Assembly: GCF_025252405.1 (NCBI RefSeq)
Contig: NZ_CP104307.1
Location: 1,922,001 to 1,986,000, forward strand
DNA from: Flavobacterium sp. TR2
GTDB lineage: Bacteria; Bacteroidota; Bacteroidia; Flavobacteriales; Flavobacteriaceae
Direction: 5' to 3'
Length of the DNA: 64,000 bases
A program made the position numbers and the translations under genes. Positions 1-64,000 of this stretch are shown here, one piece after another. The notes beneath the pieces were generated by a model. The model worked only from the letters and a program-made list of their open reading frames with translations, made no database searches and was not told the DNA's origin. Positions within the stretch are counted from its first letter, which is position 1; each line of letters starts with the position of its first letter.

Positions 1-156
1 AAATCAGAGCTCTTTTATCTTAAGAAATACATCTCTGTAAATCAATTAAAAAAAGAGATCGAAGAATATATAAAATATTATAATAACGAAAGAATCAAAC
101 TTAATCTAAAAGGAATGAGCCCGATACAATATCGAGCTCATTATTATCAAATTTAA
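1..156 (+). CDS. IS3-family transposase, C-terminal fragment cut by window start
   Basis: Frame 1 is open from base 1 and ends at TAA 154-156. The 51 visible residues end in the typical integrase-core tail of IS3/IS150 OrfB transposases: a YYNNERI motif, then KGMSPIQYR shortly before the stop. The catalytic DDE core lies before the window. The IS end follows directly, so this is the last gene of an insertion sequence that inserted with its 3' end facing the lipoprotein gene. The family call is good; the exact IS group is inferred. Confidence 0.85.
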   Translation, partial: KSELFYLKKYISVNQLKKEIEEYIKYYNNERIKLNLKGMSPIQYRAHYYQI

Positions 157-164
157 TTATAAAT

Positions 165-190
165 TCGTCTAAACTTTTGGGTGCAGTCTA
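165..190 (+). repeat. Probable right terminal inverted repeat of the IS
   Basis: Just after the transposase stop, the stretch ending in TTTTGGGTGCAGTCTA resembles IS150-type right ends, which finish in GGGTGCAGT plus two bases. The left copy is outside the window, so the exact boundary (about 190) and any target duplication cannot be checked here. Confidence 0.55.
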
Positions 191-210
191 TTTTAGGGAA
201 TCGGAAAATA

Positions 211-258
211 AAAAAAGCATTAAAAGCAAGGTATAAGCCTTGTTTCTAATGCTTTTTT
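211..258 (-). terminator. Nested hairpin terminator
   Basis: AAAAAAGCATTA (211-222) pairs perfectly with TAATGCTTTTTT (247-258). An inner CAAGG/CCTTG stem lies between them. With poly-T on either side it can work in both directions. It ends the lipoprotein gene on the minus strand and shields it from IS transcription. Confidence 0.8.
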
Positions 259-275
259 CTTGGACAAAAAGGATG

Positions 276-1136
276 CTATTTTTTCAAATCTATTTCTTCT
301 GTAACTCCGTCTTTTGTTACTGTTGCAAGAGTGTCGCATTCTCCGTTTCCATAATCTATAGTAGCCGTAGCGCCATTTTTAGTAATAGAAACAATTCCTT
401 TTACTGCAATAGATTTTTTACATGCAGCTTTAAATTCTAAAGGTGTAGTGATTTCTGCTGAAAAAGTATCTCCGTTAGGGAAAGTTGTAGAACCGCTTCC
501 AGTAACCACAAAAACATTATCATCCCAGTCAAACCAAGTGTCATAACCAGAAGTCATTTCTTTAGTCAAAGTTCCTTTTCTAGTATAAACTCCGCCATCA
601 TCAAAAGTAATTGTCAGGTCAATTGAAGCTGTCAAAACAGGATGCGGTGTTACCAATAAATCAGTTTCTTTAATAGTTCTTACGATAGTTTTGCTTCCTT
701 GGATTTTTTTGCCATTATGATAAAATCCTTCAAAAGTATAGCTGATGGTTTGTGTGGAAGAAGTGAAATCATTTGAAAAAGAAACAACCATTTTTCCTTT
801 TACTGTATTTCCGTTGTTAAGCGTACAGCCTTCAGCACCAAAATCTACTGTCTTTGTCCAAGTGTTATTGGTTAGAACTGTAGTAATCGTGGCGCAGCTT
901 GGGAGAAAATTTTTTATTGGTCCGCCTGGTTTTGAATTTACATTAAGCTGAGAGCTAAACTGATCTTCAGCAATGTTGGTTACATCCTCTACAGAAGCAT
1001 CGATTTTCGAATTGGCTATAATTTCTTGGTTGGTAATCGCAGCTCCTGATCCGTCATTTGTTTTTTCATCAGAACTACAGCCGATGAAAAAAGACATACT
1101 AATACAAGTACTAATTAATAAAAATTTTGCTTTCAT
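276..1136 (-). CDS. Putative lipoprotein of unknown function
   Basis: 286 residues. The start MKAKFLLIS leads a hydrophobic signal ending in a lipobox, FFIGC, so lipidation is expected at Cys20, followed by the flexible SSDE linker usual for Bacteroidota lipoproteins. The rest is rich in Thr, Gly and beta-strand-like stretches, with paired cysteines near the middle and C terminus (for example LPSCATI, EGCTLN, AACKKS, GECDTL) that could form disulfides. It is alone between a terminator and the divergent prenyl synthase gene. I do not recognise the family; surface or periplasmic location is inferred from the signal. Confidence 0.8.
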   Translation of the reverse strand: MKAKFLLISTCISMSFFIGCSSDEKTNDGSGAAITNQEIIANSKIDASVEDVTNIAEDQFSSQLNVNSKPGGPIKNFLPSCATITTVLTNNTWTKTVDFGAEGCTLNNGNTVKGKMVVSFSNDFTSSTQTISYTFEGFYHNGKKIQGSKTIVRTIKETDLLVTPHPVLTASIDLTITFDDGGVYTRKGTLTKEMTSGYDTWFDWDDNVFVVTGSGSTTFPNGDTFSAEITTPLEFKAACKKSIAVKGIVSITKNGATATIDYGNGECDTLATVTKDGVTEEIDLKK

Positions 1137-1280
1137 AAATAAATAGTTTTAGGTTCTTTTTCTAGTTAATGAATTCAAATTAGTATTAGTTAGAGGTATT
1201 TTTGGTGTTTTTTTTCAAGGCAAGACATAAAATATTACAATCCTAACCTAAAATACACAACGTATTTTTATTTAAAATAG

Positions 1281-1288
1281 TATATTTG
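1281..1288 (+). promoter_or_regulatory. Bacteroidota -7 promoter box (TATATTTG)
   Basis: TATATTTG matches the TAnnTTTG -7 element of Bacteroidota and ends 8 bases before the ATG at 1297, so the transcript would have an extremely short leader or none. No clear -33 TTG is visible, so the call rests on the -7 box and position. Confidence 0.6.
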
Positions 1289-1296
1289 GAGTCTAA

Positions 1297-2274
1297 ATGA
1301 ATATTACGTCTCAAATAAAGCAGCCTATTTTTAACGAGATGGAACTTTTCGAGAAAAAGTTCCATGAATCGATGACCTCTAAGGTTGCGTTATTAAACAG
1401 AATCACTTATTATATTGTAAACCGTAAGGGAAAACAGATGCGTCCGATGTTTGTTTTTCTCACTGCAAAAATGGTTTCTGGCGGTACTGTAAACGAGAGA
1501 ACGTATCGAGGAGCTTCGGTAATTGAGCTTATTCACACCGCAACTTTAGTGCACGATGACGTCGTAGACGATAGTAATCGCCGCCGCGGATTTTTCTCTA
1601 TCAATGCGCTTTGGAAAAACAAAATTGCAGTCTTGGTTGGAGACTATTTATTGTCTAAAGGTTTGTTGCTTTCTATTGACAATGGCGATTTCGATCTGCT
1701 AAGAATCATCTCTGTTGCTGTTCGTGAAATGAGTGAAGGCGAATTGCTTCAAATAGAAAAAGCAAGACGGCTTGATATTACTGAAGACGTTTACTACGAA
1801 ATCATCAGAAAGAAAACAGCGACACTTATTGCGGCCTGTTGTGCGCTTGGCGCGAAAGCTGTAATAGAAGATGATGTTCAGGTAGAAAATATGCGCAAGT
1901 TTGGCGAATTGATCGGTATGGCGTTTCAAATCAAAGATGATTTATTTGATTACAGCGAAGAAGCGATCGGAAAACCAACAGGAATCGATATTAAGGAACA
2001 GAAAATGACGCTGCCTTTAATTCATGTTTTAAATACTTGTACTCCACAAGAAAAAAAGTGGCTGATAAACTCCATCAAAAACCACAACAAAGACAAAAAA
2101 CGAGTAAAAGAAGTTATTGCTTTTGTAAAAAATAATAATGGATTGGCTTACGCCGAAAACAAAATGGTGCAATTCCAGCAGGAAGCACTTTCTCTTCTAG
2201 AAAATTATCCAGATTCTGAGTTCAAAGCAGCGCTTACCTTAATGGTAAATTATGTTATTGAAAGAAAAAAATAA
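1297..2274 (+). CDS. Polyprenyl diphosphate synthase
   Basis: 325 residues, the usual length for long-chain trans-prenyl diphosphate synthases. They extend an allylic diphosphate with isopentenyl diphosphate, probably here to make the menaquinone side chain. The first aspartate-rich motif is DDVVD at 87-91 (in LVHDDVVDD) and the second is DDLFD at 214-218 (in FQIKDDLFD); both bind Mg-diphosphate. The KGKQMRP segment near the N terminus is the isopentenyl diphosphate site. Chain length cannot be read safely from sequence, so no symbol is given. It is a single gene with its own -7 box. Confidence 0.93.
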   Translation: MNITSQIKQPIFNEMELFEKKFHESMTSKVALLNRITYYIVNRKGKQMRPMFVFLTAKMVSGGTVNERTYRGASVIELIHTATLVHDDVVDDSNRRRGFFSINALWKNKIAVLVGDYLLSKGLLLSIDNGDFDLLRIISVAVREMSEGELLQIEKARRLDITEDVYYEIIRKKTATLIAACCALGAKAVIEDDVQVENMRKFGELIGMAFQIKDDLFDYSEEAIGKPTGIDIKEQKMTLPLIHVLNTCTPQEKKWLINSIKNHNKDKKRVKEVIAFVKNNNGLAYAENKMVQFQQEALSLLENYPDSEFKAALTLMVNYVIERKK

Positions 2275-2473
2275 TCTTTTTTTAATTAGACAATCGTAAA
2301 AATTTTTAATTCGATGATTGATTTACTCTATTGTAAATCAGTCATATATTTCTTGCTGTTGGAATTTGGATTTTTTTTTTGAAATTTTTCATAACCTCAT
2401 GCAACCATTTTAAATCGACAATCGTCTATGCTAATAGAAGTCTGTTTCTAAAACCAAAACCGAACGCTTATTA

Positions 2474-3034
2474 ATGAAAATTATACCATTACATCAAGAA
2501 GAAACCAAAATCATAAAGCTGGCTGTCGAGAATAATCGTCAGGCACAGCAGCAGATTTACAGTAAGTTTTCTTCTAAAATGTTAAGCGTGTGTCGGCAAT
2601 ATATAAAAGACATTCAGTTGGCCGAAGATGTAATGATAACGGCTTTTATGAAGGTATTTACCAATCTGAAAAACTTTGAACACAAAGGAAGTTTTGAAGG
2701 CTGGATTCGACGGATTATGGTTAACGAATGCATTTCGTATTTAAGAGTTCAGAAAAAAGTAAAATTTGCCGAAGACGAGTTTTTTGTAGAAGAAAGCTTT
2801 AATGAAATCGATAGCCAATTTACGGTAGAACAGATTCAGTATTTAATTGATGCTTTGCCAGACGGCTACAAAATGATTTTCAATTTATATGCGATTGAAG
2901 GTTACAAACACAATGAAATTGCCAAGATGCTTGGAATTAATGAAGGAACATCAAAATCGCAATTATCGCACGCTAGAAAAATGCTGCAAACACAAATTAC
3001 TATTTTAAAAAAACAAGATAATGGAACCGAATAA
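2474..3034 (+). CDS. ECF-type RNA polymerase sigma factor
   Basis: 186 residues with the two-domain layout of extracytoplasmic-function sigma factors. Region 2 is in the N-terminal half (AEDVMITAFMKVFTNLKNF, then GSFEGWIRRIMVNECISYLR). Region 4 HTH is near the C terminus (LPDGYKMIFNLYAIEGYKHNEIAKML, then GTSKSQLSHARKML). It overlaps the next gene by 14 bp, which in this group nearly always means a coupled sigma/anti-sigma pair. It probably answers an envelope signal through the membrane protein downstream. Confidence 0.92.
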   Translation: MKIIPLHQEETKIIKLAVENNRQAQQQIYSKFSSKMLSVCRQYIKDIQLAEDVMITAFMKVFTNLKNFEHKGSFEGWIRRIMVNECISYLRVQKKVKFAEDEFFVEESFNEIDSQFTVEQIQYLIDALPDGYKMIFNLYAIEGYKHNEIAKMLGINEGTSKSQLSHARKMLQTQITILKKQDNGTE

Positions 3035-3767
3035 TTTTGAAAAGGATTTCCGTGAAAAACTAAATCAACGCAAAATTGAGCCAAGCAGCAAAGCCTGGGA
3101 TCGATTGGATGCAATGTTGGCTGTAGCTGAAGAAAATGAGCCAATTAAGCTTAATTCTAAAAAATCTAAAAGAAAATGGCTGTATATCGCTGCAAGCTTC
3201 ATTGGATTTTTATTGGTGGGAACTTTGTTTTTCAATCAAAATAAAAAAACAGTTAAAGCGCCAGAAACGGTAATTGTAGAAAAAGAAACTGAAACAAAAA
3301 AAGAATCAGTTGCAGAACCTGTCTTAAAGGCTATCGACTCAGTAAAAACAGAAACTTCAATAGTTGAAACGACTTTAGAAGAGACAGTAAATAAAAAGGA
3401 AAGAGCTAATGTCAAAGCTTCGGAGCAAATTTCAAACAAAACCATTCATAATAAAACTAATCTAGTAGCGGAGTCTTCAATCATCATCAAAAACAATCAC
3501 GAAAAACAATCAGTAAACAATCAAACTCAAATTGCAGAAACTTCAAAAAATGAAAATGTCGATCAATTATTAGAAACAGCCGAAAATAAAATTCTAGCCG
3601 AAAATGGAACGAAGCCAAAATCAAAAATCAAAATTAATTCTAACGATTTGTTAGATCAGGTTGACGGCGAATTGGAACTTTCTTTTAGGGAAAAAATGAT
3701 TGCAAAAATCAATAAAAGTTATCACACGGTTAAAGTTGCCGTTGAAAATCGAAACGTTAAAAATTAA
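3021..3767 (+). CDS. Probable membrane anti-sigma factor partner
   Basis: 248 residues. A cytoplasmic N terminus (EKDFREKLNQRKIEPSSKAWDRLDAML, a motif common before the membrane segment of Bacteroidota anti-sigma-like proteins) is followed by one transmembrane helix at about 54-73 (WLYIAASFIGFLLVGTLFF). A long, low-complexity, Glu/Lys/Asn-rich periplasmic region follows. The start overlaps the sigma gene by 14 bp. The function is inferred from position and topology; no classical zinc anti-sigma motif is visible. Confidence 0.75.
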   Translation: MEPNNFEKDFREKLNQRKIEPSSKAWDRLDAMLAVAEENEPIKLNSKKSKRKWLYIAASFIGFLLVGTLFFNQNKKTVKAPETVIVEKETETKKESVAEPVLKAIDSVKTETSIVETTLEETVNKKERANVKASEQISNKTIHNKTNLVAESSIIIKNNHEKQSVNNQTQIAETSKNENVDQLLETAENKILAENGTKPKSKIKINSNDLLDQVDGELELSFREKMIAKINKSYHTVKVAVENRNVKN

Positions 3768-3800
3768 ATCATCAATCAAATCAATCAAAAAAAAGTAATC

Positions 3801-4892
3801 ATGAAAAATTTTACAATTTATCTATTTCTCTTGGTGTTCCTGCTCGTTACAAAAATGGTAGGGCAAGAAACTTTCGAGAAGAAAGCAAAAGCAATTGCAG
3901 TTAATATCGAGAACATAACAAATGAAGAGAAAGCGGCATTAAAGAAAGAAGTCGATGAAGTCAATAATCAATTGGTAGAAGGAACAATCACTAAAGAAGA
4001 AGCAGAGAAGAAAAAGAAAGATTTTGCAGAAAAAAGGGCTCGCAATATTGAAAATAGAGTAGCTCTTGAACAGGAAAAGCTGCAGGAATTGGTTCAGGAA
4101 AAAGTTGACGGAAAAGTAGATTACAACAAAGACAAAGGAGGGACTATATTGTTGATTGGCGGCAGCAATGATTCCATCAGACCGCATCAGACAGAAATAA
4201 AAATTCCTGCAATGAAAGTTTACAACGGACAAGATGACAAAGTGAAAAGAGAATCTAAAAGAACAACTTCTCAATTTGTATTTGCAATGGGCTTAAACAG
4301 TACAATGATTGATGGCAAACTGCAAGATTCTAATTATGATTTTATAGGTTCGCATTTTTACGAGTGGGGTTTGACTCTGAATTCAAGAATTCTAAACGAT
4401 AATAATTTGCTGCACGCTAAATATGGACTTTCATTGATGTATAATAATCTTCGGCCGACAGATAATCGCAGTTTTGTTGTAAATGGCAATCAGACAGATT
4501 TAATTACAAATCCGATACATTTAAAAGAATCTCGTTTTAGAAATGTATATTTAGTAGTTCCTGTCCATTTAGAATTTGATTTTTCGAAAGACGGGAATTA
4601 CGATGGGAAACCATATTTTAGAACGCACAAAGGATTCAGAATGGGATTTGGGGGTTATGCCGGAATAAATGTAAAATCGAAACAGATTTTAAAATTTGAA
4701 GACAATGACTATAAAACCACACAAAAAACAAAAGGAGATTATAATGTAAATAATTTCATTTACGGATTAAGTTCATATGTGGGGTACAAGGAAATAAGTC
4801 TGTATCTGAAATATGATTTGAATCCGATATTTAAAAATAATACAATCGACGAGAACAATATTTCATTAGGTATTCGTTTTGATTTCAATTAA
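3801..4892 (+). CDS. Secreted coiled-coil/outer-membrane barrel-like protein
   Basis: 363 residues. A signal peptide (MKNFTIYLFLLVFLLVTKMVGQ) leads a highly charged Glu/Lys helical stretch (about 25-110), then a C-terminal half of alternating beta segments (FVFAMGLNSTMID, FYEWGLTLNSRIL, KYGLSLMYNNL, ending SLGIRFDFN). The terminal aromatic strand looks like an outer-membrane beta-barrel. It follows the sigma/anti-sigma pair by 33 bp and is probably co-transcribed, perhaps as the envelope target. The family is not recognised beyond PorT-like barrels. Confidence 0.75.
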   Translation: MKNFTIYLFLLVFLLVTKMVGQETFEKKAKAIAVNIENITNEEKAALKKEVDEVNNQLVEGTITKEEAEKKKKDFAEKRARNIENRVALEQEKLQELVQEKVDGKVDYNKDKGGTILLIGGSNDSIRPHQTEIKIPAMKVYNGQDDKVKRESKRTTSQFVFAMGLNSTMIDGKLQDSNYDFIGSHFYEWGLTLNSRILNDNNLLHAKYGLSLMYNNLRPTDNRSFVVNGNQTDLITNPIHLKESRFRNVYLVVPVHLEFDFSKDGNYDGKPYFRTHKGFRMGFGGYAGINVKSKQILKFEDNDYKTTQKTKGDYNVNNFIYGLSSYVGYKEISLYLKYDLNPIFKNNTIDENNISLGIRFDFN

Positions 4893-4916
4893 AAATAAAA
4901 TTAAGTTTAGTTAGTA

Positions 4917-4945
4917 AAGGGCATCTCGAGAGAGGTGCTTTTTTT
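4917..4945 (+). terminator. Rho-independent terminator
   Basis: GCATCTC, loop GAGA, then GAGGTGC (one G-T pair) followed by seven T. It closes the sigma operon before dnaG. Confidence 0.8.
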
Positions 4946-5019
4946 GATTTAAAATGATAAAAATTCCAACAAGATTTGCGTATTTTTGCAAGCTCTCAAC
5001 TTTTTAAATTTAATACACT

Positions 5020-7086
5020 TTGATTTCACAAACCACCATTGATGCTGTTTTTGAAACTGCTCGAGTAGAGGAGGTTATTGGCGATTTTGTCAATTTAAAA
5101 CGCGCAGGAAGTAATTTTAAAGGATTGAGTCCATTCTCAGATGAGCGCTCGCCATCGTTCATGGTATCGCCCGCAAAAGGAATTTGGAAAGACTTTAGTA
5201 CAGGAAAAGGAGGAAACTCTGTTAAATTTTTAATGGAGCATTCTCAGTTTACCTATCCAGAGGCCATTCGGTATTTAGCTAAAAAATACAATATCGAAAT
5301 TGAAGAGACCGAACAGACAGAAGCAGAAAAAGCAAATACAGACATTCGCGAAAGTATGTATTTGGTTTCTGAATTTGCAGCCAAATATTTTCAGGATGTC
5401 TTGGTGAATTCTGAAGAAGGTAAAGCAATTGGTTTGTCTTACTTTAAAGAAAGAGGATTTACCAACGAAACCATCAAAAAATTCAGTTTAGGATATTCTC
5501 CAGAAACTTGGGATGCTTTCACCAAAGAAGCATTAGGAAAAGGATACAAACTAGAATTTCTGGAAAGCACAGGTCTGACAATTCCAAGAGAAGACCGTCC
5601 TTTTGACCGTTTTAAAGGGAGAGTAATGTTTCCGATTCAAAGTATGTCGGGGCGCGTTTTGGGTTTTGGAGGACGTATTTTGACCAATGATAAAAAAGCG
5701 GCGAAATACCTGAATTCGCCAGAAAGTGACATTTACCATAAAAGTAAAGTTCTTTACGGAATTTATCACGCCAAGCAATCTATAGCGAAGCAAAACAACT
5801 GTTATTTAGTAGAAGGTTATACCGATGTGATCCAGTTTAGTCAAGCCGGAATCGAAAATGTTGTGGCTTCGTCTGGAACTGCTTTAACCCCAGATCAAAT
5901 TCGTTTGATCAATCGTCTGACGCGAAATATCACCGTTCTTTTTGATGGAGATGCGGCTGGTTTGCGCGCCTCTATTCGAGGAATTGATTTAATTCTAGAG
6001 GAAGGAATGAATGTGCGTGTTTGTTCTTTTCCTGATGGAGAAGACCCTGACAGTTTTGCGCGAAAAAATTCGCATGATGATTTAGTTGCGTATCTAGAAA
6101 ACAACAGCAAAGATTTTATACAGTTTAAAGCTTCGATTTTAATGGGCGAAGCTAAAAATGACCCTATAAAAAAAGCTGACTTGATTCGTGATATGGTCTC
6201 GAGTATTTCTAAAATACCGGATCGAATCCAGCGTGAAGTATATATTCAGGAATGTGCCCGAATCATGGATATTTCGGAGCAGGTTTTGACGAGTACCTTG
6301 GCACAGCTAATCCAAAAAGATATAGCCGATGCTAATAAAAAGCTAAAACAGGAGCAAAAACCTTTTGAGGTGGTTAGAAACCAGCCTCCGCAAGCGGGTA
6401 CTTTTTCGGGTGGAGATCCAGAAGATCCGAGAACAGGACCGCCAGATGATTATCCAGGAGATCCGGGATATTATCCGCAGGAGCAAAATCAGAAAGTAGA
6501 TATTTTGTATGGTTTCGAAAGGAAGGTTATTGAGGTATTGCTTTTGTATGGAGGCGTTGTCGAAAGTTTTGAAGATGTTTTCTTAAGGGCAGATGAAGAA
6601 GGAAATGTAAAAGAAGTTTCGGAAAGAAGACAATACAAAGTATTTGAAAAAATATATTTAAGTCTGCAGGAAGATGAAATAGAGCTGTCAAACGTTTTGT
6701 TTCAAAATATTTACAATAACATTATTAATTTTTACAATCAAAACGAAACTTTTAGCCTCGATAAATATTTAATGCATTTAGAGCCAGAATTTGCTCAGGA
6801 AGTGACAAATATTTTAATGGAAGACGAGAGATTGACCATTCATAATTGGGAAGGACAAAATATTTTTCCAAAGCAAAAAAGTGAAACTATAGAGCAGAAT
6901 GTCTCAGAAACGATATTTTCCATGAGATGGTATCTGGTGTCTAGAATTATTGCAGAATTAAAGAATTCTCTTTTAACCAATCCGCAAGAGGACAATTCGG
7001 AAATTCTGAGTATGGTTATCGATTATTATAAGCTGCTGAATAATTTTTCTAGGAAATTAGGCCGAGTGGTGGTGCCTTATCACTAA
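5020..7086 (+). CDS. dnaG: DNA primase, with all zinc ligands replaced
   Basis: 688 residues; makes RNA primers at the replication fork. The start is TTG at 5020, chosen because the conserved N terminus (TIDAVFETARVEEVIGDFVNLKRAG) begins there and no ATG precedes it. The TOPRIM catalytic core is present: E265 in VEGYTD and D309/D311 in DGDAAG. The N-terminal zinc domain keeps its fold signature (PFSDERSPSF and GKGGN), but the four usual ligands C, H, C, C are Ser37, Ser40, Asp58 and Thr61. A Pro/Gly-rich linker at about 455-495 precedes the helicase-binding domain. Single gene between terminators. Confidence 0.97.
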   Translation: MISQTTIDAVFETARVEEVIGDFVNLKRAGSNFKGLSPFSDERSPSFMVSPAKGIWKDFSTGKGGNSVKFLMEHSQFTYPEAIRYLAKKYNIEIEETEQTEAEKANTDIRESMYLVSEFAAKYFQDVLVNSEEGKAIGLSYFKERGFTNETIKKFSLGYSPETWDAFTKEALGKGYKLEFLESTGLTIPREDRPFDRFKGRVMFPIQSMSGRVLGFGGRILTNDKKAAKYLNSPESDIYHKSKVLYGIYHAKQSIAKQNNCYLVEGYTDVIQFSQAGIENVVASSGTALTPDQIRLINRLTRNITVLFDGDAAGLRASIRGIDLILEEGMNVRVCSFPDGEDPDSFARKNSHDDLVAYLENNSKDFIQFKASILMGEAKNDPIKKADLIRDMVSSISKIPDRIQREVYIQECARIMDISEQVLTSTLAQLIQKDIADANKKLKQEQKPFEVVRNQPPQAGTFSGGDPEDPRTGPPDDYPGDPGYYPQEQNQKVDILYGFERKVIEVLLLYGGVVESFEDVFLRADEEGNVKEVSERRQYKVFEKIYLSLQEDEIELSNVLFQNIYNNIINFYNQNETFSLDKYLMHLEPEFAQEVTNILMEDERLTIHNWEGQNIFPKQKSETIEQNVSETIFSMRWYLVSRIIAELKNSLLTNPQEDNSEILSMVIDYYKLLNNFSRKLGRVVVPYH

Positions 7087-7092
7087 AAAGAG

Positions 7093-7137
7093 AAAAACTC
7101 TATCTAATTCTGATAAATCAAAAAAGATAGAGTTTTT
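7093..7137. terminator. Bidirectional terminator between dnaG and regulator
   Basis: AAAAACTCTATCT (7093-7105) and AGATAGAGTTTTT (7125-7137) are perfect complements. The terminal A and T runs suit both convergent genes. Confidence 0.85.
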
Positions 7138-7178
7138 ATAAGGTTTCGATGTACTTAAACTAAGTAGTCGATCGGTAA

Positions 7179-7808
7179 TTAGATAATTTCTAAAGTCTTA
7201 GCTTTGTTTACTAAGTCAACTAAATTAGTAACATTTAATTTAGTTAATAATCTTAGTTTGTAGGTACTGATCGTTTTTTCGTTCAGATTTAAGATTTTAG
7301 AGATTTCGTTGTTTTTCTTACCATCACTTAAATAACGTAAAACTTCGATTTCGCGGTTAGAAAGTTTTCTGTACAGACGCTCACTTTTGCTTTGTTTAGC
7401 AATAAGTGCCATGTTTTTACGTACTGTTTCGTTGATGATAATTTTTCCTTCGTGTACTTTAATAATAGAATGACCTAATGTTTCAAGTTTTTCTGTTTTG
7501 TGCACATACCCAGAAACTCCTGCTTTAATTGCATTTGGAGCATACATTTGCTCTGCAAGATCACTGAAAATAACAATTTTTGTTTTTGGGAAGTTTTTCA
7601 GGATAGATTTAATTTCAAAGATGCTCGAAAGACCTTCTAACTCTAAATCTAGAATTAAAATATCGATCTCCTTCGTTTGAAGAATATCTCTAACCATTGA
7701 AAAATTGCCGACATTGGCAACAATTGAAATTTGATCGTGGTCTTTGAAATAAGACTTAACGCCAAAGTGCGTCACAGGATGATTGTCTGCTAGACATACT
7801 TTAATCAT
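7179..7808 (-). CDS. NarL/FixJ-type response regulator
   Basis: 209 residues. The receiver domain spans about 1-120 with phospho-acceptor Asp54 (ILILDLEL), acidic Asp8 and the Thr/Ser-Lys region (KTEK). The C-terminal LuxR-type HTH is NREIEVLRYLSDGKKNNEISKILNLNEKTISTYKL. It binds DNA as a phosphorylated dimer. The usual second acidic residue after Asp8 is Asn9 (LADNHP), which is common in this family. No sensor kinase lies next to it, so it is an orphan and its signal is unknown. Confidence 0.93.
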   Translation of the reverse strand: MIKVCLADNHPVTHFGVKSYFKDHDQISIVANVGNFSMVRDILQTKEIDILILDLELEGLSSIFEIKSILKNFPKTKIVIFSDLAEQMYAPNAIKAGVSGYVHKTEKLETLGHSIIKVHEGKIIINETVRKNMALIAKQSKSERLYRKLSNREIEVLRYLSDGKKNNEISKILNLNEKTISTYKLRLLTKLNVTNLVDLVNKAKTLEII

Positions 7809-7900
7809 AATTTTTACCTTTTTTAGAATTGTTCATGTTTTTGGAACGGTAAAATTAATAAATAAATTCTGTAATAACTCGCAGAGAATGTTAAAATGTG

Positions 7901-8707
7901 TTATTTTAACGTTTTTGGTATTAAACAGACTGGAATTGGGTCCATTTTATGCTTGTTGTTGGTGTTTAGTCTTTTATAAATTTCAAAGACAGATTTTTCT
8001 CTCCCTTCAAAGTCAGATGCCGTATTTCCTGACTCCGCGGCTAACATCGCCCATTCCAATTCATCATAACTTGCGCCCAATTGGTCTTCATCGGTACGAT
8101 TGTCGCCAAATAATCCGTCGGTAGGAGCAGCTGTTAAAATAGATTGTGGAATTTGCAAAAATTCTCCTAAAGCGTATACGTCAGATTTCATTAAATCGGC
8201 AATCGGACTTAAATCTACGCCGCCATCTCCATATTTTGTGTAAAAACCTACGCCAAAATCTTCAACTTTATTTCCAGTTCCGGCAACAAGCAAACCATGA
8301 ATTCCGGCCAAATAATATAAAGAAGTCATTCTAATGCGTGCACGCGTGTTGGCTAAAGCTAAATTTACTTTCGCAGCATCGTCTGTTGCAGGTACGGCAC
8401 TTTTAAAAGATTCAAAAGTTTCTGTCAAATCGGTCTTAACATCAGCAACATTTGGAAAGCGTTTTTTAAGCTGGTCAATATGCTCTCTTCCTCTCGAAAC
8501 TTGGCTTTCTGCCTGATGAATAGGCATTTCTACACATAAAACTTTCAGTCCGGTCTGTGCGCATAAAGTCGAAGTTACTGCAGAATCTACACCGCCAGAG
8601 ATTCCAATTACAAAACCATTTACTTTTGCATTAGTAGCATAATTTTTTAACCACTCTACAATGTGCGTATTTACTTTTTCTGTCTGAATTGTGCTTTTTT
8701 TAGCCAT
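7901..8707 (-). CDS. nadE: NAD(+) synthase, ammonia-dependent
   Basis: 268 residues. It amidates nicotinate adenine dinucleotide to NAD using ATP and ammonia. The ATP-pyrophosphatase P-loop SGGVDS is at 37-42; the NANTRARIR-like substrate region (LANTRARIRMTSLYYLAG) and GTGNKVEDFGVGFYTKYGDGGVDL are intact. There is no glutaminase domain, so it is the short NH3-dependent form. Encoded divergently from gldB, with 99 bp between the starts. Confidence 0.96.
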   Translation of the reverse strand: MAKKSTIQTEKVNTHIVEWLKNYATNAKVNGFVIGISGGVDSAVTSTLCAQTGLKVLCVEMPIHQAESQVSRGREHIDQLKKRFPNVADVKTDLTETFESFKSAVPATDDAAKVNLALANTRARIRMTSLYYLAGIHGLLVAGTGNKVEDFGVGFYTKYGDGGVDLSPIADLMKSDVYALGEFLQIPQSILTAAPTDGLFGDNRTDEDQLGASYDELEWAMLAAESGNTASDFEGREKSVFEIYKRLNTNNKHKMDPIPVCLIPKTLK

Positions 8708-8806
8708 AATAGTTTAAGTTTTAAGATGCAGGGATGTATATTTGCAGAATTATTTTGAGTATGCAACTGCTTAAAATTCTGATAACACAAATCTAATTAA
8801 AATAAA

Positions 8807-9763
8807 ATGAAAATATATCGCTTTGCAGTGGTTCTATGCCTGTTTTTTTTGTCTTGCAACCAAAAAAGTAAGGTTGAAAAAGAAGTCGAAGAAATTCTTG
8901 TTGATATTAAAGTAGAACGATTTGATAAAGTGTTTTTTGAAACCAAGCCCCAAGATCTTGCAAAAGTAAAAAAACAATATCCGTTTTTCTTTCCTGGTAA
9001 CGATGATAATGTCTGGATTCAGAAAATGAATGATCCGATCTGGAGAGAAGTTTATGAAGAAGTTCAGAAAAAATACAGCAACTTTGAGCCTGTTCGTAAA
9101 GAGTTTAATGAACTTTTTCAGCACGTAAAATATTATTTTCCTAAAACTAAGATTCCTAAAGTAATTACAGTTATTGGAGAGATGGACTATAATGCAAAAT
9201 CGATTTATGCAGATAGTCTTGTAGTTGTGGCTTTAGAATTGTATTTAGGAAAAGAGCATAAATTTTATGAGTTTCCAAATTATTTGAAGCAGAATTTTGA
9301 AGAAAGACAGATTATGCCAGATGTGGTTTCAAGTTTTTCTTATAGAAATATTCCAAATTCGATAGACAAAAGTTTAGTTGCTCAAATGGTTTTTGAAGGA
9401 AAACAGCTTTATGCAAAAGATTTGTTGATTCCAGAATACACCGATGCCGAAAAAATAGGATATACTCCAGAGCAGATCAAATGGTGTGAAGAAAATGAAG
9501 CCTATATGTGGCGTTATTTTATAGAAAATGAAATGCTTTATAGCGACGACCCAAAGTTGAGAGCGCGATTTATAGCTCCAGCACCTTTTTCTAAATTCTT
9601 TTTAGAAATAGATAACGATTCGCCAGGGCGAGTGGGAGCTTGGATTGGCTGGCAGATGGTGCGTTCTTATATGAAAAATAATAGTGATGTTTCTTTGGCT
9701 GAATTGTTTAAACTTGAGCCAAAAGAAATCTTCGAAAAATCAAAATATAAACCTAAGAAATAA
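8807..9763 (+). CDS. gldB: Gliding motility lipoprotein GldB
   Basis: 318 residues with a signal ending FFLSC, lipidation at Cys17. Family features include ERFDKVFFET near the N terminus and the conserved C-terminal stretch DNDSPGRVGAWIGWQMVRSYM. GldB is one of the core lipoproteins needed for gliding and type IX-linked functions in flavobacteria. The stop overlaps the gldC start by one base (TAATG), so the two are translationally coupled, as in the known gldBC pair. Confidence 0.95.
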   Translation: MKIYRFAVVLCLFFLSCNQKSKVEKEVEEILVDIKVERFDKVFFETKPQDLAKVKKQYPFFFPGNDDNVWIQKMNDPIWREVYEEVQKKYSNFEPVRKEFNELFQHVKYYFPKTKIPKVITVIGEMDYNAKSIYADSLVVVALELYLGKEHKFYEFPNYLKQNFEERQIMPDVVSSFSYRNIPNSIDKSLVAQMVFEGKQLYAKDLLIPEYTDAEKIGYTPEQIKWCEENEAYMWRYFIENEMLYSDDPKLRARFIAPAPFSKFFLEIDNDSPGRVGAWIGWQMVRSYMKNNSDVSLAELFKLEPKEIFEKSKYKPKK

Positions 9764-10095
9764 TGGCAAATATAAACTCAGAGATTAAATTTAATATAGA
9801 ATTGGACGAAAACCGTGTTCCTGAAAAATTAACATGGAGCGCGCAAGATGGTGGAGTTCAAGCTGAAGAAGCAAAAGCGATTATGCTGTCAATTTGGGAC
9901 AGCAAAGCAAAAGAAACCATGCGTATTGATTTGTGGACCAAAGATATGCCGGTAGACGAAATGAAAATTTTCTTCCACCAGACTTTAGTGGCGATGTCAG
10001 ATACTTTTAAACGTGCAACAGATGACGAAAAGATGTCTGATACGATGAAAGATTTCTGTGATTACTTTGCAGAAAAACTCGAGCTTACAAAGTAA
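9763..10095 (+). CDS. gldC: Gliding motility protein GldC
   Basis: 110 residues, no signal peptide, so cytoplasmic. It matches the GldC pattern: NSEIKFNIELDENRVPEKLTWSA, MLSIWDSKAKETMRIDLWTKDMPVDEMK, and a helical C terminus. Its molecular role is not established. It shares the gldB transcript and is followed by a terminator. Confidence 0.95.
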   Translation: MANINSEIKFNIELDENRVPEKLTWSAQDGGVQAEEAKAIMLSIWDSKAKETMRIDLWTKDMPVDEMKIFFHQTLVAMSDTFKRATDDEKMSDTMKDFCDYFAEKLELTK

Positions 10096-10120
10096 GAGGA
10101 ACTTCAATATAAAAATTTTA

Positions 10121-10173
10121 AATCCCAATCTTAATTCCGAGACTTCGGAAGGAGTTTGGGATTCTTTGTTTTT
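10121..10173 (+). terminator. Two-part terminator after gldC
   Basis: AATCCCAA (10121-10128) pairs with TTGGGATT (10156-10163), with an inner TTCCGA/TCGGAA stem, followed by a T-rich run. It argues that the next gene starts at 10205 rather than at the upstream in-frame ATG at 10058. Confidence 0.75.
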
Positions 10174-10204
10174 TATTGTAAATTGTCTAGGTAAACCAAG
10201 TGAT

Positions 10205-10873
10205 ATGCTGTTTCCTTTTGTTGTAAGTCTTGTCGGATTATTTTTTTTACTTGCCAATGCGATAAGATTTGCTGTTACCTGCAGGAACAGAGATGAATTG
10301 TATCAAATTGTTACGGTTTATTTGGTTTTGCTGTTTGGTGTAGAATTGCTTTGCCATATTATCGGATTTCTTTATCCCAATTCCAATTTCTTCCTTTCGC
10401 ATTATTATTTTATTTTTCAGTTTATTACGCTTAGCGTCTTTTTTTATAAAAGCTTTTCAAGTAAAATATTAAAGCAGATTATATTGGCTGTATTTATTTC
10501 GGTATTACTTTTTTTAGGGTATCAATACTATATGGAGCCTGTGCTTTATTGGGAGTTTAATCTGGTGGAAATAACTATAACTTCTGTCCCTTTGCTGTTT
10601 TATGCGGTCTATTTTATTGTGTCTAATTTAAAAACCGATAAACATAATTATTTCTATTTCTGCAACGGACTCATTATTTATGTGACAAGCAGTGCGGGCA
10701 TTTTTTTGTCGGGCAATAGCGAGTCGATAATTTTTACAGAGCCATTTGTGCTCGATTTCTGGTTTTTTAATTCTCTTTTCTATATTCTGTATCAATTTTT
10801 GATTTATAAAGAATGGAGATCCTTAAATTTCAGGAGAAAAAGCAAGAAAAGGATCAATGAGAAATTTCAATAA
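10205..10873 (+). CDS. Multi-pass membrane protein of unknown function
   Basis: About 222 residues from the chosen ATG (MLFPFVVSLVGLFF); the frame is open further upstream to 10058, but that part covers a terminator and gldC. About seven hydrophobic helices follow one another (LFPFVVSLVGLFFLLANAI, VYLVLLFGVELLCHIIGFLY, YYFIFQFITLSVFFY, IILAVFISVLLFLGYQY and others), ending in a basic cytoplasmic tail RRKSKKR. This layout is seen in small Bacteroidota inner-membrane proteins often found next to histidine kinases or gld genes. No function can be assigned. Confidence 0.75.
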   Translation: MLFPFVVSLVGLFFLLANAIRFAVTCRNRDELYQIVTVYLVLLFGVELLCHIIGFLYPNSNFFLSHYYFIFQFITLSVFFYKSFSSKILKQIILAVFISVLLFLGYQYYMEPVLYWEFNLVEITITSVPLLFYAVYFIVSNLKTDKHNYFYFCNGLIIYVTSSAGIFLSGNSESIIFTEPFVLDFWFFNSLFYILYQFLIYKEWRSLNFRRKSKKRINEKFQ

Positions 10874-10875
10874 AA

Positions 10876-10915
10876 AAATCCCAAATTCCAAGTTTGTTGC
10901 TGGAATTTGGGATTT
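10876..10915. terminator. Bidirectional terminator
   Basis: Perfect 15-bp arms AAATCCCAAATTCCA (10876-10890) and TGGAATTTGGGATTT (10901-10915) lie between convergent genes. Confidence 0.85.
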
Positions 10916-10951
10916 AAGTTATTATGTGTTTTTAAAGTTAGAATTTAAATT

Positions 10952-11572
10952 TTAAAATTCTGAATTGTTTTTAAAAACTTCCTGATTCACTTGATCGATA
11001 TAAGACAAAAGCTCTTCTTTTCCGATTGCTTCTGTAGATGAGGTTATGAAATACTGTGGCATTTCGGCCCAGTTGTTCGCAAACATCTGTTTTTTGTAAG
11101 CTGCTATATGCGAATCTATTTTTGTTTTGCTTATTTTATCTGCTTTTGTAAAAATAATGCAGAACGGAATTTCGCTTTCGCCCATATAAGACATAAATTC
11201 GATGTCGATATTTTGTGCTTCGTGGCGAATATCAATTAAAACAAAAGCGCAAACTAATTGTTCTCTGTTCTCGAAATAATCTGTAATGAACTTTTGAAAA
11301 ATTGATTTTGTTTTCTTTGAAACTTTAGCGTAACCGTAACCCGGTAAATCGACCAAAAACCAATTGTTGTTGATTTTAAAGTGATTTATTAATTGAGTTT
11401 TTCCTGGTTTTCCAGATGTTTTGGCTAAATTTTTATTGTTGGTAAGCATATTGATCAAAGACGACTTGCCTACGTTTGATCTTCCTATAAAAGCATATTC
11501 CGGCAAAAATTCCTTCGGACATTTTGATGCGTCAGAATTGCTGACAATAAATTCGGCGGTGTTAATTTTCAT
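10952..11572 (-). CDS. engB: Ribosome biogenesis GTP-binding protein EngB/YsxC
   Basis: 206 residues. TrmE-Era-EngA-YihA-Septin GTPase needed for large-subunit assembly. G1 is GRSNVGKSS at 30-38, G3 is DLPGYGYAKVS, G4 is TKADKIS. The N-terminal PEYAFIGRSNVGKS and KPGKTQLINHF (switch I) are typical. It lies 44 bp from the hydrolase gene upstream and is probably co-transcribed with it. Confidence 0.97.
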   Translation of the reverse strand: MKINTAEFIVSNSDASKCPKEFLPEYAFIGRSNVGKSSLINMLTNNKNLAKTSGKPGKTQLINHFKINNNWFLVDLPGYGYAKVSKKTKSIFQKFITDYFENREQLVCAFVLIDIRHEAQNIDIEFMSYMGESEIPFCIIFTKADKISKTKIDSHIAAYKKQMFANNWAEMPQYFITSSTEAIGKEELLSYIDQVNQEVFKNNSEF

Positions 11573-11615
11573 ATTCCTTCGTTTTAAAACCTCCTAAAAA
11601 GTAAATTTTTCATGG

Positions 11616-12380
11616 CTATAAATTCTTTTCAGTAAGCCATTTTTCAAGGACCTCATTAAATTCCTGAGGGTGTTCCATCATTGCTGCGTGTCCGCATTTG
11701 TCAATCCAATACAAATCAGAGTTTGGCAGTAATTTATGGAATTCTTCTGCTACATTTGGAGGCGTTACAGAATCATTTTTACCCCAAATAATGCAAGTTT
11801 GAACGTCCATTTTTGGCAAATCTTTAGCCATATTATGGCGAATCGCACTTTTTGCAATAGTCAAAGTTTTAATTAATTTGATGCGGTCGTTAGCTGTTGC
11901 GTACACTTCATCAATCAATTCGGGAGTTGCAATTTTTGGGTCATAAAATACATCTTCGGCTTTCTTTTTAATGTATTCATAATCGCCTCTTCTTGGGTAG
12001 CTGTCTCCCATTGCGCTTTCGTAAAGCCCAGAGCTTCCGGTAATTACAAGTCCGGCAACTTTTTCAGGATAAAGTTTTGTGTGGTATAAAGCAATATGTC
12101 CTCCAAGAGAATTTCCAAGAAGAATAACTTTGTCAAACCCTTTAAAAGTGATAAAGTCTTTTACGTATTTCGCAAAACTTTTTACGTTCGTTTTTAAAAT
12201 ACTTTGAGTATATATTGGCAAATCTGGAATAACAACTTTATATCCTTTTGTTGGGAAATATTGTGCTACACCATCAAAGTTACTTAGACCTCCCATTAAA
12301 CCGTGTAGAATAACGATTGGAGTTCCTTCGCCAGCTTCAAAATAGCTGTATTTGCCTTCTTTTTTATAGTGTTTGTCCAT
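11616..12380 (-). CDS. Alpha/beta hydrolase
   Basis: 254 residues, alpha/beta-hydrolase fold. Oxyanion segment HGLMGG is near 26-31; nucleophile elbow GNSLGGH is near 90, with Ser as the nucleophile. An acid residue lies in IIWGKNDSVTPP and the catalytic His in DKCGHAAMMEHPQEF. No signal peptide, so cytoplasmic. The substrate is unknown; the family includes esterases and meta-cleavage-type hydrolases. Confidence 0.9.
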   Translation of the reverse strand: MDKHYKKEGKYSYFEAGEGTPIVILHGLMGGLSNFDGVAQYFPTKGYKVVIPDLPIYTQSILKTNVKSFAKYVKDFITFKGFDKVILLGNSLGGHIALYHTKLYPEKVAGLVITGSSGLYESAMGDSYPRRGDYEYIKKKAEDVFYDPKIATPELIDEVYATANDRIKLIKTLTIAKSAIRHNMAKDLPKMDVQTCIIWGKNDSVTPPNVAEEFHKLLPNSDLYWIDKCGHAAMMEHPQEFNEVLEKWLTEKNL

Positions 12381-12656
12381 CTAATGTAATGCCAATTTCA
12401 ATTTCGACAAATATAGGGTTAATTAAACAAAAATGAATTTTTGATGCCATTTTTTAACTAGATAATTTGAGTAGAACTTGTAAATCGTTAAAAATCAGTA
12501 ATTAAACGGTTTTTTGCGGAAATATTCAAATGTTAATAAATATGCATAATAATCAATTTTTTAAGAAAATTATAGCATAATTTTTTTGAATGAATAATGT
12601 ATTTAAGATTCTGTTAATTAATAGTTAAGGTATTGATTGAATGTGAATTATAGAAA

Positions 12657-12712
12657 GTGGTAGTAAAGTGGTTAAACTTATTAACAAAGTGGTATAAAGT
12701 GGTAAAATGTGG
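12657..12712 (+). promoter_or_regulatory. MraZ operator: five GTGG repeats
   Basis: GTGG occurs at 12657, 12668, 12689, 12699 and 12709, within AAAGTGGT-like units. Spacing is 10-11 bp (one double step of 21), so all face the same side of the helix. MraZ is known to bind direct repeats of this sort before its own gene. The array lies just upstream of the -7 box at 12725. The rest of the 376-bp gap (12381-12656) is AT-rich and I see nothing else in it. Confidence 0.8.
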
Positions 12713-12724
12713 TAATATTTTTTA

Positions 12725-12732
12725 TATTTTTG
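12725..12732 (+). promoter_or_regulatory. -7 promoter box of the dcw cluster (TATTTTTG)
   Basis: TATTTTTG matches TAnnTTTG and lies 25 bases before the mraZ start and 13 bases after the last MraZ repeat, so a bound MraZ would cover the promoter. Confidence 0.6.
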
Positions 12733-12757
12733 CTGTATAACATGTTAACTAGTTTTT

Positions 12758-13231
12758 TTGAACACAATTGTTGGAACATATGAGTGTAAAGTCGATGCTA
12801 AAGGAAGGCTAATGATGCCTGCCCCTTTGAAAAAGCAGTTGACAGCCTCTCTTCAAGACGGATTTGTTTTGAAGCGTTCTGTTTTTCAGCCGTGTTTAGA
12901 ATTGTATCCTATGGTAGAATGGGATGCGATGATGAAAAAAATCAACAAGCTAAATCGCTTTGTAAAAAAGAACAACGATTTCATTAGAAGGTTTACTGCT
13001 GGTGTTAAAGTAGTTGAGGTTGATGCATTAGGGAGATTGCTTGTTCCAAAAGATTTGGTAACGTTTGCAAGCATTTCTAAAGATGTGGTTTTTTCATCTG
13101 CGGTTAATATTGTGGAGATTTGGGATAAAGATTTATACGAGAAATCAATTAGCGGCGAAGATATGGATTTTGCAGATTTAGCCGAAGAAGTAATGGGAAA
13201 TATTAATGACGACGAAGATGGAATATCATAA
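12758..13231 (+). CDS. mraZ: Transcriptional regulator MraZ
   Basis: 157 residues with two AbrB-like SpoVT half-domains: GTYECKVDAKGRLMMPAPLKKQL and VVEVDALGRLLVPKDLVTFA, each with the DAKGR/DALGR signature. The start is TTG at 12758, chosen because the conserved N terminus MNTIVGTYECK begins there. It forms ring-shaped oligomers that bind the GTGG repeats upstream and set dcw expression. The stop overlaps rsmH. Confidence 0.95.
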   Translation: MNTIVGTYECKVDAKGRLMMPAPLKKQLTASLQDGFVLKRSVFQPCLELYPMVEWDAMMKKINKLNRFVKKNNDFIRRFTAGVKVVEVDALGRLLVPKDLVTFASISKDVVFSSAVNIVEIWDKDLYEKSISGEDMDFADLAEEVMGNINDDEDGIS

Positions 13232-14114
13232 TCCGGTTTTGCTTCATCCAACAGTAGATGGTTTAAATATTAAGCCAGACGGGGTGTATGTAGATGTTAC
13301 GTTTGGAGGCGGTGGTCATTCAAAAGAGATTTTAAGAAGATTAGGGCCAAACGGAAGGCTATTTGCATTTGATCAAGACGAAGACGCGCTTGCCAATGCA
13401 CTGCCAGATGAAAGGTTTACGCTGATAAATGAGAATTTTAGGTTCATAAAAAGATTTTTACGTTTTCACGGAGTAAAATCGGTAGATGGAATCTTGGCAG
13501 ATTTAGGGGTTTCATCACATCAGTTTGATGTTCCTGAAAGAGGTTTTTCAACAAGATTTGATGCCGAGTTGGATATGCGGATGAGTCAAAGAAATGATTT
13601 AAATGCTTATCGGGTGGTTAACGAATATGAAGAACAGGATTTGCGTCGTGTTTTTTTTGATTATGGGGAGTTGAAAAACGCGCCGGTTCTGGCTAGAACA
13701 ATTGTGGAAGCGAGAAGAGATTATCCGATCAAAACAACAGAAGAATTGAAAGAAGTTCTGAAAAAGTTTTTGCCAGAGAAAGTTCGAAACAAAGTATTGG
13801 CTCAAATTTATCAAGCGATCAGAATTGAGGTTAACCAAGAAATGGACGTTCTAAAAGAATTTATTGAGCAGTCATTGGAGGTTTTAAAGCCAGGAGGAAG
13901 GTTCTCAGTAATCTCTTATCATTCTTTAGAAGACCGTTTGGTGAAAAGGTTCATTAAAAACGGAATGTTTGAAGGAGAGCCAGAAAGAGATTTCTACGGA
14001 AACTTTTCAGTTCCGTTCAAAACTATCGGAAAACTGATTGTTCCAGATGATGAAGAAATCAAAATTAATAATAGGGCAAGAAGTGCCAAATTAAGAGTCG
14101 CAGAAAAGCTATAA
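13206..14114 (+). CDS. rsmH: 16S rRNA m4C1402 methyltransferase RsmH
   Basis: 302 residues from ATG 13206; a second in-frame ATG at 13218 (MEYHNPVLLHP) is an equally good start. It N4-methylates C1402 of 16S rRNA with S-adenosylmethionine. Motif I is VDVTFGGGGHSKEIL; GILADLGVSSHQFD and the C-terminal SVISYHSLEDRLVKRF are hallmark segments. It overlaps mraZ by 26 bp, the usual dcw order. Confidence 0.97.
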   Translation: MTTKMEYHNPVLLHPTVDGLNIKPDGVYVDVTFGGGGHSKEILRRLGPNGRLFAFDQDEDALANALPDERFTLINENFRFIKRFLRFHGVKSVDGILADLGVSSHQFDVPERGFSTRFDAELDMRMSQRNDLNAYRVVNEYEEQDLRRVFFDYGELKNAPVLARTIVEARRDYPIKTTEELKEVLKKFLPEKVRNKVLAQIYQAIRIEVNQEMDVLKEFIEQSLEVLKPGGRFSVISYHSLEDRLVKRFIKNGMFEGEPERDFYGNFSVPFKTIGKLIVPDDEEIKINNRARSAKLRVAEKL

Positions 14115-14135
14115 TATATATTAAGGTAGGAAATA

Positions 14136-14483
14136 ATGAAAAGTGGCGTATTTAGCATATTAAAAGCAAGATTCCTGATTCATGAAGATGCAGTAAAAAA
14201 CTGGCGATTTATTGTCTTTATAATTCTGCTGGCCATTTTGATGATTGCCAATACACAGCGATACGAACAGAAGGTTTTTGAGATCGCGAAATTAAATAAT
14301 GATGTAAAAGAACTGAGATCCGAATTTGTTGACCGACGTTCAGAATTGATGAAGTTAAAAATGGAGTCAACTATTTCGGATAAAATGTTAGAAAAACAAA
14401 TTTTCCCGTCGACAGTTCCTCCAGTGAAGATAGAAGTTGAAAAAGAAGAAGAAAAAAGTTTCTTTAAAAGAATATGGCAGTAG
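14136..14483 (+). CDS. ftsL: FtsL-like cell division protein
   Basis: 115 residues: short cytoplasmic N terminus, one transmembrane helix at about 24-41 (WRFIVFIILLAILMIAN), then a periplasmic coiled coil (KLNNDVKELRSEFVDRRSELMKLKMES). FtsL proteins are weakly conserved; the call rests on topology and position between rsmH and ftsI. It overlaps ftsI by 10 bp. It is expected to bridge FtsQ and the FtsWI synthase. Confidence 0.88.
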   Translation: MKSGVFSILKARFLIHEDAVKNWRFIVFIILLAILMIANTQRYEQKVFEIAKLNNDVKELRSEFVDRRSELMKLKMESTISDKMLEKQIFPSTVPPVKIEVEKEEEKSFFKRIWQ

Positions 14484-16480
14484 AAGATAAACATATATCC
14501 TACAGAATTTACCTCGTAGCAGTTTTCATCTTTTTGATGGCAATTGCTATTGTCGTTAAATTAACCAATATTCAGTGGGTTCAGGGTGATTATTACAGAA
14601 AACTGGCGAAACAGCGTACCGTAAGAAACTTTGTAATTCCGGCCAATAAAGGAAACATTTATTCTGCTGACGGCAGTTTATTGGCAACATCAATTCCGAA
14701 TTACGAGATTCGTTTTGATGCTAAAGCGCCAAAAACAGAAACGTTTGAGAAATACGTAAAACCATTGTCAGATTCTCTGGCAACTGTTTTAAATAAGCCA
14801 AGCAGTTATTTTCAGAAAGAATTGCGAAAAGCGCGCGAAAACAAAAATCGTTACTATTTGATTGCGCGCAATTTAAGTTATACTGAATATGTGAAAATTA
14901 AAGGTTTTCCATTGTTCAATTTAGGAGCTTTTAAGGGCGGAATTATCATTGAGCAGGAAACGGTTAGAAAACACCCTATCGGAAAAATTGCTGAAAGAAC
15001 TATTGGTTATGACCGAATTGATCCAGCAACTGGAATAGAAGTAGGAAAAGGAATTGAATGGGCTTTTAAAAGTTATCTGAACGGAAAAGACGGTAAAATT
15101 TTAAAGCAAAAAATAGCAAAAGGACAGTGGAAGCCAATTCGTGATGTAAACGAAGTTGATCCTATTGATGGTTACGATGTGATTTCGACTATAGATGTTT
15201 TTATTCAAGATATCGCGCACCATGCTTTGCTGAAACAGTTGGAAGATTATCAAGCAGACCACGGTTGTGTCGTAGTAATGGAAACGGAAACAGGTTATAT
15301 AAAAGCGATTTCAAACTTAGGAAGAGCAGAAGATGGTTCTTATTACGAAACGACAAATTACGCGGTTGCTGAATCTCACGAACCGGGATCGACTTTTAAA
15401 TTGGTCGATTTAATGGCGATTTTGGAAGATAAAGTAGCAGATACAAGTACAGTTTACAATAGTCAAGGAGGGGAAATCAGATATTATGGAAGAGCCGTTC
15501 GTGACTCGCATAAAGGGGGTTACGGTAAAGTTTCTTTAGCGCGCGGATTTGAGCTTTCTTCTAATACAGTAATGGTTCAGGCGGTTTACGATAATTACAA
15601 AAGCAACCCTTCCAAATTTGTAAATCATATTAACGACTTAGGCTTGAATAAGCCATTGGGATTGCATTTTAAAGGAGAAGGAAGGCCCTATATTCCGCAG
15701 CCAGGAGATAAACATTGGTCAGGGACAACGCTTCCGTGGATGGCATTTGGATATAACGTTTCGGTTACGCCAATGCAGACTCTAACCCTGTATAACGCAG
15801 TGGCAAATAATGGCGTAATGGTAAAACCGCAATTTGTATCAGAAATTAAAGAGTGGAATAAAACTATTAAAAAGTTTGATACAGAGGTGATTAATCCAAA
15901 AGTTTGTTCGCCAGAAACACTTAAAAAAGTGAAAGCGGTTTTGGCAAACGTGGTAAAAAAAGGGACGGGTTCTAAGTTGTATTCAAAAGATTTTTCTATG
16001 GCAGGAAAAACTGGAACGGCGATGGTAAATTATGGGAATGCAGGAAGAGCGGGAATGTATTATGCATCTTCTTTTGCGGGATATTTTCCAGCTGACCACC
16101 CAAAATATTCTTGTATTGTAGTGGTTCATAAACCAAATACGGCTAAGAATAACTATTATGGAGCCGACGTTGCAGGACCAGTTTTTAAAAGAATTGCGCA
16201 AAAGATTTTTACAGATGCGCCTTCGACAAATAAAATTAAAAAATTAGACACTAGAATTCCAAAGCAGGATGCTAGTTATGATAAATATACAGCTGAAGCT
16301 AATAAAAAGCTTAATCAGATTCCTAATTTGAAAGGAATGCCTGGAATGGACGCGATTGCTTTGCTGGAAAACTTAGGTTTGAAAGTAAAAGTAAATGGAA
16401 TGGGGAAAGTGAAAAATCAATCGATTCAAGCTGGAACCAGTATAAGAAAAAACACAACAATTGTATTAGAATTATCGTGA
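14474..16480 (+). CDS. ftsI: Division transpeptidase FtsI (penicillin-binding protein) with PASTA
   Basis: 668 residues. One N-terminal transmembrane helix (IYLVAVFIFLMAIAIVVKL), a dimerisation region with the RG/NKGNIYSADG motif, and a transpeptidase domain with active-site STFK at 306-309, SSN at 362-364 and KTGT at 512-515. A single PASTA domain follows (about 612-668, starting IPNLKGMPGMDAIALLENLGLKV), as in Bacteroidota enzymes and unlike E. coli FtsI. It cross-links septal peptidoglycan. Overlaps murE by 4 bp. Confidence 0.96.
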   Translation: MAVEDKHISYRIYLVAVFIFLMAIAIVVKLTNIQWVQGDYYRKLAKQRTVRNFVIPANKGNIYSADGSLLATSIPNYEIRFDAKAPKTETFEKYVKPLSDSLATVLNKPSSYFQKELRKARENKNRYYLIARNLSYTEYVKIKGFPLFNLGAFKGGIIIEQETVRKHPIGKIAERTIGYDRIDPATGIEVGKGIEWAFKSYLNGKDGKILKQKIAKGQWKPIRDVNEVDPIDGYDVISTIDVFIQDIAHHALLKQLEDYQADHGCVVVMETETGYIKAISNLGRAEDGSYYETTNYAVAESHEPGSTFKLVDLMAILEDKVADTSTVYNSQGGEIRYYGRAVRDSHKGGYGKVSLARGFELSSNTVMVQAVYDNYKSNPSKFVNHINDLGLNKPLGLHFKGEGRPYIPQPGDKHWSGTTLPWMAFGYNVSVTPMQTLTLYNAVANNGVMVKPQFVSEIKEWNKTIKKFDTEVINPKVCSPETLKKVKAVLANVVKKGTGSKLYSKDFSMAGKTGTAMVNYGNAGRAGMYYASSFAGYFPADHPKYSCIVVVHKPNTAKNNYYGADVAGPVFKRIAQKIFTDAPSTNKIKKLDTRIPKQDASYDKYTAEANKKLNQIPNLKGMPGMDAIALLENLGLKVKVNGMGKVKNQSIQAGTSIRKNTTIVLELS

Positions 16481-17940
16481 AAGTATTAAAAGACATATTA
16501 TATAAAGTAGCTATTGAGTCTGTAAAAGGTTCAACAGATGCGGCTATTCAGAAAATCGAGTTTGATTCACGTAAAATTGAAGCAAATGATGTTTTTGTAG
16601 CCATTCGAGGTTCGCTTTCAGATGGACATGATTATATTGAGAAAGCAATTCAGCTTGGGGCAAAAGCAATTATTTGCGATACGCTTCCGGCAAATACAAT
16701 TGATGGTGTAACCTATATTCAAGTAAAAGATACCAACACGGCTTTGGCTTTTATGGCGGCTAATTATTTTGGAGATCCATCTGCAAAACTGAAATTAGTT
16801 GGCGTAACGGGAACGAATGGAAAAACGACGATTGCTTCATTATTGTTCCAATTGTTTGAAAAAGCAGGCTTTAAAGTTGGGTTATTGTCTACTGTAAAAA
16901 TCGTAGTAGATAAAACGGAATATTCTGCAACACATACAACGCCAGATTCTTTGACTATTAATCATTATTTAAATGAAATGGCTAAAGCAGGGGTGACACA
17001 TTGCTTTATGGAAGTAAGCTCGCATGGAATTCATCAGAAGCGTACGGAAGCTTTGCATTTTGTTGGTGGAATTTTCACGAATCTTTCTCATGACCATTTA
17101 GACTATCACCCAACATTTGCAGAATATAGAGATGTTAAAAAATCGTTTTTTGACTCACTTCCAAAATCAGCATTTGTGTTGTCTAATATTGATGACAAAA
17201 ATGGTTCTGTAATGCTTCAGAATACGGTGGCAAAAAAGCTGACTTATGCGTTAAAATGTTACGCAGATTATAGAGCTCAGATTTTAGAAAGCCAATTGTC
17301 TGGACTGCTATTGAAAATTAACGATAATGAAGTTTGGGTAAAGCTGATCGGTACCTTCAACGCATACAATGTTTTAGCTATTTACGGAACGGCAGTAGAA
17401 CTAGGAATTGATAGCCTTGAAGCGTTGCGCTTACTGTCTGATTTAGAAAGTGTTTCGGGACGTTTTCAGTATATCGTGTCAGATGGTGGAATCACAGCTG
17501 TTGTAGATTATGCGCATACGCCAGATGCATTGGAAAATGTTTTGAAAACGATAAACGATATTCGCACCAAAAATGAGCAGTTAATTACTGTTGTTGGCTG
17601 CGGAGGAAATCGTGATAAAACAAAACGCCCGATTATGGCTAAGATTGCTTCAGATTTAAGCGATAAAGCACTCTTGACATCGGATAATCCAAGAAATGAA
17701 GATCCAGAAGTTATTTTGGACGAAATGGAACAAGGAGTTGAGCCGCACAACTATAAAAAAATGCTAAGAATTACTGATCGAAAGCAGGCCATCAAAACCG
17801 CTTGTCAATTGGCTCAAGCAAAAGATATTATTCTAATTGCAGGCAAAGGGCACGAAACTTATCAGGAGATAAATGGTGTTCGTCATCATTTTGATGATAT
17901 GGAAACAGTAAAAGAAATTTTAGAACAATTAAACAAATAA
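16477..17940 (+). CDS. murE: UDP-MurNAc-tripeptide synthetase MurE
   Basis: 487 residues. Adds the third amino acid to UDP-MurNAc-L-Ala-D-Glu. The ATP-binding site GVTGTNGKTT lies at about 109-118. DNPR at 403-406 marks the meso-diaminopimelate-adding enzymes, so the cell wall is of the mDAP type. GKGHETYQ near the C terminus is also typical. Start overlaps the ftsI stop by 4 bp (GTGA), indicating coupling; the start codon is GTG. Confidence 0.97.
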   Translation: MKVLKDILYKVAIESVKGSTDAAIQKIEFDSRKIEANDVFVAIRGSLSDGHDYIEKAIQLGAKAIICDTLPANTIDGVTYIQVKDTNTALAFMAANYFGDPSAKLKLVGVTGTNGKTTIASLLFQLFEKAGFKVGLLSTVKIVVDKTEYSATHTTPDSLTINHYLNEMAKAGVTHCFMEVSSHGIHQKRTEALHFVGGIFTNLSHDHLDYHPTFAEYRDVKKSFFDSLPKSAFVLSNIDDKNGSVMLQNTVAKKLTYALKCYADYRAQILESQLSGLLLKINDNEVWVKLIGTFNAYNVLAIYGTAVELGIDSLEALRLLSDLESVSGRFQYIVSDGGITAVVDYAHTPDALENVLKTINDIRTKNEQLITVVGCGGNRDKTKRPIMAKIASDLSDKALLTSDNPRNEDPEVILDEMEQGVEPHNYKKMLRITDRKQAIKTACQLAQAKDIILIAGKGHETYQEINGVRHHFDDMETVKEILEQLNK

Positions 17941-18019
17941 CAATCAATTATTAAGTTCAAATACCACCAAAATGATTGGAATTTGGAATTTCAAAATTGG
18001 AATTTAAAAATAGAGAAAT

Positions 18020-19252
18020 ATGCTGTACTATTTATTTGAATATTTTGATAAAACATTGGACATTCCTGGAACAGGGGTTTTCCAGTACATCACATTTAGA
18101 TCAGCTTTGGCATTTATGCTTTCGTTGCTTTTGTCGACTATTTATGGTAAAAGGGTAATTAACTTTTTGCGTCGCCAGCAAGTAGGGGAAACAGTTCGTG
18201 AACTTGGTCTTGCGGGTCAGAATGAGAAAGCTGGTACGCCAACAATGGGAGGACTGATTATCATTTTTGCCACTTTGGTTCCAGTTTTATTATTCGCTAG
18301 ACTGCATAATATTTACATTGTTTTGCTGATTGTAACGACATTATGGATGGGAACAATTGGTTTTGTTGACGATTACATCAAAATATTCAAAAAAGATAAG
18401 CAAGGGTTAAAAGGGATTTTTAAAGTTATTGGTCAAGTTGGTCTTGGGATCATTGTTGGCGCAGTTCTTTATTTTAATCCTGCCGTTACCGTTAGAACAG
18501 ATACAGGTCGTACAGATGTATTTAAGACTGCGGCAAATTCAACAGTTATTGTGCCTGCGGGAGTTGAAGAAAAATCTACAGCAACTACAATTCCTTTCGT
18601 GAAAAACAACGAATTTGATTACGCCGAAGTATTGTCTTTTATGGGTGATGGATATGAAAAATGGGCGTGGTTGATATTTATTCCAGTGGTAATTTTCATT
18701 ATTACTGCAGTATCAAATGGAGCCAATTTAACAGATGGGATCGATGGACTCGCAGCGGGAACCTCCGCAATATCCGTCCTCGCGCTCGGGATATTCACAT
18801 TTGTTTCTGGTAATATTATTTTTTCAAATTATCTGAACATCATGTATATCCCCAATTCGGGAGAAATGACGGTCTTTATATCGGCCTTTGTGGGAGCTCT
18901 TATCGGATTCCTTTGGTATAATTCGTACCCGGCTTCTGTTTTTATGGGAGATACTGGAAGTTTAACCATTGGAGGAATCATTGCGGTACTGGCAATTGCG
19001 GTTCGTAAAGAAATATTAATTGTTCTTTTCTGCGGAATTTTCTTGGCAGAAAGCGCCTCAGTAATCATTCAGGTAACTTATTTTAAATATACCAAAAAAC
19101 GTTTTGGTGAAGGACGAAGAATTTTTCTGATGTCGCCGCTTCACCATCATTATCAGAAAAAAGGATACCACGAAAGTAAAATCGTAACCCGTTTCTGGAT
19201 TGTTGCTGTAATGTTAGCCATATTATCAATCATTACTTTAAAACTAAGATAG
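18020..19252 (+). CDS. mraY: Phospho-MurNAc-pentapeptide transferase MraY
   Basis: 410 residues; makes lipid I at the inner membrane. About ten transmembrane helices. Signature residues: GTPTMGG, the catalytic FVDDYIK aspartates, [23 protein letters not shown] and [16 protein letters not shown] roughly 60-residue soluble insertion ([13 protein letters not shown] to EVLSFMGDG) between helices makes it longer than the 360-residue E. coli enzyme, as usual in Bacteroidota. Preceded by a 79-bp gap containing repeated TTGGAATTT words. Confidence 0.97.
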
Positions 19253-20584
19253 ATGAGGCTAGTTGTACTTGGAGGAGGAGAAAGCGGAGTTGGAACTGCG
19301 ATTCTCGGTAAGAAACAAGGATATGATGTTTTTGTATCCGATTTTGGAAAAATAAAGGAAAGTTATAAAGAAGTTCTTATCATTAATAAAATAGCTTGGG
19401 AAGAGGAGCAGCATACAGAAGATTTGATTCTAAATGCAGATGTGGTGATGAAAAGCCCAGGAATTCCAGATAAATCTCCGATAGTAAAAAAGCTGGTTGC
19501 GGCAGGAGTAAAGGTAATTTCGGAAATCGAATTTGCGATGCCTTACACAGAAGCAATGACCATCGGAATTACAGGAAGTAATGGTAAAACAACCACCACA
19601 ATGCTGACGCACCACTTGCTAAAATACGCAGGATTGAATGTAGGATTGGGTGGAAATATCGGAAAAAGCTTTGCCTGGCAGGTGGCAGAAAATAAATACG
19701 ATGCATACGTTCTTGAATTAAGCAGTTTTCAGTTAGACGGAATAATAAATTATCGACCCGATATTGCCATAATAACCAATATTAGTCCAGACCATTTAGA
19801 TCGATATGAATATAAATATGAAAATTATATCAATTCGAAGTTCCGAATAACGATGAACCAGACTGAAAATGATTATCTCATTTACGATGCAGATGATGAA
19901 GCAAGTACAGAATGGTTAAAAAAGAACAAAACAAAAGCAAAACTAATTCCTTTTTCATTGACGAAAAAATTTGATGAAGGGGCTTCTATAAATAACAACA
20001 AAATGGAAATAAAGATTAACCAAGAAGAGTTTACAATGGATACAGAACACATTGCGTTAGAAGGAAAACATAATATGAAAAACGCGATGGCAGCAAGCTC
20101 TGTGGCGAAATTGATGCAGATTAGAAATGCAACAATCCGCGAAAGTTTATCTAATTTCCAAGGTGTTGAGCACCGTTTAGAAAAAGTATTAAAAATACAA
20201 AACGTTCAATATATCAACGATTCAAAAGCGACAAACGTAAACGCTACTTTCTTTGCTTTAGATAGTATGAATGCACCAACAGTATGGATTGTTGGAGGTG
20301 TAGATAAAGGAAACGATTACAACGAATTGATGTCATTGGTTCGCGAAAAAGTAAAAGCCATTATCTGTCTAGGAATCGATAACCGCAAAATTATCGATGC
20401 TTTTGGAAACGTTGTTGATATTATGGTTGAAGTAAACAATATGAATGACGCAGTAAAAACTGCCCAAAGATTAACAGAAAAAGGCGATGTAGTTTTATTG
20501 TCTCCAGCTTGCGCGAGTTTCGATTTATTCGAAAACTACGAAGATCGTGGAAAACAATTTAAACAAGCGGTTCACAACCTGTAA
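19253..20584 (+). CDS. murD: UDP-MurNAc-L-alanine:D-glutamate ligase MurD
   Basis: 443 residues, three-domain Mur ligase: N-terminal Rossmann-like domain (LVVLGGGESGVGTAIL), central ATPase with GITGSNGKTTTT, and C-terminal domain. ISPDHLDRY and DSKATN are conserved substrate segments. It starts on the base after the mraY stop, so the two are coupled. Confidence 0.97.
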   Translation: MRLVVLGGGESGVGTAILGKKQGYDVFVSDFGKIKESYKEVLIINKIAWEEEQHTEDLILNADVVMKSPGIPDKSPIVKKLVAAGVKVISEIEFAMPYTEAMTIGITGSNGKTTTTMLTHHLLKYAGLNVGLGGNIGKSFAWQVAENKYDAYVLELSSFQLDGIINYRPDIAIITNISPDHLDRYEYKYENYINSKFRITMNQTENDYLIYDADDEASTEWLKKNKTKAKLIPFSLTKKFDEGASINNNKMEIKINQEEFTMDTEHIALEGKHNMKNAMAASSVAKLMQIRNATIRESLSNFQGVEHRLEKVLKIQNVQYINDSKATNVNATFFALDSMNAPTVWIVGGVDKGNDYNELMSLVREKVKAIICLGIDNRKIIDAFGNVVDIMVEVNNMNDAVKTAQRLTEKGDVVLLSPACASFDLFENYEDRGKQFKQAVHNL

Positions 20585-20587
20585 AAA

Positions 20588-20652
20588 TAGTTTCAGGTTT
20601 CAAGTTTCACGTTAGGAGGAACTTGAAACTTGAAACAAAGAAAACCTGAAAC
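20588..20652. repeat. Word-like inverted repeat between murD and ftsW
   Basis: GTTTCAGGTTTCAAGTTTCA is followed, after a short loop, by TGAAACTTGAAAC and AACCTGAAAC. Each arm is itself made of repeated GAAACyT words. It is not followed by a T-run, so termination inside the cluster is unlikely. Confidence 0.7.
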
Positions 20653-20667
20653 AAAACTGAAAGAATT

Positions 20668-21978
20668 ATGAAAGAGCTGGTTAACAAATTAAAAGGAGAT
20701 AGAGTAATATGGTCATTTGTGGCTTTATTGGCTTTGTTTTCGTTTATGCCTGTTTTTAGTGCGAGTAGTAATTTGGCTTATATAGGTCATGGTACAGGGA
20801 ACACGTTGGGGTATTTGGTAAAACACTTGGCTCATATATGTATCGGATTCTTGATTATTTATTGGGTTCATCGCGTTCCGTATCACTATTTTAGAGCAAT
20901 TTCTAAAATTGCGCTTCCAGTAGTTTGGATTTTATTGATCTACACACTTTTAAAAGGAACCGTAATTGCAGGAGCAAATGCAAGCCGTTGGATTCAAGTT
21001 CCCTTTATCGGGATCACATTTCAGACTTCCACGTTGGCAGCAATTGTTTTGTTTATTTATGTGGCACGTTATTTATCAAAAACAAAAGAAGAAAATGAGC
21101 CTTTTCAGACTTCATTAATTCAGCTTTGGATTCCAGTATTTATAACATTAGTGCTGATATTGCCAGCGAACTTTTCGACGACAGCGTTGATTTTTTCAAT
21201 GGTTTTAATGTTGACATTTATTGGAAAATATCCATTAAAATATATTGCTTTTATCATTGGTTCAGGAATTGCAATGTTGGCATTTTTCCTTTTGGTGGCA
21301 AAAGCTTTTCCAGAGTCAAGATTTTTTAGCAGGGTTTCAACTTGGGAAAGCCGTATTACGAACTTTACAACGGATAAGCCCGATGAAGATGATTATCAGA
21401 TTGAAAAAGCAAAAATTGCAATTGCCTCTGGAAAACTAGGCGGTTTGGGACCGGGAAAAAGTGTTCAGAAGAACTTTTTGCCACAATCTTCTTCCGATTT
21501 TATTTATGCCATTATTGTGGAAGAATATGGTTTGGTAGGTGGTGTTTCGATAGTGATTCTTTATTTATTGCTTTTGTTCCGATTTGTAATTGCTTCTCAT
21601 AAAGCGCCTACTTTATTTGGAAAATTAGTCGTCGTTGGCGTAGGATTTCCGATGATATTTCAGGCAATGATCAATATGGCGGTTGCTGTAGAATTATTGC
21701 CAGTAACAGGACAAACGCTTCCGCTGATTAGTAGTGGGGGAAGTTCAATTTGGATGACTTGTCTTGGGCTTGGAATTATCATTAGCGTGACGAAAAAAGA
21801 AGAAGAAATCGCTGAAGAAAAATTAGAAAAAGAAAAACGAAAAGAAGCTTTACAGCGATTGATTGATAAAGAATTGGCAGAAGATGATGTGATTCCTGAA
21901 GAGATATATGATGAAGAGCCAGCCTATTCGATAGAAGATAATTCGAGAAACCCAATGAATGCGGTTTTGAACAAATAA
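20668..21978 (+). CDS. ftsW: Septal peptidoglycan polymerase FtsW
   Basis: 436 residues, SEDS glycosyltransferase with about ten transmembrane helices; polymerises lipid II with FtsI. Typical segments: NASRWIQVPFIGITFQTS, GLGPGKSVQKNFLPQSSSDFIYAIIVEEYGLVGG (contains the catalytic Asp region) and PLISSGGSSIW. A highly charged C-terminal tail of about 70 residues (KKEEEIAEEKLEKEKRKEALQ) extends into the cytoplasm, longer than in E. coli. Confidence 0.95.
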   Translation: MKELVNKLKGDRVIWSFVALLALFSFMPVFSASSNLAYIGHGTGNTLGYLVKHLAHICIGFLIIYWVHRVPYHYFRAISKIALPVVWILLIYTLLKGTVIAGANASRWIQVPFIGITFQTSTLAAIVLFIYVARYLSKTKEENEPFQTSLIQLWIPVFITLVLILPANFSTTALIFSMVLMLTFIGKYPLKYIAFIIGSGIAMLAFFLLVAKAFPESRFFSRVSTWESRITNFTTDKPDEDDYQIEKAKIAIASGKLGGLGPGKSVQKNFLPQSSSDFIYAIIVEEYGLVGGVSIVILYLLLLFRFVIASHKAPTLFGKLVVVGVGFPMIFQAMINMAVAVELLPVTGQTLPLISSGGSSIWMTCLGLGIIISVTKKEEEIAEEKLEKEKRKEALQRLIDKELAEDDVIPEEIYDEEPAYSIEDNSRNPMNAVLNK

Positions 21979-22023
21979 ATTTAAAATATAATAATTTTTT
22001 AAAAAGTTGTAATTTTTAGAGAG

Positions 22024-23112
22024 ATGACAAAGTATAAATTCATACTTAGCGGAGGAGGAACAGGAGGACATATCTATCCTGCGATTGCAATTGCAAATGA
22101 ATTAAAATTACAATTTCCTGATGCAGAATTTCTTTTTGTGGGTGCCAAAGATAAAATGGAAATGCAAAAAGTGCCTCAGGCAGGTTATGAAATAAAAGGT
22201 CTTTGGATTGCAGGTTTGCAGCGAAAACTGACTTTACAAAATTTAATGTTTCCGCTTAAACTGGCAAGCAGTTTATTGGAGTCAAAAAGAATTATTAAGA
22301 AGTTTAAGCCAAATGTAGTAATTGGAACGGGTGGTTTTGCCAGCGGACCTTTGTTGCAAGCGGCAGGTTCGGCAGGAATTCCGACAGTAGTGCAAGAGCA
22401 AAATTCGTATCCAGGAATTACAAATAAATTGTTGAGTAAAAAAGCCAATGCAATTTGTGTGGCATATCAAAATCTAGAGCGTTTTTTTCCGAAAGAAAAA
22501 ATTGTTTTAACTGGAAATCCGGTTCGTCAGGATTTAATTGATATTGAAAGCAAGCGTGATGAAGCAATTGCTTTCTATGGTTTGGATCCGAATAAGAAAA
22601 CATTGTTGGTTCTTGGGGGAAGTTTAGGAGCGAGAAGAATCAATCAGTTAATCGAGAAAGAACTGCAAAATTTTCTTTCGCAAGACGTGCAGGTAATCTG
22701 GCAATGCGGAAAATTATATTTTGAAGAATATAAAAAATACAATCAGCCAAACGTGAAAGTGGTCGATTTTATTGAAAGAATGGATTTTGTTTACGCAGCA
22801 TCAGATGTCATAATTTCACGTGCAGGTGCTTCATCAGTGTCAGAATTATGCATTGTTGGAAAACCAGTGATTTTTATTCCGTCACCCAATGTAGCTGAGG
22901 ATCACCAAACTAAAAATGCTCAGGCGATTGTAGATGAAAAAGGAGCGATTTTGTTGAAAGAATCTGATCTTGACAGTCAGTTTAGCATTGTTTTTGAAGC
23001 GCTGCTGAAAGATTCTGGAAAACAGAAACAGTTAAGTGATAATATTAAAAAACTGGCCAAACCAAAAGCTACGCAAGATATTGTAGCGGAAATTGTGAAG
23101 TTAATTCGTTAA
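22024..23112 (+). CDS. murG: Lipid II-forming N-acetylglucosaminyltransferase MurG
   Basis: 362 residues, GT28 family, peripheral inner membrane. Transfers GlcNAc from UDP-GlcNAc to lipid [14 protein letters not shown] at the N terminus and [10 protein letters not shown] plus [17 protein letters not shown] and [14 protein letters not shown] in the donor domain are diagnostic. Lies 45 bp after ftsW. Confidence 0.97.
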
Positions 23113-23228
23113 GCTTTAAGCAGTAAGCAATAGGCTATAAGCTTAAAGCAAAAAAAAGAATAAAAATACAATAGAGATAAAGGCAAAGGTAGGAAAAGCC
23201 TAAAGCTTAAGGCCTACAGCTTAAAGCA
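23113..23228. repeat. Word-like repeat between murG and murC
   Basis: Variants of AGCTTAAAGC recur (GCTTTAAGC, GCTTAAAGC, GCCTAAAGCTTAAGGC, CAGCTTAAAGC), giving several overlapping palindromes in 116 bp that flank an A-rich middle. Not coding. Confidence 0.7.
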
Positions 23229-23243
23229 AAAAAAGAAAAAGAA

Positions 23244-24593
23244 ATGAATTTAAATCAAATACAAAACGTTTATTTTATTGGTATCGGAGGTATCGGAATG
23301 AGTGCTCTGGCTCGTTATTTCAAGTTTATTGGAAAACAAGTTTCAGGCTACGATAAGACGCCTTCTATGCTGACTAATGAATTGATTGAAAGTGGTATAG
23401 ATATTCATTTTGAAGACAATATTAATTTGATTCCAAGTGATTATTACGTTGAAAATACGCTTGTAATCTATACGCCGGCAGTTCCAAAAACACATTCTGA
23501 GTGGAATTATTTTATTGAAAGAAATTACGAAGTAAAAAAACGTGCTGAAGTTCTTGGAATCATTACCAAAGATACTTTCTGTTTTGCTGTCGCGGGAACG
23601 CACGGAAAAACGACAACGTCAAGTATTCTTGGTCATATTCTGTTTCAGAGTGGTGCCGATGTAACTGCGTTTATTGGAGGAATTGTAGAGAACTATAATT
23701 CAAATCTGATAGGAAGCGGTAAAACCGTGACAGTGGTGGAGGCTGATGAATTTGATAGATCATTCTTGCATTTACACCCAAATATTGCTTGTGTAACTTC
23801 TATGGATGCAGATCATTTGGATATCTATGGGACTAGCGATGCTATTCAAGCTTCATTTAGAGAATTTGCTTCAAAAGTAGAAGATAAAAATAATCTCTTT
23901 ATAACCAAAGAATTGCCTTTAGATGGTGTTCAATGTGCTATAAATGAGGATGCTGTATACAAGGCATATAACGTTCGTATTGAAGATGGGGCCTATGTTT
24001 TTGATGTTCAGACACCATCAGAAATCATGAAGGATTTACGTTTCGGACTGCCTGGAAAGCACAATTTAATGAATGGATTGATGGCTATTGCGATGGCAAA
24101 AACTTTCGGCACCCCGACCGATTCTATTGCAAAAGCCATTGCTTCATTCAACGGAATCAGAAGACGTTTTTCGTATCAGATTAAGAGCGAAAATTTAGTA
24201 TATATTGATGATTATGCACATCATCCGACAGAGATAAATGCTGTTCATCAGGCAGTTAGAGAGTTGTATCCTGGACGTAAGGTATTGGCAATTTTCCAGC
24301 CGCATTTATTTAGCAGAACGAGAGATTTTGTTGACGGATTTGCAGAAAGCTTATCGCGGTTTGATGAAGTGTTTTTGATGGATATTTACCCTGCAAGAGA
24401 GCTTCCTATGGAAGGAGTGACTTCTGAGTGGCTTTTGGGTAAAATGACAAATTCGAATAAAAAAATTGTTGCAAAAGAAGATTTATTAGGTGAAATCAAA
24501 GCCAGTGATGCGCCTATTATTGTAACAATTGGAGCTGGTGATCTGGGAGAAATGGTTCCTTCAATTAAAAAGATTTTAAATGAAAATATTTAA
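23244..24593 (+). CDS. murC: UDP-MurNAc:L-alanine ligase MurC
   Basis: 449 residues, first Mur ligase of the pathway. N-terminal FIGIGGIGMSALARYF nucleotide fold, ATP loop AGTHGKTTTS, IDDYAHHPTEI and QPHLFSRTRDF all match MurC. Overlaps ftsQ by 14 bp. No murB, murF or ddl is found in this cluster. Confidence 0.97.
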   Translation: MNLNQIQNVYFIGIGGIGMSALARYFKFIGKQVSGYDKTPSMLTNELIESGIDIHFEDNINLIPSDYYVENTLVIYTPAVPKTHSEWNYFIERNYEVKKRAEVLGIITKDTFCFAVAGTHGKTTTSSILGHILFQSGADVTAFIGGIVENYNSNLIGSGKTVTVVEADEFDRSFLHLHPNIACVTSMDADHLDIYGTSDAIQASFREFASKVEDKNNLFITKELPLDGVQCAINEDAVYKAYNVRIEDGAYVFDVQTPSEIMKDLRFGLPGKHNLMNGLMAIAMAKTFGTPTDSIAKAIASFNGIRRRFSYQIKSENLVYIDDYAHHPTEINAVHQAVRELYPGRKVLAIFQPHLFSRTRDFVDGFAESLSRFDEVFLMDIYPARELPMEGVTSEWLLGKMTNSNKKIVAKEDLLGEIKASDAPIIVTIGAGDLGEMVPSIKKILNENI

Positions 24594-25302
24594 TTGGACA
24601 AATATTAGATTAGTACTTATTTTCGGACTGGTTTTGTTTTTGTATTCTTTCGCGCAGCATCGAAATGGCGATCGAAAATTGAAAAAATCTATGGTCGTTT
24701 TTGTAGGAGAAAATACGCTTTTTGTGAAGCCGGAAACGGTTAATAAATTGTTGATAGAAAATAAAAGAGACGCTTCCAGTATTAGAAAAGATGAAGTAGA
24801 TTTGAATAAGATAGAGAAAACCCTCGATACGCAAGAGATGATTGAGAAGTCAAATGTTTTTGTAAGTATTGATGGAGTTCTAAAAGCAGTAGTAAAACAG
24901 AAGACGCCCATAGCAAGAGTTTATGATGGCGGCGCTTCTTTTTATATTGACTATGAGGGTAATAAAATGCCTTTGTCAGACAATTTCACTGCGCGAGTTC
25001 CTCTTGTTTCAGGGGCAATAAATGAAAAAAATAACGAAGATTTAGCAGCTTTATTTCGCACAATTTATGACGATGCGTTTTTGAAAAAAAACATCATTGC
25101 TATAGAGATTATGCCGAATGGAAGCTTAAAAATGTTTAATCGTAACTATGATTACTTCATAGATTTTGGAAGAACGATGAATGTTGATAAGAAATTTAGA
25201 AACTATAAAGCCTTCTTTCAAAAAGCAGTTTTAGATAGTTCGTTATACAAATACAAAAAAATTGACCTTAGGTTTACGGAACAAGTAGTTTGCACTAAAT
25301 AA
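24580..25302 (+). CDS. ftsQ: Cell division protein FtsQ
   Basis: 240 residues: transmembrane helix near the N terminus (IRLVLIFGLVLFLYSFA), then a periplasmic POTRA-like region (FVKPETVNKLLIENKRD) and a beta domain ending KKIDLRFTEQVVCTK. The family is divergent in Bacteroidota; position between murC and ftsA makes the call firm. It links FtsL/FtsI/FtsW to the ring. Confidence 0.93.
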   Translation: MKIFNWTNIRLVLIFGLVLFLYSFAQHRNGDRKLKKSMVVFVGENTLFVKPETVNKLLIENKRDASSIRKDEVDLNKIEKTLDTQEMIEKSNVFVSIDGVLKAVVKQKTPIARVYDGGASFYIDYEGNKMPLSDNFTARVPLVSGAINEKNNEDLAALFRTIYDDAFLKKNIIAIEIMPNGSLKMFNRNYDYFIDFGRTMNVDKKFRNYKAFFQKAVLDSSLYKYKKIDLRFTEQVVCTK

Positions 25303-25308
25303 TAGAAA

Positions 25309-26715
25309 ATGGAAAAAGATAACATTGCAGTAGGTCTAGATATTGGAACAACCAAAATCGTTGCCATGATTGGCAAAAAAAATGAATATGGTAAGTTGGA
25401 GATTTTGGGCATTGGTAAATCCAAAAGTTTGGGTGTTGCCAGAGGAGTAGTAAACAACATTACGCAGACGATTCAATCGATACAACAAGCGATAATCGAA
25501 GCAGAAAATAATTCAGGATACAAAATAAAAGATGTTGTTGTGGGTATTGCCGGACAGCACATCAGAAGTATTCAGCATACCGATTACATTAGCAGAAATA
25601 ATCCTGAGGAAGTAATAGGCGAAAAAGATATTCAGCTCCTAATCGATCAGGTAAACAAACTGGCGATGCTACCGGGAGAAGAAATTATACACGTTTTACC
25701 GCAAGAATTCAAAATCGATGGGCAATCTGAAATTAAAGAGCCAATCGGAATGTATGGCGGAAGACTAGAATCTAGTTTTCACGTGGTGGTTGGACAAGCA
25801 TCTTCAATCAGAAATGTTGGAAGATGTATTCAGAGTTCAGGAATAGAATTGTCTGGTTTAACATTAGAGCCATTAGCTTCGGCTGATGCAGTTTTAAGTC
25901 AGGAAGAAAAAGAAGCTGGTGTTGCGCTTATCGATATTGGAGGCGGAACAACAGATTTGGCTATTTTCAAAGATGGCATCATTCGTCATACTGCCGTAAT
26001 TCCTTTTGGAGGAAATGTAATTACAGATGATATTAAAGAAGGATGTTCGATTATCGAAAAACAAGCTGAGCTTTTAAAAATAAAATTCGGATCTGCTTGG
26101 CCAGGAGAAAATAAAGACAATGAAATTGTTTCTATTCCTGGTTTAAGAGGAAGAGAGCCAAAAGAAATTTCGCTTAAAAACCTATCAAAAATTATTCACG
26201 CGAGAGTAGTGGAGATTGTAGAGCAGGTTTTTGCAGAAATTAAAGCTTATGGACACGAAGACCCTCGTAAAAAGCTTATTGCCGGAATCGTATTGACAGG
26301 TGGTGGTGCTCAATTAAAACACATTAAACAGCTGGTAGAATACATTACAGGAATGGATACTAGAATTGGTTATCCGAACGAGCATTTGGCAGGTAACTCT
26401 AGTGAAGAAATCTCTAGCCCATTATTTGCAACTGCTGTGGGATTAGTAATGAACAGTATCGAAAACAGTTCGCAAAGTGCCGTTAGAATGGAAATGGTTC
26501 AAGAACAGCCAAAAATTGTTTACAGAACAGCTCCTCCAGTACAGCGATACGAAGTTGAAGAAAACTACGTTGAGAAAGTAGAAACCATTGAAGAACCTAG
26601 AGAAACCGTAAGTCAAAAGGTGCCTAAAAATGAATCTACTGAAACTAAAATAAGAAGATCATTTTTTGATCGATATGTCGACAAAATCAAAGAATTTTTA
26701 GACAACGCAGAATAA
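25309..26715 (+). CDS. ftsA: Cell division ATPase FtsA
   Basis: 468 residues, actin-like. Phosphate-1 motif VGLDIGTTKIVAMIG, phosphate-2 DIGGGTTDLAIF and adenosine motif GIVLTGGGAQLKHI. The C terminus (SFFDRYVDKIKEFLDNAE) forms the amphipathic helix expected to anchor FtsZ to the membrane. A disordered Glu/Pro-rich linker of about 60 residues precedes it. Confidence 0.97.
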   Translation: MEKDNIAVGLDIGTTKIVAMIGKKNEYGKLEILGIGKSKSLGVARGVVNNITQTIQSIQQAIIEAENNSGYKIKDVVVGIAGQHIRSIQHTDYISRNNPEEVIGEKDIQLLIDQVNKLAMLPGEEIIHVLPQEFKIDGQSEIKEPIGMYGGRLESSFHVVVGQASSIRNVGRCIQSSGIELSGLTLEPLASADAVLSQEEKEAGVALIDIGGGTTDLAIFKDGIIRHTAVIPFGGNVITDDIKEGCSIIEKQAELLKIKFGSAWPGENKDNEIVSIPGLRGREPKEISLKNLSKIIHARVVEIVEQVFAEIKAYGHEDPRKKLIAGIVLTGGGAQLKHIKQLVEYITGMDTRIGYPNEHLAGNSSEEISSPLFATAVGLVMNSIENSSQSAVRMEMVQEQPKIVYRTAPPVQRYEVEENYVEKVETIEEPRETVSQKVPKNESTETKIRRSFFDRYVDKIKEFLDNAE

Positions 26716-26794
26716 TAAAAAGAGAAGGATTATTTCTTGCCCCAAGTCAAGAAGTAAAAAATGTACTTAATAAGAATTTCAAAAAACCAAAAAG

Positions 26795-28771
26795 ATGATG
26801 AGCAACTCAGAATTTGGAAGTATTTCATTTGATTTACCAAAAAATCAATCAAATGTAATCAAAGTAATAGGTGTAGGTGGGGGCGGAAGTAACGCTATTA
26901 ACCACATGTTCAAACAAGGTATTAAAGGCGTAGATTTTATCGTTTGTAATACCGATTCGCAAGCGCTTCAAAATAGTTCAGTACCGAATAAGATTCAGTT
27001 AGGAGTTAATTTAACTGAAGGATTGGGAGCAGGAGCAAATCCAGACGTTGGACAGCAGTCGGCTATCGAAAGTATTTCGGATATTGAAAAAATGTTGGAT
27101 AAAAATACTAAGATGGTATTCATTACTGCTGGTATGGGTGGAGGAACTGGAACTGGTGCAGCTCCGGTAATTGCTCAATTGGCAAAAGAAAGAGAAATAT
27201 TAACAGTTGGTATCGTGACAATTCCGTTTCAATTTGAAGGGAAAGTGCGTCAGGAGCAGGCAATAATTGGAATTGAGAAATTGCGTAAGCAAGTCGATTC
27301 TTTAATTGTAATCAACAATAATAAATTAAGAGAAGTATACGGAAATCTTGGTTTTAAAGCAGGATTCTCTAAAGCGGATGAAGTTTTGGCAACAGCCTCT
27401 AGAGGTATTGCTGAAGTAATTACGCACCATTATACTCAAAATATCGATTTACGTGACGCAAAAACTGTTTTGGCTAACAGCGGTACTGCGATCATGGGAT
27501 CTTCTGTGGCTGAAGGAGACAACAGAGCTAAAGATGCTATTGTTTCTGCGTTAGATTCTCCATTGTTAAATGACAATAAAATTACGGGTGCCAAAAACGT
27601 ATTGTTGCTTATCGTTTCTGGAACTAATGAGATTACTCTTGATGAAATTGGAGAAATCAACGACCACATTCAAGCCGAAGCTGGTTACAACGCAAATATT
27701 ATCATGGGAGTTGGTGAAGACGAAACTCTTGGTGAGGCAATTGCGGTAACTATTATTGCTACAGGTTTTGATGTAGAACAGCAAAATGAAATTGTAAATA
27801 CAGAACCAAAAAAAATAATTCATACGTTAGAAGATGAGCAGAGAAGTGTTCATAATTTAACAAACAAACCACTTGCTTCTTTCGACTTAACTGTTGATAC
27901 GCCTACAGCAAAAGTTGAAGATAAAGTTGTTTTTGATTTGATGGATGATGATGAAACATTTACTCCGACTCCAGTTCAAGCTGTTGCTCCAGCAATCAAT
28001 CAGGAGGAGTTAGTGGTGATGTCTGAGTTTATTAAAAACTTAGATGTGACTTTCGAAATTGTTTCGCCAATTACAGATATCGATTTTACAATCTCTGCAC
28101 CTGAAACGCCGGTTCAGCAAGTACAGCAGCCGCCAGTGCAGCAGCAAAGAGTTTTTGAAAGAGAAGAGCAAACAACTTTTTCTTTTGATCTTCCGCTGTT
28201 TAAACAAGAGCCTGCGAGAAGAGAACCAGTTGTTGAAGATAATAGAGTTTTGTTTGAATTAACAAATGAAACTCGTGATATCAAAGTAAACGATCCAGTT
28301 CAATTTGTTCCTGTAACTGAAGTTTCAGACAATGGCATCATCAAATATTCTCTAGAAGAATATATGGAAGTTGAAAATGATTTATTGGCTTCTAAACCTG
28401 TAGAAAAAGTAATTGAAGATACAATTCCTGAAGAATTAAACATTACTTTGAAACCAAGAGTAGATTTTGCTAGCCAGCCTGATATCACAACAACTTCTGA
28501 AGTTTCTCCTTTAGAATTAACTATTGAAGAAACATTACGGTTAAGAGCTGAAGAAAGAAGAAAGAAACTAAAAGAATTTAACTATAAATTCCATAACAAT
28601 GTTTCTAGAATTGATGAGTTGGAAAAAGAGCCTGCTTACAAAAGATTAGGAATAGATTTGTCTAATTCACAGTCTAATAACACAAATTCTAGAATTTCTG
28701 TTGGAACAGATAGTAATAATGATCTGCAACTGCGTTCAAACAATTCATTTTTGCACGATAACGTAGATTAA
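26795..28771 (+). CDS. ftsZ: Cell division protein FtsZ, long-linker form
   Basis: 658 residues, far longer than the 380-400 of most bacteria. The tubulin-like GTPase domain takes about 1-330, with [11 protein letters not shown] and the signature GGGTGTG at 115-121. Then comes a roughly 280-residue acidic, Pro/Gln-containing linker ([19 protein letters not shown] and similar). A conserved-tail-like motif PAYKRLG lies at 613-619, about 39 residues before the end, probably the FtsA-binding peptide. Last gene of the cluster, followed by a strong terminator. Confidence 0.97.
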
Positions 28772-28792
28772 TTTTAAAATCATAATATTTGG

Positions 28793-28832
28793 TAACCCGA
28801 AAATTGGATTTAATTTTCGGGTTATTTTTTTT
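28793..28832 (+). terminator. dcw cluster terminator
   Basis: AACCCGAAAAT and ATTTTCGGGTT form a perfect 11-bp stem, followed by eight T in the next ten bases. Confidence 0.9.
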
Positions 28833-28891
28833 ATCTTCGCACAGAATTTCAAAATTTGACTTCCTAAATAGGTTTTTAAAGTGAATTTTAT

Positions 28892-28914
28892 TGTCACCCT
28901 GAGCGAAGTCGAAG
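28892..28914. repeat. Half copy of the CCTGAGCGAAGTCGAAGG interspersed repeat
   Basis: TGTCACCCTGAGCGAAGTCG plus AAG. The same word occurs as both arms of a palindrome at 57624-57691 in this window. It is a dispersed element that I have also seen in other Bacteroidota genomes. Confidence 0.7.
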
Positions 28915-28969
28915 GATCAAAATAATAGATCAATTAATAGGCAATAGCTTATTCAAATAAAATATAAAC

Positions 28970-29419
28970 ATGAGTTTACAAACACAAATCATGGACGAAA
29001 TTAAAAACGCCATGAAAGCAAAAGATACAGTAGCTTTAGAAGCTTTAAGAGCTGTTAAATCAGAATTATTGTTGGCTTCAACTGCTTCTGGATCTAAAGA
29101 AGATTTATCTGAAGAAGATGAAATCAAATTACTTCAGAGATTGGTTAAAACCCGTAAAGAAAGCGCAAGAATCTTTACAGAGCAAAACCGCCCAGATTTA
29201 GCAGAACCAGAATTGGGTCAAGTTGCTGTAATCGAGAAGTTTTTGCCAGCTCAATTAAGCGAAGAAGAAGTAGAAGCTGTAGTAGCAAAAATCATTGCTG
29301 AAACAGGAGCTTCTGGAATTGCTTCAATGGGTAAAGTAATGGGATTAGCATCTGCTCAATTAGGCGGAACTGCTGAAGGAAAAACTATTTCTACAATTGT
29401 AAAAAAATTACTTTCGTAA
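28970..29419 (+). CDS. GatB/YqeY domain protein
   Basis: 149 residues, full length for stand-alone YqeY-type proteins, which share the tRNA-binding tail of GatB. Conserved MKAKDTVALEALRAVKSEL at the N terminus, EIKLLQRLVKTRKESA, and the C-terminal GKVMGLASAQLGGTAEGKTISTIVKKLL. The exact function is not known; tRNA binding is inferred from the GatB relation. Confidence 0.93.
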   Translation: MSLQTQIMDEIKNAMKAKDTVALEALRAVKSELLLASTASGSKEDLSEEDEIKLLQRLVKTRKESARIFTEQNRPDLAEPELGQVAVIEKFLPAQLSEEEVEAVVAKIIAETGASGIASMGKVMGLASAQLGGTAEGKTISTIVKKLLS

Positions 29420-29429
29420 ATATAATTTT

Positions 29430-29506
29430 AGCCCCGAAATTTCGGGATTAGATTATAGATTTTAGATTTCAATCAGCAATCTAAAATCTATAATCTAAAA
29501 TCATAA
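29430..29506. repeat. Word-like inverted repeat upstream of tRNA
   Basis: ATTATAGATTTTAGATT and AATCTAAAATCTATAAT are perfect 17-bp arms around a 9-base loop. They are followed by another TCTAAAATC copy. A small CCCGAAATTTCGGG palindrome precedes them. Confidence 0.75.
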
Positions 29507-29513
29507 ATAAACT

Positions 29514-29587
29514 GACCTCGTAGTTCAACTGGATAGAATATCAGATTTCGGCTCTGAGGGTTGGGGGTTCGAACCCCTCCGGGGTCA
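29514..29587 (+). tRNA. tRNA-Arg (anticodon TCG)
   Basis: All arms fold. Acceptor GACCTCG pairs with CGGGGTC (one T-G pair), the D stem is GTTC/GAAT-like, the anticodon stem TCAGA/TCTGA encloses TTTCGGC with anticodon TCG, and the T arm GGGGG/CCCTC encloses TTCGAAC. The discriminator is A29587. CCA is not encoded. Its 3' end is the attachment site of the element to the right, and the integration leaves the tRNA intact. Confidence 0.95.
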
Positions 29588-31103
29588 CTTGACGGGACAA
29601 AGAAGATTTTTTCTTCTTTGTCCCGTTATTCTTTAGGGCTAATTCCTCATTAATTAAGTAAACTATTTGAACAACCTCATTTATTCTTGCGGTTCGAAAC
29701 TGCTTTTCTTCGATTGTGAATTTTTCAGGATATATTGAACCGATAATACTCCGAAAGTGAGTTAAATCCGCTTCGCTACAGCATTCGTTAAGTTTCATCA
29801 AATTTTTAATTCCTGTTTTTAATAAATCGGAAATACTAATGTTGTCTCCAGCTAAATCTGCTAATTTAATTTCAAGACGATGAATTTTATTGTCATAATC
29901 TGTTTTCATCTCAGTGTAATCTTTAACTTCAATCTTTCTTGAAGCGAGCAAATCTCTGATGTAAGAAATTTTCTGTTCAAATTCTTTCAGCTGAGAAATG
30001 ACTCTGTTCTTTTCTGCAATTGATTCCTTGTTGAAATCATTAAAATATTCTTTAACAGCTGTTATGTAAATCTTTTCCGTTTGAGGTTTTGGAATATACT
30101 TTTGTAATTCTTCGTAGAAAATGTGGTTAACCTCACACGATCTGATTCTGTAATTACAGCCCTTATAGCAATGATAATACGAGTAATGGCTGTTTCTCCC
30201 CTTAGATATACTTGCAGTTAAAATTTTGTCGCATAGAGGGCACTTAAATAAGCCTTTAAGGGGAAATGGTTCGGAGATTGCAGATTTAGTTCTGAAATTC
30301 TTTCTTCGTCCTTCTAAAACGTCTTGAACAAGATAAAACAGCGCCTCAGAAATTAATGGCTCGTGTGTGCCCATTACGTATTTTGCTTCCTCGTCTCTAA
30401 ATTTCGGAATTAAAATTTTTCCACAATAAAGAGGATTGCGGATTTGTCTCCAGAAATTATTTTTACTTGTTTTAAGTCCTTTTCTTTTTGCCTGAAGAAA
30501 AATCTGTTCTGTATTGAAAATATCTTTTGCAATTTCTTCAAAACACCATTTTAATATGGATGCCTCAGGCTCGTCAAAAGTTATATACTTCTTACCATCC
30601 TCGGTTATTTTATTTATGTAACCTGAAGGAGCCAGTCCCATATATCGCCCCTCTTTTCTAGCTCTTCTCATACCGTGAAAAGTATTTAATGCCCGTCTGT
30701 CATTTTCTACTTCAGGAGCTGCCAGATAAAAAGCAAGCATCATTTTGTTTTCTGGAATAGACAAATCTAAAGGCTGTTCTATTGCTTGTGGCTCAACACC
30801 CACTCTTCGTAGAGTATTGATCATCTGGTATGCATCGCCAGCATTTCTGCTGAACCTATCCCATTTGGTAAATAAGATTAAATCCGTTTTATTTTTATAC
30901 CTTTTAATTGTTGCCAGATAAAGTTTCCATTTGGGTCTATTAAACGTTTTTGCAGAATGGTCTTCATAAATAACATCCCTTACAGCAATAGAATTAATCT
31001 CACAGTACTTTTTTAGCATTTCCTCTTGATTTCTTTGTGAGTAACCTTTTTCCGCCTGTTCGTCTGTACTCACTCTCACATATAAATCCGCTGTCTTTTT
31101 CAT
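29541..31103 (-). CDS. Large serine recombinase (integrase/excisionase)
   Basis: 520 residues. The resolvase catalytic domain starts at once (LYVRVSTDEQ; catalytic Ser12, Arg10) with FTKWDRFSRNAGDAYQMI. The recombinase domain spans about 150-270 (GRYMGLAPSGYINK, FWRQIRNPLYCGKI). A zinc ribbon lies at about 288-326 (CPLCDKIL, YYHCYKGCNYRIR), then a coiled coil. The last residues (TPEGFEPPTLRAEI) are read from the tRNA antisense strand, so the C terminus depends on integration. It catalyses insertion and excision between attP and the tRNA-Arg attB. A small helper overlaps its start by 104 bp. Confidence 0.95.
   Translation of the reverse strand: MKKTADLYVRVSTDEQAEKGYSQRNQEEMLKKYCEINSIAVRDVIYEDHSAKTFNRPKWKLYLATIKRYKNKTDLILFTKWDRFSRNAGDAYQMINTLRRVGVEPQAIEQPLDLSIPENKMMLAFYLAAPEVENDRRALNTFHGMRRARKEGRYMGLAPSGYINKITEDGKKYITFDEPEASILKWCFEEIAKDIFNTEQIFLQAKRKGLKTSKNNFWRQIRNPLYCGKILIPKFRDEEAKYVMGTHEPLISEALFYLVQDVLEGRRKNFRTKSAISEPFPLKGLFKCPLCDKILTASISKGRNSHYSYYHCYKGCNYRIRSCEVNHIFYEELQKYIPKPQTEKIYITAVKEYFNDFNKESIAEKNRVISQLKEFEQKISYIRDLLASRKIEVKDYTEMKTDYDNKIHRLEIKLADLAGDNISISDLLKTGIKNLMKLNECCSEADLTHFRSIIGSIYPEKFTIEEKQFRTARINEVVQIVYLINEELALKNNGTKKKKSSLSRQVTPEGFEPPTLRAEI
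29583..29588. other. attL core GGTCAC
   Basis: Six bases shared with 47661-47666. The crossover most likely lies in the central TC of GTCA (29584-29587), the symmetry centre of the reconstructed attP. Confidence 0.8.
29592..29626. repeat. Perfect 15-bp hairpin next to attL
   Basis: ACGGGACAAAGAAGA and TCTTCTTTGTCCCGT flank five T. It lies four bases inside the element and within the last codons of the recombinase reading frame. There is no T-run after it in the tRNA direction, so it is only a weak terminator. The outer bases are part of the attP arm. Confidence 0.75.
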
Positions 31104-31239
31104 CCCTCTTTTTCTTTAAATAATTCAAAACCGTTACTTTGGCAAGCAGTCGTAAAAAATCCAATACTTTACCTGCCTGTTCAAGCGTTACATCTACATT
31201 TTCATCTTTCAGCATTTTCATGGCTTGCTCTGCCGTCAT
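31000..31239 (-). CDS. Small recombinase-associated protein
   Basis: 79 residues from MTAEQAMKMLKDENVDVTLEQAGKVLDFLRLLAKV; the frame is open upstream, but earlier starts (31272, 31290, 31332) approach or cross a terminator. Helical, with a KKKRDEKDSG linker and a basic tail. It overlaps the recombinase start by 104 bp in another frame. The layout resembles small proteins I know in front of Bacteroidota mobile-element recombinases. A role as recombination partner or directionality factor is only inferred. Confidence 0.7.
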   Translation of the reverse strand: MTAEQAMKMLKDENVDVTLEQAGKVLDFLRLLAKVTVLNYLKKKRDEKDSGFICESEYRRTGGKRLLTKKSRGNAKKVL

Positions 31240-31290
31240 TTTTCCTCTTTCATTCTCCTCTTCATTTCTCATTTCACAATTCCTCTTCAT

Positions 31291-31319
31291 TAAAAAAAGA
31301 CCGAGTCTCGGTCTTTTTT
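31291..31319. terminator. Terminator upstream of the recombinase unit
   Basis: AAAAAAAGACCGAG and CGGTCTTTTTT pair around TCT with symmetric A and T runs. It separates the HEPN operon from the recombinase pair on the minus strand. Confidence 0.8.
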
Positions 31320-31545
31320 GTTCCACAATCATTCATCGCTATAAAGTTATGACACTTTTTTCATTTTATCCTGATCAAAATATGGTGGGGATAATACAAA
31401 TATAAAACCTAATTCATTGAGGATCATAAGTAAAATTTACTTGTCATCACTCAATTATTTTTTAGATTATTATAAAGATAAGTCCCTTTTTTGTCAATGT
31501 CATGGACATAATATGTACATCAAAACGCAAATCATGAATTAGAAT

Positions 31546-31884
31546 CTAATTACCTTCATCTTTCATATCCTTACACAAATAACTTATTTCATTTATAAGC
31601 TCAAATTCATCGATCGGGAACAGCTGAAGCGTTACTCCCAATATAAGCCCTACATCAATATTCTGGTTTAGAACCGTAGGTGGAACTTCTGCACTGTCGT
31701 TGTCCAAAGCGATTATACAGAGCTTCATCAGGTTTCTTATAATTGAAAGAAGTTCACAATAATCATATATTCTGATCTCTGCATTATACATGCCTCTTTT
31801 ATCCTGTGCTGGTTTTAAAGTATTAAGCAGTCTATTGCTTAACATTTCGATTTTTTTCAGTTTTACAATTTCATCTGTTTCCAT
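31546..31884 (-). CDS. Small helical protein of unknown function
   Basis: 112 residues, almost wholly helical, no signal or membrane segment (METDEIVKLKKIEMLSNRLL, CELLSIIRNLMKLCIIALDN). Its ATG overlaps the stop of the upstream HEPN-like frame by 14 bp, so it is the last gene of a coupled minus-strand operon (33567 to 31546). The family is unrecognised; its size and position suggest a partner of the HEPN-like proteins. Confidence 0.65.
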   Translation of the reverse strand: METDEIVKLKKIEMLSNRLLNTLKPAQDKRGMYNAEIRIYDYCELLSIIRNLMKLCIIALDNDSAEVPPTVLNQNIDVGLILGVTLQLFPIDEFELINEISYLCKDMKDEGN

Positions 31885-32295
31885 GATTATTAAATATTTC
31901 TTTAGCTTTTTCTATCTTCTCCAGAAAAACTGTCTCAACTTCTTTTTTCATCCATTGCAGTTTCTCATTTGCATAATCTACACTCTCAATATCAAAAGGC
32001 TCAGCATGTTCTCCCCATTGCACAGCCTTACGGGCGTATTCCATCTTCTCTAATGCATCCTTTTCTTTTTCAATACATCAAATACATTTCCGAATGAGCT
32101 TTTAAATGCACCGACATGTTCCTGCTGGTCAGCTATGTCTTCATGAGGGATCCATTCCCCTGTCAAAAGCCATGAAACATTTATGAACATATACCTGAAC
32201 TGCTGATGAAGAACATAAAATGCCATTAAGAGATTATCGTTATTATGATGATACTTGAAATCTCTGCCGATTGTAACTGCTTCCGATCTCCACAT
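31871..32295 (-). pseudogene. HEPN-like protein split by a frameshift
   Basis: The first frame, 81 residues from 32295, runs to 32050 and has a HEPN-like helix pair (NNDNLLMAFYVLHQQFRYMFINVSWLLTGEW, then HEDIADQQEHVGAF). At the A-rich tract TTGAAAAAGAAAAGG (about 32063-32077) the sensible reading moves by -1. It continues DALEKMEYARKAVQWGEHAE to the stop at 31871, giving about 140 residues in all. It could be a real -1 slip, an assembly error or decay. The start overlaps the preceding frame by 53 bp. The pattern fits a nucleotidyltransferase-like plus HEPN-like pair. Confidence 0.55.
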
Positions 32296-32704
32296 TTGGT
32301 ATCTCTTCTTTGTCTGCTTTATTAAGACGCTTTAGTTTTATACTTTTTATATCCATAACGGGCTTCTGCCTATCATTTATATATATAAGATCCGTTTCTC
32401 CGCAGTTTAGAATAAAAAAGAGATTTCCTCCTTTCAATTCATCTTTTATGTAGTCCCTGTTAAAAAAACAGAATACAAACTCAGTATGATTCTGGATTAC
32501 TTTCCATAAATGGTCATTGACATCGTCATAATAATGTTCGCTTTCTCTGCTTATCACTAAAGACATAATCCCGATTTTTGATTCTAAATCTGATTCCGTA
32601 AAATAAATGCAGTCAGCTTCGACAAATTCCAAAAGAAGTTTTGCCATTTTCTTTACAGCCCTATATCTGGGATGTTCTTTATGGGTTAGAATATTACAAT
32701 ACAT
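32243..32704 (-). CDS. Possible nucleotidyltransferase-like domain protein
   Basis: 153 residues, mixed alpha/beta (YRAVKKMAKLLLEFVEADCIYFTE, GIMSLVISRESEHYYDDVNDHLW, EFVFCFFNRDYIKDEL). This resembles the N-terminal half of the 282-residue protein upstream, which also precedes a HEPN-like part. I see no GSxxxD catalytic motif, so if it has that fold it is inactive. It starts 14 bp after the upstream gene ends. It may once have been fused to the HEPN-like frame that follows. Confidence 0.55.
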   Translation of the reverse strand: MYCNILTHKEHPRYRAVKKMAKLLLEFVEADCIYFTESDLESKIGIMSLVISRESEHYYDDVNDHLWKVIQNHTEFVFCFFNRDYIKDELKGGNLFFILNCGETDLIYINDRQKPVMDIKSIKLKRLNKADKEEIPNVEIGSSYNRQRFQVSS

Positions 32705-32718
32705 AACTTCTGCTTTTA

Positions 32719-33567
32719 CTATTCAACAGTACACAAGCTTTCTTGTCGCAGTAATTCCGCCTCGGCAATCTCAGTAGCTTTTGCATAAAAAACATCGCAT
32801 CTTTTCTCTAGAAGTTCTATATCCACTAAACAGGATTTTTTCACATTGCTCCAGCGTAGCGAAGCTGGATTTGCTTTTAACAGATCAAACATCGCTTTAT
32901 CCTCACTAGTAGTTCGTGGAAAAATATCCGAAGTTAAAGGAGTAAATATTTCACATATTTCAAATAAATACGGCAGTGAAAAATGATCGGGATAATATCC
33001 TAAAAACACACTAATAAGTCCCAAGCATATTTGCTCTACAGCGATATGATACATAGATTCCTGAACAAATCCAGTAGTAGTGTAATCAAGCTGGCTTACG
33101 CTTGCCAAATAGGTCTCAGCGATTATATTTCTATTTTTCCAATAAGACTTTATACTTTTGATTTTAAATTCTGGAGACCCCTCAAAGGAGATATTTAAAG
33201 GCAAATTTTCACGTTCATACGCCTTATAGCCTCTTGTCACAACCTGATGATAAAAATACAGTTGGTTGTGTGTGAGAGAATGCTTGAATTTTGTTTTATG
33301 AAATAATAGTGTTACTGTGTAACGGCCTTCAGTTTTGTGTTTTATTATATCGCTGATATCTGCAACGGCATTTATAATATATTCATCCGTTAAAACCAGC
33401 AGATAATAGTGAGTATGCGCTTTTTCTCCAGAAACAGATTCTTGAAAAGGGTTTTCAACTGCGTCAAAGTGCTTTTTTTCTCCAAAGCAGTATATACTGC
33501 CTGTACTTATGCAGTCAGTAATAATACCGCTCACTGTCTGCAATCCTAAGTTGTCAATTGTTTTCAT
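32719..33567 (-). CDS. HEPN-domain protein with nucleotidyltransferase-like N terminus
   Basis: 282 residues. About 1-155 is alpha/beta (HTHYYLLVLTDE, YTVTLLFHKTKFKHSL, LYFYHQVVTRGYKAYE), like the degenerate MNT-type domains that precede HEPN domains in Bacteroidota. About 160-280 carries the HEPN helix pattern (ESMYHIAVEQICLGLISVFLGYYPDHFSLPYLFEICEIF). No clear R-x4-6-H pair, so RNase activity is doubtful. First gene of the minus-strand operon, divergent from the XRE regulator across a 173-bp control region. Confidence 0.65.
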   Translation of the reverse strand: MKTIDNLGLQTVSGIITDCISTGSIYCFGEKKHFDAVENPFQESVSGEKAHTHYYLLVLTDEYIINAVADISDIIKHKTEGRYTVTLLFHKTKFKHSLTHNQLYFYHQVVTRGYKAYERENLPLNISFEGSPEFKIKSIKSYWKNRNIIAETYLASVSQLDYTTTGFVQESMYHIAVEQICLGLISVFLGYYPDHFSLPYLFEICEIFTPLTSDIFPRTTSEDKAMFDLLKANPASLRWSNVKKSCLVDIELLEKRCDVFYAKATEIAEAELLRQESLCTVE

Positions 33568-33645
33568 AATTTTGCTTATTTTAGTTAATACTTGTGTGAA
33601 AAATTGTATTTTTGTTTAACACACAGGCAAGTAAGCAATTACTGG

Positions 33646-33677
33646 TACCGTACCGTATCAAATTTTACCGTACCGTA
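33646..33677. promoter_or_regulatory. TACCG iteron operator
   Basis: TACCGTACCGTA occurs at 33646-33657 and 33666-33677, exactly 20 bp (two helical turns) apart, giving four TACCG units in the divergent control region. Probable binding site of the adjacent XRE protein or of a replication or excision factor. Confidence 0.6.
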
Positions 33678-33728
33678 CATGGGATTTTTTGTATCATACA
33701 TGAATCTCACATTTTTATTCTTAATTAT

Positions 33729-33736
33729 TATCTTTG
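33729..33736 (+). promoter_or_regulatory. -7 promoter box (TATCTTTG)
   Basis: TATCTTTG matches TAnnTTTG and ends only 4 bases before the ATG at 33741, so the regulator mRNA is probably leaderless. Confidence 0.65.
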
Positions 33737-33740
33737 AGCT

Positions 33741-34148
33741 ATGAGTACATTAACAAAACAAAACCACATGGGGCGTAAAATCAGCCGCATCCGTGAACTG
33801 AAAGACATGAAGCAGGAAGCACTGGCGCAGGCTATGGGAACAAACCAGCAGACTGTTTCGATATTAGAAAATAGTGAAGAAATAGACGATGAAAAATTAA
33901 AAGAAGTGGCAAAAGCCCTAGGAATAAGCGTGGAAGCAATTAAAAATTTTTCTGATGAAGGCGTAATTAATTACTTCAACAGCTTTAATAATTTTAACGA
34001 TAATTCGTCATTAAATAGCCAATGCACTTTTAACCCACTGGATAAATTAATGGAATCTGTAGATGAGAATAAAAAACTTTACGAAAGATTATTGAAATCT
34101 GAACAAGACAAAATTGAATATTTGGAAAAATTACTAAAAGCTAAATAA
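33741..34148 (+). CDS. XRE-family transcriptional regulator
   Basis: 135 residues. HTH_3 domain at about 10-65 (GRKISRIRELKDMKQEALAQAMGTNQQTVSILENSEEI). The middle is Asn-rich and the C-terminal part forms a coiled coil (DENKKLYERLLKSEQDKIEYLEKLLKAK), likely for dimerisation. This type is common in Bacteroidota mobilizable elements. Divergent from the HEPN operon and next to the TACCG repeats, so it probably regulates both. Confidence 0.9.
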   Translation: MSTLTKQNHMGRKISRIRELKDMKQEALAQAMGTNQQTVSILENSEEIDDEKLKEVAKALGISVEAIKNFSDEGVINYFNSFNNFNDNSSLNSQCTFNPLDKLMESVDENKKLYERLLKSEQDKIEYLEKLLKAK

Positions 34149-34170
34149 GCTTTTATAAAAGATATATTAA

Positions 34171-34210
34171 TTCAAAAAAAAAGAGACTCTACAGTCTCTT
34201 TTTTTTTGAA
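34171..34210. terminator. Strong bidirectional terminator
   Basis: 18-bp perfect arms built from TTCAAAAAAAAAGAGACT and its complement around the loop CTAC; serves the convergent regulator and coiled-coil genes. Confidence 0.9.
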
Positions 34211-34223
34211 TATCTGACAAAAA

Positions 34224-35285
34224 CTATAGCATAGACTGATAAAGTTTATATTGTTCACAAAAGTGTTTAGCATTTTGAAAATTGCTTATATAATATAATT
34301 CATTGATCCCTGACTCGGTTTTTATATGAATAGATCCATATAAAACTATTGGGATCTTATAATTATTAACAAACCTTTTATCAGGCGAGCCGTCTCTGTT
34401 TACTCTATACCAAGTTTCACCAACAATTTCAGTATCCGTCTGTATATTTTTACTTTCCTCTAAAAATCGAGCTTCTGAATAGTATAATTGGAGATCAGAA
34501 TAATCAAGAACAGCAATATCATCTTTGGTTTTAAAATATATTATGAAACTTGGATAAAAATAAAAATCCCCACCGTTATAATTTTCAAAATAGAAACTTT
34601 TTTCATCTGTTTTAATTGCGGGAATTGATTCTATTGAAAATGCTACCTCATTTCGATGCATTGAAGTCTGTGCTGCAGCTTTCGTATCTGTATTAGCTTC
34701 TGAATAAGTCATATCCCAGATTTTATCCGAATTTTTTAATGAAGTAAATGCACTTACAAGATCAGAATATTTATCTTTAAACTCGACCGTTTCAAATTCA
34801 TATCTAATATTTAAATACGATTCAGTTTGAGCCCGCTTTACGGTCTCAAGAGCAATTCGGCTCTCTTCTAATTCTTCTGTAAGTCTCAGTAATTTCTTTT
34901 TATATAAAAATCTAAAAATTGAGTTTTTTGTTTTTAGATATTGCCCATTAAGCGTCTTGTGTTTTTCTGAAAGTTTTGCTACTTCATCTGTAATTATTTC
35001 TCTTTGGTAGTAAAGATTTATAATTTTTTCCCTGACACTGCTAAGATTTTTAGAATTTAACCTTTCAGTATTAAAATGGCTTTCAATTTTGCCATATTCT
35101 ACTTTATCAAAAAGCTGTTTTAAAATATCATTTCCCAGTTCTCGTCCCTTATTCTTTGCTTCCTGAAATTTTGATTCATCTAAGCTACTAACTCTGTCTG
35201 TTTCGGTGCGTTTACCAACTGTGAAAACAATCTGATGTGAAATAAGAGACTGATTTAAAAAGTCATTTTGTAAGGCTGTGTCCAT
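34224..35285 (-). CDS. Coiled-coil protein of unknown function
   Basis: 353 residues, no signal peptide. The central part is a long coiled coil (about 70-155: KIINLYYQREIITDEVAKLSEKHKTL, LRLTEELEESRIALETVKRA). The C-terminal 150 residues form an alpha/beta domain with NYNGGDFYFYPSFIIYF, TWYRVNRDGSPDKRFVNN and YGSIHIKTESGINELYYISN. I do not recognise the family. Single gene, convergent with the XRE regulator. It could be cargo, for example a defence or stress sensor; this is inference only. Confidence 0.7.
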   Translation of the reverse strand: MDTALQNDFLNQSLISHQIVFTVGKRTETDRVSSLDESKFQEAKNKGRELGNDILKQLFDKVEYGKIESHFNTERLNSKNLSSVREKIINLYYQREIITDEVAKLSEKHKTLNGQYLKTKNSIFRFLYKKKLLRLTEELEESRIALETVKRAQTESYLNIRYEFETVEFKDKYSDLVSAFTSLKNSDKIWDMTYSEANTDTKAAAQTSMHRNEVAFSIESIPAIKTDEKSFYFENYNGGDFYFYPSFIIYFKTKDDIAVLDYSDLQLYYSEARFLEESKNIQTDTEIVGETWYRVNRDGSPDKRFVNNYKIPIVLYGSIHIKTESGINELYYISNFQNAKHFCEQYKLYQSML

Positions 35286-35535
35286 AATCTATAGGTTTTA
35301 AAGCCAAATCTATTTAATATCAATTCATATTATTTACGGAAAACCATAATTCATAAAAATAAAGAGTTATTCATCTGAAAAAATCTAAACAGGCTTTATG
35401 CTCTTTTATTCGACATGTAAAATCTACATATGCCTGAAAAACCTTTTTGTTGATTATTTTAGTGTCCAAAGGATTATTCTATACAAGGCAAAGACAAAAT
35501 GAAACTTCCCAAAAGAAAAAAAAGCAAAGCAAAAT

Positions 35536-35632
35536 ATTGGACACAGCCAGAGAAGTGCGCATAACATTTTTTTTCGTTCCTCAAAAAATGCCCTTCGGGA
35601 CTTATAGCACTTCACCTGTCTGCTTGTCCAAT
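35536..35632. other. Structured non-coding segment (possible RNA or transfer site)
   Basis: ATTGGACA (35536-35543) pairs with TGTCCAAT (35625-35632). GAAGTGC (35552-35558) pairs with GCACTTC (35607-35613). A small CCC-TTC-GGG hairpin (35591-35599) sits inside. The three nested stems make one long imperfect hairpin of 97 nt in the 501-bp gene-free stretch 35286-35786. The remainder of that stretch is AT-rich with no other structure I can support. Confidence 0.55.
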
Positions 35633-35786
35633 TGAAGACTACTTTCTTTTTTCCCTTTTCTTTTAAAAAATTTTCAATCGAGACAACCTACTTCTAACCA
35701 CGTGTATTACAGTAAATTAAAAATTTTACTATATATTTATCACTAATAAAAAACAAACGATTTCTAATTCAATAATTCATTTACTT

Positions 35787-36023
35787 ATGAATCGTCCCAA
35801 AATTCTTTTTATAATTCTTTTAAGCCTTTTATTCTTCACACTTATATCTTTTTTATATCGCTATGAAAAAAACAAGATTTTGGAAAAGGAGCTTTCCCGC
35901 ATTGATAAAGAACTTTATTTAAAAGAGGTCTACTACAAAAAGAAAGTGAAAGAGTTTGAAGAGCTGGAAAAGAAACATAAAAAGCAGACTGACCAACTAA
36001 AAGCAGAGCTCTCAATTAAATGA
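35787..36023 (+). CDS. Small membrane-anchored coiled-coil protein
   Basis: 78 residues: one N-terminal transmembrane helix (ILFIILLSLLFFTLISFLY) and a charged coiled coil (KNKILEKELSRIDKELYLKEVYYKKKVKEFEELEKKHKKQ). It lies 190 bp before the oriT-like hairpin and reads towards the mob genes, so a role in mobilization is possible but unproven. Confidence 0.65.
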   Translation: MNRPKILFIILLSLLFFTLISFLYRYEKNKILEKELSRIDKELYLKEVYYKKKVKEFEELEKKHKKQTDQLKAELSIK

Positions 36024-36212
36024 TATTTTTATGATTCTCAAAATCTCTTTCCAAGAGCATTCAATTTTTATAGAGTTATTTAGTAAATAGTTAAAAGATA
36101 ACATCCTACAGCCATCATGACCATATTTTGCGCATGATACATTCAAATATTTTTTCTAAATTAGAATCCTGCTTTTAAAAAATCTCCAAAGATGTCCACG
36201 TTCCTGACATCA

Positions 36213-36277
36213 GCAAGATGAACGGTTGTTTAACAACCGCCTATCTTGCCACCCATTGCCTCGGAACTCGGCGGTGG
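36213..36277 (+). other. Probable origin of transfer (oriT)
   Basis: First hairpin: GCAAGAT (36213-36219) with ATCTTGC (36243-36249), and inside it CGGTTGTT with AACAACCG. Second: CCACC (36249-36253) with GGTGG (36273-36277), plus GCC/GGC. Two adjacent hairpins 44 bp before mobC-like and relaxase genes are the usual oriT arrangement. Transfer function and the nick site are inferred. The rest of 36024-36320 shows nothing else. Confidence 0.65.
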
Positions 36278-36320
36278 AGAAACCTAAAAGAAGAGAGTTT
36301 GATAACAATGAAAATGATAG

Positions 36321-36716
36321 ATGATGAAAAGAGAAAATTCAAACAGAACACGAATCGTGGGACTGCGATTCACTCCTTTGGAGTTTGCCGAACTGGAAAA
36401 AAGATTCAGAGCAAGCACATGCCGAAAATTAAGCGACCACATCAGAAGCCACTTATTCAACAAACCGATTGTAGCCACTTACAGAAATCAGTCGTTAGAC
36501 GATCTGATGGAAGAGACAGCTGTACTTACTTCCGAATTAAGGGCAATAGGCAATAATATCAATCAGATTGCCAGAAAGATAAACACGCTCAAAACAGTTC
36601 CTGAATTTAAAGGACATCTTTATCTGTTCGAGATCCAGAGAAAAAGGCTTTTTGATAAAATGGAAGAGGTCTCAGACCACACCCAAAAAATAGCAGAAAA
36701 ATGGTTGCAGTCATAA
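36321..36716 (+). CDS. MobC-like relaxosome accessory protein
   Basis: 131 residues. The N-terminal part resembles ribbon-helix-helix DNA binding (RTRIVGLRFTPLEFAELEKRF), followed by CRKLSDHIRSHLF and the helical MobC pattern LTSELRAIGNNINQIARKINTL. MobC-type proteins bind oriT and help the relaxase open the strands. Overlaps the relaxase by 16 bp, as usual for mobilization pairs. Confidence 0.88.
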   Translation: MMKRENSNRTRIVGLRFTPLEFAELEKRFRASTCRKLSDHIRSHLFNKPIVATYRNQSLDDLMEETAVLTSELRAIGNNINQIARKINTLKTVPEFKGHLYLFEIQRKRLFDKMEEVSDHTQKIAEKWLQS

Positions 36717-37945
36717 AAACAAGCTCGTCCATAAGAGGCATTCTGAATTACAACGAAAATAAAGTTGAGATTGGAAAAGCGGAATGTATAAGTGCTGTAA
36801 ATTATCCACTGGAGCTGGGAAAACTGACTTTCACTTCAAAATTAAACCGCTTTCTAAAACTGGCAGAACTCAATACCAATGCGAAGAGGAATTCGGTGCA
36901 TATTTCGCTCAACTTTGATCCCTCGGAGAATCATTCGAAAGAAAAACTGGCTGAAATTGCGGATGTATATATGGAAAAACTGGGATTCGGCAGACAGCCT
37001 TATCTGGTGTATCAGCATTATGATGCAGGACACCCTCACTGCCATATCGTGACAAACAACATTCAGAGGGACGGAAAAAGAATCGATCTGCATTTACTGG
37101 GAGTCAGAAAATCAGAACCAGCCCGAAAAGAAATTGAAGAAATGTTCGGACTTGTAAAAGCCGAAGGAAGAAAACAGAAAGAACAATTTTCGTTAAATCC
37201 AATAGATGTCGGCAGAGTCCAATACGGAAAGACAGAGTCCAGAAAGGCAATCAACTCAGTTTTAAATCAGGTGTTGCTTGACTATAAATATTCAAGCCTG
37301 CCTGAACTCAACGCGGTTTTAAACCTCTATAATGTCCATGCTGACAGAGGAAGCGAGGGATCGAGAGTTTTTAAAAACAACGGACTGCTTTACAAGATAC
37401 TTGACCAGAATTCAAAACCGATAGGCGTGCCGATAAAAGCCAGCGAATTCTACAGCAGACCTACCTTAAAATTTCTGGAGGAAAAATTCAGGGTAAACGA
37501 AACAAAGAAACAATACGGCAAAAGCCATGTTAAAAATGCTGTGAGAAAGGCTTTTTTTGATGAAAGAATAACTACTGTCAAGAGATTATCCGAAAGGCTC
37601 GAAAATGAAGCGATTCATACTGTTTTAAGAAAAAGCAATGAGGGAAAGCTTTATGGAATTACTTTTATCGACTTTAAAACACAGACAGTTGTCAATGGAA
37701 GCAGTCTGGGAAAAGAATTCAGCGCAAAAGGAATTCAGGAAAGCTGTGCCATGAACATTCTTGCACTTGAAAGGAAATATCAAAAGTCCATTTCAACTGC
37801 TCCAGAAAACTTTCAAAATTTGGAATTAAAAGAGTATGTGAAAGAAAATCTGGCAGATATACTTCTACGTGGAGAAAAAATAAATGACTACGTTTCGAAA
37901 CAATTTAAACAAAAAAAGAAAAGAAGACTTTACAATGGGATATAA
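36701..37945 (+). CDS. Relaxase (MobP/VirD2-type mobilization nuclease)
   Basis: 414 residues. The relaxase domain fills the N-terminal half: candidate catalytic Tyr in ILNYNENKVE, motif LNFDPSENHSKEKL, and metal-binding His111, His113 and His115 in GHPHCHIVTN. It should nick one strand at oriT and carry it into the recipient with a helper's transfer apparatus. The C terminus is basic (KQFKQKKKRRLYNGI). A decayed second copy of this 3' end lies 5.8 kb downstream. Confidence 0.93.
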   Translation: MVAVIKTSSSIRGILNYNENKVEIGKAECISAVNYPLELGKLTFTSKLNRFLKLAELNTNAKRNSVHISLNFDPSENHSKEKLAEIADVYMEKLGFGRQPYLVYQHYDAGHPHCHIVTNNIQRDGKRIDLHLLGVRKSEPARKEIEEMFGLVKAEGRKQKEQFSLNPIDVGRVQYGKTESRKAINSVLNQVLLDYKYSSLPELNAVLNLYNVHADRGSEGSRVFKNNGLLYKILDQNSKPIGVPIKASEFYSRPTLKFLEEKFRVNETKKQYGKSHVKNAVRKAFFDERITTVKRLSERLENEAIHTVLRKSNEGKLYGITFIDFKTQTVVNGSSLGKEFSAKGIQESCAMNILALERKYQKSISTAPENFQNLELKEYVKENLADILLRGEKINDYVSKQFKQKKKRRLYNGI

Positions 37946-37951
37946 AATAGT

Positions 37952-37970
37952 AAGGTGCATTATGCACCTT
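37952..37970 (+). terminator. Small palindrome after the relaxase
   Basis: AAGGTGCAT and ATGCACCTT around one T, then TTTT. Short loop and weak T-run; possibly a terminator. Confidence 0.45.
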
Positions 37971-38142
37971 TTAGGTTAGCGCCAATTGTTGTAATTATAT
38001 CCCACTTTCGAGTCTATTTGTGTTGTATACATAAATCTAACTATTTTAATTTGCTTTTTTGTTTTCTTTTGAAAATTGAGCCTTTGAGAAAGAAGCATAT
38101 TTTAATAAATTCTTATATTTAAAGTATTAAAAAAAGTCATTA

Positions 38143-40005
38143 ATGGAAAAGGAAATTGATAATTTATTATTTTATTATTTTAAAAACCCAGATGATTTAT
38201 CAGGTATTGTAAAGAATACAGATATAGATTATTTTAAAAGTGAAAAATTATTAATTGATGAGCATGAAAAACTTGTTTTAAATTTTGAATCTGAACTTTT
38301 AAATAAAGAACTTATTAACATGTTAGAGATTTCTCTTGGCATTAAACTAAGTAAAAATATATCCAATACGATAAAATATATTGATGAATTTGCAAATTTC
38401 CTTATTAAAAAATATTCTGCAGAAAATAATAGAATTCCAGTTTTAAGATTGACCAAAAATTTAAAAATATACTTTTTATTATATAATTTTAATAGTTTAG
38501 AAGTCTTTAATTTTCTACTTAATCTACTAAATAGTAAGGATAATCGTCCAAGACATCTTAACTCTTTTGAGGAAATTTATTTCCATTTTTTGTTTCATTC
38601 AAAATATGATATAAAAACAATTTATAGCTCTTGTACAGAAACTTACAAGAAAAGCAAGTATCAGTCAAGGCATATTTTTTCATACGTCAAAAAACTTGTT
38701 ACCTTAAAGATTTTATTATCTAAACAATTATATGAATATGGTTTGGAAAATAATATCCAGCAATATCCAGGATTTGCTCCAACTTTAATTTCTGAAATGT
38801 ATAATTTATCAGATTCGCAGGCTATTGAATATTCCAAAAAGTTATTAGAGATTGATAGAGCCGAAGCTTTTAAAACTTTTTCTCATTTTAACATAACTTG
38901 TAAAGAAGAAGTAGAGAATATTTTTAATCTAACAAAAGATTTAGATTGTAGAACCGTAAATGAAATTGATCAACAAACTTTTTTATTTTGCAAATTGATT
39001 GAAAACATTAATATCTCACATGAAATCAGAAATGAGTGTTTCAACAAAATTGTTATACACTTAAAATCAGAAAACTTAGAAATCGCGAATGCTACGTTTC
39101 ACAATATTACTTACTGTCTTGAAAATTACGAAACCCAGAGATATCAATTATTATTCATTTATTTAAACAATACTAAAAATTTTAAAATTATAAACGATTT
39201 TTTCTACACTTTTAAAACGCCAAATTATCTTTTCGATTTCATAATGAAAGATTTTGACGCAAAAGGTTTCAGAAATTCTGCTGATATTTTTGACGATACA
39301 ATTTCTCATTTTTGGAATGAAAGTAAAAAAGAAGTTGAATTAATAATTCTAAACATGTTCAGTCAAAGAAGGTACTCTCTCTTGGCTTTAAAAATAATAT
39401 TAAGCAGTAATAGTGATTTTCCTTATCCAATTAATTTCTTAGATATTAAAACTGAAGAAGCTCAAAAAAATGCGATAGATGCTTTTAGTATTTTCCCGTA
39501 CTCAATTGATAAATTAATACCTCTTATTTTAAAACTAAAAGAATCAAAATTTATCAATGTACGCACACATCTATCAAAAGAATTAGAAAATCTAGTATTT
39601 GAAACATACCACGAGTCACTTTATGAACTAGTAATTCCCCATCTTAATGGAATAAAAGATAGAAAGCTTATAAAATCATTAAAAAATGCAATAACAGATT
39701 ATAAAAACCTAAAAGAACAAAAATCAAAAATTAAAGATCTCAGTCCATGGGAGAATGAGAAGGATTTACTTGATTTATATTACCGCCTAGAACATGAGAA
39801 TAACGCAAAAATCTCGAAGAACTTCCCAGCTAAAGAATCGTTTTTATCTATGACGAAAGGTACAATTATTGTGCGAGGTAAAGCATGGAAATTAGAAGAC
39901 CAAGATGAGGCTTTGCCATTACAAGCATTTAAATCTAGTTTATTAATCAACAGCAGAGCATATAAAAATCCAAACAATTATGAGAACGAACTTGAAAATT
40001 TTTAA
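38143..40005 (+). CDS. Large helical protein, first gene of putative two-gene nuclease system
   Basis: 620 residues, nearly all alpha-helical, very AT-rich with many Asn/Lys/Ile; no signal peptide or membrane helix. Repeated helix pairs in the middle (for example IENINISHEIRNECFNKIVIHL, ANATFHNITYCLENYETQRYQL) look like HEAT/ARM-type solenoid repeats. The last 60 residues change character (GTIIVRGKAWKLEDQDEALPLQAF, then SRAYKNPNNYENELENF) and may be a separate conserved tail. I do not recognise the family. The stop is 4 bp before the next start, so it almost certainly works with the nuclease-like protein. Confidence 0.75.
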   Translation: MEKEIDNLLFYYFKNPDDLSGIVKNTDIDYFKSEKLLIDEHEKLVLNFESELLNKELINMLEISLGIKLSKNISNTIKYIDEFANFLIKKYSAENNRIPVLRLTKNLKIYFLLYNFNSLEVFNFLLNLLNSKDNRPRHLNSFEEIYFHFLFHSKYDIKTIYSSCTETYKKSKYQSRHIFSYVKKLVTLKILLSKQLYEYGLENNIQQYPGFAPTLISEMYNLSDSQAIEYSKKLLEIDRAEAFKTFSHFNITCKEEVENIFNLTKDLDCRTVNEIDQQTFLFCKLIENINISHEIRNECFNKIVIHLKSENLEIANATFHNITYCLENYETQRYQLLFIYLNNTKNFKIINDFFYTFKTPNYLFDFIMKDFDAKGFRNSADIFDDTISHFWNESKKEVELIILNMFSQRRYSLLALKIILSSNSDFPYPINFLDIKTEEAQKNAIDAFSIFPYSIDKLIPLILKLKESKFINVRTHLSKELENLVFETYHESLYELVIPHLNGIKDRKLIKSLKNAITDYKNLKEQKSKIKDLSPWENEKDLLDLYYRLEHENNAKISKNFPAKESFLSMTKGTIIVRGKAWKLEDQDEALPLQAFKSSLLINSRAYKNPNNYENELENF

Positions 40006-40009
40006 GTAA

Positions 40010-41755
40010 ATGGATATAAAAAACATTATTGTAAAAGAGTATCTAGAATCGTTAACAGAAAAAAATGAGTTAAATAGGATATTTCCAATTCTTTTAGAAG
40101 TAATGGGATTCACAATACTATCTAAACCAACCGAGTATATAGGATTGCAAGAATATGGCAAAGACATTGTTGCTGTTGGTGTAGATTTAGATAATGTAAA
40201 AAAAAGATTCTACTTTGAGTTAAAAGGAGGTAACGAAAGGGACATTACAAATGAAAACTTTTATGGTAAAGATGGCATTGCAGACTCTCTTACACAGGCT
40301 TCTTATAATAAGTTTGTATCAGCATTCCCAGAATTTGACACATTACCCTTAAAAATTATAATAGTTCATAACGGGATAATAAAAGGGGCAGTACAGTCAA
40401 CATTTGAAAGCATGATTAAGGGTTTGGAAGAAAATCTCAAAAACACAACATTTGACAGATGGGATATTTCTCGTTTAACGATTATGTTTTCAGAGAAACT
40501 ATTTGGAGCCTACCTGCTTACAGACCCAATAACAACAAAATTATTTAATAGGATTCTCGTTAATCTAAATGCATCAGATGGAATCTCAAAAGATTATACT
40601 CAACTAATAAAAATATTGTTAGAGAAAAATGAATGGAAGAAAAATAAAAAACTTGCCAGAAAATGGGTACTACTTTTTGAAAGCTTAAAATTGATTGGTT
40701 TCATTATTTATACAGAGTGTAAAGAATATAATAATCTTGAAATTGCAAAAAGATACCTTACACATTTAACATTGGCATTTTGGCATTGGATATTAAAAAA
40801 TAAACTTGAAAGAGACAAAAAAGTTATCGTTTATTTTGAGCAAGTATTACAATTTTATTACCAAGTTTTAACTGAATATTTTTCAAGAACAATAGATATT
40901 GCCTGTTTAAAAGACGGACTATATTCTGAAGATGGCGGAAGATATGAGCAGATTGGATACACAAATCGAACGTTCGAATATTTAGAGTACTTTTGTTTAA
41001 GAACTAATATTGATAGATTCTTCAATGGTAAAAACAATGACGAACTTTTTAATAACTTACTGGTTAAGATTATAAATAATAATAATGTTTGCACAAGACC
41101 ACTCCTAGACATTAACTCCATCACAATAAGTAATATCTTGAATTTATTTATCGAGCTTAATCAAGCTCAAAATGCAAAGAATTATTTATTTCTGGTTGTT
41201 CGCCAAATCATTTACTCAAAAGAAAATTTTGACTTTTTACCAGACTGTAATAACAGCATAGAAAACGTAATTAAATTTCTTGTAACAGGTACAAAGCCTG
41301 TGTACTATTCCGACAGTACATCACTATTAATAACAATGATTCTGGAATATATTGTAATTTTTGACATGGAACAATCTTACAATGAGTTGAGAGATTTTAT
41401 AAAAAAGCATGAAATTGACTTAGGCATTTTTATACCATTTCACGGAGTAGGCTCAAAAAACACAAAGCTTATTTCTGATAAAAATAACGATCTAGAAGAA
41501 CAGCTCTTCTCCAAATCATTTACCGATGGATACCAGTCCGAAATTCGTATAACAGAAAGAAGTCCTTCAAAAAATCTAAGCTTTGCTGAGTTTAAGGAAA
41601 AAACTTTAAGGAAGGATAAAGAGTTTACTTATCAATATAGAGCTGCAGAAGCTGGTTTTCCATTTTTAACGGAATTGGCACACACTTACTTTCTAACTCC
41701 TTACTTTCCAGATAAATGGAGGAAGTATTTTAATAGGTTTATTCCTGAAAACTAA
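40010..41755 (+). CDS. PD-(D/E)XK nuclease-like protein, second gene of the pair
   Basis: 581 residues. The N-terminal 100 carry a restriction-endonuclease-like active site: Glu30 (LLEVMGF), Asp52 (EYGKDIVAVG), Glu70-x-Lys72 (FYFELKGG) and Gln96 (LTQASYN), the order expected for Mrr/resolvase-like PD-(D/E)XK folds. The remaining 450 residues are helical and unrecognised, ending AHTYFLTPYFPDKWRKYFNRF. Four bases after the helical partner. Inferred role: DNA cleavage triggered by the partner, as in phage-defence systems; this is not shown. Confidence 0.75.
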   Translation: MDIKNIIVKEYLESLTEKNELNRIFPILLEVMGFTILSKPTEYIGLQEYGKDIVAVGVDLDNVKKRFYFELKGGNERDITNENFYGKDGIADSLTQASYNKFVSAFPEFDTLPLKIIIVHNGIIKGAVQSTFESMIKGLEENLKNTTFDRWDISRLTIMFSEKLFGAYLLTDPITTKLFNRILVNLNASDGISKDYTQLIKILLEKNEWKKNKKLARKWVLLFESLKLIGFIIYTECKEYNNLEIAKRYLTHLTLAFWHWILKNKLERDKKVIVYFEQVLQFYYQVLTEYFSRTIDIACLKDGLYSEDGGRYEQIGYTNRTFEYLEYFCLRTNIDRFFNGKNNDELFNNLLVKIINNNNVCTRPLLDINSITISNILNLFIELNQAQNAKNYLFLVVRQIIYSKENFDFLPDCNNSIENVIKFLVTGTKPVYYSDSTSLLITMILEYIVIFDMEQSYNELRDFIKKHEIDLGIFIPFHGVGSKNTKLISDKNNDLEEQLFSKSFTDGYQSEIRITERSPSKNLSFAEFKEKTLRKDKEFTYQYRAAEAGFPFLTELAHTYFLTPYFPDKWRKYFNRFIPEN

Positions 41756-41797
41756 TACCATTTTATTACTTTATAATCTAAAAATATCATACAAAAC

Positions 41798-41824
41798 AAA
41801 AAGAGGTTTTCGAACCTCTTTTTT
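41798..41824. terminator. Bidirectional terminator
   Basis: AAAAAGAGGTT, loop TTCG, AACCTCTTTTT: perfect 11-bp stem with a tetraloop between convergent genes. Confidence 0.9.
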
Positions 41825-41851
41825 AAATTTCTGCAATTGAATTTTAAACAA

Positions 41852-42760
41852 TTATTCTGTTGTGAATTCTTCAAATCGACTTATATATTTTAATCGAAAA
41901 TATTTATTCCAGTATTCATCATTTAGATTCAGTTCATTTTTTCCCTTTTCAATAAGATAATATTTATCATTACTTTTTACACCGTAAATTCGATATGATT
42001 GCAAAAATTTATTCCCCTTAGTTTTACGAAACACCGAAAATCTAGTTACAGAAGAATTCTTTGCGCCAATGGTAATTGCTACATTAATATCTTTATTTGA
42101 ATACTCATAAATTCCCTTTAGTTCAAATAATGAATTAGGATAGAGCATTACATGAGGATCATAACCAACTTGCGAACTGTTAAAACAATCTCTGCTAGTA
42201 AAAATAGTGTCCTTTTTAGTTGTAATAGCGCAATTTATAAATTTATTGTAATCACGATGTATAAAAGCACCATCAATATAAGGGTATTTACTTTTGTTCT
42301 CAGCCATAATGACTGAGTTTTTTCCGTCAATTTTATACATTTCAAACGCTAAATCTTTATAATCAGCTCCCTTTACGTTTTTAGATAGCTTATAGATATT
42401 TTCAGATAATTCATGTCTTAATTTATCATTTTCACTTCTAAGAAGAGCATTCGACTCTTGAAGCTTCTTTGTATTGTTATTACTCGCTTTAATTATAGAT
42501 AATTCCGTTTTTATAAATTTATTATCCAATTTCGTCTCAGAATCAGCTTGTAACTTATTAGTGACCGCAAAATCTAATAATGTTATTGTTATAGAAATTA
42601 TTACTAAAATTATAATTAGCCACCCAATAGGTTTTAGTCCTTTTGAATTTTCTTTTTTGAAATCAGATATGGCATAAAATACTGCAATAAAAGCAGTAAT
42701 TAAAATACTTACTGACTTTATTAAATTAACAAGTCCATGTTTTATTATAAAATCAATCAT
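41852..42760 (-). CDS. Two-helix membrane protein with coiled coil
   Basis: 302 residues. Two transmembrane helices at about 11-30 (LIKSVSILITAFIAVFYAI) and 45-64 (IGWLIIILVIISITITLLDF) with a short loop, then a coiled coil (about 85-125: KKLQESNALLRSENDKLRHEL) and a C-terminal beta-rich domain. No known family. A membrane anchor plus sensor-like domain beside nuclease and HEPN genes is compatible with a membrane-acting effector, but the sequence does not prove it. Confidence 0.7.
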   Translation of the reverse strand: MIDFIIKHGLVNLIKSVSILITAFIAVFYAISDFKKENSKGLKPIGWLIIILVIISITITLLDFAVTNKLQADSETKLDNKFIKTELSIIKASNNNTKKLQESNALLRSENDKLRHELSENIYKLSKNVKGADYKDLAFEMYKIDGKNSVIMAENKSKYPYIDGAFIHRDYNKFINCAITTKKDTIFTSRDCFNSSQVGYDPHVMLYPNSLFELKGIYEYSNKDINVAITIGAKNSSVTRFSVFRKTKGNKFLQSYRIYGVKSNDKYYLIEKGKNELNLNDEYWNKYFRLKYISRFEEFTTE

Positions 42761-42889
42761 TTCTTTTTAGACTTAGGAGTGATTTGAAAATACTTAGCTA
42801 TAATTTTGTTTTAAATATATTAATTTATTTAAGGAAAGTTTAATCTTCCATGATAAACTCATATATGAATTGCTTAACAGCTCAACAAA

Positions 42890-42973
42890 ATGAAAAAAGC
42901 TTTAGATTTAATTTTGAACATCTCGTCTAGTCAAGATTGTGGCGCTAGCATAAGCGGAGGATCGGAATTTTAA
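42890..42973 (+). CDS. Possible 27-residue small ORF
   Basis: ATG to TAA without interruption: MKKALDLILNISSSQDCGAS followed by ISGGSEF. The Cys/Gly/Ser-rich end is unlike the surrounding AT-rich DNA. It may be a relic of a longer gene or chance. It ends 4 bases before the stop of the convergent HEPN gene. Confidence 0.25.
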   Translation: MKKALDLILNISSSQDCGASISGGSEF

Positions 42974-42976
42974 ATA

Positions 42977-43480
42977 CTATTTTCGGATTCTTGTTCCTTG
43001 TTCTTGTAATTTTAATAATGCTAAGGTTTCTGCCATATCTTTCCCTTTAGAGGAACAAAAGTCTATCAAATCATATTCTATTACACGTTGAATACTTTCT
43101 GCTTTATCTGAAATATATTTAATTTTATCTAACAATTCCTCTTTTATTTTTCCAGTATTTAAATCTTCTTCGTTTTCACTGATAACTTTGTGAATCAACC
43201 AATTCCTTTGCATTAAAAAAGCATTTAATTCATCTTGCAATGAGAAATTATAGAGTTCCTCTTTAATTGCAATTTTAATAGCCTTTCCTAAAGTATAACT
43301 CTGGTTTTGTTTTAAAAATTCATCCGCACGCTCTTTTGTTTCTGTGGGATTCATTTTAAGAGTAATTGAATAACTAAGTGCTTGTTCGACCATTTGGGTT
43401 TTCAATACAGCTTCTCCAACAAAACAATACAAATTAATTTCATTGTTGTTGGCCTGTATTTTTGTAACATTTTTTTTCAT
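42977..43480 (-). CDS. Stand-alone HEPN-type protein
   Basis: 167 residues, helical. Near the centre, QRNWLIHKV contains Arg92-x4-His97, the R-x4-6-H motif of HEPN ribonucleases. The preceding GEAVLKTQMVEQALSYSI and TLGKAIKIAIKEEL helices fit the fold. Many HEPN proteins are RNase toxins or abortive-infection effectors. It lies alone between a possible relic ORF and the relaxase remnant, and no antitoxin is evident beside it. Confidence 0.7.
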   Translation of the reverse strand: MKKNVTKIQANNNEINLYCFVGEAVLKTQMVEQALSYSITLKMNPTETKERADEFLKQNQSYTLGKAIKIAIKEELYNFSLQDELNAFLMQRNWLIHKVISENEEDLNTGKIKEELLDKIKYISDKAESIQRVIEYDLIDFCSSKGKDMAETLALLKLQEQGTRIRK

Positions 43481-43654
43481 AACTGAAGCTTTTTTTTGAT
43501 TAAAATCAGTAATTATCTATTTTGCTATTTATTTTATCAAAAATACTTCTTTAGTGCGCGGTGATTTTGCGTAGTGAAAAATATAATTTCTCATGAATAT
43601 TCTTAATCAATCGCGCGGATTTGTAATCCTTGCTTTCACTCAAAAGGATGCATT

Positions 43655-43790
43655 AAAGAAAATCTAGCAGAAATTCTGTTTCGTGGCGAAAGATAAATAA
43701 TAATGTACCGAAAGAATTTAACAAACGGAAAAAGAGAAGAATATTTAAAAATCTTTACAAATGGCTATATCATTTTATACATTTTAGGTT
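43655..43790 (+). pseudogene. Decayed second copy of the relaxase 3' end
   Basis: AAAGAAAATCTAGCAG and the next 120 bases align with the relaxase end at 37840-37980. The reading gives KENLAEILFRGE, then after a one-base deletion KINNNVPKEFNKRKKRRIF, against KENLADILLRGEKINDYVSKQFKQKKKRR split by a few changes in the live gene. The similarity continues past the stop to TTTTAGGTTT. The rest of 43481-43848 holds only a GGATT-TGT-AATCC palindrome near 43618. Confidence 0.75.
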
Positions 43791-43848
43791 TAATTATAGA
43801 AAATATCAAATCCGAGTAGAAATAGGCCATAGGAAGGGTAAGTATTTT

Positions 43849-44706
43849 TTAACCCTTAAAAATCATACCCGTTAGCTCTACACCATAGTTTCTTTTAATC
43901 GTATCTATAAACTCTCTATCATTTACGTTGGAAACAACGATTATTTTTCGACTGACTCTTGGACAAAATAGCGCACCAAAATTTCCATAATGAAAATGAA
44001 TACCAATAGCTGATTTATAAGGATCCTTTGAAATTAGATAATTTTGTGAATACGCACCTGTAGAAGCGTCACCAAATGGTATTGGTAAAATCACATTGCC
44101 TGATTGATTTTGACTTGTTCTTATAGTTACCGGTCTTCCACTATAAGTAGATAATTGAAGCAGATATTGCAGACCATATTCCGTCCTATGGAACGTAATT
44201 CTAAAACCTCCGATACCTGGAATTCCTTTCTCTATAACTTTATCAAATGCTTTGGTTTGACTTTCTAATATTTTATTAGGCTCTAAACTTTTTAAGTTTG
44301 GTACAAACTCTCGTTGAAATTCGTTGAAGCCTTCAATATCGCCAATCCAAAAAGACTGATTAGTTACATCTATTTTACCATTCTGCACCTTATATAGCAG
44401 TGGCTGATTTTCTAATGATGTAACTAAAAAATCCGTAGTATAATTACTTTCAATATTAAAACTCAAAAGAACTTTTTTGACATTCGTGATGTCGAAAATA
44501 TTTTCTTTAAACAGTTTCTCTATGGCACTCTGCGCAACTTCCACATCTCCAGCAAATGACACAGCAATACTGGGATTTAGTATAATGCTTTTTAGCACAC
44601 CACTAAAAATACTATTTCTGTTGGATACAACATTCGGGTCGGAAATCGTGGAGTCACTTTCTACTCTGACACCTCCGTGACATATTTTTGCAATTATTAG
44701 TGTCAT
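43849..44706 (-). CDS. Proteasome-like Ntn-hydrolase
   Basis: 285 residues. After Met removal the chain starts with Thr: TLIIAKICHGGVRVESDSTIS. Counting Thr as 1, it has Thr1, Asp17 and a Lys at 38 in GVLKSIILNPSIAVSFAGD, which lines up with Lys33 of proteasome beta subunits (NKVIEINPYLLGTMSG pattern). This is the catalytic trio of that fold. The C-terminal half (FGDASTGAYSQNYL and after) is unrecognised. It probably shares an operon with the YbjQ-zinc-ribbon gene 51 bp upstream. No ATPase partner such as HslU is near. Confidence 0.7.
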   Translation of the reverse strand: MTLIIAKICHGGVRVESDSTISDPNVVSNRNSIFSGVLKSIILNPSIAVSFAGDVEVAQSAIEKLFKENIFDITNVKKVLLSFNIESNYTTDFLVTSLENQPLLYKVQNGKIDVTNQSFWIGDIEGFNEFQREFVPNLKSLEPNKILESQTKAFDKVIEKGIPGIGGFRITFHRTEYGLQYLLQLSTYSGRPVTIRTSQNQSGNVILPIPFGDASTGAYSQNYLISKDPYKSAIGIHFHYGNFGALFCPRVSRKIIVVSNVNDREFIDTIKRNYGVELTGMIFKG

Positions 44707-44757
44707 AATAAAATTGAAAATCTATTACATATATGGAATATCTTAATCTCTAATAAT

Positions 44758-45855
44758 TTATATTGCAAGATATTCTTTTATTAAATCAATTTTTTGCTCG
44801 ATTTGTTTTTCTGCTTCGGAAGGCTTTAATTCATTTGGTTTAAATCCTTTTATATCCTTATGACAGCTACTACAATATTCTCCTATTTCATTTATTTTAG
44901 AACATTCACAATTCCAAACCTCTTTTTCTTTCGAAGACAGCATTTGCTTTTTCATTGTTTTCGTTCCTCTTTCAAAAAAATTACTTTTGATATACTCTAG
45001 TATAGTATCTAAATTTTTCTTGTCCGTTTGATCGTAAAATGGCTTATCATAGGTAGCCATTTTTAGTGCTATCTTTTGTACATTAAAATTATCATCGTTC
45101 AATAGTTTTATTATTTCGTCATAATTGAATAAATTTAAATCCTTTATAACTTTTGATAGATATTCTGCTACTGAAGTATTTTCGGTTCTTTTAATATTAG
45201 CATATAAAAGACTTATTTTTTGATCTTCTTTTAAAACACCAACATAGTTAATAAATCTTTTATTAAAAGAATTATAAGCCTCTCCGTAATTCTGAGGAGT
45301 TGTAATTATATCTGAATATCGTTTAAGTATATTGGGAAAAACTTCTTCTATTTGATTTTCGATTACAAAGTTCCAAAAATCTTCATCTGTTGTCAAAATT
45401 CCTGATTGAGCTTCTTTAATTAACTCCTGCTTTTTACGTAAAATATTTATTTTTTCAATACTTACAATTTCAACCTTGTCATCTCGATCCGAAAGGGTGT
45501 TAGTCGCATTCTCTTTTTCAATAATAACTGCAGTACCAATGGCCGTAATCATAAACATAGATTTTCCTTTACCTGAAATTTCGTCTAGATCAATACTTAA
45601 TCCTATGATACAATTTCCACCAATTTCGTGTGTTGCAAGTTTTATTTTTTCGATTGCTTCATTATATATTGAAGATAATTGCTTTTGATATGCATTAGAT
45701 CGACCTCCAAAAACATCAGTTAACCCTCCCATAAAATCACTGAAGAAATTAGTACCAGCAACAACATGCGCGGTAACAGGTTTGAGAGGCTTTTTAATTT
45801 TTATTCCTTCTATTGAAGAAGTTGTCAACACTAAAACATCTTTTGGATTTCCCAT
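44758..45855 (-). CDS. YbjQ-domain/zinc-ribbon fusion protein
   Basis: 365 residues. About 1-112 is a YbjQ-type (putative metal-binding) domain: VLVLTTSSIEGIKIKK, VVAGTNFFSDFMGGLTDVFGGRS, GGNCIIGLSIDLDEI and GTAVII. A helical middle follows (about 130-300). The C-terminal zinc ribbon has Cys316, Cys318, Cys328 and Cys331, then a coiled-coil tail. YbjQ proteins are usually about 105 residues alone; this fusion is unusual. Upstream of the Ntn-hydrolase in the same direction. Confidence 0.72.
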   Translation of the reverse strand: MGNPKDVLVLTTSSIEGIKIKKPLKPVTAHVVAGTNFFSDFMGGLTDVFGGRSNAYQKQLSSIYNEAIEKIKLATHEIGGNCIIGLSIDLDEISGKGKSMFMITAIGTAVIIEKENATNTLSDRDDKVEIVSIEKINILRKKQELIKEAQSGILTTDEDFWNFVIENQIEEVFPNILKRYSDIITTPQNYGEAYNSFNKRFINYVGVLKEDQKISLLYANIKRTENTSVAEYLSKVIKDLNLFNYDEIIKLLNDDNFNVQKIALKMATYDKPFYDQTDKKNLDTILEYIKSNFFERGTKTMKKQMLSSKEKEVWNCECSKINEIGEYCSSCHKDIKGFKPNELKPSEAEKQIEQKIDLIKEYLAI

Positions 45856-46044
45856 AACGTTAAATTTTAATATTTATATACAAACCTAATTAATTAAATT
45901 AGTCAATCTTTATGGTTTTCCGTAATTAGAATACACTTTTTATTTGTTATTTTGACTATCACATTTTAACTAAACTATCAAAGGGAAAATTCTTTATTTC
46001 CTTTTTTAACCTAATTAAAATCAGAAACCTTAAACATCATAAAT

Positions 46045-46791
46045 ATGCAGAAAAAATTACTTTCTTTTTTCCTAATTGTGATTTCCTTCTGTCAAGCGCA
46101 GGAAAGGATAAATGACAAGCTTCCCGTTATTACAAAAAAAAATGAAGCATTAATTCTTGCAAATGGTTGGTATAAAAGTGAAGCTGGACAATGGATTAGT
46201 GGTAAAAACAAGATTCCGCAAGATTTAGGAGAAAATCAGAAATTATTAGGTAATTATGAAGCGTATGGCCTTGGTTCAGATAATTTCATTTCACTAGAAA
46301 TAAAAGATGTTACTATTGCTGATAGTACATATGCCGTTTTAATTAAAAAATATAGAGATGGATTTTATACTTACAGTTCCATTCAGAAGGGTTGGAATAA
46401 TAAAATAAGTTGCAAATATTATGTATTTTCAAAAGGTGAGCTCAACAAAATTAAAGAGATTGAAAATGACAATTTAAATAAAATATTGTTTAAAATAATT
46501 TACGAAGGAAACTTATTATTCATAAACACAAAGACGTTTAATAATACTACTATTTCAAAGGACATTTTGTCTAAAATAAATGACAAAACCTATTTGGATC
46601 ATCAAAGCCTAGTAAGTCACCATTTAGGGCTTAACTTATACTATTTTAAAGCAAAAAATATAGTTCAATTTTATTTTTACGATGCCAATTTATATTTCGA
46701 TGATTCGCTTTATGAAGACTCAGAAGAAACAAAAGCAAAAACTTATTATGAAACAGATGCAATAAGTTTCAAGAAGTTTTTAAATTTTTAA
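46045..46791 (+). CDS. Secreted protein of unknown function
   Basis: 248 residues with signal peptide (MQKKLLSFFLIVISFCQAQ). The mature part is alpha/beta with no recognisable motif (GNYEAYGLGSDNFISLEIKDVTI, LVSHHLGLNLYYFKAKNIVQ). Preceded by a 189-bp AT-rich intergenic region shared with the divergent YbjQ gene. The AT-rich base use matches the element cargo, not the chromosome. Confidence 0.65.
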   Translation: MQKKLLSFFLIVISFCQAQERINDKLPVITKKNEALILANGWYKSEAGQWISGKNKIPQDLGENQKLLGNYEAYGLGSDNFISLEIKDVTIADSTYAVLIKKYRDGFYTYSSIQKGWNNKISCKYYVFSKGELNKIKEIENDNLNKILFKIIYEGNLLFINTKTFNNTTISKDILSKINDKTYLDHQSLVSHHLGLNLYYFKAKNIVQFYFYDANLYFDDSLYEDSEETKAKTYYETDAISFKKFLNF

Positions 46792-46847
46792 ATTTCATGA
46801 TTTTTTGCCAATAAAAAACACGATTGTTTTCCTAATTTAACTAAATC

Positions 46848-47540
46848 ATGAGAAACAAAGTTATCAGTTTTAGAGAGTTTCTGGAAAGAAACAAAATATT
46901 TTTAGAAGTTTTAACAGCTATTGTGTTAACTAGTACAAGCATTTTTGTTTCTTTTCAGGCAAACAACATTGCAAACCAAGCCAATATCATTTCCAGTACT
47001 CAAACAGGAATCATGAAAATGGAAAATACACCAAGTATAGAAATACGAAGGACACAAATAATGAGCGATTCCTCTGGAATCGATAATGTTAGTAAATGGA
47101 CTGTAATCAATAATAACAGCATCATATCAAACTTTGAAATTGAGAAAGAATACGCGTATTTAAATATTGCTAAAAGAACAAATAGTGTAGAAATAGATAT
47201 TCCGTTGATGGAATATATTAATAGTGATGGAAAATTAACTGGACAAAATGAAGGTGTAGTATATGTATTTGACAACAAGAACTGCAGTAAAAATGAATTA
47301 CTAATAAGACAAGGAATATGGGATTATGGCTATAGCCAAATAAAAAGTTTCATTGAAATATCATATACTAATGCATTACGAGAGAGGGAGACAAAATATT
47401 ATCAAATTACACCACTAATTCAAGAAATTTCAACTAGAGAATGGGATTCGATAAAGAATGATTGGAGTAAGAAAAGTAAAAATGTTATTCACTTACAAGA
47501 TATTGAAACAAACATTGAAAAAATAAAAGAGTATCAGTAA
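46848..47540 (+). CDS. Membrane-anchored protein of unknown function
   Basis: 230 residues: basic N terminus, one transmembrane helix at about 18-36 (FLEVLTAIVLTSTSIFVSF), then a soluble domain of mixed structure (IEIRRTQIMSDSSGID, WTVINNNSIISNFEIEKEYAYL). 57 bp after the secreted protein and likely co-transcribed. Last gene of the element before attR. Confidence 0.65.
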   Translation: MRNKVISFREFLERNKIFLEVLTAIVLTSTSIFVSFQANNIANQANIISSTQTGIMKMENTPSIEIRRTQIMSDSSGIDNVSKWTVINNNSIISNFEIEKEYAYLNIAKRTNSVEIDIPLMEYINSDGKLTGQNEGVVYVFDNKNCSKNELLIRQGIWDYGYSQIKSFIEISYTNALRERETKYYQITPLIQEISTREWDSIKNDWSKKSKNVIHLQDIETNIEKIKEYQ

Positions 47541-47660
47541 TTATTACCCAATAAGCTTTAATTTAAATTTTATACTTAAAATAGAGTTTACTTTTTAGAT
47601 TGATATTTCACTCAAAATAATTAGATCTTTCAATAAAAGGTTCGAATTCTGTACCGTCAA

Positions 47661-47666
47661 GGTCAC
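47661..47666. other. attR core GGTCAC
   Basis: Matches the tRNA 3' end core at 29583-29588. CCGTCAA just before it is the mirror of TTGACGG just after attL, which together build the attP dyad. Confidence 0.78.
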
Positions 47667-47677
47667 AAAAAAAAATG

Positions 47678-47710
47678 AAAGCCTGCAAAATATAAACTTT
47701 GCAGGCTTTT
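47678..47710 (+). terminator. Terminator, probably the original one of tRNA-Arg
   Basis: AAAGCCTGCAAA and TTTGCAGGCTTT, perfect 12-bp stem, then TTTT. It lies 12 bp after attR, as expected for the tRNA terminator displaced by the element. Confidence 0.85.
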
Positions 47711-47740
47711 TTATGGTTCGAAAATTTTTAATATTTTCTT

Positions 47741-48292
47741 CTAGTTTTTAATTTGATTATTTCTTAAAGTATAAGTTACCAGATTTTTTATATTCTGATG
47801 GGTGTTGTTATATTTTTCATTCTCCAATTTAAAGTTCATTTTTTTTAATATTGATACAGAATTAATATTGTCAGATGACGGAAAAGCAGTTATTATTTTT
47901 GCTTTTATTTTTTCAAACGCATATTCTATCACTTTTTTGATTGCTTCCGTCATTATTCCTTTGCCTTGAAATTCACTCAACATTTCATATCCTATTTCTA
48001 CAATTTCATTTTCAACATCAAAATTCCATAAACAAATTGAACCAATTAGATCGTTGTTTTCTTTTTCAGTTATAACCCAATAAATGCATTCATTTCTCGC
48101 AATTAAATTTTGCATTTTAATTATATACTCTTCTGCTTTTTGTAAGCTTGATGAATTCTCTCTTCCAACAAAAGCATTTACAGTTGCATCAGAATGTAAT
48201 TTATGGATTAAAATAACATCACTGTTTTCAATGTTTCTTAATATTAATCTTTCAGTAATTAGTTTAGGGAAATCTTTGAAATTTAATTCCAT
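47741..48292 (-). CDS. GNAT N-acetyltransferase (RimJ/RimL type)
   Basis: 183 residues. ITERLILRNIENSDVILIHKLHSD is the usual start of RimJ/RimL-type acetyltransferases; IGSICLWNF, VEIGYEMLSEFQGKGIMTEAIKKVIEYAFE holds the acetyl-CoA loop (QGKGI), and SVSILKKMNFK the last conserved segment. It probably acetylates an amine on a protein or small molecule; substrate unknown. Confidence 0.9.
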   Translation of the reverse strand: MELNFKDFPKLITERLILRNIENSDVILIHKLHSDATVNAFVGRENSSSLQKAEEYIIKMQNLIARNECIYWVITEKENNDLIGSICLWNFDVENEIVEIGYEMLSEFQGKGIMTEAIKKVIEYAFEKIKAKIITAFPSSDNINSVSILKKMNFKLENEKYNNTHQNIKNLVTYTLRNNQIKN

Positions 48293-48340
48293 GTCTGTAC
48301 TTTTTTGATTAATTTTTTTATGCGGAATTTTGGCTTTCGC

Positions 48341-48532
48341 TCACTTTGGCTGCTTTTTAGAATTTTTAAAAATATAGTAAACCGAAAACAGAAAGACAAT
48401 GCCATAAATAACTGCCATTGCTGGGTTCTCAAATTTTAGATTCTTAAAGTCAAATTGCTTGAATAAAGTTGCGCCCAAAATGATTGCAACTATCCAAAAA
48501 ACAAATGTTATAGGTTGGTTTTTATTTTCCAT
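48341..48532 (-). CDS. Small two-helix membrane protein
   Basis: 63 residues with two hydrophobic helices (ITFVFWIVAIILGATLF and MAVIYGIVFLFSVYYIF) and a basic tail (KNSKKQPK). Unknown function. Lies 30 bp downstream of the lipoprotein gene on the minus strand, possibly the same transcript. Confidence 0.6.
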   Translation of the reverse strand: MENKNQPITFVFWIVAIILGATLFKQFDFKNLKFENPAMAVIYGIVFLFSVYYIFKNSKKQPK

Positions 48533-48562
48533 ATTTAGATTGTTGGTTGTTAAATATCATAT

Positions 48563-49423
48563 TTATAGTTTGTCCTGTTCGGCTCTTAATAAATCAAAAA
48601 TACTCTCGCTCTTAAAGTTCTCCATAAACAAATTAATTAGAGGAACTGTGGGGCTTTTTGGATATTTTTTCATGAATCGGTTAAATTCTTGAATGTTTTC
48701 TGGATAAATATATTTCTCATCTGTTGCTCGCTCAGCTGTTGGCGTATTGTCTTGACCGACTAGATAATCCATCTGATAATTTTTGTATTCTTCTTTTACA
48801 GACACAATCAATTTTGAATCAGGATATTTCGTCATAAAATTTTCCCATGAAATTATTCTGTCTCCCAAATCTTTAAAAGATATTACAAGTCCGGCATCTG
48901 CCGAATAAAGTGTTTTGTTTTCTTCGCTTTTTAGGTGCAAATATTCTTTGTAATCGCTTGTGACGTAATCTTTGAAAATGGTATAATAAAAATCATGTAA
49001 CGGTTCTATTTCAACATATCCTTCTCCAATTTCCCAAAACTCTAATTGGTGCTTCGAAAGTTTTTCGCCCAAAAGTTTTACCGCTTTTTTATCAGTCTCA
49101 TCTTCATGGTAAAATTTATCTAATACTGCTGATTCTTTTTCGGCAATCTGCTGCAATAAAGAGCTGTTTTCTTCAGAATATTTTTCGTACAAGGCATTGG
49201 CTTCTTTATTAGAAAGTGTTTTTAATTTGAGAACAACTTCATTTTTGTTTTTAGAAAATTGTTCTAAAAGCGATTCTGAATGGCCAGTTTCTGTTGATGT
49301 AACAGATTTTGTTTGAATAGTATCACTTTTTGTTTTACTGATGTCAGAAATCGTTTTGTCGTCATTTTTCTTGCAGGCTGAAAGCAAAATTCCGAAAACT
49401 AATAAGACAGATAATTTTCTCAT
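48563..49423 (-). CDS. Putative lipoprotein, helical
   Basis: 286 residues with lipobox FGILLSAC, lipidation at Cys17, then KKNDDK. The mature part is helical with EEKYLHLKSEENK-like charged stretches; the repeated YPDSKLIVSVKEEYKNY and KYPKSPTVPLINLFMENF pattern is TPR-like. Function unknown. Confidence 0.75.
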   Translation of the reverse strand: MRKLSVLLVFGILLSACKKNDDKTISDISKTKSDTIQTKSVTSTETGHSESLLEQFSKNKNEVVLKLKTLSNKEANALYEKYSEENSSLLQQIAEKESAVLDKFYHEDETDKKAVKLLGEKLSKHQLEFWEIGEGYVEIEPLHDFYYTIFKDYVTSDYKEYLHLKSEENKTLYSADAGLVISFKDLGDRIISWENFMTKYPDSKLIVSVKEEYKNYQMDYLVGQDNTPTAERATDEKYIYPENIQEFNRFMKKYPKSPTVPLINLFMENFKSESIFDLLRAEQDKL

Positions 49424-49486
49424 TTTAGGATTTGGTTTATTAGGCTAATATAGAAAAATATTCAGAGTATATTTTAGTCATAAAAA

Positions 49487-49511
49487 AAGGACAAAATAAA
49501 ATTTGTCCTTT
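49487..49511 (-). terminator. Terminator after the Mpo1-like gene
   Basis: AAAGGACAAA and TTTGTCCTTT pair perfectly around five bases with an A-rich run on the plus strand, giving a T-run on the minus strand. Confidence 0.75.
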
Positions 49512-49560
49512 AGTTTATATTTCTAAAATTGATATGGTGTAAATAATTAAGAGCTTAATT

Positions 49561-50025
49561 TTATTTCTTCGAAAACAAATTCTCAACGACCCAAGCAGGA
49601 CCAATCAGTAAAAACTGAAGATCTTTTAAGAAAGAAGGTTTTTTGCCTTCAATATTGTGGCCGTAAAACTGTCCGATCCAAGCAATAACGAAAACGCCAA
49701 TGGAGAATATCCATAACGGAACAATTTGTCCGATATAATAATTGATAACTAAGCAGATTCCAGAAAATATAGCAATTTTTAGCGCCATAGAAATTGATAA
49801 TCTGATATAGAAAACCAAGACAAAAAGTAGAATTAAAAATGCCCAATTTTCAATAACAGGCGCATTCAATTGCAGCGTATTGGCGATGATCGCACTCGGA
49901 ATGCTCATTAGCAAACCAACTATAGAAAAGAAAATGGCAGGCACACAAATATAATGTATCGCTTTGTTTGTGGGGTTCTGATGACTTACGGCATATTCTG
50001 CAAACCATTGGTCTAATGTTCTCAT
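49561..50025 (-). CDS. Mpo1-like (DUF962) membrane protein
   Basis: 154 residues. The N-terminal signature MRTLDQWFAEYAVSHQNPTNKAIHYICVP matches the Mpo1/YGL010w family, which in yeast degrades 2-hydroxy fatty acids with Fe. Four hydrophobic helices follow, and GQFYGHNIEGKKPSFLKDLQFLLIGPAWV is the conserved C-terminal signature with His. The bacterial substrate is unknown. Confidence 0.9.
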   Translation of the reverse strand: MRTLDQWFAEYAVSHQNPTNKAIHYICVPAIFFSIVGLLMSIPSAIIANTLQLNAPVIENWAFLILLFVLVFYIRLSISMALKIAIFSGICLVINYYIGQIVPLWIFSIGVFVIAWIGQFYGHNIEGKKPSFLKDLQFLLIGPAWVVENLFSKK

Positions 50026-50071
50026 TTTTTGTGGTTTTAAGGTTAGATGCGTAAATCTAGTAAAATTTCTT

Positions 50072-50587
50072 TTAGCTTTTACCGTGCTGCATTTTCATTA
50101 TTTCATCTACAATAGAAATAGCTTTTTCGAGTGTAATCCCGTTTTCTTGATCTAAAGTTAGGAGATGATTTTCCTCAATCATTTTTATTTCCGGAATTAA
50201 ACCTAAGCCTTGTTCAATAGCAATAGATTTTAAAGATAAAGTTTCGCCGTAAGTAGGCACATTGGTCTGCATCCAACCAAAATAAGGCTCTTGGTTTACT
50301 CGGTTTGGATCTTCCCATAAATCCATTCTTAGGCAGAAATTATCTTCGCTTATCGTAGTCCATACATTAAAAACTAAATCTTCGTGATAATCAATAATAG
50401 GAATGGTTAATCTGCCGCGATGAAAAAAATGCTCTTCATCGACATAACACCAACTTCCTCCATATTCTATTCTTTGCTCTCTTTCTTCGGGCGGAATGGT
50501 AAAATAATAAGCAGGGAATTCATTCCCAAAGCATAAGGGCATTTGCTCAAAAACTTCTCCGCAGCAAGAACATTTGTAAGTATACAT
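50072..50587 (-). CDS. DUF2199-domain protein
   Basis: 171 residues. Starts with a CSCCGE cysteine cluster and continues with the family pattern FTIPPEEREQRIEYGGSWCYVDEEHFFHRGRLTIPI and VWTTISEDNF. The cysteines suggest zinc binding. Function unknown. Stops 46 bp from the Mpo1-like gene; the DUF3754 gene ends 3 bp before its start. Confidence 0.85.
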   Translation of the reverse strand: MYTYKCSCCGEVFEQMPLCFGNEFPAYYFTIPPEEREQRIEYGGSWCYVDEEHFFHRGRLTIPIIDYHEDLVFNVWTTISEDNFCLRMDLWEDPNRVNQEPYFGWMQTNVPTYGETLSLKSIAIEQGLGLIPEIKMIEENHLLTLDQENGITLEKAISIVDEIMKMQHGKS

Positions 50588-50590
50588 TTT

Positions 50591-51838
50591 TTAATTATTT
50601 AGAGCGTCAGCTTTCTGATTGTACTGAAAAACATTATCCCAAAGTTCATCAATCTTAATAAGCGCTTCATTAAGCGGAATCACTTCCCATTTTCCATTAG
50701 TTTCTATTCCTAGACCGATGCTTTTTAATTTTAATAAAGCATCATTCACATCAAAATCTAAATCGGTATTTAGTTTGTTTTTAAACCAAAACTCAATCTG
50801 ATGGTCTAATTCTTCGGCGGTTAAAGGATCCTCGCTCTCGTGTAAAAAAGTATAAGCGAGAATAGTTTCTTTTAAAGCCTCTTCTTCAGAAGAATTTAAT
50901 AAAGAATAAAATGCACCACTGTTATTCCCAACATTTTTAAAGTATAAACTGTCTGAAAGCGTTTTAGAATATCTGATTTTCTTATTTATGAAATTATTGT
51001 ATTGACGAAAACAATAAGCTCCTAAAATTCCAAGTGCTATTAAACCTTGATTTAACGAAGTTTTACTGTTTAGCAAATCGATTGTTTCACCCGTTTGATA
51101 AGCTTCATACATATTAATCAAGGCCGGAATCACCTTGGCGCTTAATAGAGAAAGTCCTCCAAAAACACCAGGAACCCAAAGCAGCAATTTGTCCTTAAGA
51201 GACATTTTCGGAATGGCATTTGGAAAAATAGTTTCAATATCGTTTTTAGGAACACGTTTAAAGATTTTCAGCGCAATAGAACCTGGATCGATTGGCATTT
51301 TCCCTAATTTGACTTTCTTTTCTTTTAGATAATCGGCTTCACTGTAATTGAGGTAAATCAAGACACGATCATAATATTCAATTTCGACCTCTTTGGTCCA
51401 GAAAAAATATTTTTTGACTTTTTCTTTTGCTTTATGATGCCCACGCGCATAAAGTTCGAAATCTTTAAAAGCATTAAAATCGATAGAAAGATTCAGTCCA
51501 ATCAAGTCAGATTCATTAAAAGCGTCGTTTAGGGCTTTCTGATTGATTTTGTAATAATTGCCACGTTCGAGAACTTTGAGCAGCGTTTCTTTAAAAATAG
51601 GGAAATTGCTTTTATTGATAAACTGTTCGCGCTCTTTTTCGCTTAAATCTGGATCATAGAGCGCATAATGCTGTTTTAGATTTCGGTTAAGATTAAAAGA
51701 TTCGTAATGGTAATAATGTTCGATAATTTCGAACAGTTTCTTGAAATCATCAATCTTCTGCGAGTTTTCAGCGAAGGCAGCAATTTGCTGTTCCAGTAAA
51801 AATTCTTTGTTAAACGGAATATAATGTTCTCTAGTCAT
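50591..51838 (-). CDS. DUF3754 (TMEM143-like) membrane protein
   Basis: 415 residues. MTREHYIPFNKEFLLEQQI is the typical start. A soluble N-terminal half contains YDRVLIYLNYSEADYLKEKK and PGSIALKIFKRVPKNDIETIFPNA. Two or three transmembrane helices lie at about 217-285 (LLLWVPGVFGGLSLLSAKVIPALI, GLIALGILGAYCF). A winged-helix-like C terminus follows (EDPLTAEELDHQIEFWF). Function unknown; forms a tight pair with the DUF2199 gene. Confidence 0.85.
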   Translation of the reverse strand: MTREHYIPFNKEFLLEQQIAAFAENSQKIDDFKKLFEIIEHYYHYESFNLNRNLKQHYALYDPDLSEKEREQFINKSNFPIFKETLLKVLERGNYYKINQKALNDAFNESDLIGLNLSIDFNAFKDFELYARGHHKAKEKVKKYFFWTKEVEIEYYDRVLIYLNYSEADYLKEKKVKLGKMPIDPGSIALKIFKRVPKNDIETIFPNAIPKMSLKDKLLLWVPGVFGGLSLLSAKVIPALINMYEAYQTGETIDLLNSKTSLNQGLIALGILGAYCFRQYNNFINKKIRYSKTLSDSLYFKNVGNNSGAFYSLLNSSEEEALKETILAYTFLHESEDPLTAEELDHQIEFWFKNKLNTDLDFDVNDALLKLKSIGLGIETNGKWEVIPLNEALIKIDELWDNVFQYNQKADALNN

Positions 51839-51947
51839 GTGGACTTAATTTCGTGGCTTTTACAGAACGCAAAAATACTGCCTGAAATTTGATTTTAGAC
51901 TTTAATTGTGATGTTTTTTTAACGCAAAGCACGCTAAGAATTTTTAA

Positions 51948-52186
51948 TGCAATATTCAAATATAGCCCGCGGTTTCAACCGCGGGATACTCAGCGATATG
52001 GATTGTGTCCTCGTGGTTGAAACCACGAGCTATGTTATAGAATTCGCAAAAAAAATATTGATTTAGCTTTGTGAACTTTGCGTAATTCTTTGCGCTCTTT
52101 GCGTTAAAAATATTCCCTTTTTTAACGCAAAGTGCACTAAGATTTTTTAATGCAAGACTTAATAAAATCGCTAAGTTCGCAAAGCT
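51948..52186. repeat. 239-bp tandem repeat, copy A with two REP-type palindromes
   Basis: Begins TGCAATATTCAAATATAGCC. Palindrome 1 is CCCGCGGTTTCAACCGCGGG, palindrome 2 is CTCGTGGTTGAAACCACGAG; then the words AACTTTGCG and CTTTGCGCTCTTTGCG. Matches copy B at a constant offset of 293 bp. The 968-bp gap 51839-52806 is made up mainly of these copies. Confidence 0.9.
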
Positions 52187-52240
52187 AGACAGAAATATAC
52201 TTTGCGAACTTTGTGTTTTAAAAAAGATTTCTAATTGCTG

Positions 52241-52479
52241 TGCAATATTCAAATATAGCCCGCGGTTTCAACCGCGGGATGCTCAGCAATATGGATTGTG
52301 TCCTCGTGATTGAAACCACGGGCTCTGTTATAGAATTCGCAAAAAAAATATTGATTTAGCTTTGTGAACTTTGCGTAATTCTTTGCGCTCTTTGCGGTAA
52401 AAATATTCCCTTTTTTAACGCAAAGTGCACTAAGATTTTTTAATGCGAGATTTAATAAAATCGCTAAGTTCGCAAAGCT
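52241..52479. repeat. 239-bp tandem repeat, copy B
   Basis: Same order as copy A at offset 293 with few changes; palindrome 2 has drifted (CTCGTGATTGAAACCACGGG) while palindrome 1 is intact. A further partial tail with AACTTTGCGTAATTCTTTGC follows at 52536-52555. No REP transposase is in the window. Confidence 0.9.
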
Positions 52480-52589
52480 TTATCTAGATAAAGCGTAGTG
52501 GTCTCACAAACTTCTCAAAAAAAACTTAGTGAACTTTGCGTAATTCTTTGCGCTCTTTGTGGTAAAATAAGCGATTAGATAGGTAAAAC

Positions 52590-52638
52590 AAAAAAAGTGA
52601 AATTTCCAATCGGTACCAGCGATTTGAAATCCCACTTT
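52590..52638 (-). terminator. Hairpin terminator
   Basis: AAAGTG/CACTTT and inner ATTTC/GAAAT stems with an A-run on the plus strand. It lies about 170 bp after the zinc-finger gene, so the assignment is tentative. Confidence 0.55.
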
Positions 52639-52806
52639 CTGTTCCAAAAAAAAAGTGACAAAAAATTAAAAAGCTTTCTAGTAGAAAACCTTGCCTAAAC
52701 TAAAAATTATTCAGTACAATATTAGCACAAAATAATATGGTGGCTATAGGTGTTTATACCTGTTTTTGTAAATGGCAGAAGATTTTGAGTAATTGGGGTG
52801 TAAAGG

Positions 52807-53271
52807 TTATTGCGATACCGTTTTTTTAAGTTCAATTACACCTTGAATATATTTTATTAATTCTTCTTTCCTTACTGCATAAGGAGCTTTTTCTGCTTCG
52901 GTGTTCAAGTATAGATTGGCAATACTTTCTGCATCGAGATTTTGAGTGAGGTAATGATGTTCTGCGAATTCTATTAGATGATCTATAAAAAGTTCACGCT
53001 GTTTTCCTTTTTCAATCGTTTCATGATCACCTTCTTTTATTTTTTCTATTACAGATTCTGGCAAATCGATGGTAAGGTACATACAGTCAACAGCAACTAT
53101 ATTAGGCAGTTCTTTGGGGACCCTTCCCGTTGCATCGCAGTAGGCGCATGGAGCAGGAGTCCATTTCAATTGTCGGTTTAAACGAATAATATCTTCCAAG
53201 TCAACAAATCTTTTACCAAGACATCTGGGGCATTTAATAGTGGATCGCTTAAAAAAATTAAAAATGTTCAT
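52807..53271 (-). CDS. Zinc-finger protein of unknown function
   Basis: 154 residues. Two CxxC pairs near the N terminus (CPRCLGKRF at about 14-22 and CAYCDATGRV at about 42-51) follow the DnaJ-type CxxCxGxG pattern and should bind one zinc. A helical rest follows (VIEKIKEGDHETIEKGKQRELFIDHL). Not a known enzyme. Confidence 0.75.
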   Translation of the reverse strand: MNIFNFFKRSTIKCPRCLGKRFVDLEDIIRLNRQLKWTPAPCAYCDATGRVPKELPNIVAVDCMYLTIDLPESVIEKIKEGDHETIEKGKQRELFIDHLIEFAEHHYLTQNLDAESIANLYLNTEAEKAPYAVRKEELIKYIQGVIELKKTVSQ

Positions 53272-53516
53272 TGGTTTATAAACGCTTAGTGGTTTGGTTG
53301 TGCGGCGAATTTAAAGAATTAAGTAAGAAAAGTAGCTTGATTCGCTATTTTTTTTAAGAAAATAATGAACAAAATCGCGAATTCGGATAATTACTATAGA
53401 TTTAAAACAAATAAAAATAGTAGCAGATGAAATTTGAAATCTTTGCGATCATTATAATGCAGCGAATTTTTGTCTGATAAAATTTAGTAAAAAATGGTTT
53501 CTAAATTGTTCAAAAC

Positions 53517-53546
53517 AAAAAGCCCAACTAACAGAGGCGAGCTTTT
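53517..53546 (-). terminator. Terminator after the LytTR regulator
   Basis: AAAAAGC and GCTTTT arms with weak inner pairing; on the minus strand followed by T-rich bases. The rest of 53272-53595 is AT-rich promoter-like DNA without a gene. Confidence 0.55.
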
Positions 53547-53595
53547 AAAAAATTATCTAATGATCATAATTGGCAAATTATCTCATTAAAAAAGA

Positions 53596-54309
53596 TTATT
53601 TAATAGACAAATTGTTTAATAAAATCTGATACTTCCTTCCCACAGGAACAATGTCGCCATTTGCCATCGTAAGGTTTTTGGCTGTAACGGCAGAAATTTT
53701 GTCTGTATTTACAATATAGGACCGATGGACTTGTACGAAATGCGCGCAGTCAATCTCGGCGCTTATACTGGCAAGTGAGCCGTAAATAACAATAGGAGAT
53801 TTTAATTTACAATTGTACAATTTCATGTAGTTGCCGAGACTTTCAATATATAAAATATCCGAAAGAGGCGTTTCAATTGCCTGTCCGTTGGAGCGATAAG
53901 AAAGTGTTTTTTCGTCGCTGCTGTTTTCTTTTTTTATGTTATTTCCTGAATGATACGTTTTGGCTTTTTCTATTGCCTTAGAAAACTTATCAAGCGAAAT
54001 AGGCTTTAAAAGATAATCGATGGCATCGTTTTGATAGGCAGAAAGCGCAAAGTCAGAATAAGCGGTTGTTACAATTGTGAGTGGGCGCTTGGGTTGTAAT
54101 TCCATCAATTCTACACCAGAAATAACAGGCATATTAATGTCAAGAAAAATAATATCATATTGATTCTCGTTGAGCAGTTTTATGGCTTCCATGCCATTAA
54201 ATGCACTTCCAGAATGCTCAAGTTCGTCAAATTTGGAAATATGCGAAATCAAGGCTTTGTGTGCCGGCGATTCGTCATCAATTATCAGACAGCGGTAGGT
54301 AAGTGCCAT
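53596..54309 (-). CDS. LytTR response regulator
   Basis: 237 residues. The receiver domain has Asp11/Asp12 and phospho-acceptor Asp57 (IIFLDINMPVISG), TTAYSDFALSAYQNDAIDYLLKPI closing it. The LytTR DNA-binding domain spans about 140-237 (LSDILYIESLGNYMKLYN, FVQVHRSYIVNTDKISAV). Overlaps the kinase gene by 25 bp. The likely target is the direct-repeat operator before the kinase gene. Confidence 0.95.
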   Translation of the reverse strand: MALTYRCLIIDDESPAHKALISHISKFDELEHSGSAFNGMEAIKLLNENQYDIIFLDINMPVISGVELMELQPKRPLTIVTTAYSDFALSAYQNDAIDYLLKPISLDKFSKAIEKAKTYHSGNNIKKENSSDEKTLSYRSNGQAIETPLSDILYIESLGNYMKLYNCKLKSPIVIYGSLASISAEIDCAHFVQVHRSYIVNTDKISAVTAKNLTMANGDIVPVGRKYQILLNNLSIK

Positions 54310-55280
54310 ATGCTCAATTTTACGATAAATGTGTTTTTTTCTTTTCTACAGCATAAAGTATGTTTTAAGCCATATACTTCCAATCTTCTTTTTAAGTTTT
54401 CTATTCCGATTCCAGTGCTCGAAAGCCTTGATTCTGTATCCAAACAATTGTTTTTAAGAGTAAAGCATACACTTCGGCACTGTACTTTCAAGTCAAGATT
54501 AATAAACGGTTCGGCAGTTTCGGCAGAAAACTTCACCGCATTTTCTACCAAAGGCAAAAAGAACAAAGGCGGAATTTCTATTTGGTCATGCACACCTTCA
54601 ATGTTTTGTTTTACAGATAGTCTTTCGTTTCGAAAGGTGTAATATTCAATATATTTTTTAATAAAAGCAATTTCTTCCTGCATTAAAACAAAATCTTTTT
54701 TTGAAGCCTCTATCTGATAGCGCAGCAAGTCTGAAAGATTTAGTATTCGATCTGGAACTTTTTCTGGCTCGGCCAAGGCTTCTCCGTAAAGATTATTCAT
54801 AGCATTCAATAAAAAATGCGGATTCAGCTGTTGTTTTAAAAATGAAAGCTCCGATTTGAAATTAATGATGTCTTTGTCGGCCTGGCTCATTTTTTTACTG
54901 ATTACAATATGCAGAAAATAAAAAAAACAGCCGTTTATAATCAGTGATACAATCTGAAGCGTTTTTAAATTCCCCAACCCGACAAGCGGAAAAAACCAAT
55001 TCATAAAAAAGTAAAAGCCAGTCCAATAAATTGCGAGAAGCGTGAAAAAGATTTTAAACCTTTTGTGGAATAAAAAAGGATTGATAATGCAGATGTTAAA
55101 AACCGTAATCCAGACTATGCAAGGGAAATAACCCATGGCAATTTTGCTGAGAATATAAGACCAGCTGTGTCCGTCGAGTCTCACTTCATCATAAATACAG
55201 GCCAAAATGACCAAATAAACAAGAGTATTAACGATTAAATTTCGTAGAAAAAAATTCTGGTAGATTTTTGCAATTGTCAT
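54285..55280 (-). CDS. LytS-type sensor histidine kinase
   Basis: 331 residues. Four hydrophobic helices (about 12-130: LIVNTLVYLVILACIY, GYFPCIVWITVFNICII, IFFTLLAIYWTGFYFFM, LQIVSLIINGCFFYFLHIV). The His_kinase domain follows, with phospho-His in QQLNPHFLLNAMNNLYGEAL and the N-box LPLVENAVKFSAE; GIGIENLKRRLEVYG is the ATP-lid G-box. No extracellular sensor domain, so the signal is sensed in or near the membrane. Confidence 0.93.
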   Translation of the reverse strand: MTIAKIYQNFFLRNLIVNTLVYLVILACIYDEVRLDGHSWSYILSKIAMGYFPCIVWITVFNICIINPFLFHKRFKIFFTLLAIYWTGFYFFMNWFFPLVGLGNLKTLQIVSLIINGCFFYFLHIVISKKMSQADKDIINFKSELSFLKQQLNPHFLLNAMNNLYGEALAEPEKVPDRILNLSDLLRYQIEASKKDFVLMQEEIAFIKKYIEYYTFRNERLSVKQNIEGVHDQIEIPPLFFLPLVENAVKFSAETAEPFINLDLKVQCRSVCFTLKNNCLDTESRLSSTGIGIENLKRRLEVYGLKHTLCCRKEKNTFIVKLSIWHLPTAV

Positions 55281-55340
55281 AGCGGCAAAAATAATATAAT
55301 CGTATAGTTTGTAAGCATTTATAAAGAATAATTTATACTA

Positions 55341-55376
55341 ACGCCATTCGTATAAATCATACGCCATTGGTATAAA
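55341..55376 (-). promoter_or_regulatory. Direct-repeat operator of the LytTR system
   Basis: ACGCCATTCGTATAAA (55341-55356) and ACGCCATTGGTATAAA (55361-55376) differ at one base and are exactly 20 bp apart. LytTR proteins bind pairs of direct repeats spaced by two helical turns. It lies 61 bp before the kinase start and 75 bp before the 81-residue protein. Confidence 0.7.
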
Positions 55377-55450
55377 ATTGCTGTTAAAGTATGGACTTCT
55401 CTATTATTTTTGATCTTGAGTTTCTATAATCTTTTTAATAAAAAAATAAA

Positions 55451-55696
55451 ATGTACCAGTTTAAAGAATTACAAGAAGCAGAGGTCATTGTGGAAGTTTT
55501 TAAAACAAATGTCCAAAAAGAATCTGATCGAGATTATATCATAACAGTTATGCAAAATCAGTTCCCAGATTATAAAATTAATTTTGATTTGGAAGACTGT
55601 GATAAGATTTTGAGAGTAGAAGGTGTTGATTTGCAATGTGATAATGTTGTGAGTCATGTGTGCGGTTTAGGTTTTACTTGTGTGCGATTAGAATAA
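55451..55696 (+). CDS. Small HMA-like protein
   Basis: 81 residues with a ferredoxin-like beta-alpha-beta pattern (EVIVEVFKTNVQKESDRDYIITVMQNQFPDYKINFDLEDCDKILRVEG) found in many Bacteroidota and resembling heavy-metal-associated domains but without the CxxC pair. Cys residues occur at DCDK, LQCDN, HVCG and FTCVR. Function unknown. It may be regulated from the direct repeats upstream. Confidence 0.7.
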   Translation: MYQFKELQEAEVIVEVFKTNVQKESDRDYIITVMQNQFPDYKINFDLEDCDKILRVEGVDLQCDNVVSHVCGLGFTCVRLE

Positions 55697-55728
55697 ATTT
55701 ATATTTTCTATTTCTGAAAAACAGGTGT

Positions 55729-55755
55729 AAATACGCTAACGTATTTGTGTTTTTT
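55729..55755 (+). terminator. Rho-independent terminator
   Basis: AAATACG, loop CTAA, CGTATTT, then GTGTTTTTTTT. Ends the HMA-like gene. Confidence 0.75.
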
Positions 55756-55942
55756 TTAAGTATTTTGTGTAATCTTCTAATTTTAAAATAAATCTTAAAT
55801 GCTAAGTTTTATACTTTCTATTTTTCTTTTTCTTCTCGAACAGCTAATCTGATTTAACTGTTTTTTTTAGTTGCTTTTCCACTAACTTTTTATCAGTATA
55901 AAAGGTGTCTTCATTTGCGTATTATTTTTCTAATTTTACGCC

Positions 55943-57472
55943 ATGAAAAAAAAGTTCCAACTCTTCGATTTTAATCAGAAAGTCAATTACAAAAACGAAA
56001 TTTTAGCAGGTTTAACTGTTGCGATGACCATGATTCCAGAATCGTTGTCGTTTGCTATTTTGGCTGGATTTCCGCCGTTGGTAGGTTTGTATGCGGCTTT
56101 TATTGCTGGACTAGTAACAGCTATTTTTGGAGGAAGGCCAGGAATGATTTCGGGCGGTGCAGGAGCAACCGTGATTGTTTTAATCGCTTTGATGAAATCG
56201 CACGGAATAGAATATGTTTTTGCTGCAGTTGCCCTTGGAGGTGTTGTTCAGATCTGTATCGGACTTTTTAAATTAGGAAAATTTATTCGATTAGTTCCCC
56301 AGCCTGTTATGTTTGGTTTTGTAAATGGTCTGGCCGTTGTGATTTTTATGTCGCAGCTAGAACAGTTTAAAACGGTTGTTAATGGACAAGTTTCGTGGCT
56401 TCAAGGCACTCCTTTGTATATTATGCTTGGCTTAGTTGCTTTGACAATTGCCATTGTTTTAATTTTTCCGAAGATTACAAAAGCAGTTCCTGCATCTTTA
56501 GTAGCCATTATGGTTGTTTTTGCAATTGTGATTATTTTTAATATTGAAACCAAAACGGTAGAAGATATTGCTTCGGTTCAAGGCGGATTTCCTCCTTTTC
56601 ATATTCCGAATATTCCATTTTCTTTCGAAACTTTTAAAGTGATATTTCCATATTCGGTAATTGTTGCCGCTGTTGGTTTGACTGAAGGTTTGCTTACGCT
56701 GAATTTAGTTGACGAAATTACAGGAACCAGAGGAAACAGCAACAGAGAATGTATTGCACAAGGAAGCTCAAATATTCTAAATGGTTTCTTCTACGGAATG
56801 GGCGGTTGTCCAATGATTGCGCAGACTTTGGTAAATCTCGGAGCAGGTTCGAGAGCAAGACTTGCTGGAATTATTGGTGCCTTGACTATTTTAATGATCA
56901 TACTTTTTGGAGCTCCAGTAATAGGGAAATTGCCAATGGCGGCTTTGGTAGGCGTTATGATGATGGTGGCTATAACCACTTTTGAATGGGCAAGTTTTAA
57001 GATCATTAATAAAATGCCGAAACATGATATTTTTGTTGGAATTCTAGTGGCTTTAATTACCATTGTACTGCATAATCTGGCATTGGCAGTTTTAATTGGT
57101 GTGATTATTTCTGCTCTGGTTTTTGCTTGGGAAAGTGCCAAAAGAATTCGCGCAAGACATTATATTGACGCAAACGGAATAAAGCATTATGAAATTTTTG
57201 GCCCATTATTCTTTGGCTCTACTACTGCGTTTTTAGAAAAATTTGATATCCAGAACGATCCTAATCATATTATAATAGATTTTAGAGAAAGCCGAGTTGC
57301 TGATATGTCCGCCATTGAAGCTTTGAATAATATTACTAAAAAGTACAATCAGCTCAATAAAACCGTAGAGCTGGAACATTTAAGCGCCGACTGCAGGCAA
57401 CTGCTCAAAAATGCTGATGCTGTTATTAAAGTGAATGTTATTGAAGATCCAACTTATAAAGTGGTATCTTGA
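55943..57472 (+). CDS. SulP-family inorganic anion transporter
   Basis: 509 residues, shorter than typical SulP of about 560. Starts FDFNQKVNYKNEILAGLTVAMTMIPESLSFAILAGFPPLVGLYAAF, the family signature; ten or more transmembrane helices include FFYGMGGCPMIAQTLVNLGAG. The C-terminal STAS domain (about 415-509: GPLFFGSTTAFLEKFD, IIIDFRESRVADMSAIEAL) is complete. Probably moves sulfate, bicarbonate or a similar anion; the ion cannot be read from sequence. Confidence 0.92.
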   Translation: MKKKFQLFDFNQKVNYKNEILAGLTVAMTMIPESLSFAILAGFPPLVGLYAAFIAGLVTAIFGGRPGMISGGAGATVIVLIALMKSHGIEYVFAAVALGGVVQICIGLFKLGKFIRLVPQPVMFGFVNGLAVVIFMSQLEQFKTVVNGQVSWLQGTPLYIMLGLVALTIAIVLIFPKITKAVPASLVAIMVVFAIVIIFNIETKTVEDIASVQGGFPPFHIPNIPFSFETFKVIFPYSVIVAAVGLTEGLLTLNLVDEITGTRGNSNRECIAQGSSNILNGFFYGMGGCPMIAQTLVNLGAGSRARLAGIIGALTILMIILFGAPVIGKLPMAALVGVMMMVAITTFEWASFKIINKMPKHDIFVGILVALITIVLHNLALAVLIGVIISALVFAWESAKRIRARHYIDANGIKHYEIFGPLFFGSTTAFLEKFDIQNDPNHIIIDFRESRVADMSAIEALNNITKKYNQLNKTVELEHLSADCRQLLKNADAVIKVNVIEDPTYKVVS

Positions 57473-57531
57473 AAATAAGATAATGTGTCGATTTGATAAT
57501 TAGATAATGAAATTAGTAGCGTAAATCTGTA

Positions 57532-57559
57532 GCGTAGACGCACTGCAGTGCCTCTACGC
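57532..57559. repeat. REP-like palindrome
   Basis: GCGTAGACGCACT and AGTGCCTCTACGC with GC between, 12 of 13 paired. A dispersed type frequent in Bacteroidota. Confidence 0.7.
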
Positions 57560-57580
57560 ATAAGTATATCAAAAAACAGC

Positions 57581-57614
57581 AAACCCGACAGATTTTAAAG
57601 AATCTGTCGGGTTT
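57581..57614. terminator. Terminator after SulP gene
   Basis: AAACCCGACAGATT and AATCTGTCGGGTTT, perfect 14-bp arms around six bases, then TTTTT-rich DNA. Confidence 0.88.
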
Positions 57615-57623
57615 GTTTTTGTT

Positions 57624-57691
57624 TGTCAGGCTGAGCGAAGTCGAAGCCCACGTACCAATTGGAGCGCCCTTCGACTCCGCTCAGGGTGACA
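57624..57691. repeat. Full palindrome of the GAGCGAAGTCGAAG element
   Basis: Arms TGTCAGGCTGAGCGAAGTCG plus AAG (57624-57646) and CTTCGACTCCGCTCAGGGTG plus ACA (57669-57691). One half occurs again at 28892. Confidence 0.8.
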
Positions 57692-57731
57692 ATCATCGTC
57701 AAATTATCTAATTATCAAATTGACACATTTT

Positions 57732-58937
57732 CTAATTTTTGCGTAGCGTACCCTCAACATCACTCAGTTTTCCATCAATCTCACCAATCTGTAAACCCAG
57801 AATATGAGCAATTAAAGGATATACAGAAACATTCTGAAACGTTTTTACTTTTTTATTGATTTTAAACGCAGGGCCTTTTGCATAAAAAATAGCGTGCATA
57901 TCTTTTTCGTTATTGTCATAACCGTGCGTTCCGCCATTTATATGAGTACTTTCTTTGCTTACTAAGCTCCAACCTTTATCGGCTTCAATGACAAAATCAT
58001 GAACACGAGGATTTGATCCGTAGTGCAATCTTTTTGGAACTTCAGTCGATTTCCAGAATTTAATATGTGGAACTTTTTTCAAAGCATTAGCAATAGAATC
58101 CTGATAGCCAGATTTTGCCTGTAAACTCATAATTGGGTTCACAACATCTTTATAGCCCAGCCATTCTGGTTTTAAATAATCTAAAACGGCTATTTTTTTA
58201 TCATTGCTGATAGTGGCCATTCCGTGGTCTGAAACGATTATCAAATTGATTTGTTTTCCAATAGGCAGTTGATCTAATCTTTTAGATATTTCTCCCATAA
58301 TCGAATCCATTTTAATCACCATTTTTTCGGTTTTTGGCGAAAGCGGACCAAAATTATGACCAGTATGATCTGGTTCGTCAAAATATAAAGTTATCAAATG
58401 AGGGCGCTGTTTTTCTGGAAGCTGCAGCCATTTCATAACGGTATCAATTCTGGCTCCATATGGAATTTTACCGTCATAATTTTTAAAGTAAGTTGGATTT
58501 CGTTTATCAATATCAGAACCAGGCCAGAAGAAAGAAGCTGTTTTTATACCCTGTTGCTCAGCTAAATTCCAAATCGGATTTCCGCCATAAAATCTCGAAT
58601 CATTTTTAGCATTGCTTGATAATGAAAAAGACTGATTCAAAGAAGAATCAAAGAAAACATTGTTGATGATTCCGTGATGATCTGGATAAAGTCCCGTGAC
58701 AATAGAATAATGATTTGGAAAAGTTTTACTTGGGTAAGACGGTTTCATTGATTTGGCATGAACGCCTTCTTTTTCAATTTGCTTCAGATTTGGAAGATTA
58801 TACATTTTGCCATAATCCCAGCGAAAGCCATCCATAGAAATTAAAACTACGTAATTGTCTTTATTGCTTTGGGCTTGTAAAAAAGTAGTAAGAAGTAAAA
58901 ATGTAAAAGATAAAAAGTGAGTTGTGAATTTTCTCAT
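57732..58937 (-). CDS. Ectonucleotide pyrophosphatase/phosphodiesterase
   Basis: 401 residues with signal peptide (FTTHFLSFTFLLLTTFLQAQ), so periplasmic or exported. Alkaline-phosphatase-superfamily metal site: ISMDGFRWDY (first Asp), PSKTFPNHYSIVTGLYPDHHG (nucleophile Thr in SKTFPNH), YFDEPDHTGHNFGP, IIVSDHGMA and GGTHGYDNNEKDMHAIFYAKG with metal-binding Asp and His. All key residues are present. Hydrolyses phosphodiester or pyrophosphate bonds of nucleotides. Confidence 0.93.
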   Translation of the reverse strand: MRKFTTHFLSFTFLLLTTFLQAQSNKDNYVVLISMDGFRWDYGKMYNLPNLKQIEKEGVHAKSMKPSYPSKTFPNHYSIVTGLYPDHHGIINNVFFDSSLNQSFSLSSNAKNDSRFYGGNPIWNLAEQQGIKTASFFWPGSDIDKRNPTYFKNYDGKIPYGARIDTVMKWLQLPEKQRPHLITLYFDEPDHTGHNFGPLSPKTEKMVIKMDSIMGEISKRLDQLPIGKQINLIIVSDHGMATISNDKKIAVLDYLKPEWLGYKDVVNPIMSLQAKSGYQDSIANALKKVPHIKFWKSTEVPKRLHYGSNPRVHDFVIEADKGWSLVSKESTHINGGTHGYDNNEKDMHAIFYAKGPAFKINKKVKTFQNVSVYPLIAHILGLQIGEIDGKLSDVEGTLRKN

Positions 58938-59032
58938 TGTGCAATTTTAAATAGAACCGCAAAGGTATTGATAACAGATTTTTTAAAGAAAAAGAGAATG
59001 TTAAATAAAGGGATGGCCACGAATTGACCAAG

Positions 59033-59201
59033 GAGAATAGCCACGAATTCACGAATTATTTTTTTATAATCTTTATCTATATTTTTATTAGCTACGGATT
59101 ACACAGATTAAAAGGATTATAATCTGTGATAATCTTTTTAATCTGTGGCAAAAAATAAACACAGAGATTTGAAAATAATTCGTGAATTCGTGGCTATTCT
59201 C
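59033..59201. repeat. 169-bp nested inverted repeat
   Basis: Perfect 28-bp arms at 59033-59060 (starts GAGAATAGCCACGAATTC) and 59174-59201 (ends GAATTCGTGGCTATTCTC). Inside is a second inverted repeat, CACAGATTAAAAGGATTAT with ATAATCTTTTTAATCTGTG (one mismatch). The whole gap 58938-59273 contains no gene. Confidence 0.85.
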
Positions 59202-59220
59202 TTCGGTTGAGTTGTGGCTA

Positions 59221-59253
59221 AAAAAAAGCGCCAGAAGTAAATCCAGCGCTTTT
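59221..59253 (-). terminator. groEL terminator
   Basis: AAAAGCGC and GCGCTTTT arms with a run of A on the plus strand, just after the groEL stop. Confidence 0.75.
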
Positions 59254-59273
59254 AATTTTTAAGAAGAGAACGA

Positions 59274-60917
<1,644 letters not shown>

Positions 60918-60989
60918 TTAATGTTTGATTTGTTTCAAGTTAAATGAAGTTCTTAATTTTTTAATACTTCGTACTTAATACAATATTTT

Positions 60990-61265
60990 TTAGATAATCG
61001 CTAAAATATCATCCTCGCGCATGATTAGATAATCAGTGCCTTCCAGTTTTAACTCTGTTCCTGCATATTTTCCGTAAAGAACAGTATCGCCAACTTTTAC
61101 AGTCATTGTGTGATCTTTAGTTCCGTTTCCTACTGCTACTACAGTACCTTTTTGTGGTTTCTCTTTGGCAGTATCTGGAATAAAAATACCTGAGGCAGTT
61201 TTAGTTTCAGCTGCAACAGGCTCAATAAGTACGCGGTCTGAAAGCGGTTTAATGTTTAAAGCCAT
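60990..61265 (-). CDS. groES: Co-chaperonin GroES
   Basis: 91 residues. [41 protein letters not shown] is the family signature; the mobile loop and [16 protein letters not shown] are intact. First gene of the groES-groEL operon. I found no clear CIRCE repeat (TTAGCACTC type) in the 144-bp region before it. Confidence 0.98.
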
Positions 61266-61351
61266 GATTTTATATTATTATAAGTTATACGATTTTTTTC
61301 TGTTCTATAAACTTTCAGAAACTATGCCATGCTAGAAAAACTGACATTATT

Positions 61352-61386
61352 TCTTAAAAAAAATGCCAGCTTTGACAGGCTGGCAT
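61352..61386 (-). terminator. secG terminator
   Basis: ATGCCAGC (61363-61370) and GCTGGCAT (61379-61386) with eight A before it on the plus strand. Isolates secG from groES. Confidence 0.85.
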
Positions 61387-61409
61387 TAGATTTTTATATC
61401 GAGCTAAAA

Positions 61410-61751
61410 TTATTTAGTAGCTGGTGCTGCAGGAGCAGGAGTATTTCCTTGTGCTGGAGCTGCAGGAGCATTTACAGGAGCTTCAGTTTTGTCAATGATT
61501 TTAGATTCTGTATCACTTAAAGATCCTGAGAAACTTAAGCTAGAAAGTAAAATTAGCACAATTAAAACAGTAGCTAAAGTCCAAGTACTTTTATCTAAAA
61601 AGTCAGTTGTTTTTTGTACTCCACCTAACATCTGCGTTCCGCTGATAGTAGAAGACAATCCGCCTCCTTTAGGGTTCTGTACCATGATAACTACGATCAA
61701 TAGAAAACAAACTATTGTGATTAAAACTAAAAAAATTGAAAATGTGCTCAT
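61410..61751 (-). CDS. secG: Preprotein translocase subunit SecG
   Basis: 113 residues. Two transmembrane helices (IFLVLITIVCFLLIVVIMVQ and TWTLATVLIVLILLSSLSF) around the conserved cytoplasmic loop NPKGGGLSSTISGTQMLGG. Pro/Ala-rich tail. Helps SecYE translocation. Starts 3 bp after the previous gene ends, so co-transcribed. Confidence 0.95.
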   Translation of the reverse strand: MSTFSIFLVLITIVCFLLIVVIMVQNPKGGGLSSTISGTQMLGGVQKTTDFLDKSTWTLATVLIVLILLSSLSFSGSLSDTESKIIDKTEAPVNAPAAPAQGNTPAPAAPATK

Positions 61752-61754
61752 TAC

Positions 61755-63458
61755 TTAATTATTGTTATTGTTATTTTGTTGTAAAATCTTTATATCCGAT
61801 ATGCGGTCTGCAAAGAAAGTAATTTTTTCTGGATATTTCAAAATTAATATTTCATATGCCTGAATTGCCTTTGTATATTTCTTTTGTTCCAGATAAACTC
61901 TCGCCAAAGTCTCGGTCATTAGATATGAATTATCCTCTATATTGCTTTCAATTTGTACTGCTGGAGAGCTGTTTCCTGGCTTAATAGGAGAGATTTTCGG
62001 ATTGCTTTCAATAAACTTATCGATAATTTCAGCCTTTTTTTGTCTCTCTTCTTCTAGTTTTGCTTTTTCTTCAGCTTCTTTCTCCGCTTTTTCCTCTGGA
62101 GACAGTTCGTCTGAACGGTCAATAGGTTCAGTTCGAGATAACTGCAGCCATTCTTGGAACGAATGTTTTTCGCTAAGAGAAAAATCCAAAGGCTTCCCGA
62201 TTTCTAAATGTTCTGCAGCTGTTTTTGCAGGTTCATTAGGTTCTTCCTCAATTATTTCTTCAATCGGTTCTTCATTTTCTTCTTGAATTTCCTCCTCGTC
62301 TTTATCCTCAGATTGCAGAACTTCTAGAATTTCTTCTTTTGGTTGTTCGGGTGCTTTTGCTTCTGCTTCTTTAATTGAAGAAAGAATAGATCGTTCAATG
62401 GTATTCATCTTAAATTCCGGAATGACCATTTCTTCAATAACACTGTCGTCTTCATCTTCTTCAACCGAATTAAAAAGAGGTTCTTCTATTATAGTATCGG
62501 CTTTTGCTTCTTCAGTTTCCACAGATTGCTCAGTGCTTACTGCTTCTGCTTCTTTAATTGAACTTAAAATAGAATTTTCAATACGGTCAAATTTTGGCTC
62601 TTCAATTTCTTTTTCTGGTTCGGGTGCAGAAACTGTTTCAGAAACTTTGATTGAACTTAAAATAGAATTTTCAACACGATCAAATTTAGGTTCTTCCGTT
62701 TTTACTACTTCTGCTTCTTCGGTTAAAATCGCTGTTTCTTCTTCTATGTTTGAGATTGAATCTGCAACGTCAATTTTGTTTTCCGTTTCGATTACAGGTT
62801 TTTCAAAAGTAACTGAATGCGCTTCTTTTATAGCAAGAAAAATAGAAGGATCTATTTCTGGAAGTTTTTTAGGCTCTTCTGTTACAGGTTTTTCGAAAGT
62901 AATTGAATGCGCTTCTTTTATTGCTAGGAAAATAGAAGGGTCGATTTCAGGAACTGTTTTAGGCTCTTCAATAATTAAGGGCTCTTCTGCTTTTATTGGT
63001 TCCTGAGCTTGTATTGGTTCTTCGATTTCTGTAATCGAAGGAGTTTCAATAGGAGAACTTGCAGTTTCTTTAACTGTATCTGAAGCAGGCTGTTCTTCAA
63101 GATCTGTTTTTATTTCAATAGCTTTCTGAATTTGCTCTGGTGAAATTATCTCACTATCAAAAACGGTAATTTCAAGAAGATCTCTCAGTTTCTGCTCATA
63201 GAAATCATTTTGAATAGAAGTAAAAGCTTCAGAAGTAATAAAATCAAATAAAACAGAACGGTCTAATGTATGTGCAGCGGTTACTTTTAAAGCATAATTA
63301 TACTTAAAACTGTTTTGGTTGTAAAGTCCTTTTAATCGTAATGCGCGAGCACTTTGAAAATATGGAAATTCATTCAAAACACTGCCTAATGCATCCGCCT
63401 GCTTTTCTGTAATAGCATCGGGTTTGTTCATTAAGTAGGTATAATCGCTGACGTTCAT
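61755..63458 (-). CDS. Repeat-rich acidic protein with TPR-like end
   Basis: 567 residues. N terminus MNVSDYTYLMNKPDAITEKQADALGSVL to about 120 is helical. Then come tandem, strongly acidic repeats: two copies of PEIDPSIFLAIKEAHSxTFEKP and four of the type FDRVENSILSSIKxAE. The C-terminal 60 residues (MTETLARVYLEQKKYTKAIQAYEIL, ILKYPEKITFFADRISDIK) form a TPR-like unit. Between lptE and secG, so perhaps membrane-related. No signal peptide. The function is not known to me. Confidence 0.85.
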   Translation of the reverse strand: MNVSDYTYLMNKPDAITEKQADALGSVLNEFPYFQSARALRLKGLYNQNSFKYNYALKVTAAHTLDRSVLFDFITSEAFTSIQNDFYEQKLRDLLEITVFDSEIISPEQIQKAIEIKTDLEEQPASDTVKETASSPIETPSITEIEEPIQAQEPIKAEEPLIIEEPKTVPEIDPSIFLAIKEAHSITFEKPVTEEPKKLPEIDPSIFLAIKEAHSVTFEKPVIETENKIDVADSISNIEEETAILTEEAEVVKTEEPKFDRVENSILSSIKVSETVSAPEPEKEIEEPKFDRIENSILSSIKEAEAVSTEQSVETEEAKADTIIEEPLFNSVEEDEDDSVIEEMVIPEFKMNTIERSILSSIKEAEAKAPEQPKEEILEVLQSEDKDEEEIQEENEEPIEEIIEEEPNEPAKTAAEHLEIGKPLDFSLSEKHSFQEWLQLSRTEPIDRSDELSPEEKAEKEAEEKAKLEEERQKKAEIIDKFIESNPKISPIKPGNSSPAVQIESNIEDNSYLMTETLARVYLEQKKYTKAIQAYEILILKYPEKITFFADRISDIKILQQNNNNNN

Positions 63459-63543
63459 TATTTGTTTTTTTTGGGTTTAATCAGTTAATTGTTGATTTAT
63501 TTTTAGCTGTTTAATCGATTAAACGATTCAACAAACGGCAAAA

Positions 63544-64000
63544 CTACCATTTTGCCAATGATGCATTAAAAATGTCCTGCGTGATTCTTTCAAAAATAAC
63601 TCTGATCGCTTCATTTAAAACAGATCCTGTTGGCAAATCTCTTCCAGGGAAATCATAATAGAATTCAAAAGACTTTTCAAAATCATCTGTTTCTTTCTTT
63701 TTATTCATAAAACGGACATTAACACGAATCGATAAACGGTTTTGAGCCGCCTGCTGGTCCGCGGTTGCTGTCATTGGAGTGATTCGGTAATCTGTAATTT
63801 CACCTTCATAAACCAAATCGCCGCCGTTGCTAACCAAGTTTAAATTGGTTTGATTCATAATTAAATCCTGTAAAGCCAAGGTGAAAGTTCTATCGATCCC
63901 AGGCTCAATTAAATCGGCATTATTCTGAAAGAAGTTGACTTGAAATGTTTTGGCGTCAATTTTTCCAGTCCCAGTAAAGTTATAAACAGAGCAGCCGCTT
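63544..64000 (-). CDS. lptE: LPS-assembly lipoprotein LptE, 5' end cut by window
   Basis: Open to the window edge. Reading on the minus strand, the start region contains SGCS with Cys at 63991-63993, a lipobox, then VYNFTGTGKIDAKTFQVNFF. The rest matches Bacteroidota LptE: NADLIEPGIDRTF, LVYEGEITDYRITPM, ENNRLSIRV-like NRLSIRVNVRF, FYYDFPGRDLPTGSVLN. It plugs the LptD barrel that inserts LPS in the outer membrane. The signal peptide lies beyond base 64000. Confidence 0.88.
   Translation of the reverse strand, partial: SGCSVYNFTGTGKIDAKTFQVNFFQNNADLIEPGIDRTFTLALQDLIMNQTNLNLVSNGGDLVYEGEITDYRITPMTATADQQAAQNRLSIRVNVRFMNKKKETDDFEKSFEFYYDFPGRDLPTGSVLNEAIRVIFERITQDIFNASLAKW

Follow-up and report, generated by a model that had tools for sequence, protein, structure and literature searches.

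A stretch of 64,000 nucleotides from Flavobacterium sp. TR2 (contig NZ_CP104307.1, hereafter the window) carries two long, closely spaced genes, and the question that they raise is whether they form a defence system and, if so, which one. A first-pass annotation, made from the letters alone, had placed the two genes 4 bp apart between a mob module and a terminator. Inspection of the region reveals each part of this layout, where 4 bp separate the stop codon of the first gene (oloA) from the ATG of the second (oloB):

36321..36716, plus strand: MobC-like mobilisation protein (Pfam MobC_2, 1.5e-12), upstream of oloA
36701..37945, plus strand: MobA/VirD2-type relaxase (Pfam Relaxase, 6.9e-31), upstream of oloA
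38143..40005, plus strand: oloA, 620 aa, predicted alpha-solenoid (HEAT-like) protein
40010..41755, plus strand: oloB, 581 aa, with a predicted nuclease domain of PD-(D/E)XK type at its N-terminus and a helical C-terminal part
41798..41823, no strand assigned: terminator-like hairpin 3' of oloB, 11 pairs with a 4-base loop

The scan placed this hairpin solely on the minus strand. Terminator-like sites in the region number two against a shuffle mean of 1.1; taken alone, the reading of the hairpin as a terminator is weak. A promoter scan of the region was likewise uninformative, with 27 sites versus 26.3 expected.

The annotation had also matched the pair to no named system and had counted such a match as a refutation. 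PADLOC-DB supplies one, naming both genes as those of a known system, Olokun. The OloB model (PDLC03926) matches the second gene with an E-value of 4.1e-134 (residues 5-574, profile positions 2-554 of 556), and the OloA model (PDLC03925) matches the first with an E-value of 6.4e-42 (residues 92-620, profile positions 36-589 of 596). The host genome contains a single match to each profile. Across 14 control genomes the OloB profile is silent, while the OloA profile rings in two and is the less specific of the two. Neither protein is matched by Pfam or NCBIfam at E <= 0.1, and no Pfam ATPase domain is found in either. With approximately 8,000 candidates scored for each protein, homologues at E <= 1e-3 number 293 for OloB and 12 for OloA; the closest named OloB proteins belong to Flavobacteriaceae, at 75% identity, and to Flavobacterium, at 66-68%. 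The genes matched by these models are adjacent and in the order seen in relatives. The pair is very probably an Olokun anti-phage system with a nuclease effector, OloB, carried by an integrative and probably mobilisable element. The locus is a new Olokun member, ordinary in kind. The annotation was right to suggest a defence system of two genes, a helical protein and a predicted PD-(D/E)XK-type nuclease, carried by a mobile element.

To describe the pair as a unit, 30 OloB loci were collected by scanning one genome per species (named records) with two short peptide patterns. An OloA match lies directly upstream of OloB on the same strand in all 30 loci; a search for co-occurring homologues was among the checks that the annotation had proposed. 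The weakest of these matches (L054) has an E-value of 9.3e-10, and in two loci (L034, L035) the OloA frame begins at the stretch edge. Where a script found a start codon (28 loci), the gap between the genes lies between -17 and +11 bp. In Polaribacter porphyrae (L053:6123-9723), OloA and OloB each occupy two reading frames, which is possibly a decayed copy. A draw of 299 same-family genomes yields 16 that match the OloB profile, 12 of them at 400 bits or more (the window genome among them); OloA adjoins OloB in each of these 12, and no OloA was found in the remaining four genomes, which match OloB weakly (<= 37 bits). At the strong level of 388 bits or more, OloB is matched in 4 of 395 genomes drawn from the phylum and in 8 of 199 drawn from the genus, the window genome included in each, and the spread is therefore patchy, as for mobile defence genes. 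Plasmid records contain 29 OloB matches among 72,556, none covering 80% of the query, and an E. coli search with the Klebsiella DNA finds a relative, about 85% identical, in 2 of 5,426 genomes. A phage-borne origin was considered and rejected: 0 of 50,697 phage records match OloB, and a scan of viral contigs, with 73 matches to the pattern, turned up no relative.

The surroundings of the related loci were sampled through 20 neighbour proteins, hand-picked from 11 of the 30 loci and compared with PADLOC; 13 of the 20 match at E <= 1e-5 and seven have no match, counts that describe a non-random choice with no control set. Defence neighbours, which the annotation had suggested looking for, are present in 3 of the 11 sampled loci as Gabija, Lamassu, or a Hachiman-like system with Septu. 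Individual PADLOC matches comprise LmuB and a REase_II match (L038), a HamB-like helicase and PtuA (L046), GajA, GajB and a marginal MzaA (L041), PDC-S28 (L031), a type II methyltransferase (L048), mad8 (L029), PDC-M68B (L027) and pAgo_II (L050). The PADLOC match of one further neighbour (L056) to LeoA/LeoBC is a false lead, since Pfam reads the protein as MnmE. All five proteins examined beside the window's own oloAB are without a PADLOC match.

Mobile carriage had been proposed, and comparison with a sister genome (G006) delimits the element. There, the sequence corresponding to window positions 24590-29590 (94%) adjoins that corresponding to 47670-47751 (83%), the two occupying L057 1-4986 and 4987-5068. 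As these flanks lie side by side, the inserted piece is 29589-47666, and its ends are described by the following features:

29514..29588, plus strand: tRNA-Arg (TCG), called by ARAGORN, the integration site, with the element at its 3' end
29541..31103, minus strand: large serine recombinase at the element's left end (Pfam Resolvase, 2.1e-22; Recombinase, 3.7e-12)
29583..29588, no strand assigned: left core repeat GGTCAC, the last six bases of tRNA-Arg
29589..47666, no strand assigned: integrated element of 18,078 bp, from the comparison with G006
47661..47666, no strand assigned: right core repeat GGTCAC

Inverted 7-bp arms flank the cores on the element side, TTGACGG at 29589-29595 and CCGTCAA just inside 47661-47666, and a circular form of the element would read CCGTCAA-GGTCAC-TTGACGG. 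At the right end (47654-47666), GGTTCGAA stands just ahead, as in the T arm of the tRNA. Exact repeats of at least 14 bases of the tRNA region are limited to three A/T-rich words and are uninformative. The sister genome is not itself pristine. The right end of the element recurs there ~1.9 kb from the tRNA (L057:6908-6967), with 50 of 60 bases alike versus window positions 47614-47673; this copy is perhaps the remnant of a related element. Its match (L057 near 6927-6960) ends at GGTCAC, bar a few A/T-rich bases, which supports the right boundary, and its presence marks the region as a repeated target.

The serine recombinase reading frame runs past the left end of the element, such that its last 15 codons and stop lie within the chromosomal tRNA-Arg (29541-29588) and its C-terminus therefore depends on the integration site. 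Besides mobC, the relaxase and oloAB, the element holds several genes without a Pfam match. Its right half also encodes a 365-aa protein (44758-45855) with a YbjQ-type domain (Pfam 2.7e-24, residues 7-112) and a C-terminal CxC...CxxC stretch, on which PADLOC is silent. GC content is 0.306 for the element, 0.35 and 0.34 for the window flanks and 0.275 for oloAB. Judging from its mob genes, the element is probably mobilisable. Within the stretches compared, a relative of the relaxase occurs in one of the 30 related loci and a relative of the recombinase in one of 30, so that oloAB is not tied to this mob module and elsewhere uses other vehicles or chromosomal sites. Published accounts place Olokun in E. 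coli mobile islands (PMC10121019), in a Pseudomonas genomic-island hotspot (PMC12629846) and in Citrobacter koseri (PMC13268207), and one Pseudomonas phage is reported to lyse two or more Olokun-carrying strains (PMC12390725).

To understand what OloB may do, its predicted structure was considered together with a 166-row alignment of relatives. Structure models of OloB and OloA were of whole single chains. The features of the putative nuclease domain are as follows, with conservation given over alignment rows that represent 165 distinct strings, many of them close relatives and two of them pieces of one split gene:

40010..40519, plus strand: stretch that encodes OloB residues 1-170, the predicted nuclease domain, from the predicted model and VIA structural rows
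40067..40069, plus strand: codon of OloB Glu20, a conserved second-helix acid that is E in 162 of 166 rows
40163..40165, plus strand: codon of OloB Asp52, an acid predicted to bind metal; of 166 rows, 165 have D and one has a gap
40217..40225, plus strand: OloB Glu70-Leu71-Lys72 codons, predicted ExK, E70 in 154 and K72 in 165 of 166 rows

The annotation had read five site residues by eye. Asp52, Glu70 and Lys72 hold up in the alignment. The other two fail, since position 30 is E in 112 of 166 rows and position 96 is Q in 53 rows but E in 99, and the conserved acids of the first helices are instead E17 (163 of 166) and E20. The conserved D and (D/E)xK residues expected of the PD-(D/E)XK superfamily are, as read from the sequence, present in the window OloB. 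The model contains helix 18-31, strands 53-58 and 64-72, helix 90-99, strand 114-120, helix 126-142 and strand 146-151, an order that fits a PD-(D/E)XK core, yet D52 falls just ahead of its strand in this whole-chain model. For residues 1-167, the best VIA structural row is FokI, and MspJI, EcoT38I and Avs4 are also among the top rows. Foldseek with the OloB model returned nothing at E <= 0.001, its top row being a non-nuclease, and no relative of OloB or OloA was found by sequence among solved structures at E <= 1. The predicted alpha-beta domain is compatible with the fold that had been proposed, and the nuclease reading is supported, not proven. We infer that OloB is a metal-dependent nuclease whose site would comprise E20, D52, E70 and K72.

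These structural likenesses are accompanied by differences. In contrast to FokI, MspJI and EcoT38I, which are PD-(D/E)XK restriction endonucleases, OloB has no sequence match to a solved structure at E <= 1 and carries a large helical C-terminal part. Avs4 (8dgf), part of which aligns to OloB residues 7-173, is one large chain of 1534 residues, whereas the parts here are two proteins, neither with a Pfam ATPase domain. Avs4 itself senses a phage protein.

Inspection of position 70 reveals a second form of the site. T, A, V or I replaces E70 in 11 of the 166 rows, namely nine ORFs of same-family genomes together with Tolypothrix and Klebsiella; all 11 retain E17, E20, D52 and K72, and their identity to the window OloB is 19-24%. 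Once the phylum and genus draws are added, 22 strong PADLOC OloB matches (>= 388 bits) come from same-phylum genomes, of which 10 have E70 and 12 have T, A or V (L012-L018, L020, L022, L072, L073, L079), while E20, D52 and K72 are retained in all 22. With the two plasmid proteins, the E70-less relatives total 14, each retaining E20, D52 and K72. This count excludes L076 (79.8 bits; R at position 20, V at 70), L075 (166.1 bits to PADLOC over 17-553, with our own profile silent even unfiltered) and the weak matches (<= 44 bits) L023-L026, L077, L078 and L086; position 70 was placed by MAFFT alignment, and a branch here denotes sequence similarity alone. A tentative and rather doubtful proposal is that Olokun splits by nuclease site into a branch with a full E20-D52-E70xK72, as at the window locus, and a branch with T, A, V or I for E70 and the rest kept. 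If both defend, E20 rather than E70 might complete metal binding, or the second branch might function with one acid fewer or without cutting; in that case a naturally short OloA from Klebsiella would identify the minimal regulator with the C-terminal half. The Olokun passages and search listings covered, the founding paper not among them, mention neither OloB residues nor an E70-less form.

This short OloA, of 300 aa, is encoded on a plasmid of Klebsiella michiganensis (L059:4093-4995) next to an OloB of full length, and its match to the OloA profile is confined to the C-terminal half. The window OloA is modelled as a helical solenoid, in line with the helical protein first proposed, and Foldseek with this model gives an AP2 adaptor and a designed protein as its two rows at E <= 0.001. 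Conservation is poor in the N-terminal part of OloA, whereas the C-terminal half is conserved; its final 50 residues may need a partner in order to fold. Against the PADLOC model, the window OloA scores 142.6 bits, and its counterparts in 11 other genomes score 217-265. The window pair resembles Olokun in the models matched by both proteins, in gene order and adjacency, in its mobile setting and in the defence genes near some relatives; it differs in a divergent OloA and in an intact ExK that 14 relatives lack.

How such a pair would act can be outlined from its parts. OloB would cut nucleic acid during infection, and OloA would restrain or aim OloB and react to phage through its conserved C-terminal half. 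The nuclease idea is not new for Olokun, since PMC10855318, which cites Millman et al. 2022 for the system, tabulates mechanisms that are either validated or predicted and enters Olokun there as 'Nuclease Activity-Nucleic Acid Degradation'. PMC12592470 describes Olokun as not thoroughly characterised. We lean slightly towards phage DNA, cut directly, as the target of OloB rather than host DNA. Nested within the Olokun reading, and differing from it in target only, is the alternative that OloB degrades host nucleic acid in abortive infection with OloA as its inhibitor, in the manner of a toxin-antitoxin pair. The tight operon, with genes abutting or overlapping, and the predicted scaffold-plus-effector anatomy both accord with it, whereas OloA is large and poorly conserved in its N-terminal part, unlike a simple antitoxin. 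The review PMC12926258 places Olokun among systems of unknown mechanism, and we consider a host target a serious contender that falls short of even chances.

Readings outside Olokun fare far worse. That the pair is an undescribed system merely resembling known ones would suit the silence of Pfam and NCBIfam on both proteins and the low OloA score, but both proteins match the Olokun models over most of their length, from adjacent genes ordered as in relatives, which leaves this highly improbable. Slightly less remote, and still very unlikely, is a restriction enzyme or an accessory for mobilisation or maintenance of the element. FokI, MspJI and EcoT38I among the best structural rows recall the former, and the position of oloAB after the relaxase recalls the latter. 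However, no DNA methyltransferase is found among the 18 element proteins scanned with Pfam, a set without some short ORFs (e.g. 32050-32295), and restriction-modification was rejected because no cognate enzyme of this kind is among those 18; the single relaxase and single recombinase relatives among the 30 loci speak against an accessory. Olokun with a nuclease effector remains the preferred reading. The locus offers an Olokun member on a delimited element together with a concrete set of residues to mutate, and with the natural E70-less relatives and a natural half-length OloA, the mechanism of Olokun becomes testable.
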